Shown here: positions 1-35,928 of the stretch, one piece after another
How positions within the stretch are numbered: the stretch's first letter is position 1
Layout: each line of letters opens with the position of its first letter
NCBI RefSeq assembly: GCF_012912105.1
Contig: NZ_QMEA01000310.1
Span: 1-35,928 of the forward strand
DNA length: 35,928 nt
Direction of reading: 5' to 3'
Origin: Brasilonema sp. UFV-L1
GTDB taxonomy: Bacteria; Cyanobacteriota; Cyanobacteriia; Cyanobacteriales; Nostocaceae
Notes under the pieces: generated by a model
What the model saw: the letters and a program-made list of their open reading frames with translations, nothing else
Databases searched by the model: none
What the model was told of the DNA's origin: nothing
Made by a program: the position numbers and the translations under genes

Positions 1-408
1 CTCATAATTCAATCAAGTCCCCTTGTCAATAGGGTTTGAGACGCGCTAACCCTGACTAAGATTGATTATACCAGAGTTGTTTGAGTTACCAACACTCTGG
101 ATTTTTTGACGTTTATTGTTATAATTTGTATCCTCTGCCATAACATTCAAAAATTTAGCAGCGGGGTTTGAATAGTTGTATATAAATTTAAAGTATAAGT
201 GATTACCGTACTAATCAATCGTTTCATTTCATGAAAGTACAGTAATTTCAAGGTGGCTTTTATATTTTTCAGACCATTACACCCAGTTCTTTTGTTGCTA
301 AATCGCACCACATTTTAGCCGGAGTTAAACTATATGCGGATGTGATTGTGTGTAGCCAAATTGGTAATTGGGGTAGCATAGGCAAAGGCTGATTATAGTG
401 AAAGTTCA
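1..408. other. Intergenic leader, no gene seen
   Basis: AT-rich stretch with no convincing coding sequence on either strand. Near the left edge there is a short inverted repeat, AGGGTT at 31-36 pairing with AACCCT at 48-53, which could be part of a terminator or structured end of a gene outside the window. Nothing else recognisable. Confidence 0.5.
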
Positions 409-1341
409 TTACAAAATACCCGCCTCAGTTAATGCTTGACTCAAAGTATCAACCAGCCCCAAGCGTTCAGCCCATTGAGTGAGGTAGCCGTAGTCCAGAT
501 TGTCCCCTTGCAGTTTCAGTATCCCCAGAACATCACGCCACTGTTTTTCCGAACGGCTTGCCCGACCCCAAAGTAACTTTTGCAACACGATGTCTTCTGG
601 TGAAGCAATCCAAAATCTCGGCATCCCCTCCATATCCAGCAGCTTTCTGCGAGACATTTGAGTTTCAGCAAATGGCGAATTATCCATCACAATTAAGTCA
701 GCATTGGCTATCGTCTCAGTATGAGTGATGCTGAGAGTTCTTTCTCGCCCTAGCTTTATGTCTTCTACCGCACCCGCTGGGCAATAAAACCTAGCCGCTT
801 CCAATGTCTGCACTAACAAGTCAATCTGACTCACTTGCACGCTTATGACCAAATCTAAATCACGGGTTGAACGCGCTTCCCCGTGAATCGAACTAGCAAC
901 ACCCCCACTGACGTAGTAAGGGATGTTCATTGACTCAAATAATTGGTGGAGTTCACCAGCTAAAGCGATGGAATCTTGAATCCACATTGTTTCATCAGTA
1001 CCAGTTGGTTTATAATCAGGATGGAATTTCTCTGCTAAGACTGCACGGGCAAACAGCAAGCGGATTTCTTCAACTGGTGCATCCCTTCGCCGCCATTTGA
1101 TGCCAGCAAGACAAAGTTTTCTGACTCCACGGTCATGGGTAGTCGCTATTTCTACTCGTTGTTTAACAGAGAGTTGCCGCAGCTTGTTGAACAAATAGAC
1201 ATCAGCTTCAATACTGGTATCTGCTGCTTGCGGTCGATAACCTGGTTTGACGGTGGTTGTGACTGCTGGGTTGGACAGTATTGGCTGAGTGCGTAAGAGC
1301 GATCGCGTAGCGTCTCCTTCGGAGAATCGTTTTGTTGTCAT
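409..1341 (-). CDS. Nucleotidyltransferase-like protein with N-terminal helical domain
   Basis: 310 aa, ATG start preceded by a GAGGAAT ribosome site. Residues about 143-165 read YYVSGGVASSIHGEARSTRD followed by LDLVI, the GG...S plus D-x-D pattern of minimal nucleotidyltransferase (MNT/AbiEii-like) folds, so transfer of a nucleotide to an unknown substrate is plausible. Residues about 45-110 form a separate charged helical domain (LFNKLRQLSVKQRVEIAT). I recall a similar small domain as a separate gene beside nucleotidyltransferases in cyanobacteria, so this may be a fusion; that is inference. The N-terminus (SEGDATRSLL) is encoded by an interspersed palindromic repeat with a HIP1 site, so the first ~20 residues may be a recent in-frame addition. 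A toxin-antitoxin or defence role is possible but unproven. Confidence 0.7.
   Translation of the reverse strand: MTTKRFSEGDATRSLLRTQPILSNPAVTTTVKPGYRPQAADTSIEADVYLFNKLRQLSVKQRVEIATTHDRGVRKLCLAGIKWRRRDAPVEEIRLLFARAVLAEKFHPDYKPTGTDETMWIQDSIALAGELHQLFESMNIPYYVSGGVASSIHGEARSTRDLDLVISVQVSQIDLLVQTLEAARFYCPAGAVEDIKLGRERTLSITHTETIANADLIVMDNSPFAETQMSRRKLLDMEGMPRFWIASPEDIVLQKLLWGRASRSEKQWRDVLGILKLQGDNLDYGYLTQWAERLGLVDTLSQALTEAGIL
1299..1325. repeat. In-frame palindromic repeat with HIP1
   Basis: GCGATCGC (HIP1) at 1299-1306 is followed by GTAGCGTCTCCTTCGGAGA, whose last 13 bases (1313-1325) form the hairpin TCTCC-TTC-GGAGA. It lies inside the N-terminal codons of the nucleotidyltransferase-like gene and encodes part of SEGDATRS. 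Related words (GCGTAGCGTCT) recur inside two NRPS genes. Confidence 0.6.
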
Positions 1342-1549
1342 TTATTCCTCTTTCAAAGAAAATGGCACAAGAGATGAAACTGCATAAAATGCTTCATCGT
1401 CGTCTCGGTTTATCAGTACGTAGGCTCTTAACTCTTCCTTAGCTTAAACCGTGAGAAGCCCCACACTGTACCTGTACCCAGGGAGCGTGCCCTTATGAAT
1501 CACGGGACAAAAACGAGGTACACCCCCGACTAATGATAGCCATCGGCTG

Positions 1550-1714
1550 TCAAGGGAGAGGGGTGTCCGAGTTTTTGTCTATCTCTGGGCTTGGTAACGA
1601 GTCAATAAAGTCTTCAAGTATTTGAGTCATAGTCTTATCTTTCCAAGCCGAATATAAACGAAACTTGTTTAACCTGCGTTCGCTGATGCGTATTTGCAAA
1701 TATTTATTTTTCAT
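1550..1714 (-). CDS. Small ribbon-helix-helix (CopG/Arc-like) protein, TnpB-associated
   Basis: 54 aa, reading MKNKYLQIRISERRLNKF at the start and ending NSDTPLP. The pattern is a short basic beta strand (KYLQIRIS), a helix (ERRLNKFRLYSAWKD), then TMTQILEDFIDSLP, which fits a CopG/Arc-type ribbon-helix-helix DNA-binding dimer. It is divergent from tnpB, with 62 bp between the start codons. A homologue of 55 aa lies at the same position beside the second tnpB (31839-32006); ungapped alignment gives 32 identities in 54. Between the gene and tnpB is the inverted repeat TTATG-CTAA-CATAA (1740-1753), a natural operator candidate. Inferred role: repressor of its own gene and of tnpB. The reading frame is short but its conservation at two loci supports it. 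Confidence 0.72.
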   Translation of the reverse strand: MKNKYLQIRISERRLNKFRLYSAWKDKTMTQILEDFIDSLPSPEIDKNSDTPLP

Positions 1715-1739
1715 ATTTGTTACAACATCGTCACTACAT

Positions 1740-1753
1740 TTATGCTAACATAA
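1740..1753. promoter_or_regulatory. Candidate RHH operator in element 1
   Basis: Perfect inverted repeat TTATGCTAACATAA, arms TTATG and CATAA around CTAA, placed 24 bp before the tnpB start and 26 bp before the RHH start. Element 2 has TTCATGCTAACATGAA at the equivalent place. Operator function is inferred. Confidence 0.5.
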
Positions 1754-1776
1754 TTGTAACAAGGAGGTGATTTAAA

Positions 1777-2997
1777 GTGTTGAAAGCAATTAAGGTCAGA
1801 CTGTATCCAACAACTAAACAAGAAATAGCTCTAGCCAAATCGTTTGGTTGTGCAAGGTGGTACTGGAATTATGCACTCAATGCTTGCATTCAACACTATC
1901 AAGAAACTGGAAAGTCACTAAAGCTGAGTGTTTACAAAGCTTATTTACCTCAATTAAAAGTTGAACATCCTTGGCTAAAAGAGGATTGTTATTCTGCTGT
2001 TTTACAGTGTGTAGCAATTAATCTCAACAAAGCTTATGCCAACTTTTTTGAGGGACGGGCTAAGCCCCCTAGGTTTAAGTCAAAGCATCATAAGCAATCG
2101 ATTCAATACCCTCAAAACGTTAAGGTTGCGGGTGATTGTTTGGATGTTCCTAAAATTGGTGTTATTAAAGCAGTTTTTCATAGACCAATTGAAGGGAAAG
2201 TCAAAACCGTTACTATAAGCAAAACTCCCACAGATAAATATTTCGCTTCAATTTTGCTTGAGGTTGAGGGTGGTGTAGGTCAACCATCTGGTGATAAAAC
2301 ACTTGGTATTGACCTAGGATTAAAAGACTTTGCCATCGTGAACGATGGTGAGCAAACTACCAAGCATTCCAACCCGAAACACCTTAAACGTCATGAGAAG
2401 AATCTAGCTAGGAAGCAGAAAAAGTTTGCTCGTAAAGTTAAAGGTAGTAATTCAAGAAACAAATACAAAAAACTGGTAGCCAAGGTACACGAAAGAGTAT
2501 CAAATTCCCGTCAAGACTTTCTGCATAAACTAAGCAGAAAACTGGTAGACGAGAGCCAAGTCATCATTGTTGAAAATTTAAACGTGAAGGGAATGGTACG
2601 GAACCTACGCTTGTCAAAGTCAATATCCGACGTTGGCTGGGGAATGTTTGTTAACTTCCTGGACTACAAGTTGAAACGAAAAGAGGGACGACTTGTAGAA
2701 ATAGGAAGATTCTTCCCCAGTTCCAAAACGTGTTCATCCTGTGGTCATGTACTTGATGAGTTAACTCTCGATATCCGTGAATGGGCTTGTCCGTCTTGTG
2801 GCACTCATCATGATCGCGATGGTAACGCAGCATTGAACATCAGAAAAGAAGGAATTCGGATGTTGCAAACAAATGACGGAGGGAACCCCGTTATTGCTGA
2901 TGGAGGCTGTGTAAGACCACCTACTCGTAAGGGCAAGGGGCAACGGTCTATGAAATCAGAAGCCCACACCGTACCCGTTAGGGTCGGTGTTGGGTAG
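1777..2997 (+). CDS. tnpB: RNA-guided endonuclease TnpB
   Basis: 406 aa, GTG start fixed by AAGGAGGTGAT at 1761-1771, a full match to the anti-Shine-Dalgarno. TnpB proteins are RuvC-type nucleases guided by a right-end (omega) RNA and help IS200/IS605 elements persist. The three RuvC acidic motifs are intact: D179 in GIDLGLKDF, E266 in IIVENLNVKGMV, and HDRDGNAAL at 345-353. A zinc finger is visible (CSSCG near 319-323, CPSCG near 338-342). The last codons and stop lie inside the hairpin at 2963-2994 that would form the 3' end of the guide-RNA scaffold, typical of the family. Likely active. Divergent RHH gene upstream suggests repression. It is only distantly similar to the other TnpB in this window. 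Confidence 0.93.
   Translation: MLKAIKVRLYPTTKQEIALAKSFGCARWYWNYALNACIQHYQETGKSLKLSVYKAYLPQLKVEHPWLKEDCYSAVLQCVAINLNKAYANFFEGRAKPPRFKSKHHKQSIQYPQNVKVAGDCLDVPKIGVIKAVFHRPIEGKVKTVTISKTPTDKYFASILLEVEGGVGQPSGDKTLGIDLGLKDFAIVNDGEQTTKHSNPKHLKRHEKNLARKQKKFARKVKGSNSRNKYKKLVAKVHERVSNSRQDFLHKLSRKLVDESQVIIVENLNVKGMVRNLRLSKSISDVGWGMFVNFLDYKLKRKEGRLVEIGRFFPSSKTCSSCGHVLDELTLDIREWACPSCGTHHDRDGNAALNIRKEGIRMLQTNDGGNPVIADGGCVRPPTRKGKGQRSMKSEAHTVPVRVGVG
2963..2994 (+). ncRNA. 3' hairpin of putative omega RNA, element 1
   Basis: Stem CCCACACCG (2963-2971) with CGGTGTTGGG (2985-2994, one bulged T), and an inner stem ACCC-GTTA-GGGT. It overlaps the tnpB stop. By analogy with TnpB omega RNAs, the guide would begin just after about 2998 (sequence TCACTCATCGC onward). 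Only the 3' scaffold hairpin is supported here; the RNA 5' end is unknown. Confidence 0.6.
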
Positions 2998-3062
2998 TTC
3001 ACTCATCGCTTGAAAATCTAGTTTTGTCATTCCTCGTTCCTGTTCTGTTGTCTCACTAAGCT

Positions 3063-3275
3063 TCATTGTTCGTCAGGCGTGTACTCCAACAAGTCGCCTG
3101 GAAAACATTCAAGCACCTTGCAAAATCGGTCAAGTGCTTCCAAGGTAAGGGACGCAACTCTTCCCTGTTCGATTTTTTGTACGTTCTGCAAGCTGTAGCC
3201 AGTCCTTCTGGCTAGCTCATTTTGAGATATCCCCTTTGATTCTCTAACTTTTTTCAGGGTTATTAGCACAGCCAT
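3063..3275 (-). CDS. XRE/Cro-family helix-turn-helix regulator
   Basis: 70 aa, essentially one HTH_3 domain: LKKVRESKGISQNELARRTG followed by SLQNVQKIEQGR, the classic Cro/C1 helix 2-helix 3 arrangement, then ALDRFCKVLECFPGDLLEY, which is helix 5 and its tail. Single-domain XRE proteins of this size act as DNA-binding repressors, often in toxin-antitoxin or plasmid/phage control. No toxin gene is obvious next to it. Its upstream region (3298-3441) holds a long inverted repeat and a direct repeat that would suit autoregulation; that link is inferred. Just downstream is the right end of TnpB element 1. Confidence 0.85.
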   Translation of the reverse strand: MAVLITLKKVRESKGISQNELARRTGYSLQNVQKIEQGRVASLTLEALDRFCKVLECFPGDLLEYTPDEQ

Positions 3276-3297
3276 AATCCTAATTCATGTCCTTCAT

Positions 3298-3441
3298 AGT
3301 AGCACTACTGTTAGTTGGTTACTGGTTTATTGGATAACCATAAGTAATATAAAAAGCTAATGGATAACCACAGGTTGTATTACTAAGACTAATAGAAAAA
3401 CAACCTTTTGGCTATTGCCCACTACTAACAGTAGTACTACT
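3298..3441. promoter_or_regulatory. Repeat-rich control region of the XRE gene
   Basis: An 18-base arm AGTAGCACTACTGTTAGT (3298-3315) is repeated inverted, with one mismatch, at 3424-3441 (ACTAACAGTAGTACTACT). Between them TGGATAACCA occurs at 3331-3340 and again at 3361-3370, exactly 30 bp apart (about three helical turns). The right arm holds the perfect palindrome AGTAGTACTACT. Likely operators for the adjacent XRE repressor, possibly serving the plus-strand gene at 3524 too; function inferred. Confidence 0.5.
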
Positions 3442-3523
3442 ATTAATATTTAGGACAAAACAAGGAACGTCAACAGCCAGTTGTTTTTGTAACAACTGGC
3501 ATTTTGTTATATGGAGTCAGAGT

Positions 3524-3907
3524 ATGTTTACCAGAATTGAACTTGAAACCAAGAGTCTTTTGGAGTTAGTCGCGCTGTGCAATCGATATGGGTTGAAAGC
3601 GTATTCTGACCCTAATCTTAGGTCTTCTTGGGCTACTGTTTTGTTGTCTTTTTCTAATATCGCTCTTTCTCAAATGCAGCAGGGAGTTGGGTTAAAACAT
3701 CCTGGGCGTGATGCTATCGAGTCTTTAATTGTTGCTTATGACGCTTTTGGGTTACCCACTCGTGAGCAATCTGCTTTGATTAAAGTTTCTGTGGAAGAGA
3801 GAAGAATAATGCCTCTGCCGTATAGAATAGAGCAGCAAAGAATCCTGGCTCTTTACCAAGCCAAACTTAATCTCGATAAGGCAATATCTCTCCTCTCAAG
3901 CTTCTAA
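3524..3907 (+). CDS. Hypothetical protein (127 aa)
   Basis: Not recognised. ATG start after GGAGTCAGAGT. Residues 8-40 (ETKSLLELVALCNRYGLKAYSD) faintly recall a SAP-type helix-extension-helix nucleic-acid-binding motif, but the match is weak. The rest is helical with no signal peptide or membrane segment. It lies between the XRE control region and parA, and a hairpin (3921-3973) follows its stop. Codon use looks like that of the neighbours. Probably a real plasmid gene of unknown role. Confidence 0.6.
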   Translation: MFTRIELETKSLLELVALCNRYGLKAYSDPNLRSSWATVLLSFSNIALSQMQQGVGLKHPGRDAIESLIVAYDAFGLPTREQSALIKVSVEERRIMPLPYRIEQQRILALYQAKLNLDKAISLLSSF

Positions 3908-3920
3908 TGAAGAGGACACG

Positions 3921-3973
3921 GGGACGCGGGGACACGGAGAATCGTTCATTAATTTTCTCCGCGTCGCCCCCCT
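3921..3973 (+). terminator. Hairpin after the 127-aa gene
   Basis: GGGGACACGGAGAA around 3928-3941 pairs with TTTTCTCCGCGTCGCCCC around 3953-3970 through an AT-rich loop. The stem is GC-rich but has no clean T-run, so it may be an interspersed repeat used as a terminator. Confidence 0.45.
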
Positions 3974-4030
3974 CTCAATAAGAATTACTAGTTGACAAGA
4001 AAAATAGCCGAAAGGCGGTTCCTGATGGCT

Positions 4031-4091
4031 CGTCAATTTTGGGTAATTTTCATGAATCCCCCTTTCCACAACTTGGCAGCGCCAATTGACG
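4031..4091. promoter_or_regulatory. Inverted repeats upstream of parA
   Basis: CGTCAATT (4031-4038) is repeated inverted as AATTGACG (4084-4091), and TTGGC-AGC-GCCAA lies at 4073-4085. Both are in the 110 bp before parA and are candidates for an autoregulatory operator or a partition site. No function is proven. Confidence 0.4.
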
Positions 4092-4141
4092 TACCACCAG
4101 TTATCTTAAATCTATAAGGCGCAGAGCCAATCAACTCACTT

Positions 4142-4897
4142 ATGAGCCGAATCATTGCAGTATTTAATCAAGCGGGTGGTGTCGCCAAGTCAACTCTTAC
4201 CCAAAACTTGGGCTACCATCTAGCACAAAGGGGACATCGCGTTCTCCTCATCGACATGGACCCGCAAGCCTCCTTAACAATCTTTATGGGTTTGGTTCCA
4301 AGAGAATTAAACAAAACCGTCTATGATGCCATAGTCGAAGAACAACCCCTGTCAATTCATCAGGGGATTCATGGCATGGACTTAGCCCCCACCAACACCA
4401 CCCTCAGTGTGGCGGAAATGCAATTGGTCAATGCCGACCTGCGCGACTTCCGCCTTAAAGAAGCTATTGAGCCACTCCGAGACGATTACGACTTCATCTT
4501 GATAGACTGCCCTCCCAGTTTGGGACTGCTAAGTTACATTTCTCTTGTAGCAGCCACGAATGTCCTTGTGCCTATCGAAACCCATTTCAAAGCCTTTGAG
4601 GGAACAAACGAACTCCTGAAAACCGTCACCAGGGTTCGTTCCAAAGTCAACCGCAAATTGGAAATAGCAGGGTTCGTTCCCACCAAATACGATGCCCGTA
4701 ATTCCCAGGACACTCGCACCTTGGGAGCCATTCAAGAACAACTTTCTCAGATGGGTCAAGTCTTTCCCCCCATTCCTCGTTTCACTGCCTTTGTTGATGC
4801 AACAGAAGACCGAATGCCCCTAGCCGTATATGAGCCAAAGCATCCTGCTGTTGCCATACTTGAACAGTTAGCTAGCAGCATGGAGTCCTTGAAATGA
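4142..4897 (+). CDS. parA: ParA-family partition ATPase
   Basis: 251 aa. Walker-type ATPase that moves DNA by cycling on the nucleoid with ParB. The P-loop is FNQAGGVAKST (residues 8-18), Walker A' LLIDMDPQAS (about 35-44) and Walker B FILIDCPPSLG (about 118-128). The usual deviant P-loop of ParA is KGGVGKT/S; here the signature first lysine is alanine and the second variable glycine is alanine, although the catalytic GxxKS/T is kept. No N-terminal DNA-binding extension, so autoregulation would depend on ParB or another factor. The stop overlaps the parB start (ATGA, 4894-4897), so the two are translationally coupled. Confidence 0.93.
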   Translation: MSRIIAVFNQAGGVAKSTLTQNLGYHLAQRGHRVLLIDMDPQASLTIFMGLVPRELNKTVYDAIVEEQPLSIHQGIHGMDLAPTNTTLSVAEMQLVNADLRDFRLKEAIEPLRDDYDFILIDCPPSLGLLSYISLVAATNVLVPIETHFKAFEGTNELLKTVTRVRSKVNRKLEIAGFVPTKYDARNSQDTRTLGAIQEQLSQMGQVFPPIPRFTAFVDATEDRMPLAVYEPKHPAVAILEQLASSMESLK

Positions 4898-6075
4898 TCC
4901 GCAAACGCAACCAACCGCTCAAAAGTAAAATTGAAGTGCCTTGGGACCCCAGAAGCGATTTATCTCCCAACACTACCGCCGACTCCACCCAGAATGTGTC
5001 ATTAGAGCAGATTCATCTGCCACCGACTCAACCCCGGCGTTACTTTGACCCCCAAGCGTTAAAGGAATTAGTCGAGTCAATCAAACAACACGGCATTCTG
5101 CAACCCCTGCTAGTGCGTCCCCTGACTAAAGGCGGATACGAATTAGTGGCTGGAGAACGGCGCTACCGCGCTGCAAAAGAGGTCGGTTTAACTTCAGTCC
5201 CTGTAGTCGTGCGCGAGCTAACTGACTCGGATGCCGTGCAATTGGCTCTGATAGAAAACCTGCTCCGAGAAGACCTCAACCCAGTCGAAGAAACTGAAGG
5301 CATTCTGCAACTACTGGCTATCAGATTAGGTCGAGCGGTTGAGGAAGTTCCTCCCTTACTGCACCGCCTGCAACGCGAACTCAAAGTTGCCAATAACGTT
5401 ATTGGAAAAACTGCAGCCGATAATGAACCAGAATCTGCCAATAACGTTATTGGAAAAACTGCAGCCAATGATGAACCGGAATCTGCCAATAACGTTATTG
5501 GAAAAAGTCAAGCGAAGAAATCAGATACTGCCAATAACGTTATTGGAAAAACTGCAGCAGATGATGAACCAAAATCTGCCAATAACGTTATTGGAAAAAG
5601 TGAGTCGGATGGTTCATCGTCATCCCCCAATCCGAATTTAATTGTCAATCCAGACCTAAAGATTATTGAAGAAGTCTTTACTGGCTTAGGGACAATGACC
5701 TGGGAGTCCTTCGTCAATAATCGTTTGCCCCTACTGAACCTCCCGTCAGACATTTTGGATGTGCTGCGCTCTGGACGAATTGCTTACACGAAAGCCAAAG
5801 TCATTGCTCAGATTTCCGAAAAAACAGAACGCCTTGCCTTTTTAGAGCAAGCACTTGTTCAAGACTGGTCTTTGAGTGAAATCAAAAAGCTTCTTCGTGC
5901 CAAGAAACCCCAACCCCCCACCGAAGTGAGTGACTATCCAAAGCGCTTCACCGCTGTGACGGCAAAACTTAAGAAGTCGCGCATTTGGTCAGACCCCAAC
6001 AAGCGTCAACAATTAGAAACCCTGCTTGCCCAACTGGAGGCGCTAACACTAGAAGAGTCAGCGACTCCAGAATAA
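4894..6075 (+). CDS. parB: ParB-family partition protein with palindrome-encoded repeats
   Basis: 393 aa. ParB/Srx N-terminal CTPase-type domain at about 35-120, with GGYELVAGERRYRAAKEVGL and the IENLLREDLNPVEE stretch. A five-fold repeat follows at about residues 166-240, each unit starting ANNVIGK and 15-16 residues long, rich in D/E/S/K and probably disordered. The C-terminal part (WESFVNNRLPLLNLP, then RSGRIAYTKAKVIAQI and LSEIKKLLRAK) matches the DNA-binding end of cyanobacterial plasmid ParB proteins. The repeats lie where helix-turn-helix sequences start in other ParB proteins. Each ANNVIGK is encoded by the 16-bp palindrome CCAATAACGTTATTGG, so the gene may carry its own ParB-binding sites. 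Coupled to parA by a 4-base overlap. Confidence 0.92.
   Translation: MIRKRNQPLKSKIEVPWDPRSDLSPNTTADSTQNVSLEQIHLPPTQPRRYFDPQALKELVESIKQHGILQPLLVRPLTKGGYELVAGERRYRAAKEVGLTSVPVVVRELTDSDAVQLALIENLLREDLNPVEETEGILQLLAIRLGRAVEEVPPLLHRLQRELKVANNVIGKTAADNEPESANNVIGKTAANDEPESANNVIGKSQAKKSDTANNVIGKTAADDEPKSANNVIGKSESDGSSSSPNPNLIVNPDLKIIEEVFTGLGTMTWESFVNNRLPLLNLPSDILDVLRSGRIAYTKAKVIAQISEKTERLAFLEQALVQDWSLSEIKKLLRAKKPQPPTEVSDYPKRFTAVTAKLKKSRIWSDPNKRQQLETLLAQLEALTLEESATPE
5390..5594. repeat. parS: Five-copy palindrome array inside parB (candidate parS)
   Basis: CCAATAACGTTATTGG, a perfect 16-bp palindrome, occurs at 5390-5405, 5438-5453, 5486-5501, 5531-5546 and 5579-5594. Spacings are 48, 48, 45 and 48 bp, all multiples of three. 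The flanks are also kept (G before, GAAAAA after). A sixth copy with the same flanks sits outside any gene at 14721-14736. Regular palindrome arrays next to parAB are the usual form of a plasmid centromere. That these are ParB sites is inference. Confidence 0.6.
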
Positions 6076-6461
6076 ACATGCGTTCAGACAAAAGAAATTG
6101 ACAGTTTTGCAATCAGTAGCATGGATAAATTTGCTCGCCTGCGGCTTGAATGACCTTGTTTCAACATTTCTGGTCGGCAATAGTCGCTCACTCGCTCCTG
6201 TTGACACACGCTTCAACTGGAAAAAATCGGGCGGCGACAGCGGAGGGGCTGGCGCTGCCATGAGTGAATGTGTTGTCTCACGAGTGATTTCGGTGGGCAG
6301 TGCCAGCCCCCGCCCGATTTAGCGCAGCGGTTTCCAGTTGCACTAAGCTTGTGGCGAGTCCCGAGTCAAATGGGTAGAACACCGAATACTAAGGGGTTAA
6401 ACCTCACCTTAATATCATTTGTTGGGTGCTACTTTGAGGTTGTTGATACATTTCCAGGCTT
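6076..6461. other. Intergenic region after parB with long inverted repeat
   Basis: No gene seen. It holds the nested inverted repeat described at 6214-6340. The open frames crossing it are by-products of that repeat. Confidence 0.5.
6214..6340. repeat. 127-bp imperfect inverted repeat
   Basis: The outer arms are CAACTGGAAA (6214-6223) and TTTCCAGTTG (6331-6340). Inside are ATCGGGCGG and CGCCCGAT, then GGGGCTGGCGCTGCC and GGCAGTGCCAGCCCC (one mismatch). The loop is about 40 bp. It could be a MITE-like element, a terminator for parAB or a replication-related structure; no terminal target duplication is evident. Confidence 0.6.
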
Positions 6462-7697
6462 ATGTCAAAAATTAACCTCGAAACTTTCGACCTAACACAA
6501 CTTCCAAGCGCAGAAGATGATGATTTTGAATTCAAATCAAGTGGTACTCCACATAATGACCTCAAGAAGAAACTAAGCTGTGCCGTGTCAGGCTTTGCGA
6601 ATTCTGGAGGTGGATACTTTATTGCTGGTGTTGATGGCAATGGAGAGGCGGATGGTGGCTTTCCTCTAAAAATTGGGAGGCAGGATTTACGCGATTGGGT
6701 TGATCAAATCGTCAATCAAGTAGAACCAGTTCCCAGATATGACATCAAACTAATACACGATCCAATGGGACGGGGTACTATCCAGCCAGATTCAGCAGTT
6801 TTACTGGTTGCTATTCATGAAAGTTATGCTGGACCGCACATGGCTCCAGATAATCACTATTACATTCGAGCAGGCGCTCATACAGTTAAAGCTAAACATT
6901 TCATTGTCGATGCTATTTGGGCTAAGAGACACTTTTCAAAGCCACGGTTGACACATTTATTTCGACTAAAACCAGACAAAGAGCAAGCTATACAACTTGG
7001 GATTCTTGCGCTTACAGATGCACCAGCAGTCGATGTCAAGATTACTATTTCGCCTTTGCCCCAAATGATGCAACATTGTGAGAGTCTTTTTCCTCTTCAG
7101 TCATCTGTTATTGATCGGAACAATCCATTCTTTTTTGATGTAGTAACTTACTTTCAAGCAAAAGAACATTTTGGAGAGGATGTATATCTTGAAGTAGAGT
7201 ATTACGATCTCGCTGGAAACTTCTATACCTATAAAACTAAAGTTGAAGTTACTAGGTCAGTCCCACCAATTTCTATTGGAAACGATAATCCCGCCAAGAT
7301 GGTAAAAGCACTTGAATCGATTCATAAAGTGCTGTTACAACTTACGGCTTCACGAGAGAATGCGGTTAAGCCTAGCCTTGTTTTATCCAAGCCATCGGAG
7401 AGTATATTTCTAACCATTGAGAAGCTGATTCCCGAACTTTTAGCAGACATGAGAAATGATCTGCGTGAATATCCATTTGCACGAGAGTTTATTATTATGC
7501 CCAAAGGCGCAATTTACAACGGAGACCCTAGTAATTTAATCCTTGAGTATTACTTTGAAGATCATCCTTGGCTGAGGAGCAAACTAAGAATTTTAGAGAA
7601 TCATGCTCTGATTTATGAAATTACTTACAACAACACCCCCCGTTTCGTCATCTCTGAGGAACTTGCTGCTTACTTAACGAGTAGCCAACCAAAGTAA
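6462..7697 (+). CDS. Schlafen AlbA_2-domain protein
   Basis: 411 aa. Residues about 15-150 match the AlbA_2/Schlafen-like domain: DDDFEFKSSG, then FANSGGGYFIAGVDGNG, VEPVPRYDIK and HYYIRAGAHTVKAKH. The family is annotated as putative nucleic-acid or nucleotide binding, and the conserved E/K near FEFK and the glycine-rich loop are intact. The remaining ~260 residues, with beta-rich stretches (VYLEVEYYDLAGNFYTYKT), I do not recognise. AlbA_2 proteins occur as regulators and in defence islands, so a plasmid maintenance or defence role is possible. It stands alone, with a long inverted repeat upstream and repeat-rich noncoding DNA downstream. Confidence 0.8.
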   Translation: MSKINLETFDLTQLPSAEDDDFEFKSSGTPHNDLKKKLSCAVSGFANSGGGYFIAGVDGNGEADGGFPLKIGRQDLRDWVDQIVNQVEPVPRYDIKLIHDPMGRGTIQPDSAVLLVAIHESYAGPHMAPDNHYYIRAGAHTVKAKHFIVDAIWAKRHFSKPRLTHLFRLKPDKEQAIQLGILALTDAPAVDVKITISPLPQMMQHCESLFPLQSSVIDRNNPFFFDVVTYFQAKEHFGEDVYLEVEYYDLAGNFYTYKTKVEVTRSVPPISIGNDNPAKMVKALESIHKVLLQLTASRENAVKPSLVLSKPSESIFLTIEKLIPELLADMRNDLREYPFAREFIIMPKGAIYNGDPSNLILEYYFEDHPWLRSKLRILENHALIYEITYNNTPRFVISEELAAYLTSSQPK

Positions 7698-8408
7698 CTT
7701 AATAGTTTTCCGCCCTTGCCAGCAGCCCAACACTGCGTTGAAGCGGACAGACAAAATATTTTAGTGCTGCGTTCGGTGTTATCTGTAGCCGCTCAACTTC
7801 ACCGTTAAACCGCGCTCGTTATCGGTGAGATAGTAGTTTCGGGGTTATCTGTTGGTGCCAATCGTAGATAAGGGTAGAAAGTAAACTACCCACACTGATT
7901 CGGAGTACCGAATACAGTATGAGCTTTTAGTAGCCCTGAACTGTCTGTACTGAGAGAACAGCACAAACAGTTCGAGCCTCCGGGCTGGTTTACAAAGACA
8001 GCCCCAATAGCAGCAATATTTTTTGCTCCATTTTATGTCTTATTAAATTCTAAATAACAACAACAACAACAGCGTTGAAATTTTTGGGCATTTTTGGACG
8101 CTGTAGAAGCAATAACGCTTACTATTCAACAACGTAGACAAGGAAGAGAATCCAACGAAAAAGCCCGGTCATTTCCACGTAAAGCCGATAGTCTATCATC
8201 ATATCGTTGTAGAAAGTTGCTGGCAAGAAGTAACGCTGTGGAAAATATCAACAACGTAAAGTTTCTACATAGTAAACGTTATAGGCGTTACAGACGACAT
8301 AATCCATTCAAATCGGCGTTACCACTCCATCCACAGTTTCCACATTTTAAGCGTTTATCAGAGCGTAGCCCAATATGCAAACACTTGCGTCGGCTGCACA
8401 GTCCTGCC
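7698..8408. other. 711-bp structured noncoding region
   Basis: No credible gene. It contains the perfect palindromic hairpin TTCGG-AGTA-CCGAA (7899-7912), a larger inverted repeat (AGCCC...GAACTGT at 7933-7944 against ACAGTTC...GGGCT at 7967-7985), an AAC microsatellite (about 8056-8071), and many short AACG/GCGTT words from 8090 to 8380. Such composition would suit an origin or regulatory RNA, but nothing decisive is seen. Confidence 0.4.
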
Positions 8409-10334
8409 CTAGCGTTCCAATCCCCAATTCTTTTTCTTTTCTTGTTCTAGAAGTTGCATCCTTTCTTGCCGCAAATACTCCAACAGTTGCGCATTCCAAT
8501 CAAGAGCTTGTGGTCGCGCTATGGTTGTTTGCGGCAGCAATTCTTTTATGGCTTGTGCCGTTTCCCGTCCTGTATCATCATTGTCGTAAGCAGCAGTAAT
8601 GGCAGGAATTTTTCTGAAAAATTCCAATGGCAAGCTTCTAGGGCTATCAGCTGCCAAAAACATTGTCCGCTTCTGGGGCATCCCAGAATGTGCAGCAACA
8701 GATAACGCAGCACATGAGAGTGCATCAATAGGAGATTTACAGAGGACTACCTTCTGTACTTCATCCGTTGATTTACCGCCCAAGTGGAAATAAAACCATC
8801 CCAAAGTCCGTTTCGTGCCCAGCGCGTATCCCATAAACGAATTGTTTTCTCCTCGCGTCCCCCGCAAAAACGCGCCATAAGTGATTGGGGATTGAGTATC
8901 CCCAGTCCCATTACCCTGATACTCAGTACCCCTTGACTCAAGCGCGAGCGCTGCGCTGCTACCGTTGACTGTAGATGGCGATCGCCCAGTCAGATCGCGC
9001 ATCGTAAAAACAGCATTTTGCTGGTCATCAGCATAAAGCCATCCCCGTTGGTGAAGGGCAATGATAAAATTTTCAGGCAGTCCCCTAGCTTGAGTCAAAT
9101 AATTCTGTACCGCTTGCCACTTTGACTCATCCGGGGTTGGTAGCACAAACTGCGGTGTCGGTTCTTCTGCGACAATTAAAGTCGCATGTTTTTGTACGTA
9201 AGCTCTGGTAGCACGTAGCATCCTTTCTTCATCAAAACGGTCATACAACCAGGCAACAGAAGACCGAAAATTACACCCATTAATGTGCATCACCAAATCA
9301 ATCGCCCCACCGCCACCGGTGTTTTCATTTTGGGAAAAGTCGTAGAATTTGGACCCTTTTATATTAATAATGTGTCCCTGTCCCTTCCAGCGGTTCTGCT
9401 CCTTATTGATTAAGCTAAGTCCCAAGTGCCACGCCACATCCTCCAGTGGCAAATCCCTTAATTGCTCAGCCATTTCGCGCCACTTGAAATTCTCTGCTTC
9501 CAGTTGTGCAACCCTTTGTTCCAACTGTTGCCGCAATTTCTCAGAAGCTAGAGCCTTTTGAGATGCCCGTTTTTCTTGCTCTATAATCCGACGGCGGTCA
9601 GCCAGTTGGTGATTGATGTCTTGGATGGTAGGATCTGCCTTTATACGCTCAAACAGTTGCTGTGCAGTCTCAAAAGGTTTTGGTGCAAATCGGTCTAATT
9701 CGAGGGTGAGGGGTTCAGAGTTGACTGCTTGGTAATATTCCTTAACTTTAGTGTGTGTAGCTTTACTCCCTTTTACCCCGCGTTCAATCCCCAAAGGTGC
9801 AAGTGCTTGGGCATAAGAATCTTGAAGCTTAGATAATTTGATACTGGCTTGTCGCCCATCACCCCCAAACATCGCTTTATGACTTAACTGTTTGGTTTTA
9901 TCGTTGATGGGGACGACATAAGCGTGGATGTGGGGGGTTGCTTCATCTAAGTGCAACTCAGCTCTAACGCATTTATCGCCATAATTCTCTTGCAACCACG
10001 CTTTTGACGCATTAGCAAAGTCCCACATTCTTTGTTCAACCCACTCACCAGCTCGTGATGAATCATGAGGACGAAAATATTCCGGAGATGCACTCAAGAA
10101 AATTTCGCTGCACAGCACTGCATCTTTACGCGGTTTGTGTAAAGTTGCATCAGCTATTTTAGCTTTTACTATTTCTTCTAAAGATGAGTCATTACTGTTT
10201 CCCAGAAGCCGAACATTTTCTTTATTGCGGTTGGCATTTGGGGTATCCTGAAGACGAGCAGTGTGTGCCTCACTGCCACCAACACTACCAAAAGTCTTGA
10301 GCTTCTCGACGCGCAAGATTGCTAATGCTGCCAT
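8409..10334 (-). CDS. MobV-family relaxase fused to a primase/Toprim-like region
   Basis: 641 aa. The N-terminal ~200 residues are a MobV (Mob_Pre) relaxase, which nicks oriT for plasmid mobilisation: motif I around LRVEKLKTFGSVGGSEAH, and the metal-binding HLDEATPHIHAYVVP at 128-142 with the H-x-H of motif III. A coiled-coil linker covers about 240-290. Residues about 300-370 (AWHLGLSLINKEQNRWKG, GGGAIDLVMHINGC) resemble the DNA-primase-related domain that precedes Toprim in plasmid primases, although no CHC2 zinc site is clear. Residues about 530-630 (CKSPIDALS, AYDNDDTGRETA) match a Toprim fold with its DxD-type acidic pair. Relaxase-primase fusions can prime the transferred strand. oriT would be expected upstream, near 10.3-10.8 kb. 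Convergent with nothing; ends in noncoding DNA. Confidence 0.9.
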   Translation of the reverse strand: MAALAILRVEKLKTFGSVGGSEAHTARLQDTPNANRNKENVRLLGNSNDSSLEEIVKAKIADATLHKPRKDAVLCSEIFLSASPEYFRPHDSSRAGEWVEQRMWDFANASKAWLQENYGDKCVRAELHLDEATPHIHAYVVPINDKTKQLSHKAMFGGDGRQASIKLSKLQDSYAQALAPLGIERGVKGSKATHTKVKEYYQAVNSEPLTLELDRFAPKPFETAQQLFERIKADPTIQDINHQLADRRRIIEQEKRASQKALASEKLRQQLEQRVAQLEAENFKWREMAEQLRDLPLEDVAWHLGLSLINKEQNRWKGQGHIINIKGSKFYDFSQNENTGGGGAIDLVMHINGCNFRSSVAWLYDRFDEERMLRATRAYVQKHATLIVAEEPTPQFVLPTPDESKWQAVQNYLTQARGLPENFIIALHQRGWLYADDQQNAVFTMRDLTGRSPSTVNGSSAALALESRGTEYQGNGTGDTQSPITYGAFLRGTRGENNSFMGYALGTKRTLGWFYFHLGGKSTDEVQKVVLCKSPIDALSCAALSVAAHSGMPQKRTMFLAADSPRSLPLEFFRKIPAITAAYDNDDTGRETAQAIKELLPQTTIARPQALDWNAQLLEYLRQERMQLLEQEKKKNWGLER

Positions 10335-10420
10335 CGTCTGTTTCCCAACTGTTGCTCCAACCGCCCTCTTTCATGAAGTATTCCCAAATCTCAGGCAGAA
10401 GCAACACACAACGATTGGTA

Positions 10421-10545
10421 TGCACGCGATAACTTGCAACGATGTCCCGCTTTCTCGAACGAAACTTCTGTTTGAAATGCAGGCAGGAAGTTTAAGCGAT
10501 GTTATTGAACGTATGGCAAGAGAAAAGCTACCCAATCAGGAGTAA
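10421..10545 (+). CDS. Possible small helical ORF upstream of the relaxase
   Basis: 41 aa from ATG 10421, ending LSDVIERMAREKLPNQE. Not recognised. The frame also extends upstream antisense to the relaxase, so the start is uncertain. Its favour is the rightward terminator downstream and a helical, charged C-terminus; against it are its size and no clear ribosome site. A small accessory (MobC-like) or regulatory protein is only a guess. Confidence 0.2.
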
Positions 10546-10586
10546 TTATGGCTAGCTTTGTCCAGAAATTAAGTTACAGTTTCATG

Positions 10587-10613
10587 CCCTACCCGAAAGC
10601 ACCTTTGCGGTAG
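10587..10613. repeat. 27-bp interspersed repeat, copy 1
   Basis: CCCTACCCGAAA followed by a CTTTGCGGTAG end; the arms CTACCCGAAA and CTTTGCGGTAG are imperfectly inverted. A second copy with 24 of 27 matching bases is at 12114-12140. Confidence 0.6.
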
Positions 10614-10805
10614 CGGTGTGGTGCTGTTATGGCACAGTCCTAGCACAACCTATTTTGACTCACACAACTTGTTGACTGAGTTAGCACGCGGGTTATTGGC
10701 ACAATTTTAAGGGATTTTATGTGTCAAGTCGTGGTCAAGTTGAGCACTTGGGTGCATAAATAACTTCGCCTTGCCTCTACAAATAAGTAACTAACAACCA
10801 TTCAA

Positions 10806-10845
10806 AATAACTCTCATTACCAAGTCAATGGGAGTTATTTTTTTT
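10806..10845 (+). terminator. Rho-independent terminator, rightward
   Basis: Stem AATAACTCTCATT (10806-10818) with AATGGGAGTTATT (10827-10839), 8-base loop, then a run of eight T. It points rightward, away from the divergent relaxase gene, implying a plus-strand transcript between about 10.35 and 10.8 kb. Confidence 0.8.
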
Positions 10846-11000
10846 ATTCAGTATCAACTCCTGTGCCCCCAGCCAAAAACTCAGCAGATCCACAAAAAGT
10901 AGCATAGATAAAAAAATCGACCCCTAGATCATCATAGAGCGAAATGAGCGGAGGATGCTCGAAAGGGCTTCACCAAACACAAAACAAAGGAGAAAAACTA

Positions 11001-11177
11001 ATGACGGAGCAACAGTACCAACAAAAAATACCCGAACTGGAAGCAGAGTTACAAGCAGTCAAACAAGAAATTTTAAATTTTATGGCTGAACTTAAAGGGT
11101 TCAACCGTGCGGCACATGTTATCGGATTGAATGAATTGATTCAAGAATACATGCCAAAGTTTTCTAATGGTAAATAA
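11001..11177 (+). CDS. Small coiled-coil hypothetical protein
   Basis: 58 aa from ATG 11001, preceded by AAGGAGAAAAACTA; this start is preferred over an upstream in-frame start at 10944 that has no ribosome site. Sequence MTEQQYQQKIPELEAELQAV then KQEILNFMAELKGFNRAAHV is a heptad-like amphipathic helix, ending in a possible second helix (GLNELIQEYMPKF). Not recognised; may oligomerise or bind a partner. Located in the plasmid backbone between the relaxase and the ParM-type operon. Confidence 0.6.
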   Translation: MTEQQYQQKIPELEAELQAVKQEILNFMAELKGFNRAAHVIGLNELIQEYMPKFSNGK

Positions 11178-11219
11178 AAGCTCCCGAATCGACATCAGGG
11201 GTTCAAACCCAAAGACAAA

Positions 11220-11250
11220 ACCTGCCAGAGGGAGGGAGTTCATGGCAGGT
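11220..11250. terminator. Inverted repeat after the 58-aa gene
   Basis: Perfect 8-base arms ACCTGCCA (11220-11227) and TGGCAGGT (11243-11250). No T-run follows, so it is a weak terminator or a protein site. Confidence 0.4.
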
Positions 11251-11438
11251 ACCGTTTACGCTGGAAGTTCGGCGAATTTCTCATAAAAAATTAATATTCT
11301 GATGCTTTAGAAATCGGCATCTGAAGTGAGTTACCGTATTACATGAATAACACAAAAGTTGGTTTGAGATAAGCAGTAATTCAGAAATTAATTACTTAAG
11401 ATAAACTTGCTCCCGTATGTCCTTAAACTACTGAATCA

Positions 11439-11705
11439 ATGAGCAAAGAAGCAGTCAAAGTAATCTTATGGGAAGAAAACCAAAAAGATTTTCTAAAAAA
11501 GTTCTATGATCTACAGTTTGTTCCCAGAATAGGAGAGGAAATTTACCTAAAAAAGGAAATCTGGATAGTAACCAGAGTTGAGCATGATTTAGAAGTTAGT
11601 GAGATTAATGTTTACGTGGAACTAAAGAAAAAAGACAAGCAGTATAGAGGAACAAAGGGTTCTTCCCATTGGCAGGAACAAGTGCATCAAGGCGATAGCC
11701 CTTAA
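11439..11705 (+). CDS. Hypothetical protein (88 aa)
   Basis: Not recognised. Lysine- and glutamate-rich (SKEAVKVILWEENQKDFLKK...), with a beta-like core (GEEIYLKKEIWIVTRVEHDL, then INVYVELKKKDK). The alternation of charged and aliphatic residues and its coding-like composition support a real gene, although the ribosome site is poor. The C-terminal dozen residues may be less constrained. It precedes a decayed region and the ParM-type operon. Confidence 0.5.
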   Translation: MSKEAVKVILWEENQKDFLKKFYDLQFVPRIGEEIYLKKEIWIVTRVEHDLEVSEINVYVELKKKDKQYRGTKGSSHWQEQVHQGDSP

Positions 11706-11806
11706 GCACTACAAGCCGTTATCTCCACGCTAGATCTGATGAAACGCAGTGCGTTTTATGTGGCTGCTGGAGCGCTCAGGAACTTATAAGCAATCGTAGC
11801 AGCGCT

Positions 11807-11998
11807 TTGCGCTGTCACCCAATTGATTGGATCGATACTACTGAGTCTTGCTTCGGTTTCCCCGGTGAGGAACAATTAGTAGATACGCCGTATCAGTTTT
11901 CGATCTCTTCTAATAAGCACGGTAGAGTGCATGGGTTCTTTATTGAAGAAGTTTTTTATATTGTTTGGCTAGACCCTAACCATAAACTTTACTCGTAG
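11807..11998 (+). pseudogene. C-terminal remnant of an unknown protein
   Basis: 63 codons open from a TTG, reading CHPIDWIDTTESCFGFPGEE, then HGRVHGFFIEEVFYIVWLDP and NHKLYS before the stop. The dense, well-ordered sequence, especially the end FYIVWLDPNHKLY, reads like the conserved C-terminus of a longer protein. Upstream, stops and palindromic repeats interrupt the frame, and there is no ATG or ribosome site. Probably a decayed 3' end; the family is not identified. Confidence 0.4.
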
Positions 11999-12113
11999 GC
12001 GATCGCCCCCGTAGGGCGAACGGAACTTTTGTGTCTGGAGCGACAGCGACAGATGGGCGCAGCCCACCCCGCAGGGGCACAGAAGTGTAGTGAGTACACT
12101 ACTATCGTAGTCA

Positions 12114-12140
12114 CCCTACCCGAAAATCCCTTTGCGGTAG
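12114..12140. repeat. 27-bp interspersed repeat, copy 2
   Basis: Second copy of the element at 10587-10613, differing at three positions. The imperfect inverted arms CTACCCGAAA and CTTTGCGGTAG suggest a short palindromic interspersed repeat. Confidence 0.6.
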
Positions 12141-12225
12141 CCCTCTCGGGATGGGAAAATGCCGACAATCCTTATACAGGGCGGGTTGAGAGGAGTTTTT
12201 CAAAGAACCTGGCAATTGTTGCACC

Positions 12226-12344
12226 TTAATGATACCAAAATGTACCCTTTGCCCCGAGTCGGGTCTGTTTTTTTTTCCAGAATTTGATGCTGCTTTTTCA
12301 GGTATTCGGGTCATTCGGTGTACATTAATGATACCAAAATGCAC
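12226..12344. repeat. Direct repeats upstream of parR-like gene (candidate parC)
   Basis: TTAATGATACCAAAATGTAC at 12226-12245 and TTAATGATACCAAAATGCAC at 12325-12344 differ at one base and are 99 bp apart. They lie 90-200 bp before the ParR-like gene, where type II partition operons carry the ParR-binding repeats. Only two copies are seen, fewer than in classic parC. Confidence 0.45.
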
Positions 12345-12430
12345 GCTATGCGCAACATATGTACCCAGAACGCTCCCAGTAGAGTTATAGTCTATTTAAT
12401 CACTTGTTGTACTGATATGAGTAGGTTGTC

Positions 12431-12922
12431 ATGGGTACTAAAGGGAATCTTGCAGAACAGAATGATGATGCTTTACTGTTACGGATAAAGAGAGCACCGA
12501 ATACAGATGATGGCATAGTGTTTGCATATTTGGCTAGTCAGCGACAACCGCAGACGGATTTGGCATGTGAGGCGATACGTCCCTATTGGTTGCCCCTAGC
12601 GATCAAAGAACGGGGAGTTAAGGGGAAAGAACTTAAGTCGGTTGGGCTTAAAGCGATCGCGCAGTTGATGCAGCAGATAGAGATAATCCGCTTGGAGTGC
12701 GGGTTGCGCCCAGACGAGATGCCGTTTGCCTTTCTGTTACGTAAGGATTTGGGTGCAGTGCCGACTAATACAACAACTACATCAAGAGCTATAAGTACAA
12801 ATAACACAGCTACAGGTACAGACAAAACGATTGCTGATACGAAGGACTTTGACGAAGAGGAAGAAGATGAATCTGATTCAGACGTAGTTGATGATGACTT
12901 TTTGGATTTTGGTGGTATCTAG
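12431..12922 (+). CDS. ParR-like partner of the ParM-type ATPase
   Basis: 163 aa. N-terminal half is compact and helical (NDDALLLRIKRAPNTDDGIV, then LASQRQPQTDLACEAIRPYW, QLMQQIEIIRLECGL). The C-terminal ~60 residues are a T/N-rich linker and a very acidic tail (DFDEEEEDESDSDVVDDDFL), ending in FGGI. In type II systems a DNA-binding adaptor (ParR/StbB) is encoded next to ParM, and its C-terminus contacts the filament; the position directly before the ParM-like gene and the repeats upstream support that role. No RHH pattern is plainly visible, so the call is from context. A hairpin separates it from the ParM-like gene. Confidence 0.45.
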   Translation: MGTKGNLAEQNDDALLLRIKRAPNTDDGIVFAYLASQRQPQTDLACEAIRPYWLPLAIKERGVKGKELKSVGLKAIAQLMQQIEIIRLECGLRPDEMPFAFLLRKDLGAVPTNTTTTSRAISTNNTATGTDKTIADTKDFDEEEEDESDSDVVDDDFLDFGGI

Positions 12923-12946
12923 CAGTTCGCAGGCGTTTCAAGGGCG

Positions 12947-12999
12947 GGGTAAAGGGTAAGGGGAAAAGCGTTTTATCCTTTACCCTTTTACCTTTACCC
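12947..12999 (+). terminator. Hairpin between parR-like and parM-like genes
   Basis: GGGTAAAGGGTAAGG near 12947-12961 pairs with CCTTTACCC ending at 12999. The stem is purine/pyrimidine-skewed and may pause or attenuate transcription between the genes. Confidence 0.5.
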
Positions 13000-13104
13000 A
13001 GCCCACACCTTGCAATTTTGGTTTGGCAGACTACTAGTTATTTGCGGTTTTGAAGTTGGTTGAATTAGATTGGAGAGAAAAATAAAAAAGTATAATAAGC
13101 AACT

Positions 13105-14511
13105 ATGAAGTCAGACAATTTAACTGAGATTACGCAGGACTCGGAACTCCATCAAGCGACTAAAAAAGATAGGTCTTCTAAAAGTTCCACAACTGAGATA
13201 GTTGTTGTCGTTGATTTGGGTGCATCTAAGACAAAGGTCATATTTCAGGAGTACCCAGATTCAGAACCGCAAGTCATCTGCATTCAATCCGAGGTGGCAG
13301 ATGTTAGTTTGGATTCATTAAAAAGTTTAGAGGTCGGTGGTCATCCAGAGGACAATTGTTGGGTAAGTTTACCGAATTCGGGGAGTTATGCACTTGGGTA
13401 TTTGGCAAGATATAAGTTTGGCGGCTTAACCATGTTGCGATCGCTCAAATTTGATTTGGCGTTACCGAAGATTGCAGGTGTGCTTTGGGTTGTCAGTCAA
13501 AAATTGAGTAAAAAAACGAAAGTTTTAAAAGTACGGTTGTGTGTTCTCCTACCACCATCTGAAGGTGGAGATAGTAAAGCGCTTGAAGAGAAAATTAAGC
13601 AGGAGTTAGAAGAATTTACAACTCCAACGGGTACATTGCGCGTGAAACTGCTCGATTTTAAAGCGACTCGTGAGGGTTATGGTATTGCGTGTTATCGCCG
13701 AAATATCTTGGGTGACGACAAATTTAAACAACGCAATATTGCAGTTGTGATGGTTGGCTACCGCAATCTTTCGGTTCTTGAGTTTGTACGGGGCAAATTA
13801 CTTGAAGGGGCTTCTTGCGATTTGGGGATGTCTTGGATGGTTGACACATTTGTAAAAGAGTGCGGTGCGGGACTATCAGTTGACGATCCCAAGGTGTTGC
13901 AGGCTTTAGTTGATGCAGGTGCTGACTGTGATAGCACTGTCTTATCTAAGTTATCGCGCAAGCGTAACAACTCGGAGCAAACTGCAGATGGGGCAAAGTT
14001 TTCTCTTGTTGCAAGAAAAGCACGTGACAATTATGCGTTGGCAGTTATCCGGTGGTTGTCGCAAAATATTCCTGAAGAGACTGATGAGATTATCTTCTGT
14101 GGTGGTACAGCGAGATATATCTCTGATAAACTGTGTGAATATTATGACGGCAAAGAAATTCCTGTTGAATGGGATGGTGGGATTGTCGTTCCCAAAGTTT
14201 TAGATAAATTGGAGATGGGAGAACGTCTTGCCGATGTGTTTGGGTTGTATCAATATTATGTCAATAAGTTAGATGAATTAAAAAAAAAAGACGGAGCGGC
14301 TAGGTTACCACAAATGATAGAAGCAGCAGATAGAGCGGAAAAAGAAGCAGTCCAAAAAGCCAAAACAGAAGCAGCCCAGAAAGAAAAAGCTCATAAGATT
14401 GCTCAATTAGTTGCTCAGATAAAAGAAGCGAAAAAAAACAAATGGGAACCGTGGTGGTTGGAGGAACAATTGTATAAATTAACTGATGGTAAGCAGGGCA
14501 GACTCATTTAA
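13105..14511 (+). CDS. parM: ParM/StbA-like actin-fold partition ATPase
   Basis: 468 aa. Actin-like ATPases of the ParM/StbA/Alp type polymerise to push plasmid copies apart. Phosphate-1 motif VVVVDLGASKTKVIF is at about residues 33-47; the connecting strands and a second glycine motif (EIIFCGGTARYISDKL, about 330-345) fit the adenosine-binding subdomain. The N-terminal ~30 residues are an extra polar segment. After about residue 400 a lysine/alanine-rich helix (AADRAEKEAVQKAKTEAAQK) extends beyond the usual ~320-aa ParM length and may be a coiled coil or filament tail. The adaptor-like gene and direct repeats upstream support a type II partition operon. It coexists with a ParAB system on the same molecule. 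Confidence 0.75.
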   Translation: MKSDNLTEITQDSELHQATKKDRSSKSSTTEIVVVVDLGASKTKVIFQEYPDSEPQVICIQSEVADVSLDSLKSLEVGGHPEDNCWVSLPNSGSYALGYLARYKFGGLTMLRSLKFDLALPKIAGVLWVVSQKLSKKTKVLKVRLCVLLPPSEGGDSKALEEKIKQELEEFTTPTGTLRVKLLDFKATREGYGIACYRRNILGDDKFKQRNIAVVMVGYRNLSVLEFVRGKLLEGASCDLGMSWMVDTFVKECGAGLSVDDPKVLQALVDAGADCDSTVLSKLSRKRNNSEQTADGAKFSLVARKARDNYALAVIRWLSQNIPEETDEIIFCGGTARYISDKLCEYYDGKEIPVEWDGGIVVPKVLDKLEMGERLADVFGLYQYYVNKLDELKKKDGAARLPQMIEAADRAEKEAVQKAKTEAAQKEKAHKIAQLVAQIKEAKKNKWEPWWLEEQLYKLTDGKQGRLI

Positions 14512-14720
14512 CAGCCCTATGCCCAGTGGGTACGGTCACGGCTATCGCCGAATGGTACAGACCGGACACAGGAGGACGGTTGAAGAGGTGAGAAGAGGAA
14601 GGGGGCAGGTCGGGTTTGGGGCAGGGGGAAATGGATTGCCAAGCGCGATTTTGTCAAGCTGGAAGCGTTCGCTCACTATATGACTGTTCCATCCCTATGA
14701 AATCACTTCATTCTCGAATG

Positions 14721-14736
14721 CCAATAACGTTATTGG
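14721..14736. repeat. Sixth copy of the parB palindrome, intergenic
   Basis: CCAATAACGTTATTGG with the same flanks as the parB copies (G before, GAAA after). It shows the sequence is kept outside protein-coding constraint. Confidence 0.7.
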
Positions 14737-15063
14737 AAACTATCCCCAGATTAAAAATAACTAAAAAGATGCTTTAGTTTCTATTAAATGCTCAAGTACT
14801 TCGTTACGCGAAGCGCGAGTTCGTAGAACGCAGCAGCAGGAGTCAGCACGTTCCGCACCAGTTGTTAATTAATATCTATTTTAGAGAAAATCAAATCATA
14901 CGTAATGAATAATTTTATCGTGGTAATGTAATATTTTCTGTAAATATACCCGCTATGAAATAGCAGGAACAATTCTAATTTATCCAACAAGAGTCAGGGC
15001 ATACAACTCGAAATAATACATTTTTTAATAGAAATCAATTAGTCAATTCATATTTGAAGCTCG

Positions 15064-15097
15064 AAAAAAGCCTAGTTGATAAACTTCAACCAGGCTT
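15064..15097 (-). terminator. Rho-independent terminator of hsp20
   Basis: On the minus strand, AAGCCTGGTTGA pairs with TCAACTAGGCTT and is followed by a run of T (plus-strand A at 15064-15069). It lies 48 bp after the hsp20 stop. Confidence 0.8.
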
Positions 15098-15144
15098 AAT
15101 ATCATGTCATACAATTAGCTCGATACTCTAGGCAGATAAAAGCT

Positions 15145-15579
15145 CTATGCCGCAGGTTGTTCGAGATTCACTTTGACGACTTTATTTTTTTCTTGCTCGG
15201 TTTTAGGCAGAGTCAAATTCAAAATCCCATCTTTGTATTCAGCTTTAACATTGGTATTTTGAATCCGAGATCTTAGAGGAATCACTCGTTGGAACTTGCC
15301 GTAGTAGAATTCACTTCTTGTTCTGCCATTCTCGTCAGTTTTGGTTTCTGACTTACGCTCAGCAACCACCTTAACTGCATTCTCGGTGACTGAGATATCT
15401 ACATCTTTAGCATCAATACCAGGGAGTTCCAGCTTCAGGTGTACGGCATCTTCGGTTTCGTGCAGTTCGGCTGCTGGAGCTTTGGTAAAGGTTGGTGCTT
15501 GAAAATCTTCAAAAAGGGTGTCGATTTGACGTTGCAGTGTGTTCAATTCTTGCCAGGGATTGTAACGTACTAATACCAT
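15145..15579 (-). CDS. hspA: Small heat-shock protein, Hsp20/alpha-crystallin family
   Basis: 144 aa, the usual size. ATP-independent chaperone that holds unfolding proteins, cytosolic or membrane-associated. N-terminal arm VRYNPWQELNTLQRQIDTLF is the family signature; the alpha-crystallin domain runs from about 45 to 135, with LKLELPGIDAKDVDISV, RSEFYYGKFQRVIPL and the G-x-L motif in KDGILNLTLPK. The C-terminal I-x-I motif is replaced by VVKV. ATG start with no clear CIRCE element (TTAGCACTC-N9-GAGTGCTAA) upstream. It has its own terminator, so it is a single-gene unit. Hsp20 genes are common accessory cargo on plasmids. Confidence 0.95.
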   Translation of the reverse strand: MVLVRYNPWQELNTLQRQIDTLFEDFQAPTFTKAPAAELHETEDAVHLKLELPGIDAKDVDISVTENAVKVVAERKSETKTDENGRTRSEFYYGKFQRVIPLRSRIQNTNVKAEYKDGILNLTLPKTEQEKNKVVKVNLEQPAA

Positions 15580-16052
15580 AATTCGCTCTTGTGATTCGTA
15601 ATTGTTTCTTTATTGACTTCAGAATTTATCAAGCAGCTTTGATTCTTATAGTAAGGATGATTTTCATGACTGAAAATACGGTTAATAGCACCGGAAGAAT
15701 TGATGATTACCGCACAAGAATTCCGGCAGAATCAAAGGTGGTAAAATCATGTCTTTCTTGGTACGGTAAACCCAACAATTAGGGAATATAAGCTAATAGA
15801 GAAATCACCACAGAAAGCTGACTCCGGAAGGTAGTCAAGTCCAAAAAGAACGCAAATGTAAAACCAATCGCCTGGAGTCAGTTGGCTTATGATTCCTACC
15901 TCAGCACCTCCTGAATGATTTTCAAGCGAGTCGGCGACATTTGAGCGATCGCTCATATGCTCACCGACAACTTTTGAGCGCGCTACGAGACTTTCACCCC
16001 AAATAGGTGTAGAGAAGTTTTCTTCTCGCAACCCATTTTTTTTTGGGGTGTG
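15580..16052. other. Intergenic region left of the integrase scar
   Basis: No firm gene; a 41-codon plus-strand frame at 15657-15782 is not supported. A 14-bp perfect palindrome TGAGCGATCGCTCA (15942-15955), built on HIP1, lies here, with two related words ending in TTTGAGCG on each side. ACGAGACTTT at 15985-15994 recurs right after the intact integrase (33311-33320), a possible att-like word. Confidence 0.4.
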
Positions 16053-16080
16053 GTGCTATAGCATTTGGTAGAGGAGGAGT

Positions 16081-16258
16081 TTAAAATTACCTCTCTTATT
16101 GCCCGTGAAAAAGAACGCAGCCCGTTCAGTCCCCAATCCAGAATCGCTCGTTTTAACAATACCTTTGCCATTAACTATGCATCCGGCGGAGGTATACTTG
16201 GCGGGTCTGGGTGAGGGTTCTCGACGGACAATGCGGGAGGCGCTCAATGCGATCGCCC
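16081..16258 (+). pseudogene. Truncated tyrosine recombinase (5' fragment)
   Basis: Matches the first ~59 codons of the intact recombinase at 32307. The TTG start of the intact gene is TTA here, so this copy has also lost its start codon. It keeps the ribosome site GAGGAGG and reads LTIPLPLTMHPAEVYLAGLG and on to ALNAIA before ending at HIP1. The catalytic domain is missing entirely. The substitutions relative to the intact copy suggest it comes from a related paralogue rather than a fresh duplication. It is fused head-on to a broken helicase gene. Confidence 0.85.
16249..16256. other. HIP1 octamer at a rearrangement junction
   Basis: GCGATCGC forms the exact boundary between the integrase fragment and the helicase fragment. 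In the intact integrase the same HIP1 (32475-32482) is followed by normal coding sequence. Confidence 0.8.
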
Positions 16259-16419
16259 CCGGTTGGTAGCTGCACCATGACGCGATGTTCTCCCACTCCC
16301 CAATGGCGGAAAACTTGTTGGATTAGTTCGAGTTGGTAGTCACGCAGTTGGCTAACCAACAACTCAGGCAATCTCCCCCACTTTTTTGGACTCTCTATTG
16401 TGGTCAGATAATTACACAA
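16257..16419 (-). pseudogene. N-terminal fragment of a DEAD/DEAH-type helicase
   Basis: About 54 codons from a TTG: LPELLVSQLRDYQLELIQQV followed by FRHWGVGEHRVMVQLPTGG. LRxYQxEL and VQLPTGG are the Q-like and Walker A (PTGGGKT) starts of superfamily 2 helicases. The frame leaves homology exactly after PTGG, at the HIP1 site, so the Walker A lysine and all later motifs are gone. The fragment begins only 16 bp from the NRPS 3' end on the same strand and is non-functional. Confidence 0.7.
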
Positions 16420-16435
16420 CCGAAGCCCTTGCCTG

Positions 16436-19400
16436 TCATTTCTCTTTGCTCTCTTTGTAGAGGGAAGATAGCTTCATCCGTCGGCGATCACGCGAAAGTG
16501 GCACTAAAGTAGGGACTTGGTTTTGAGTATTGCTTTCTTTAAAACTTTCAACCACCTTAGATAATTCTGCAATTGTCGGTGATTCAAATACGCTACGCAA
16601 AGGTAACTCCACCTTAAAAGCGTCACGCACTCTAGAAACAAGCTGAGTTGCCAGTAATGAATGACCGCCTAGTTCAAAGAAATTATCATGAATACCTAAG
16701 CGTTTGAGTCCCAAAACCTCAGCAAAAATTTTCACCAGCACTTCTTCAAGGGGAGTCCGAGGCGCGACACAACCTCCTGCCAATTCTGGCTTGATGAGAT
16801 CGGGTGCTCTTAAGGCGCGGCGATCCACTTTGCCATTAGGTGTCAGAGGTAGGGACTCCAGCACTACAAAAGCTGATGGCATCATATACTCAGGTAGCTT
16901 TTGTGCTAGATAAGTCTGCAATTGCGGCACTAACTTACGCGCAGCTTTGGCTTGTAGGGGATTATTGGCATAAGATTGCCATGAACGCAATTGAGGAGCC
17001 AGCTGCTTTCGCGGGTTTGCCGACTGGAGCAGACTAGTGTTGCTAAGTGGACAAATAGTTCTCTTACCTATTGCTTCTTTCTGAACAAAAACTACGTCGT
17101 AGCGTCCTTCATTACTGGAATTTGACCAGCTAATATCAACGTTGTAGCGTAGTTGATTAGCCAGCGCATAAAAATCTTCTGGATCTACTCCTAAATTCTG
17201 GAGTTCTTGCAAGGCTTTACGCATCTGACCCGCTGTTTGAAAATCGTCTACACCCGATAGCCATTCTGCTGTTTTCACTGCTGTCATAACCCGTGCATTA
17301 GGCACATTAGTAATGCCTAACATTTCTGGTTTTTTATCAACCAATATCTGTTGCACTGTTGACACTGTGAGATTATTTTCAGACCAGTTCAGCACTGAAT
17401 AATTTTCAGGATGACTAACAGTTTCACCGCCAACATGAAGAATCGCATTGTAACGAAATTGAGTTAATTCATTGTGGTAGCGACCGCGCATCAGTTGAAT
17501 TTGTACGTGGCTAATCTCAGGAAAGCGCTGCTTTAATGCATTGAAAAAAGCTGGGTCAATGACTAACTCTGTTTCTTGGAAAATTTGCATTTGTACTCGT
17601 TGCTGCAACTGTTCCCGAGTCAGAGAGGGTTCAGCTTGATAGAGTTGCACCGACGCATGGAAAGCTTGCAACAGTGGCAGACTACGCACATCTCCTATAA
17701 AAATAAAACCACCAGGAGCAGTTGCCTGTACAGCACCTTCTAACACCTGCAAAAGATAGTCAATACTGGGAAAATATTGCACAACCGAGTTGAGAATCAC
17801 CGCATCAAAAGCTGCTGCTTCTACTTCTTCAAAGTCAGTAGCCATCTTCTGGTGCAGCGTGACTTGAGATAACTCTTGCTTTGCCAGCTGCTGTTGGATA
17901 TTGTTAAGTGAAGCCGAGGAAAAGTCCGTCCCACAATATTTAGTGCAGTGAGGCGCAATTTTGAACAAAATTAGACCTGTTCCACAACCAATTTCTAGTA
18001 CTCGCTTAGGTTGCAAAGCCAGAATTTGCGCCGCTTGGTTATTCACCCACTCGCGCATCTGCTCTGCCCCAATAGGCTGATTTGTGTAACTGCTATTCCA
18101 GCCTACAATATTGAATGTTGGTTCGCAATCAGCAGCAGGTTGATTATAAGTTTCGTTGTAGAGCATCTGCCATTGCAAAACCTGCTCATCCTGCAATGGC
18201 AGATATTGCATATGCTCCTGCTCACTGCTGTATTCAGCATTTAGCGCCACATAAGCTACTAGACGCTTTTCGCCTACATCCTCACGAGCCATCACTACTG
18301 TTTCTCTCACTGCTGGATGCGCAATCAGCACTGCTTCAATTTCTCCCAACTCGATGCGGTAACCGCGAATTTTCACCTGCTCATCGAGGCGACCTAAAAA
18401 TTCAATATTGCCATCTAAACGATAACGAACTAAATCACCTGTTTTGTAAAGGCGTGCTTTTGGCTGATTCCTAAAAGGATGAGAAATGAATCTTTCAGCA
18501 GTGAAATCAGGACGGTTTAAATAACCTCGTGCCAATCCATCACCAGAAATATACAATTCTGCCGGAACGCCGATGGGTACAGCTTGTAAATGTTTATCCA
18601 GCACATAAACTTGAGTGTTGGCAATGGGACGACCAATTGCAGGTGATACGTCTTCTTGATTTTTAACAGGAACTTGACCGGAAGTTGTTACAACTGTATT
18701 TTCAGTTGGACCATAATTGTTAACTACTAAAAAAGGAAACTCAGCCAGAGGATAATGATTCAGTTTGTCCCCACCTGTCAGTAATATTCGTAAAGCTATA
18801 TTATTCGACCAATCTAATAATAAAAGTTTCTCTGCCAAAGGTGTTGGAACAAAGCTAATTGTTATAGCTTCTGAAACTAGCCAATTTTGCAATTTCTCTG
18901 GCGAGCGCCTAGTTTCATCATCTGGAAAATAAATACTTGCTCCCGCACTCAAAGAAGGCAAAATTTCCCAACTGCAAGCATCAAAGGCAACTCCGGCAAT
19001 CTGCGTGACTCGGTCAAGCGGTGAAACTGCAAACTCTTTTTGATGCCAAAAAACCAGATTTAACAATCCCCTATGTTCAATTTGCACCCCTTTAGGTTTT
19101 CCAGTTGAGCCAGAGGTGTAAATAACATAAGCGAGGTTGTCTGCTGTAACGTTGCTGCTCGGATTATCTTCGCTTTCTTGAGCAAGAGTTTCCCAATCTT
19201 TATCCAAACAGATTATATGTGAATTGTGTATTCCAATACGCTCTATCCACTGCTTGTGAGTTAATAAAACTGGAACTTGAGCATCTTCAAGCATAAAGCT
19301 CAAACGCTCAAAGGGATAGGTTGGATCTAAAGGCACATAAGCTCCTCCCGCTTTCAGGATACCTAACATTCCGATTACCATATCAAGAGAACGCTCTATA

Positions 19401-21244
19401 CAAAGTCCTACTAAAACTTCTGCACCAACACCCAGTTTTTGTAAGTAATGTGCAAGTTGGTTGCTGCGTTTATTTAACTCCCGGTAGGTGAGCTGTTTAT
19501 CTTCAAATACCAGCGCGAGCGCATCAGGAGTCAGTTCTGCAATACTTTCAACTAACTGATGAATGCATCTATCTTGAGGATAGTCTGCTTGGGTATTGTT
19601 CCATTCCACTAACAACTGATGTAACTCAGCTTTGCTTAAAATCGGTATGTCTGCAATTCGTTGTTCTGCATGAGCGACAATATTTTCTAGCAGCGTTTGG
19701 AAATGTCCCAACATCCGGGTAATAGTAGCATCATCAAATAAATCAGTGCTGTAAATGACAAAACCACTAATTCCTTCTGAGCTATCTACCCATAATCCAT
19801 TTTGAGGCGTAAGCGTTGCTCCTCCTTTGGAGGCTCGCTCCCACAGGTGAAACTCCAAATCAAACCGCGTTGTTTCACTATCAAATGGAAGCGGATTTAG
19901 GGTTAACCCTGGTAACTCCAACGCTGACATTGGTGCATTTTGAAGCGCAAACACCACCTGAAACAGAGGATTTTGATTCAAGTTACGTTCTGGATGCAGT
20001 TCCTCCACCAGCTTTTCAAAAGGCAAATCTTGGTGAGCATAAGCTCCCAAAGCTACCTCTTTCACTCGACTCAATAATTCCTGAAAAGTTGGGTTTCGAC
20101 TAAGGTCGGTACGCAGCACTAAACTATTGACAAAAAAGCCAATTAACCCTTCTATTTCACTACGGTTGCGGTTGGCAATCGGTGAACCCACAGCAATATC
20201 TTCTTGCTGCGTGTAGCGATAGAGTAAAATTTGGAATGTTGCTAGCAAGGTTATGAACAAAGTCACCCCTTCCTGTTGCGACAGAGCCTCTAACGCTTCG
20301 CTCAAGCTTTTTGGTAATTGCAAAAATTGCCTTGCACCTCGGTAGGTTGGAACTGTTGATCTTGGTCGGTCAGTAGGCAGATTCAACACGGAAATGCCGT
20401 CCAACTGTTGCCGCCAATAACCTAGTTGCCTTTCCAACACTTCCCCTTGCAGCCATTGACGCTGCCAGTATGCAAAGTCTGCATATTGAATGGGGAGTTC
20501 CGGCAGGTCAGAAGGCTGATTTGTGGTAAAGGCTGTGTAAAGCGCTGCTATTTCCCGAATAAGTACCCCGACAGACCAACCATCAGAGACAATGTGGTGC
20601 ATATTCAGCAGTAAAATATGTTCTGCCTCATCCAACCGTAGCAGTGTTATTCGCAGCAACGGGTCACTTGATAAATTGAAAGGACGTTGAGCTTCCTGGG
20701 TAGTGAGTTGTCGTGCTTGTATTTCGCGTTGCTCCCTCCGAGTCGCTGCGCTAACGACTTGTGGCAATTCCTGTAAATCAATTACCGATAAAGATACTTT
20801 TAAAGTGGGTGCAATGACCTGAATTGGTTGCCCTTGCACCATGACAAAAGTGGTACGTAAAGCTTCGTGACGCCGCACAATTTCATTAAAAGTTTGTTCC
20901 AGCGCCGTTAAGTTCAGCGAACCTGTTAGATGCAGAGCTGCCGGAACGTTATAAAAAGGATTGTTGGGTACTAGTTGGTCAAGAAACCATAGCCGCTGTT
21001 GAGCAAAGGAGAGAGGGAGGACAGTTGTGTTCCGTGAAATATGTACCAGGGGTGTAGAAGTGTAGCTGGTAGTATAATGAGCTGCTTTTAAAAATTCAAT
21101 AATTTCTGCTTTGCGCTCTTGAATTTCTGCACGTAGTTCTGGTGTGAGAATTCCTTCCGGGGCGTTACAGCGCAACCGTTCGTCTTCAACAAAAACTTGA
21201 ATATCTAAGCTGCGAAGATAAGATAAAAACTGAACTGTTTTCAA
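16436..21244 (-). CDS. NRPS module C-A-MT-PCP with TubC-like docking domain (predicted N-Me-Leu)
   Basis: 1602 aa from a TTG start chosen because AAGGAG lies 8 bp upstream and gives MKTVQFLSYLRSLDIQVFVE, a canonical TubC-type docking N-terminus. Order: docking 1-55; condensation ~75-500 with MHHIVSDGWS; adenylation ~560 on with IYTSGSTGKPKG; an N-methyltransferase inserted late in the A domain (~1040-1440, VLEIGCGTG SAM motif); PCP ~1530 with DNFFELGGHSLLATQ. My reading of the specificity positions, by alignment to GrsA, is D-A-W-F-L-G-N-V-V-K, a known leucine code. The C-terminal LVPLSRDRRRMKLSSL is a common NRPS tail that hands the chain to another protein. In-frame palindromic repeats add residues near ERASKGGATLTP. 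Divergent from the hydrolase gene. Confidence 0.93.
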   Translation of the reverse strand: MKTVQFLSYLRSLDIQVFVEDERLRCNAPEGILTPELRAEIQERKAEIIEFLKAAHYTTSYTSTPLVHISRNTTVLPLSFAQQRLWFLDQLVPNNPFYNVPAALHLTGSLNLTALEQTFNEIVRRHEALRTTFVMVQGQPIQVIAPTLKVSLSVIDLQELPQVVSAATRREQREIQARQLTTQEAQRPFNLSSDPLLRITLLRLDEAEHILLLNMHHIVSDGWSVGVLIREIAALYTAFTTNQPSDLPELPIQYADFAYWQRQWLQGEVLERQLGYWRQQLDGISVLNLPTDRPRSTVPTYRGARQFLQLPKSLSEALEALSQQEGVTLFITLLATFQILLYRYTQQEDIAVGSPIANRNRSEIEGLIGFFVNSLVLRTDLSRNPTFQELLSRVKEVALGAYAHQDLPFEKLVEELHPERNLNQNPLFQVVFALQNAPMSALELPGLTLNPLPFDSETTRFDLEFHLWERASKGGATLTPQNGLWVDSSEGISGFVIYSTDLFDDATITRMLGHFQTLLENIVAHAEQRIADIPILSKAELHQLLVEWNNTQADYPQDRCIHQLVESIAELTPDALALVFEDKQLTYRELNKRSNQLAHYLQKLGVGAEVLVGLCIERSLDMVIGMLGILKAGGAYVPLDPTYPFERLSFMLEDAQVPVLLTHKQWIERIGIHNSHIICLDKDWETLAQESEDNPSSNVTADNLAYVIYTSGSTGKPKGVQIEHRGLLNLVFWHQKEFAVSPLDRVTQIAGVAFDACSWEILPSLSAGASIYFPDDETRRSPEKLQNWLVSEAITISFVPTPLAEKLLLLDWSNNIALRILLTGGDKLNHYPLAEFPFLVVNNYGPTENTVVTTSGQVPVKNQEDVSPAIGRPIANTQVYVLDKHLQAVPIGVPAELYISGDGLARGYLNRPDFTAERFISHPFRNQPKARLYKTGDLVRYRLDGNIEFLGRLDEQVKIRGYRIELGEIEAVLIAHPAVRETVVMAREDVGEKRLVAYVALNAEYSSEQEHMQYLPLQDEQVLQWQMLYNETYNQPAADCEPTFNIVGWNSSYTNQPIGAEQMREWVNNQAAQILALQPKRVLEIGCGTGLILFKIAPHCTKYCGTDFSSASLNNIQQQLAKQELSQVTLHQKMATDFEEVEAAAFDAVILNSVVQYFPSIDYLLQVLEGAVQATAPGGFIFIGDVRSLPLLQAFHASVQLYQAEPSLTREQLQQRVQMQIFQETELVIDPAFFNALKQRFPEISHVQIQLMRGRYHNELTQFRYNAILHVGGETVSHPENYSVLNWSENNLTVSTVQQILVDKKPEMLGITNVPNARVMTAVKTAEWLSGVDDFQTAGQMRKALQELQNLGVDPEDFYALANQLRYNVDISWSNSSNEGRYDVVFVQKEAIGKRTICPLSNTSLLQSANPRKQLAPQLRSWQSYANNPLQAKAARKLVPQLQTYLAQKLPEYMMPSAFVVLESLPLTPNGKVDRRALRAPDLIKPELAGGCVAPRTPLEEVLVKIFAEVLGLKRLGIHDNFFELGGHSLLATQLVSRVRDAFKVELPLRSVFESPTIAELSKVVESFKESNTQNQVPTLVPLSRDRRRMKLSSLYKESKEK
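19806..19840. repeat. Palindromic repeat inserted in-frame in the 1602-aa NRPS gene
   Basis: Contains the hairpin CCTCC-TTT-GGAGG (19821-19833). It encodes RASKGGATLTP in a loop near the end of the condensation domain; the matching place in the 1419-aa NRPS has no such residues. Confidence 0.55.
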
Positions 21245-21416
21245 AATTACACTCCTTCGCAACAGTTGTTAATGACTACTTATTCATTGACCCAGTATTT
21301 TTAGCACACTTAGAACACCATACAAATCATTCTCTGGATTGAAAGTTGGATGATTGTAACTATGGTATGAAGCTGAAAGACAACGCAGACAATAAAGTAT
21401 CGCAAGGTTTAAGCTC
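21245..21416. promoter_or_regulatory. Divergent promoter region between NRPS and hydrolase genes
   Basis: 172 bp between start codons of divergent genes, so it must hold a leftward promoter for the 1602-aa NRPS and a rightward one for the hydrolase. No clear operator seen. Confidence 0.5.
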
Positions 21417-22544
21417 ATGCTGTTCATGCCTCATAATTTCCTACTTGTATGGCTGGTTCAACTGCTATCTGTCGGGGTACTTGGCGGCGGAATCTACATT
21501 CTCTATGAGTGGTACGAACAGGAACTTGTGGGCATGTCCTACTTAGTGATTGGACTGGCGATGGTTTTGTGGTCTTTTATTGGTCGTTTTATCAGTTTGC
21601 CGCTTCTGCGCCGTCCTGGCTCTGAAGAACCCAAGTTCACGCGTAGCAAAACTGTGGAGCGTTTGCGACGACCGGATGGTAGCATACTGCAAGTAGAGTT
21701 TTATGGTCCTGAGGATGGTCAACCGATTATCATGTCACACGGTTGGGGACCAAACAGTACTGTGTGGTATTATGCCAAGCGACAACTGAGTGATTCCTTT
21801 CGAGTCATTGTTTGGGATTTACCAGGGCTGGGAAAATCTTCCAGCTCGAAAAATAAGGATTATTCCCTAGAAAAATATGCTCGTGATTTGGAAGCCATTA
21901 TTGCCATAACAGGAGATAAGCCTGTTATCCTGTTGGGACACAGCATGGGGGGCATGATTATATTGACGTTTTGTCGGCTGTTTCCACAGCATTTGGGAAG
22001 TCGGGTGGCTAGCTTAATTCTTGTGGATACTACCTACACCAATCCGGTAAAAACTTGTATTTTTAGCGGTTTGATACGTAAATTACAGAAGCCCTTACTT
22101 GAACCTCTGTTGTACATCACTATCGTGCTGTCACCTATCTTGTGGTTGATGACTTGGCTCTCATATCTAAATGGTTCGTTGTACATTAGCGTAGAACTGT
22201 CTGGATTTACGGGTACTGAAACACGCGGTCAACTCAATTTCGCAGCTATATTATCAGCGTTGGGTTCGCCTGGTGTTCTTGCTCGCGGTACACTGGCAAT
22301 GTTCAACTACGAGGAAACTAAAACACTTGCAACTATTAACGTTCCCGTGTTAGTCGTTTGTGGCGCTTCAGATATAGCGACTAAACCTGTAGCAAGTGAT
22401 CGCATGAAAGCAGAATTGCCTCAAGCTGAACTTGTCACCATCAACCCCGGTGGACATATGGCATTAATGGAGCAAAACCAGCGATTTGCCCAAGCTGTCA
22501 GCGCGTTTTGTTCTGCTTGTGGTAACTCAGGCGTTTCTCCTTAA
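21417..22544 (+). CDS. Alpha/beta-hydrolase with N-terminal membrane segments
   Basis: 375 aa. Residues about 7-30 and 41-60 (FLLVWLVQLLSVGVLGGGIY; YLVIGLAMVLWSFIGRFI) are hydrophobic and likely anchor the protein in the membrane. The hydrolase domain follows: LSHGWGPN-type oxyanion region (MSHGWGPNSTVW), nucleophile GHSMGG (about 175), acid in VLVVCGASD, and histidine in GGHMALMEQ. It lies inside the NRPS cluster on the opposite strand, convergent with the 1110-aa NRPS gene; stop codons overlap by three bases at 22541-22544. It may hydrolyse or release an acyl/peptide, or be an editing or detoxifying esterase; substrate unknown. Confidence 0.82.
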   Translation: MLFMPHNFLLVWLVQLLSVGVLGGGIYILYEWYEQELVGMSYLVIGLAMVLWSFIGRFISLPLLRRPGSEEPKFTRSKTVERLRRPDGSILQVEFYGPEDGQPIIMSHGWGPNSTVWYYAKRQLSDSFRVIVWDLPGLGKSSSSKNKDYSLEKYARDLEAIIAITGDKPVILLGHSMGGMIILTFCRLFPQHLGSRVASLILVDTTYTNPVKTCIFSGLIRKLQKPLLEPLLYITIVLSPILWLMTWLSYLNGSLYISVELSGFTGTETRGQLNFAAILSALGSPGVLARGTLAMFNYEETKTLATINVPVLVVCGASDIATKPVASDRMKAELPQAELVTINPGGHMALMEQNQRFAQAVSAFCSACGNSGVSP

Positions 22545-25500
22545 AATTCCACCTCTTCTCGCTCTTGTCCTGTATTTCCAGTCTTATCTAAACCTTTTAC
22601 CGCCCAACACATTGTGTCAATGTACCTAGCAAGCTGTGCCACAGTCGGTGCTTCAAACAAGTTACGTACAGTCACATCTATTTGGAGGGTATCACGGATT
22701 CGGGAAGTCAGCTGAGTTGCTAGTAGAGAATGACCGCCCAATTCAAAGAAATTATCGTGAATACCTACTTGCTCTTTTCCCAACACCTTAGCCCAAATTT
22801 CTACAAGCAACTCTTCAAGGCGCGTCTGTGGTGCTACATAATCTTGTTTATCAAAAATGAGTGAATCGGGAACTCTTAAAGCACAGCGATCCACTTTGCC
22901 ATTAGGTGTTAGCGCAAAAGATTCTAGTATTACATAAGCTCTTGGTACCATGTATTCTGGTAACTTCTGTTTCAAAAATTGGCGAAGTTCATTTATCAGT
23001 GCTGAGTGAGAAGTTCCACTCAGGACTCGACACTCAGGACTCGGAACAATATAAGCAACCAAAAGCTGATCACCAGGTATCTCTTCTGTAACAATGACTA
23101 CTGTTTCTTCCACTGCTGAGTGTTGACTCAGAACCGCTTCAATCTCTCCCAACTCGATGCGGAAGCCGCGAATCTTGACTTGATTGTCAATGCGACCTAA
23201 AAATTCAATATTGCCATCTGGTAAATAGCGGGCTAAGTCACCCGTTTTATAAAGACGTGCTTTTGGGAGAAACCCAGTTTCTGGAACTGTAATGAAGCGT
23301 TCAGCAGTTAACTCAGGGCGGTTGAGATATTCTCGTGCTAGTCCATCACCGCCAATATACAACTCGCCAACAACGCCAATGGGTACAGGCTGTAAATGGG
23401 TATCTAGCAGATAAATCTGTGTGTTCGTAATGGGGCGACCAATGGGAATAGATGTGGCTGATTCTGATAATTCTTGCACACAGTAATAAGAAGAAAATGT
23501 TGTACTTTCTGTAGGACCATAAACATGAATTAATCGTTTTGGTGAACCATTTTTGAGAACCTTTTTAACCCACCTGGTATCAACAGTCTCACCGCCAAAG
23601 AGCAAGTATCGTAACGGAGCAAAAGCTTGCGGAACATCTCTAGCAATTTGTTGAAATAATGCCGTAGTCAAAAACAGAATGCTAATGCCTTTTTGTTGTA
23701 TTTGTAATGTCAATTCGTGAGGCGAAAGAGTTACATCTTTGCTAATTCCAACAAGTTGAGCGCCGTTAAGTAGCGCTCCCCAAATCTCGAATGTCGCTGC
23801 ATCGAAGGAAGTATTCGAGGCTTGGGCAATTTTATCAGTAGGTTCTAATTTTACATAGTTTGTGTTGCACACAAGCCGATTTACAGCTTTGTGAGCCACA
23901 GCCACTCCCTTAGGCTTTCCTGTAGAGCCAGAAGTGTAAATGACATAGGCTAAATTGTTAGACTTTACACTGCTTTTGGGGTTTTCTTCGCTTTCTTTGG
24001 TAATTGATTCCCAGTCCTTATCTAGAGAAATTATCGGGTTTGAGAAGTCCTCAAAATGCTTGAGCAACTTTTCCTGTGTCAGCAATACAGTAACTTGTGC
24101 ATCTTCTAGCATGAATTTCAGGCGCTCTTGAGGATAGCTAGGGTCTAAAGGTACATAAGCACCTCCTGCTTTTAAAATCCCCAGCAACCCCACAATCATT
24201 TCTACAGATTGTGGAATGCAAATGCCTACTAAAACATCTGAACCTACCCCCAATTTTTGCAAGTGATGTGCTAGTTGGTTGCTGCGAATATTTAACTCCA
24301 GATAGGTAAGTTGCTCGTTTTCAAATATTATTGCTACGGAATCAGGATGCTGCTTTACTTGATTTTCAAATAACTGATGGATACACTTATCTTGAGGATA
24401 ATCTGCTTGGGTGTCATTCCATTCAATTAGCAACTGATGAGCTTCTGCTTCGCTCAATAGCTGTAAATTTCCGATGCGTTGTTCTGGATTAGCAACAATG
24501 CCTGACAATAGTGTTTTAAAATGTCCCAGCATCCGGGTCATGGTGGCTTTCTCAAACAAATCTGTGTTGTAAACCATTACGCCTCTAATACCCTCGGAAT
24601 GCTCCCAGTTTGCCCCCCATAAACTCCTGAAATCCTCAGAAGACTTCCACAGGTGTAACTCCAAATCAAAGCGCGTTGTTTTAAAGTCAATATTCACAAA
24701 ACTAGGCACTAACCCAGGTAGTTCTAGCGCCGACATTGGCGCATTCTCGAAACCAAACACCACTTGAAATAACGGATGATGGCTTAAGTTTCGCTCTGGA
24801 TGCAATTCCTCAACTAGCTTTTCAAAAGGCAAATCTTGGTGGCTATATGCTCCTAGTGTTACCTCCCGTATTCTGCCTAGTAGTTCCCTAAAGGTGGGGT
24901 TGCCAGATAAGTTAGTGCGTAGCACCAAACTATTGACAAAAAAACCAATGAGTCCTTCAATTTCGCTGTGGTTACGGTTAGCAATTGGCGAACCGACTGC
25001 AATATCTTCCTGATGTGTGTAGTGGTAAAGTAATGTTCCAAATGCTGCCAGCAGCGTCATAAATAAGGTAACACCTTCTTGCTGCGACAGCGCCTGAAGT
25101 GCATTACTTAAGTTTTTCGGTAACTCTAGAAATTGTGTTGCTCCTTGATAGTTTTGTATAGCTGGTCGCGGTTTGTCGGTAGGCAGATGTAGCATCGAAA
25201 TACCGTTTAATTGCTGCCGCCAGTAAGCTAACTGAGTTTGGAGTACTTCTCCTTGCAACCACTCGCGCTGCCATTCGGCGAAGTCAGCGTACTGAAGAGG
25301 TAGTTCCAACAGAGGTGTAAGTCCTGCGGACAGGCACTCTCGGCGCGTAGCGTCTTTGGAGGAGATAGCCTGCTTTTGTACAAAAGCTGTGTACAGCGTT
25401 CCCAGTTCCCGAATCAGGACCCCAATAGACCAATCGTCGCAGATAATGTGGTGCATATTCAGCAATAAAATATGTTCTGTCTCCCAAAGCACAAGCAGCA

Positions 25501-25873
25501 TCACTCGCAGCAACGGTCCAGAGGACAAGTCGAAAGGATGTTCAATCTCTGCGGTGACAACGCGCTTTGCTTGTGTTTCCCGTTCGTTTGCTGGTAACTG
25601 CCGCAGGTCTAATACAGAAAGGGGTATGGTTAAGGAGGGTGCAATTACCTGCACGGGTTGCCCCTCCAACACCGTAAAAGTAGTGCGTAATGCTTCGTGG
25701 CGACGTACAATTTCGTTAAAGGTCTGTTCTAGTGCCGCTAAGTTAAGCGAACCTGTCAAGCGAATGACTGTCGGCACATTATAAATGGCATTGCCAGGTA
25801 TCAACTGGTCGAGGAACCACAGCCGCTGTTGGGCAAAAGATGCAGGAAAGACGAAGACCTCTTCAGAAGACAT
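22541..25873 (-). CDS. NRPS module C-A-PCP (predicted Ile/Val)
   Basis: 1110 aa, ATG start after AAGGAG. Condensation domain ~8-440 (motif HHIICDDWS, with D in place of the usual G of HHxxxDG), adenylation ~480-950 (IYTSGSTGKPKG), PCP ~990-1060 (DNFFELGGHSLLATQ). Specificity positions read D-A-F-F-L-G-V-T-F-K, close to Ile/Val codes in cyanobacterial NRPSs. The C-terminus GQEREEVEF is an acidic short tail of the kind that docks to TubC-type N-terminal domains, so it should feed the 1602-aa protein. There is no N-terminal docking domain and no loading module, so an acyl starter or an outside module is needed. Residues about 168-188 are a palindrome-encoded insertion. Confidence 0.93.
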   Translation of the reverse strand: MSSEEVFVFPASFAQQRLWFLDQLIPGNAIYNVPTVIRLTGSLNLAALEQTFNEIVRRHEALRTTFTVLEGQPVQVIAPSLTIPLSVLDLRQLPANERETQAKRVVTAEIEHPFDLSSGPLLRVMLLVLWETEHILLLNMHHIICDDWSIGVLIRELGTLYTAFVQKQAISSKDATRRECLSAGLTPLLELPLQYADFAEWQREWLQGEVLQTQLAYWRQQLNGISMLHLPTDKPRPAIQNYQGATQFLELPKNLSNALQALSQQEGVTLFMTLLAAFGTLLYHYTHQEDIAVGSPIANRNHSEIEGLIGFFVNSLVLRTNLSGNPTFRELLGRIREVTLGAYSHQDLPFEKLVEELHPERNLSHHPLFQVVFGFENAPMSALELPGLVPSFVNIDFKTTRFDLELHLWKSSEDFRSLWGANWEHSEGIRGVMVYNTDLFEKATMTRMLGHFKTLLSGIVANPEQRIGNLQLLSEAEAHQLLIEWNDTQADYPQDKCIHQLFENQVKQHPDSVAIIFENEQLTYLELNIRSNQLAHHLQKLGVGSDVLVGICIPQSVEMIVGLLGILKAGGAYVPLDPSYPQERLKFMLEDAQVTVLLTQEKLLKHFEDFSNPIISLDKDWESITKESEENPKSSVKSNNLAYVIYTSGSTGKPKGVAVAHKAVNRLVCNTNYVKLEPTDKIAQASNTSFDAATFEIWGALLNGAQLVGISKDVTLSPHELTLQIQQKGISILFLTTALFQQIARDVPQAFAPLRYLLFGGETVDTRWVKKVLKNGSPKRLIHVYGPTESTTFSSYYCVQELSESATSIPIGRPITNTQIYLLDTHLQPVPIGVVGELYIGGDGLAREYLNRPELTAERFITVPETGFLPKARLYKTGDLARYLPDGNIEFLGRIDNQVKIRGFRIELGEIEAVLSQHSAVEETVVIVTEEIPGDQLLVAYIVPSPECRVLSGTSHSALINELRQFLKQKLPEYMVPRAYVILESFALTPNGKVDRCALRVPDSLIFDKQDYVAPQTRLEELLVEIWAKVLGKEQVGIHDNFFELGGHSLLATQLTSRIRDTLQIDVTVRNLFEAPTVAQLARYIDTMCWAVKGLDKTGNTGQEREEVEF
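25309..25370. repeat. Palindromic repeat inserted in-frame in the 1110-aa NRPS gene
   Basis: Contains GTAAGTCCTGCGGACAGGC (25317-25335) and CGCGTAGCGTCT just after, encoding DATRRECLSAGLTP between TAF and ELPLQYADFA of the condensation domain. 22 bases (25314-25335) are identical to 29836-29857 in the 1419-aa NRPS gene, at the same protein position. The 1602-aa NRPS lacks it. Confidence 0.7.
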
Positions 25874-25919
25874 ATTGCTCCTTCTACTTTCTTATAACTT
25901 TTTTATAATGGTGTGTCTC

Positions 25920-26209
25920 ATACCAATTCTCTGTAAACTTGCACTTAATACTTACTCTTTCACTCGGGCGCGTGCTTGGCGACGCCAGTCGCCTACGGAG
26001 GGAAAGCCGTCATTCGCGCTGGCGAGTCTTGGCGGTACCCTGCGGGAAGCCCTCCGGGGAAGACCGGAGGTCTCGCTGCGAAGGGCGGGGGTTCGCAATC
26101 GACGGGAACCGCCAAGACTGCGACCCCCTCACCGCTGCGCGTCTACGTTTAATAAATATTAAGTGCATCTATGGCACTTTACGGGCAAGCTATCATGGAG
26201 AATTGGTAT
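25920..26209. mobile_element. MITE-like element between NRPS genes
   Basis: 290 bp with terminal inverted repeats ATACCAATTCTC (25920-25931) and GAGAATTGGTAT (26198-26209), and inner arms TGCACTTAATA (25940-25950) and TATTAAGTGCA (26157-26167). The centre is GC-rich, with its own inverted repeats (AGTCTTGGCGGT and ACCGCCAAGACT). No open frame encodes a transposase. The right terminal repeat supplies the last codons and stop of the 1419-aa NRPS gene. Confidence 0.7.
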
Positions 26210-29200
26210 CAATACACGCTTTTAGTTGTTCGGCAAGAACCTTTATATGGGGTTTTCTCAGCATAGTTAGATGATTACCAGGTATCATATGAATTTCTGT
26301 TCCTCCAATAGCTAATTTATCCCAACCCATACTTGGATCTCGCTCAGCAGTGCTTGATTGAGCGTTTGTTCTAAAAAGAGTGATTTGCTTAGGGTATGCT
26401 TGCGGAACATAGTTGAGCGCTGCTTGGCTGTTGGCATAGAAAACACGAAGCATTGGGCGAATTGTTAACTCGCTTAAAATCTGTGATTTGGACTCCTTAG
26501 ATATAAGGTTTGCTGTGGCAGCCTCTCCCAGGATAAAGTGTGAGAACAGATTAATTTCGAGCCATTGAACAAACTTATTAAAAATAGGAATACCAGAAGT
26601 TACACTGTTAATTCGGTTCTTGCTAGGAGCGGTCATTAGATAAAAATAATCGAGGAAAAATGGCCATATAGATCGCACTACTGTAGTGAGAAGAAACTTA
26701 AAACCATTGCCAAAAGAAGGTATATTACCGGGAACTGGTGCTAAAGTGTCAAGCACAGCAAGTAAAGCCACTTCATCCCCAGACTTTTGGAGTTGAGTCG
26801 CCATCTCAAAAGCAACCAAACCTCCAAAAGACCAACCTCCTAAAAAATAAGGACCTTTCGGCTGCACTTTACGCAATGCTTCAATGTAATGAGCAGCCAT
26901 GTCCTCAATGCGAGTGAGTGGAGAACTTTTTCTGTCCATGCCAATGGGTTGTAGCCCATAAAATGGTTGATTCGTCCCCAAATGATGAGCTAATTCGTAA
27001 TAAGGAAAGACAACACCAAAGATTGGATGGACACAGAAAAAAGGTGGATTTGAACCAGTAGGCTGAATCGCAACTAAGGGAGACCAAGGCAGAGAATCTG
27101 TTTCTTGGCATAAAGAAGTTGCTAAATTTTCAATTGTTGGATTTAAAAACAGGGTAGATAGTGACAAATCACGCTCAAATTGCTTGTTTATCCGCTCTAG
27201 GAGGCGTACAGCCAGCAGCGAATTTCCTCCTAAGTCAAAGAAGTTGTCGTAAATACCCACACGCTCAATGTTAAGGACTTCAGCCCAGATTTTTGCTAAT
27301 GTTGACTCGGTTGGAGTACGAGGAGCAATAAAGGCTTTATCTGTTGAGATATTAGTGGGAGTATTCAACGTTTCTAGCGCCAAGCGATCCACTTTGCCAT
27401 GAGCCGTTAGTGGCAGAGAATCTAGCAGGACAAAAGCTCTTGGCAGCATGTATTCTGGTAATTTTTCTTTTAAGAATTCACGTAGTTCAATGGTTGTTAA
27501 TGCCTGCTTTAAGTTAGGAACAATATAAGCCACCAAGTACTTATCACCAGATACATTCTCTTTAGCAATGACTACTACTTTTTGCACGCTTTGATGCTGA
27601 CTCAGTACTTTTTCAATCTCTGCCAACTCGATGCGAAATCCACGAATTTTTACCTGATTGTCGATGCGACCTAAAAATTCAATATTACCATCTGCTCGAT
27701 AACGAGCTAAATCACCTGTCTTGTAAAGTCGCGTTCCCTCTTTATCACTAAAAGGATTGGGAATAAATTGTTCAGCAGTTAATTCGGAACGGTTGAGGTA
27801 AGCTCGCGCCAGTCCATCACCACTGATATATAATTCGCCAGGAATTCCGATTGGTACAGGTTGTAAATGCTTATCTAATATATAGATTTGAGTGTTAGCA
27901 ATAGGACGACCAATGTGTGGTTTTTCACTCATAGCACTCATTTCTGCAACGGTTGACCAAACAGTTGCTTCCGTCGGTCCATAAGCGTTAAAAAACCGAC
28001 GACCAGAGTTCCACCAACGTTTTATAATATCCTCAGAACAGAGTTCACCTGCACAAATGATAGTTTGCAATGCAGGAAGTGATTCTTTTGGTAGGACTGC
28101 CAACACGGCTGGTGGAAGGGTGACGTGAGTAATAGCTTTTTCGCGCAGTAGTTGGATTAAAGCTTGTCCGGGTAAAAGAAATTCTTTCTTTGCTAAATAA
28201 AGAGTTGCTCCTGTTTGCAGTGCCATGACAATCTCAAAAATTGAGGCATCGAAACTTAATGATGCGAATTGCAGAATGCGGTGAGGAGGTTGCAAGTTGA
28301 AAACCGAAATCTGAGCTTGTGCTAAGTTGGACAGTCCTCGGTGCGGGAGCAAAACGCCTTTAGGCTTTCCTGTTGAGCCAGAGGTGTAGATAACGTAAGC
28401 TAGGTTGTCAGGTGTTACACTACTGGTTAGATTTTCCTGGCTTTGGGAAGTGTAGTGCAAAGCAGATCCGTGGGCATTTGCTTCTTTATCGTTATCCAAG
28501 GAAACTACAGATAAGCAAACTACAGATAAGCAAACTACAGATACCGAAGTCTTCCCCAAACGTTCAAAGAATTGTTCAAAGAATTGTTGCTGAGTTAACA
28601 AGACTGTTACTTGAGCATCTTCTAGCATGAAGTTAAGACGCTCCTGAGGATAGGTGGGATCTAAAGGCAGGTATGCTCCACCCGCCTTGAGGATGCCTAA
28701 TATTGCGACTATCATCTCCAAAGAACGCTCTACGCAGATGCCAACTAAAACATCCGGGGCTACCCCCAGTTGTTGCAGGTGATGTGCAAGTTGGTTAGCT
28801 CGGATATTTAGTTCTCGGTAGGTTAACTGCTTGTGTACTCTACGAGTAGAAGCGCTCTGAACGTCAACAAAAACTACTGCTATGGCATCAGGAGTTTGCT
28901 CCACCTGCGCTTCAAATAACTGATGAAAACACTTGTTTTGTGGCTCATCTGTGCTGGTATTATTCCAATCAATCAATAATTGCTGCCTTTGGAGCGCAGT
29001 CAGTAAAGGCAAGTCTGTTAGGTGCTGTTGTGGATCAGTGACAATACTTTCTAGCAGTGTTTGGAAATGTCCTATCATCCGGGTAATGGTGGCATCATCA
29101 AATAAATCCGTGCTATACACCACTTGTCCTTTAAGACTTTCCAAGTCCTGCCACAGGTGAAACTCCAAATCAAGCTTTGCGGTTTGGCTGTCGAACTCGA

Positions 29201-30452
29201 ACAGCGAAAGCGTTAACCCAGGTAGCTTTAGCGCTTCAATAGGAGTGTTTTGCAGGCTAAATACAACTTGGAACAAGGGATGGCGACTTAAATCTCTCAG
29301 GCAGTGCAGTTCCTCCACCAGCTTTTCAAAAGGCAAGTCCTGATGAGCATAGGCTCCCAAGGTTATCTCTCGCACTCGATTCAACAGTTCCCGAAATGTC
29401 GGGTTGCCTGACAAATCAGTTCGCAGCACCAAGCTATTGACAAAAAAACCAATTAACCCTTCTATTTCGCTACGACTGCGATTGGCAATAGGTGAACCTA
29501 CTGTAACATCCTCTTGCTGCGTGTAGCGATAGAGCAACGTTTGGAAAGCTGCTAGCAGTGTCATGAACAACGTAACGCCTTCTTGGTGGCTAAGTGCTTC
29601 TAGTGCCTGACTCAAAGATTGCGGTAGTTCTAGAAATTTTTTTGCTCCCCTGTATGTTGGCACTGCTGGTCTTGGTCGGTCGGTAGGGAAATTCAGCACC
29701 GAGACACCGTTCAATTGCTTTTGCCAGTAAGCTAACTGAGTTTGTAGCGGCGAAAAGTCTTGCGTCCCTACTGTTTGTAGCCACTCGCGCTGCCATTGGG
29801 CGAAATCCGCATACTGGATGGGTAGTTCCTTTAGGGGTGTAAGTCCTGCGGACAGGCTGCCCCAACGCGTAGCGTCTGGGCAGGAGTTAAGCTTGTCCTC
29901 TACAAAAGCTGTGTAGAGTGCCCCCAGTTCTTTAATTAGCACTCCAATAGACCAGCCATCGGCAACAATATGATGTAGATTCAGCAACAGCACATATTCT
30001 ACTTCATCCACTTGTAGCAGCGTCACTCGCAGCAATGGTCCGGTGGTTAGATTGAAAGGACGTTGAGCCTCTTCGGTTGCTAGTTGCCGCGCTTGTGTTT
30101 CGCGTTCTTGGCTTTCGAGATTGCGTAGGTCTATTATGGGAAGGGGTATGGTTAAGGTAGGAGATATTGCCTGCACGGGTTGCCCCTCTACCATAACAAA
30201 CGTCGTGCGTAAGGTTTCGTGGCGGCGTACAATTTCGTTGAATGTCCCCTGTAGTGCTGCTAAGTTGAGGGAACCTGTCAGGCGAAGTGCTGTTGACACA
30301 TTGTAAAATGGATTGCCCGGTGCTAGCTGGTCGAGAAACCATAGCCGCTGCTGGGCAAAAGATGTGGGAAAGACGAAAACTTCTACTTCTTCAGAAGAAT
30401 TGAGTTTTTCTTCAGTAGCCGTAGAGAAATTACTGGGAATATACTGGCTCAT
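26193..30452 (-). CDS. NRPS terminal module C-A-PCP-TE
   Basis: 1419 aa. Condensation ~28-470 (LHHIVADGWS intact), adenylation ~500-1010 (YTSGSTGKPKG), PCP ~1040-1110 (DNFFDLGGNSLLAVR), thioesterase ~1130-1410 with PFFCVHPIFG, nucleophile in GWSFGG, acid in LAVLDTLAP and histidine in IPGNHLTML. Specificity positions read D-A-F-T-I-A-A-V-W-K, nearest to Phe-like codes (DAWTIAA..K) but altered at two positions, so the substrate is uncertain, perhaps aromatic. The TE makes it the last module although its gene is first in transcription. ATG start with no strong ribosome site. In-frame repeats are present (187-208, and a VVCLS triplet near residue 650). The last codons come from the MITE-like right end. 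Confidence 0.93.
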   Translation of the reverse strand: MSQYIPSNFSTATEEKLNSSEEVEVFVFPTSFAQQRLWFLDQLAPGNPFYNVSTALRLTGSLNLAALQGTFNEIVRRHETLRTTFVMVEGQPVQAISPTLTIPLPIIDLRNLESQERETQARQLATEEAQRPFNLTTGPLLRVTLLQVDEVEYVLLLNLHHIVADGWSIGVLIKELGALYTAFVEDKLNSCPDATRWGSLSAGLTPLKELPIQYADFAQWQREWLQTVGTQDFSPLQTQLAYWQKQLNGVSVLNFPTDRPRPAVPTYRGAKKFLELPQSLSQALEALSHQEGVTLFMTLLAAFQTLLYRYTQQEDVTVGSPIANRSRSEIEGLIGFFVNSLVLRTDLSGNPTFRELLNRVREITLGAYAHQDLPFEKLVEELHCLRDLSRHPLFQVVFSLQNTPIEALKLPGLTLSLFEFDSQTAKLDLEFHLWQDLESLKGQVVYSTDLFDDATITRMIGHFQTLLESIVTDPQQHLTDLPLLTALQRQQLLIDWNNTSTDEPQNKCFHQLFEAQVEQTPDAIAVVFVDVQSASTRRVHKQLTYRELNIRANQLAHHLQQLGVAPDVLVGICVERSLEMIVAILGILKAGGAYLPLDPTYPQERLNFMLEDAQVTVLLTQQQFFEQFFERLGKTSVSVVCLSVVCLSVVSLDNDKEANAHGSALHYTSQSQENLTSSVTPDNLAYVIYTSGSTGKPKGVLLPHRGLSNLAQAQISVFNLQPPHRILQFASLSFDASIFEIVMALQTGATLYLAKKEFLLPGQALIQLLREKAITHVTLPPAVLAVLPKESLPALQTIICAGELCSEDIIKRWWNSGRRFFNAYGPTEATVWSTVAEMSAMSEKPHIGRPIANTQIYILDKHLQPVPIGIPGELYISGDGLARAYLNRSELTAEQFIPNPFSDKEGTRLYKTGDLARYRADGNIEFLGRIDNQVKIRGFRIELAEIEKVLSQHQSVQKVVVIAKENVSGDKYLVAYIVPNLKQALTTIELREFLKEKLPEYMLPRAFVLLDSLPLTAHGKVDRLALETLNTPTNISTDKAFIAPRTPTESTLAKIWAEVLNIERVGIYDNFFDLGGNSLLAVRLLERINKQFERDLSLSTLFLNPTIENLATSLCQETDSLPWSPLVAIQPTGSNPPFFCVHPIFGVVFPYYELAHHLGTNQPFYGLQPIGMDRKSSPLTRIEDMAAHYIEALRKVQPKGPYFLGGWSFGGLVAFEMATQLQKSGDEVALLAVLDTLAPVPGNIPSFGNGFKFLLTTVVRSIWPFFLDYFYLMTAPSKNRINSVTSGIPIFNKFVQWLEINLFSHFILGEAATANLISKESKSQILSELTIRPMLRVFYANSQAALNYVPQAYPKQITLFRTNAQSSTAERDPSMGWDKLAIGGTEIHMIPGNHLTMLRKPHIKVLAEQLKACIDTNSP
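28501..28545. repeat. 15-bp tandem repeat x3 in NRPS gene
   Basis: AACTACAGATAAGCA-type units, encoding VVCLS-VVCLS-VVS on the minus strand. A 12-bp repeat (TTCAAAGAATTG twice, about 28562-28586), encoding FFEQFFER, lies beside it. Both are in a surface loop of the A domain and keep the frame. Confidence 0.75.
29828..29891. repeat. Palindromic repeat inserted in-frame in the 1419-aa NRPS gene
   Basis: Shares a 22-base identical stretch (29836-29857) with the repeat in the 1110-aa NRPS and encodes PDATRWGSLSAGLTP at the same position of the condensation domain. Contains CGCGTAGCGTCT. Confidence 0.7.
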
Positions 30453-30540
30453 AAGCGAATGGCACGGTTGTGTTGCAAAAACTTATGGAGAAGAAAAGAA
30501 CTGGATAGAAGAGTATTTACGCTATCCAAGATTTGACACT

Positions 30541-30572
30541 CCCCACCCTGCCTAACGGAGTCATCGGTGGGG
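30541..30572 (-). ncRNA. 3' hairpin of putative omega RNA, element 2
   Basis: On the minus strand CCCCACC (30572-30566) pairs with GGTGGGG (30547-30541), with a CC-GTTA-GG inner loop like element 1. It ends close to GAGTGTCAAA; the guide would start around 30530 (minus strand TCTTGGATAGCGT). Confidence 0.6.
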
Positions 30573-30582
30573 ATTCTACATT

Positions 30583-31767
30583 CTACGTCAGAACTTGCTC
30601 TACCAGGCTTGCACCAAGTAGAGTAGCGGTTTCAACTCCTGTAGCGTTTGTTCGGGATTGCCCATCCCTACCTTGCCTTGCAAGATTCAGAATATTTATC
30701 GCTGCATTGACATCTCTTTGCATCTCACATCCACAACTACATTTATGGGTACGGGTTGAAAGAGACTTTTTCACAATTGCTCCACAATCTGAACATTTTT
30801 GAGATGTCATCCTAGGATTGACGGCAACAACTGTAGTACCAAACTTTGCAGCAAAATATTCCAACCAACGACGAAATAGTGTCCAAGCTACATCATTGAT
30901 GGACTTCGCTAAACAGTGATTTTGTACCATGCCTTTGACATTCAAGTTTTCGTAGCCGACTAAAGCGTTAGCTTTGCATAAGGTTCGCGCCAATCTCTTA
31001 GAATGCTCTGTCCTCTGTCTACTTACTCTTAAATGCTTCTTTGCATATCTCCGTCGAGCTATTCGTCGTTGATTTTTACCTTTTTCTTTCTTGTATATCT
31101 GACGTTGAGCGTGTTTAATGGCTTTCTCTGCTTTGCGAAGAAACCTAGGATTCTCTTCATGATGTCCATTGGAATCAGAATAGAAAAATTCCAACCCAAC
31201 ATCAAGCCCCAGTTCACCATCAGCCGTTCTCTGTTCAGTCTTTACTTCAATGTCAACTGCAAATTGACAATAGTAACCATCTGCTTTACGAACTAATCGA
31301 ACTCGTTTAATGGATTTGACAGGATAGGTGTGAATGTCCCACTTCCCTAGTAGCTTGACTTCACCAATCCCTTTTTTATCTGTAAAGGTGATACGTCTTT
31401 TAGTCGGATGCAATGACCAGCCGCTAGTCTTATACTCGACTGAACGGTTATCTTTTTGAAATCTAGGAAAACCTTTCTTTCCAGGCTTCTTAGACTTGCA
31501 ATTATCATAGAATCGACTTATCGAAAGCCATGCTCTTTCTGTTGCAGACTGACAAGCCATTGAATTTAAGTCTTTAACAAATCCAAATTCTTTACGCAGT
31601 GCTGTTGAATAGTTATTTAGAGCAATCTTATCAATCTTGGACTCACTCCTGCCGTCCATCCAATATCTAATCGCTTTGTTACGGATGAATTGAGTAGTTC
31701 TAATAGCTTCATTAATAGCTTGATACTGCTGTCGTTTACCTTTCACTTTGTATTCTAAAACCAGCAC
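30583..31767 (-). CDS. tnpB: RNA-guided endonuclease TnpB
   Basis: 394 aa, GTG start with AAGGAGGTGAT just upstream (minus strand, 31784-31774), the same full Shine-Dalgarno as the first tnpB. RuvC residues are intact: D189 in LGLDVGLEFF, E273 in VGYENLNVKGMV, D352 in MQRDVNAAINI. Zinc finger CSDCG (325-329) and CSCGC (343-347). The N-terminal half is quite unlike that of the first TnpB, so the two are from different subfamilies. The 3' end runs close to the omega-RNA hairpin. It sits between the NRPS TE gene and the intact integrase, probably inserted there. Likely active nuclease. Confidence 0.93.
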   Translation of the reverse strand: MLVLEYKVKGKRQQYQAINEAIRTTQFIRNKAIRYWMDGRSESKIDKIALNNYSTALRKEFGFVKDLNSMACQSATERAWLSISRFYDNCKSKKPGKKGFPRFQKDNRSVEYKTSGWSLHPTKRRITFTDKKGIGEVKLLGKWDIHTYPVKSIKRVRLVRKADGYYCQFAVDIEVKTEQRTADGELGLDVGLEFFYSDSNGHHEENPRFLRKAEKAIKHAQRQIYKKEKGKNQRRIARRRYAKKHLRVSRQRTEHSKRLARTLCKANALVGYENLNVKGMVQNHCLAKSINDVAWTLFRRWLEYFAAKFGTTVVAVNPRMTSQKCSDCGAIVKKSLSTRTHKCSCGCEMQRDVNAAINILNLARQGRDGQSRTNATGVETATLLGASLVEQVLT

Positions 31768-31799
31768 TACGTTATCACCTCCTTAATTGCTTGACTCGG

Positions 31800-31815
31800 T
31801 TCATGCTAACATGAA
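31800..31815. promoter_or_regulatory. Candidate RHH operator in element 2
   Basis: TTCATGCTAACATGAA, a perfect inverted repeat (TTCATG/CATGAA around CTAA), 33 bp from the tnpB start and 24 bp from the RHH start. Same core (ATGCTAACAT) and similar spacing as in element 1. Confidence 0.55.
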
Positions 31816-31838
31816 TATGTATCCATTGTGTAACCATC

Positions 31839-32006
31839 ATGAAAGACAAGCAATTAAGATTAAGGATGTCTTCACGTCGCTTCAATAAATTACAGTTATA
31901 TGCGGTTCACGCTGACAAGACTATGACTCAAGTGGTTGAGGAGCTTATTGACTCGTTACCCAACCCGGAGAGAGACAATTCCTCAAACACCCCACTTCCT
32001 CGTTAA
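31839..32006 (+). CDS. Small ribbon-helix-helix (CopG/Arc-like) protein, TnpB-associated
   Basis: 55 aa: MKDKQLRLRMSSRRFNKLQL, then YAVHADKTMTQVVEELIDSL, ending PNPERDNSSNTPLPR. A basic strand followed by two helices, as expected for CopG/Arc ribbon-helix-helix repressors. Divergent from the second tnpB, 71 bp between start codons. It shares 32 of 54 positions with the 54-aa protein beside the first tnpB, much more than the two TnpB proteins share overall. The shared operator candidate lies between it and tnpB. Inferred to repress tnpB and itself. An alternative is a structural or accessory role in element transposition. Confidence 0.75.
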   Translation: MKDKQLRLRMSSRRFNKLQLYAVHADKTMTQVVEELIDSLPNPERDNSSNTPLPR

Positions 32007-32306
32007 CCGACAGTTAACATTGGTCGGGGATGCTTTCGTCATTGTCCGCCTTACATCCCCACCGCTCCCGGCGGATGGGGTATACGACGACATGAGTTTT
32101 ACAAAACCGGGATTAACAGTCCACTTGTGGTTATGCTGTCTGATTTGGTTTCGGCTGAGTCTGACAGTAAGTCAAAAGACACTTCGAGAACTAGGCGAAA
32201 AACAAGCGCGGTAAGCGTATCCTAGCTGTTCGGGACACGTCCTGTCCAATTTGGACGCTTGTTTTAATGAACGGTGTAGTGCTATAGCATTTGGTAGAGG
32301 AGGAGT
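32007..32306. other. Element 2 left end and integrase leader
   Basis: Contains the left-end motif and hairpin of TnpB element 2 (32015-32080), then the start of the 206-bp integrase repeat at 32279. No gene in between; open frames here are by-products. Confidence 0.5.
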
Positions 32307-32484
32307 TTGAAATTACCTCTCTTATTGCCCGTGAAAAAGAACGCAGCCCGTTCAGTCCCCAATCCAGAATCGCTCGTTTTAACAATACCTTTGCCATTAA
32401 CTATGCATCCGGCGGAGGTATATTTGGCTTCTTTAGGTGAGGGTTCTCGGCGCACGATGCGGGAGGCGCTCAATGCGATCGCCC
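32279..32484 (+). repeat. Direct repeat of the integrase 5' end (right copy)
   Basis: Right copy of the 206-bp repeat, matching 16053-16258. Here it continues into an intact gene. Together the copies bracket ~16.2 kb containing the NRPS cluster. Confidence 0.85.
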
Positions 32485-33311
32485 AACTGTTAACCAATGG
32501 CACTTGTGATGCAAGTACTCTCGATTGGTCAAAGTTGCGTTATCAGTATACCGCTGCGGTTAGGTCAGTGCTAATGGAAAAGTACAGTCCCGCAATGGCT
32601 AACAAGATGCTGTGTGCGCTCAGGAGAACGTTAAAAGAGGCATGGCGGCTAGGGTTAATGTCAGCCGAAGACTACGACCGCGCGGTCGATATCGAATCCG
32701 TGCGGGGCAAAAGTTTGCTCAAAGGGCGTTTGCTCGATGCTGAGGAAATAGCTGCTCTGGTAGATGCTTGTATCCAGGATAACACGGCAGTGGGGAGAAG
32801 GGATGCAGCACTGCTAGCAGTGTTAATGGTTGGACTGCGGCGAAGTGAGGCAACACATCTCGACCTCAAGGATGTGAATTTACGCAGTAAGGCAATAACA
32901 ATTCGCTCGGCTAAGGGCAGAAAAGCGAGGATTGTATACTTACCTGAGTCTGGTATAAAAGCAGTTCAAGATTGGTTGGCGGTACGTGGCTTTGAAAGAG
33001 GACCATTGCTATATCCTTTAACTAAAGCAAAAGAAATTATCAAGAGGCGAATGAGCGAACAGGGGGTACTGAAGGCGTTGCGGCGAAGGGGCGAACAAGC
33101 AGGTGTAGAGGAGTTTTCGCCACATGACCTGCGAAGAACTTTTATTAGCAATTTATTAGATGCAGGCGCGGACATTGTAACAGTATCTCAGTTGGCGGGT
33201 CATGCGTCACCTAGCACCACAAGCCGCTATGACCGCCGAGGGGAAGCGGCGAAGAAGCGGGCTATTGATTTGTTGAATGTGCCTTATAGTGGGCGTAGGA
33301 ACCGGACCTAA
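32307..33311 (+). CDS. Tyrosine recombinase (XerC/D-type integrase)
   Basis: 334 aa, TTG start after GAGGAGG; the other in-frame ATG candidates lie well inside the conserved leader. SAM-like core-binding domain ~34-125, catalytic domain ~140-325. The active-site set is complete: R178 in GLRRSE, K about 204, H273-x-x-R276 in SPHDLRRTF, H299 in LAGHASPSTT and Y308 in SRYDRR. It would cut and join short inverted-arm sites, for element integration or for resolving plasmid multimers. Its first ~59 codons are duplicated as a fragment beyond the NRPS cluster, so it may be the integrase of that segment. The next gene downstream may be an accessory. Confidence 0.93.
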   Translation: MKLPLLLPVKKNAARSVPNPESLVLTIPLPLTMHPAEVYLASLGEGSRRTMREALNAIAQLLTNGTCDASTLDWSKLRYQYTAAVRSVLMEKYSPAMANKMLCALRRTLKEAWRLGLMSAEDYDRAVDIESVRGKSLLKGRLLDAEEIAALVDACIQDNTAVGRRDAALLAVLMVGLRRSEATHLDLKDVNLRSKAITIRSAKGRKARIVYLPESGIKAVQDWLAVRGFERGPLLYPLTKAKEIIKRRMSEQGVLKALRRRGEQAGVEEFSPHDLRRTFISNLLDAGADIVTVSQLAGHASPSTTSRYDRRGEAAKKRAIDLLNVPYSGRRNRT

Positions 33312-33576
33312 CGAGACTTTTGGCAGCGTTACTGATACTGGAGCGCGAAATATTACTTAACATTTAACTGATGGGAAAACCCGATTTTGGCGTAAAAGTA
33401 GCGAAGGCACATTCAGACTGGTCGAGCGAACATGACCATTATTTGTACGGTACGCCTAAGAGGGAGACTCTAGACACTCCATGAGTGATGAACGCTTATT
33501 CTGATAGGACACCGAAGCGCTCATCATCACCTAAAATAATATCGATAGCGAATTAGATATCGATATTGATATCAAG
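33312..33576. promoter_or_regulatory. Leader of the 199-aa gene with operator-like repeats
   Basis: Holds the imperfect inverted repeat GATGAACGCTT (33487-33497) / AAGCGCTCATC (33515-33525) and a GATATC/ATCGAT-rich 25-bp word (33544-33568) that recurs inside the following gene. Also ACGAGACTTT at 33311-33320, shared with 15985-15994. Confidence 0.45.
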
Positions 33577-33763
33577 ATGCCTGTGCAGAAGTCCGACAAA
33601 AATCAAAAGACCCCAAAAAGCCAGATGATCCGCGTGCCAACTGCGCTGATTCCATACGTAAAGGAGCTATCACAGTTACACAGACAGGGGCATACAACTG
33701 CCATCCAGAAAGGTTTGCACTCATTGCTATCAGCAATTGATAGCGATTTAGATAGCGATATTG
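33544..33763. repeat. 25-bp direct repeat, promoter copy and coding copy
   Basis: Copy 1 at 33544-33568 lies 9 bp before the ATG; copy 2 at 33739-33763 lies in the gene and encodes the DSDLDSDI stretch. They differ at 2 of 25 bases. Both consist of GATAGCGA/GATATCGATATTG-like words. Confidence 0.65.
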
Positions 33764-34176
33764 GGTCGGATAGTGAAACAGTTAAGCAGCTTGTGCTTAG
33801 GCTAGAAAAACTAGAATCACGTCAAGGGAAGAGCGATGCACCATCAAAATCCGTGGAGCACCTAGAGCAGCGGCTAGAAGCTATGGCAACAAAACTGGCG
33901 CAACTGGAAGCAGCACTTGTGCAGATGCAGCGCAACAGAAATACAAGCAGGAGGCAAGGTTTTCCTTACAATAACCATTTCCCAACAGAGGTACAACTTC
34001 AGTCCTACACCCAAGAAAATTTGGCAAAAAGATTGGGAGTTGATGCAGCAAGCTTGGCTCATATACGTACAAGTCGTAGCCCAAGCGATTTTGAAAGGTG
34101 GTGTCGCTCTAGAGACCCCAGCGGGCTAGGTTGGCGGTTAAATGAGAGCGATGGAATGTACAATCCGGTGAAGTAA
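33577..34176 (+). CDS. Hypothetical coiled-coil protein with possible DNA-binding ends
   Basis: 199 aa. N-terminal basic segment (SQMIRVPTALIPYVKELSQL) resembles the ribbon-helix-helix start of small plasmid regulators. An acidic D/S run (about 55-66) is encoded by a copy of a promoter repeat. Residues about 85-120 (LEQRLEAMATKLAQLEAALV) form a coiled coil. The C-terminus (YTQENLAKRLGVDAASLAHI, then RSPSDFERWCRSRDPSGLGW) looks like an HTH followed by a W-rich motif. I infer a DNA-binding dimer, perhaps controlling the integrase or itself. Family not identified. Confidence 0.6.
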   Translation: MPVQKSDKNQKTPKSQMIRVPTALIPYVKELSQLHRQGHTTAIQKGLHSLLSAIDSDLDSDIGSDSETVKQLVLRLEKLESRQGKSDAPSKSVEHLEQRLEAMATKLAQLEAALVQMQRNRNTSRRQGFPYNNHFPTEVQLQSYTQENLAKRLGVDAASLAHIRTSRSPSDFERWCRSRDPSGLGWRLNESDGMYNPVK

Positions 34177-34300
34177 GCGGCTTTCCCTCATTCCTTAAAG
34201 TACAATACAACCCGTCGGGCAGCACGTTCTCCCCGGCGTTGCTCCCGCTTGCATTCAGCAACCACAGCCCGGAGTGAAGATTCTCGCTCGTGCAGCGGGT

Positions 34301-35389
34301 TCAATGCCAAACTACATCAGCTTTGTTGCCCAAATCAATTGCAGGTCCAACTGGAACAATCACCGGATTTCCAGCTTTCAAGTCATCATAGTAGTGCTGT
34401 TTGATATGGTTCATCTTCACAGTCGCTGCTACAGATGGTAGATTGTAAATACGCCCTGTGTAGGCAGAGAGTGCCGGGTAATCAATCAAGCGTTTGAGAT
34501 TACATTTGAGAGCACCATAGTAGACAGCATCGAAGCGACAGAGCGTACAGAACAGATGCAAGTCACTCTCTGTAATGCGATCGCCCAACAGATACGGTTG
34601 TTGAGACAAACGCACATCAAGTGTATCTAGCGCCTGAAATAGCTCTTGAACTGCTTTGTCATAAGCTTCTTGAGTACTGGCAAACCCTGCCTTGTACACG
34701 CCATTGCAAACCTTGTCGAGTACGAATGCGTTCATTGTTTCGATTTCCGAACGCAGGTTATCCGGGTAAAAATTGACAGAAGCATCTCCCCAAGCATCGA
34801 AGGCGGAATTTAACATCCGAATAATTTCGCCAGATTCGTTGTTGACGATTGTTGAGGTTTTCTTGTCCCACAGGACTGGAACCGTCACTTTGCCTGTAAA
34901 ATCTGGTTTTGCTGCCTGATAAACTTCGTAGAGGTAACGTCTGTTTGCGACATGATCCACAGTGCTCATTGGTGTGTCACCCTTCGGGTTCGCCAGTTTG
35001 CTTATGCCGGGAGACCCGCCCACCGCAACTGGCTCACCAAACTCCCAGCCGTTTGCTCCAGCCCAACGGGGATGCACTACTGACATCGAAATCACATTCT
35101 GCAATCCCTTCAGTTGCCGATACAGAATTGTTCGATGTGCCCAAGGACAAGCATAGCTGACGTAGAGGTGGTAACGTCCGGCTTGTGCCAAAAATCCCGA
35201 TGAGCCATCGGCTGTTACCCAATTGCGAAACCAATGTTGCTTTTCCTGCTGGCGTATCTTTTGCAACTCGGGTGTGTCAGAGATGTCGTTGTACCACACA
35301 CCGTTAATCAAAGTTTTGATTAAGCCGAAACTTTTTTGATTAGAGCTTGTTAAAGCATTGTTTGGATGATTGACTGTGGCATTAAGCAT
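34301..35389 (-). CDS. Glutathionyl-hydroquinone reductase (Xi-class GST, YqjG/ECM4 type)
   Basis: 362 aa, a normal length for the family. Reduces glutathionyl-hydroquinones with glutathione, in the cytosol. Catalytic Cys81 in YVSYACPWAHRTILYRQL is the family signature; residues HPRWAGANGWEF follow the insertion typical of Xi GSTs, then VPVLWDKKTSTIVNNESGEI is the glutathione-binding cis-Pro/ES segment. The C-terminal helical domain carries LDVRLSQQPYLLGDRITESDLHLF. Single gene. The EamA remnant lies upstream on the same strand. Not related to the plasmid functions; may be transferred cargo or chromosomal DNA. Confidence 0.95.
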   Translation of the reverse strand: MLNATVNHPNNALTSSNQKSFGLIKTLINGVWYNDISDTPELQKIRQQEKQHWFRNWVTADGSSGFLAQAGRYHLYVSYACPWAHRTILYRQLKGLQNVISMSVVHPRWAGANGWEFGEPVAVGGSPGISKLANPKGDTPMSTVDHVANRRYLYEVYQAAKPDFTGKVTVPVLWDKKTSTIVNNESGEIIRMLNSAFDAWGDASVNFYPDNLRSEIETMNAFVLDKVCNGVYKAGFASTQEAYDKAVQELFQALDTLDVRLSQQPYLLGDRITESDLHLFCTLCRFDAVYYGALKCNLKRLIDYPALSAYTGRIYNLPSVAATVKMNHIKQHYYDDLKAGNPVIVPVGPAIDLGNKADVVWH

Positions 35390-35547
35390 AACTGTTTTCC
35401 TGTTGATTGTTCTTATTGCAATGGCTTTCGCCAGTTCTCAACAACTGTTCGATGAAGGCGAATACGGTTATCCCACCCTGGAGTTGTGCTGCTATACTGG
35501 TTGATACTGCTTTGCGTCTTTTGTAAGTAGTTAACGGACTGTTGCAA

Positions 35548-35910
35548 TTAATTCTGAGCCTTGGATTTTGTCAGTTGTAATGAAGTAATTGCCACTAAGA
35601 TAAGTCCACCCCCGATGATTTGCATTGCCGTTAATGTTTGCCCAAACCAAACCCAAGCCAGCACTGCTGCAATTACGGGTTCAATAGTAGCGATGATGAC
35701 TGCACGTTGGGCTTGTACGCGTTGGATACCCCATAGATAGAGTAAGTAGGGAAGCAAATTACCCGCAATACCCATGTAGAGAACTTTGGGAAAATTGGTT
35801 GGTTCTAGCAGTTGAGTTGGCATTCCTTGAGTGAATAGGTAAGCGACCCAAAATAAACTAGCAACAGAAAATATCTGCTGCATCACTTCTATTGGCGTAA
35901 AGCTGTTGAA
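35548..35910 (-). pseudogene. EamA/DMT-family transporter, C-terminal half only
   Basis: About 120 codons from just after an in-frame TAG (35913-35911), including MQQIFSVASLFWVAYLFTQG and the well-kept EamA C-terminal repeat: NFPKVLYMGIAGNLLPYLLY, LWGIQRVQAQRAVIIATIEP, VIAAVLAWVWFGQTLTAMQI, GGGLILVAITSLQL. Full EamA permeases have ~280-300 residues and ten membrane helices; only about five remain. The stop codon lies inside what should be coding sequence, and the last 15 bases of the window are upstream of it, so it may be a frame break rather than a simple window-edge cut. Confidence 0.75.
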
Positions 35911-35928
35911 CTAAGCCGGACAGTCACC

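Follow-up and report, generated by a model that had tools for sequence, protein, structure and literature searches.

In-frame palindromes that covary with ParB are probable centromeres inside cyanobacterial parB genes

Where does the centromere of a partition system lie when one palindrome is repeated within the reading frame of the parB gene itself? The window, which is the whole stretch of DNA analysed here, is 35,928 bases long and constitutes the entire contig C236 of an assembly of 8.31 Mb in 337 contigs. Alongside parAB it carries genes for a Mob_Pre relaxase, for transposases and integrases and for three peptide synthetases. By this gene content the contig is probably a plasmid or a plasmid fragment. 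The peptide-synthetase genes (16436-30452; condensation, adenylation and carrier domains, one with a methyltransferase and one with a thioesterase) share the contig with the relaxase and are possibly a mobile natural-product cluster. Two transposase genes (1777-2997 and 30583-31767) are of the IS605 OrfB/TnpB type with Cas12f1-like TNB domains. A 127-aa open reading frame directly upstream of parA (3524-3907) gave no match in Pfam. The partition genes have the make-up of a Type I ParABS system, with a Walker-type ParA ATPase adjoining parB and a ParB containing ParB_N and HTH domains. They are listed below with the palindrome copies:

4142..4897, + strand: parA, a 251-aa ParA-type ATPase (Pfam AAA_31, 4.5e-51), whose stop overlaps the parB start
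4894..6075, + strand: parB, 393 aa (Pfam ParB_N 1.4e-33, HTH_ParB 4e-10; TIGR00180 2.8e-37), with a predicted disordered insert between its putative DNA-reading helices
5390..5405, unstranded: putative parS copy 1, exact match
5438..5453, unstranded: putative parS copy 2, exact match
5486..5501, unstranded: putative parS copy 3, exact match
5531..5546, unstranded: putative parS copy 4, exact match
5579..5594, unstranded: putative parS copy 5, exact match
14721..14736, unstranded: sixth copy of CCAATAACGTTATTGG, a putative extra parS, intergenic, with flanks TG...GAAA and outside open reading frames of at least 80 aa

Exact matching places five copies of CCAATAACGTTATTGG within parB (starts 5390, 5438, 5486, 5531 and 5579; spacings 48, 48, 45 and 48), each read as ANNVIGK, as the initial annotation had described. 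Its claim of identical flanks also holds by eye, the block common to all five copies including GCCAATAACGTTATTGGAAAAA. Its count of five is right for parB but missed the exact intergenic copy at 14721-14736. That copy lies ~210 bp downstream of an open reading frame (13105-14511) whose resemblance to actin-like proteins is weak and below threshold (ALP_N, E 0.0072); an annotated ParM/StbA gene stands beside parA on the Nodularia plasmid L097. At up to three mismatches the window contains six matches, against 0.13 expected and a maximum of two in 100 shuffles. The whole 8.3-Mb assembly holds exactly six copies, all on the window contig, and at up to two mismatches there are six further matches, against five for a reversed-pattern control. 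By eye, three of the four spacers between the parB copies are versions of one 32-base sequence, and the five-copy block reads as a tandem amplification. The identity among the five copies, which had been taken to fit selection on the DNA, is therefore weak evidence when considered alone; the support for such selection comes from the comparison with relatives.

The canonical chromosomal parS is TGTTTCACGTGAAACA. No match to it was found in the window at up to three mismatches. At up to two mismatches, the cyanobacterial loci, which overlap in part and total 1.36 Mb, contain no site of this kind; 56 were found in 431 kb of non-cyanobacterial ParB loci.

A scan of genome contigs yielded 143 relatives, of which 80 were kept. 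Of these, 51 (L007-L057) are cyanobacterial, counting L044, which is labelled Gracilibacteria and is suspected to be a mis-binned cyanobacterial contig. The same place in parB was readable by the first pattern in 47 of the 51 and encodes mostly NNVIG or HNVMG, the DNA being CCAATAACGTTATTGG, CCCATAACGTTATGGG or, less often, ACAATAACGTTATTGT, with decayed copies too. The sample was widened by twelve named plasmids and by 110 regions from genomes of the class, taken from among the matches listed (30 + 80), and 169 distinct parB open reading frames were identified with phmmer, the window gene and its copy L099 being counted once. A perfect 16-bp palindrome around an in-frame AAC-GTT core is present in 134 of the 169, in 31 types. 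Perfect 16-bp palindromes of any sort occur in 137 of the 169 genes, against a mean of 11.8 and a maximum of 18 after synonymous codon shuffling (100 runs). The site column was also defined by protein alignment alone, with no prior site selection, in 168 of the genes (one too-short frame was left out). At this column 8/8 pairs are complementary in 129 genes, 7/8 in 27, 6/8 in seven, 5/8 in three, 3/8 in one and 1/8 in one, whereas codon positions other than the site column reach 8/8 in 0.16%. The comparison of orthologues that the initial annotation had proposed thus returned palindromes at the same place, complete or with a single mispair, in 129 and 27 of 168 genes, respectively. Five of the 168 ParBs, those with at most 5/8 pairs, are without a convincing site: among the frames examined, L121, L136 and the second L129 frame have none, and L167 and L199 reach only 5/8. 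Among 36 non-cyanobacterial ParB frames (29 loci from the same scan), a perfect 16-bp palindrome was found in one, near the start of the open frame.

The symmetry extends beyond 16 bp. Among 145 distinct 40-mers, complementarity is 87% at pair 9 (36% expected) and 81% at pair 10 (53% expected); pair 11 equals expectation, pair 12 shows 45% against 29%, and from pair 13 onward values lie close to expectation. In the window's own site the bases at pair 9 are not complementary. The sites used for this symmetry count and for covariation were those with at least 6/8 pairs at N-V or N-I, in 164 of the 169 frames. The reading frame is the same for all 252 in-gene copies that have at least 7/8 pairs and AACGTT at their centre. 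At sites with at least 6/8 pairs the Val codon is GTT in 269 of 270 cases, against 1287 of 3201 elsewhere. N-V is nearly invariant at the aligned site (160/168), and the residues outside it differ radically between ParBs (HNVMG, RNVSP, QNVLI, ENVFR, GNVSR) with the DNA still palindromic. Palindromicity is thus kept by changes on both arms, a pattern that points to selection at the DNA level.

The number of copies is variable. A single site was found in 100 of the 169 sampled genes, so the five-copy array would be a local, secondary amplification of an ancestral single site. The original view of a centromere inside parB is retained; the relatives add that the array is secondary and that the site is common to the sampled family rather than peculiar to this plasmid. 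The commonest spacings between in-gene copies are 45 bp (36 times), 81 bp (22) and 135 bp (nine), with 90 bp six times. A step of 45 bp corresponds to 15 codons and to slightly more than four turns of the helix, and both helical phasing and duplication length are candidate causes. A further parB piece in the window's genome (L210; G000:C330:26931-27350) contains the post-insert part only and lies near the end of its 27,367-base contig. The assembly seems to be broken there in the repeat zone; counts of arrayed sites from draft genomes may be too low.

An AlphaFold model of the window ParB (25 sequences, mean pLDDT 73, pTM 0.57) locates the site array in a segment with pLDDT below 50 (residues 170-249), in agreement with the earlier expectation of a disordered segment next to the DNA-binding part. 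Helices are predicted before this segment (149-170, which holds residues 160-161) and after it (253-265 and 270-282). A GERRYRA-type box is present, which we take to be linked to CTP binding and to a sliding clamp. The best Foldseek matches are ParB and Noc structures, with modest TM-scores of 0.2-0.4 on the query. HMMER aligned ESFVNNRLPLLNLP with RSTVANALRLLALP of the Myxococcus ParB structure, placing N276 on the Asn of VAN. By eye, this Asn is presumably the same as N178 of Caulobacter ParB. The contact residues given for Caulobacter ParB in the relevant part of PMC7383237 include N178. The model and the covariation described below suggest that the linker encoded by the site is flanked by a reading element on either side:

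5371..5376, + strand: codons of Q160-R161, inferred readers of arm pairs 7-9 (covariation of columns 152 and 153)
5389..5640, + strand: segment coding for the predicted disordered linker (about residues 166-249), which carries the site array (AlphaFold pLDDT below 50 at 170-249)
5701..5739, + strand: putative recognition helix WESFVNNRLPLLN, residues 270-282 (AlphaFold helix; HMMER alignment to the recognition helix of a solved ParB)
5719-5721, + strand: codon of N276, the residue that covaries with pair 4

The covariation of the site with ParB was analysed in 107 ParBs less than 90% alike, taken from 163 frames long enough to align. Protein columns were ranked by mutual information for each arm position, and columns encoded by the site itself were excluded from the best-match ranking. 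The best column for pair 4 is 189 (N276 in the window, on the recognition helix), the best for pairs 7 and 8 is 152 (Q160), and the best for pair 9 is 153 (R161). For pairs 6 and 10, neither mutual information nor tree counts gave a single clear reading column. Residue 276 agrees with the usual pair 4 in 104 of 106 ParBs (the set of 107, one with a gap): N goes with T-A (68/68), H with C-G (10/10), T with A-T (4/4), K with A-T (3/3), and S with A-T in 19 and G-C in two. As serine accompanies both A-T and G-C, the code is not one-to-one.

The same relation was followed on a tree of 163 ParBs built without the site and HTH columns, using parsimony counts with ties resolved arbitrarily. Pair 4 underwent 20 inferred changes, all 20 matched on the opposite arm, and 18 of them fall on branches where column 189 changes, against 1.4 expected (p 9e-24; next column 6e-7). 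For pair 9, 22 of 30 changes were matched on the opposite arm and 23 coincide with a change at column 153 (2.6 expected); for pair 8, 20 of 21 were matched and 14 coincide with a change at column 152 (2.1 expected). Pair 6 had 20 of its 23 changes matched on the opposite arm, and pair 7 is less tidy, with 15 of 26. When ParBs sharing 50-90% identity are compared two by two, 1614 comparisons show a different pair 4, and 1586 of these also differ at column 189; pair 4 is the same in 2416, of which 108 differ at column 189. Among the nearest pairs of ParBs, only three above 68% identity have different bases at pair 4, with more than 20 further differences in the region in each case. Two of the three (G versus A at pair 4) have an unchanged residue 276, and the third (T versus A) goes from N to S. 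The former two fit the occurrence of serine with both A-T and G-C but show that other residues must also matter; the argument is based on the pair counts and the tree. Part of the covariation near the site could come from the exchange of a whole module of site plus HTH; single columns nevertheless stand out by many orders of magnitude.

The sites are nearly confined to the cognate replicon, with exceptions. In 10 of 12 complete plasmids the own exact site is found only in parB. NC_011730 has one further copy outside parB, and L098 (NZ_CP023282.1), whose site CCCGTAACGTTATGGG has 7/8 pairs, has a second copy in a short open reading frame that is a duplicated parB fragment (record positions 39870-40163 and 40938-41900). 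A different palindrome of the same kind is also present elsewhere on the plasmids AP018321 and NZ_CP119970. ATCARAACGTTYTGAT lies within parB in every one of seven genomes with such a parB; G274 (C242) and G327 (C30) each have one more copy on the contig of the parB copy, G152 has one more on another contig (C4), and the single match in the window's own genome falls short of a perfect palindrome. A lone copy of the pattern CYSATAACGTTATRGG, located in parB, is present in each of five genomes, three of which have chromosome-sized contigs (G176, G189, G157), and among the five only the G176 site has 8/8 pairs. The second full parB of the window's genome (C92) carries GACATAACGTTATGTC, unique in the assembly. 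Relatives of the Calothrix group also have scattered palindrome copies outside parB on the contig. Among the places outside parB, 24 were examined in nine sources, one of them the window, and two are in an open frame of at least 100 codons; in L007, L046, L047 and L051, sites tallied as outside parB in an early pattern count are partly inside it. The pattern CCMATAACGTTATKGG is present in 37 of 145 genomes of the family, on one to three contigs each among the matches listed, and its reversed control in one. Four Okeania loci (L052 3830, L053 1882, L055 9091 and L056 6736) have CCCCTAATGTTATGGG, a near copy of the in-parB site, ~800 bp before parB.

Genomes with more than one parB were considered as well. 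In 20 of the 22 with at least two sampled parBs the sites are all different, the exceptions being G102 (six sampled) and G207 (two sampled). Four parBs on four plasmids of G102 share one site, and eight of the nine copies of the commonest site of this genome are in parBs, with one elsewhere on a plasmid contig (G102:C6). This sharing counts against an in-parB centromere, as a simple incompatibility model would not favour it. A rule that co-resident plasmids must differ in site was not supported: sites are shared in 7 of 64 co-resident pairs, which is not rarer than between genomes (112 of 4787).

The system resembles Type I ParABS with an HTH-type ParB CTPase (Caulobacter, Bacillus, Myxococcus) in its ParA ATPase and its ParB with ParB_N and HTH, in a putative palindromic target of ~16 bp centred on ACGT, and in a putative reading residue whose counterpart in a solved ParB is the Asn of the recognition helix, the top folds being ParB and Noc. 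It differs in that the putative target is within the parB coding sequence, with an AACGTT core, 31 perfect types and symmetry over ~20 bp, in that bases seem to be read by an additional helix ahead of the site as well, and in that the canonical parS was not found. The site parS-359 of Bacillus subtilis is one of several sites of one near-universal sequence. It is a real parS inside parB (spo0J), as a passage of PMC4442127 describes, so the in-gene location as such is not new. The cyanobacterial palindrome shares this location, and covariation suggests that it is the target of ParB; unlike parS-359, it is often the only copy found, varies with ParB and is common to most sampled members. In ParB and Noc, according to the sections of PMC7383237 on specificity, a few residues of the HTH region reset the palindrome that is read; N178 and its neighbours contact DNA, N178 is conserved, and positions 173, 179, 184 and 201 decide specificity. 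By contrast, the residue at the cyanobacterial position aligned with N178 (N, H, S, T or K) changes along with pair 4. A parS inside cyanobacterial parB is not reported in the relevant parts of open-access full texts, including PMC4442127, PMC12207404, PMC7383237, PMC12704722, PMC13245405 and PMC4492784, and no report of an in-frame, co-evolving centromere as a common cyanobacterial parB feature was found in open-access full texts.

Several other explanations could account for a palindrome in this position. ParB might bind it as an autoregulatory operator or as a transcription roadblock tuning parAB, with the true centromere elsewhere. The palindrome sits within the operon, nearly all sampled relatives have it in parB, binding there would naturally feed back on expression, and all the covariation results are compatible with this role; the copies away from parAB (9 kb away in the window, scattered over the contig in the Calothrix-group relatives) and the failure to find a canonical parS, in a search for the canonical sequence only, speak against it. 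We consider the operator role unlikely, and it is the only rival to which we give more than a marginal chance. That the palindrome serves a different factor of the plasmid (replication initiator, nuclease or methylase), or forms an RNA hairpin in the parB transcript, is much less probable: palindromes suit many dimeric proteins and the arms could pair in RNA, but the arm bases vary together with particular recognition-helix columns of ParB itself, and the copies outside parB are absent from its message.

Two further explanations are, in our judgement, the least probable of all. Rickettsia palindromic elements are in-frame palindromes inside genes, dispersed over many genes. A spreading palindrome of this kind, or of the REP/HIP1 kind, repeatedly inserted in parB would yield an identical short in-frame palindrome in several copies, as observed. 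However, the cyanobacterial sites seldom occur away from parB and its replicon; six copies on one contig, rather than many unlinked ones, were found in the window's genome, which disposes of the alternative that the initial annotation had raised. The family-wide pattern (37/145 genomes, one to three contigs each among the matches listed) is similarly restricted, and from plasmid to plasmid the arm sequences vary together with residues of ParB. The other explanation takes ANNVIGK as a protein repeat selected for its function, the DNA palindrome being a by-product of codon choice. The constant frame and the near-invariant N-V (160/168) favour it, but the outer residues are radically different while the DNA remains palindromic through changes on both arms, few palindromes survive codon shuffling, the Val codon is GTT far beyond its use elsewhere (269/270 against 1287/3201), and copies exist outside parB.

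We prefer to read the palindrome as the parS site, or centromere, of the window's ParABS system, located inside the parB coding sequence, with ParB binding, clamp loading and segregation following by inference. We hold this to be very probable. The initial annotation's proposal of a self-encoded centromere is strengthened by the 31 site types with changes on both arms, the covariation, the near-confinement to the replicon and the absence of canonical parS from the loci searched. Palindromicity, covariation of protein and DNA, near-confinement and predicted disorder were all obtained by computation. In the proposed mechanism, ParB dimers would bind each 16-20 bp palindrome with one monomer per half-site, pair 4 being read by residue 276 of the recognition helix and pairs 7-9 by residues near 160-161 of the preceding helix. 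CTP-bound ParB would load as a clamp and slide over parAB and neighbouring DNA, and ParA would move the ParB-DNA complex. The palindrome, translated in frame as x-N-V-x, would form a disordered linker between the two DNA-reading elements; this role allows very different arms to be tolerated in the protein, the AAC-GTT core being nearly fixed. With the reading residues (the key) and the site (the lock) close together in one gene, both could diversify and move together. On the window plasmid, an ancestral single site would have given rise to five in-gene copies and one intergenic copy, plausibly for more ParB loading.

The generalization of this reading is also probable, if held a little less firmly. 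Most cyanobacterial ParBs of the family, on plasmids and on chromosome-sized contigs, would carry their cognate centromere as the linker between two DNA-reading elements, making the gene a self-contained cassette. The 31 site types would represent co-evolved pairs giving a readable code (residue 276 for pair 4, residues 160-161 for pairs 7-9), and arrays would arise by in-gene amplification, mostly in 45-bp steps.

If this is correct, cyanobacteria widely keep the centromeres of their plasmids, and some chromosomal ones, inside the gene of the protein that binds them. This would offer an answer to how partition specificity changes without failure of the system, because both halves are in one gene and are inherited together. 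It would also show clearly how a function of the DNA can dictate the sequence of a protein linker. The sites are candidate parS sites for cyanobacterial plasmids, for which none were found reported in the open-access literature. The 31 types and their ParBs constitute a natural library for the rules of specificity and for plasmid incompatibility, and orthogonal pairs of site and ParB could serve ParB-parS DNA-labelling methods.
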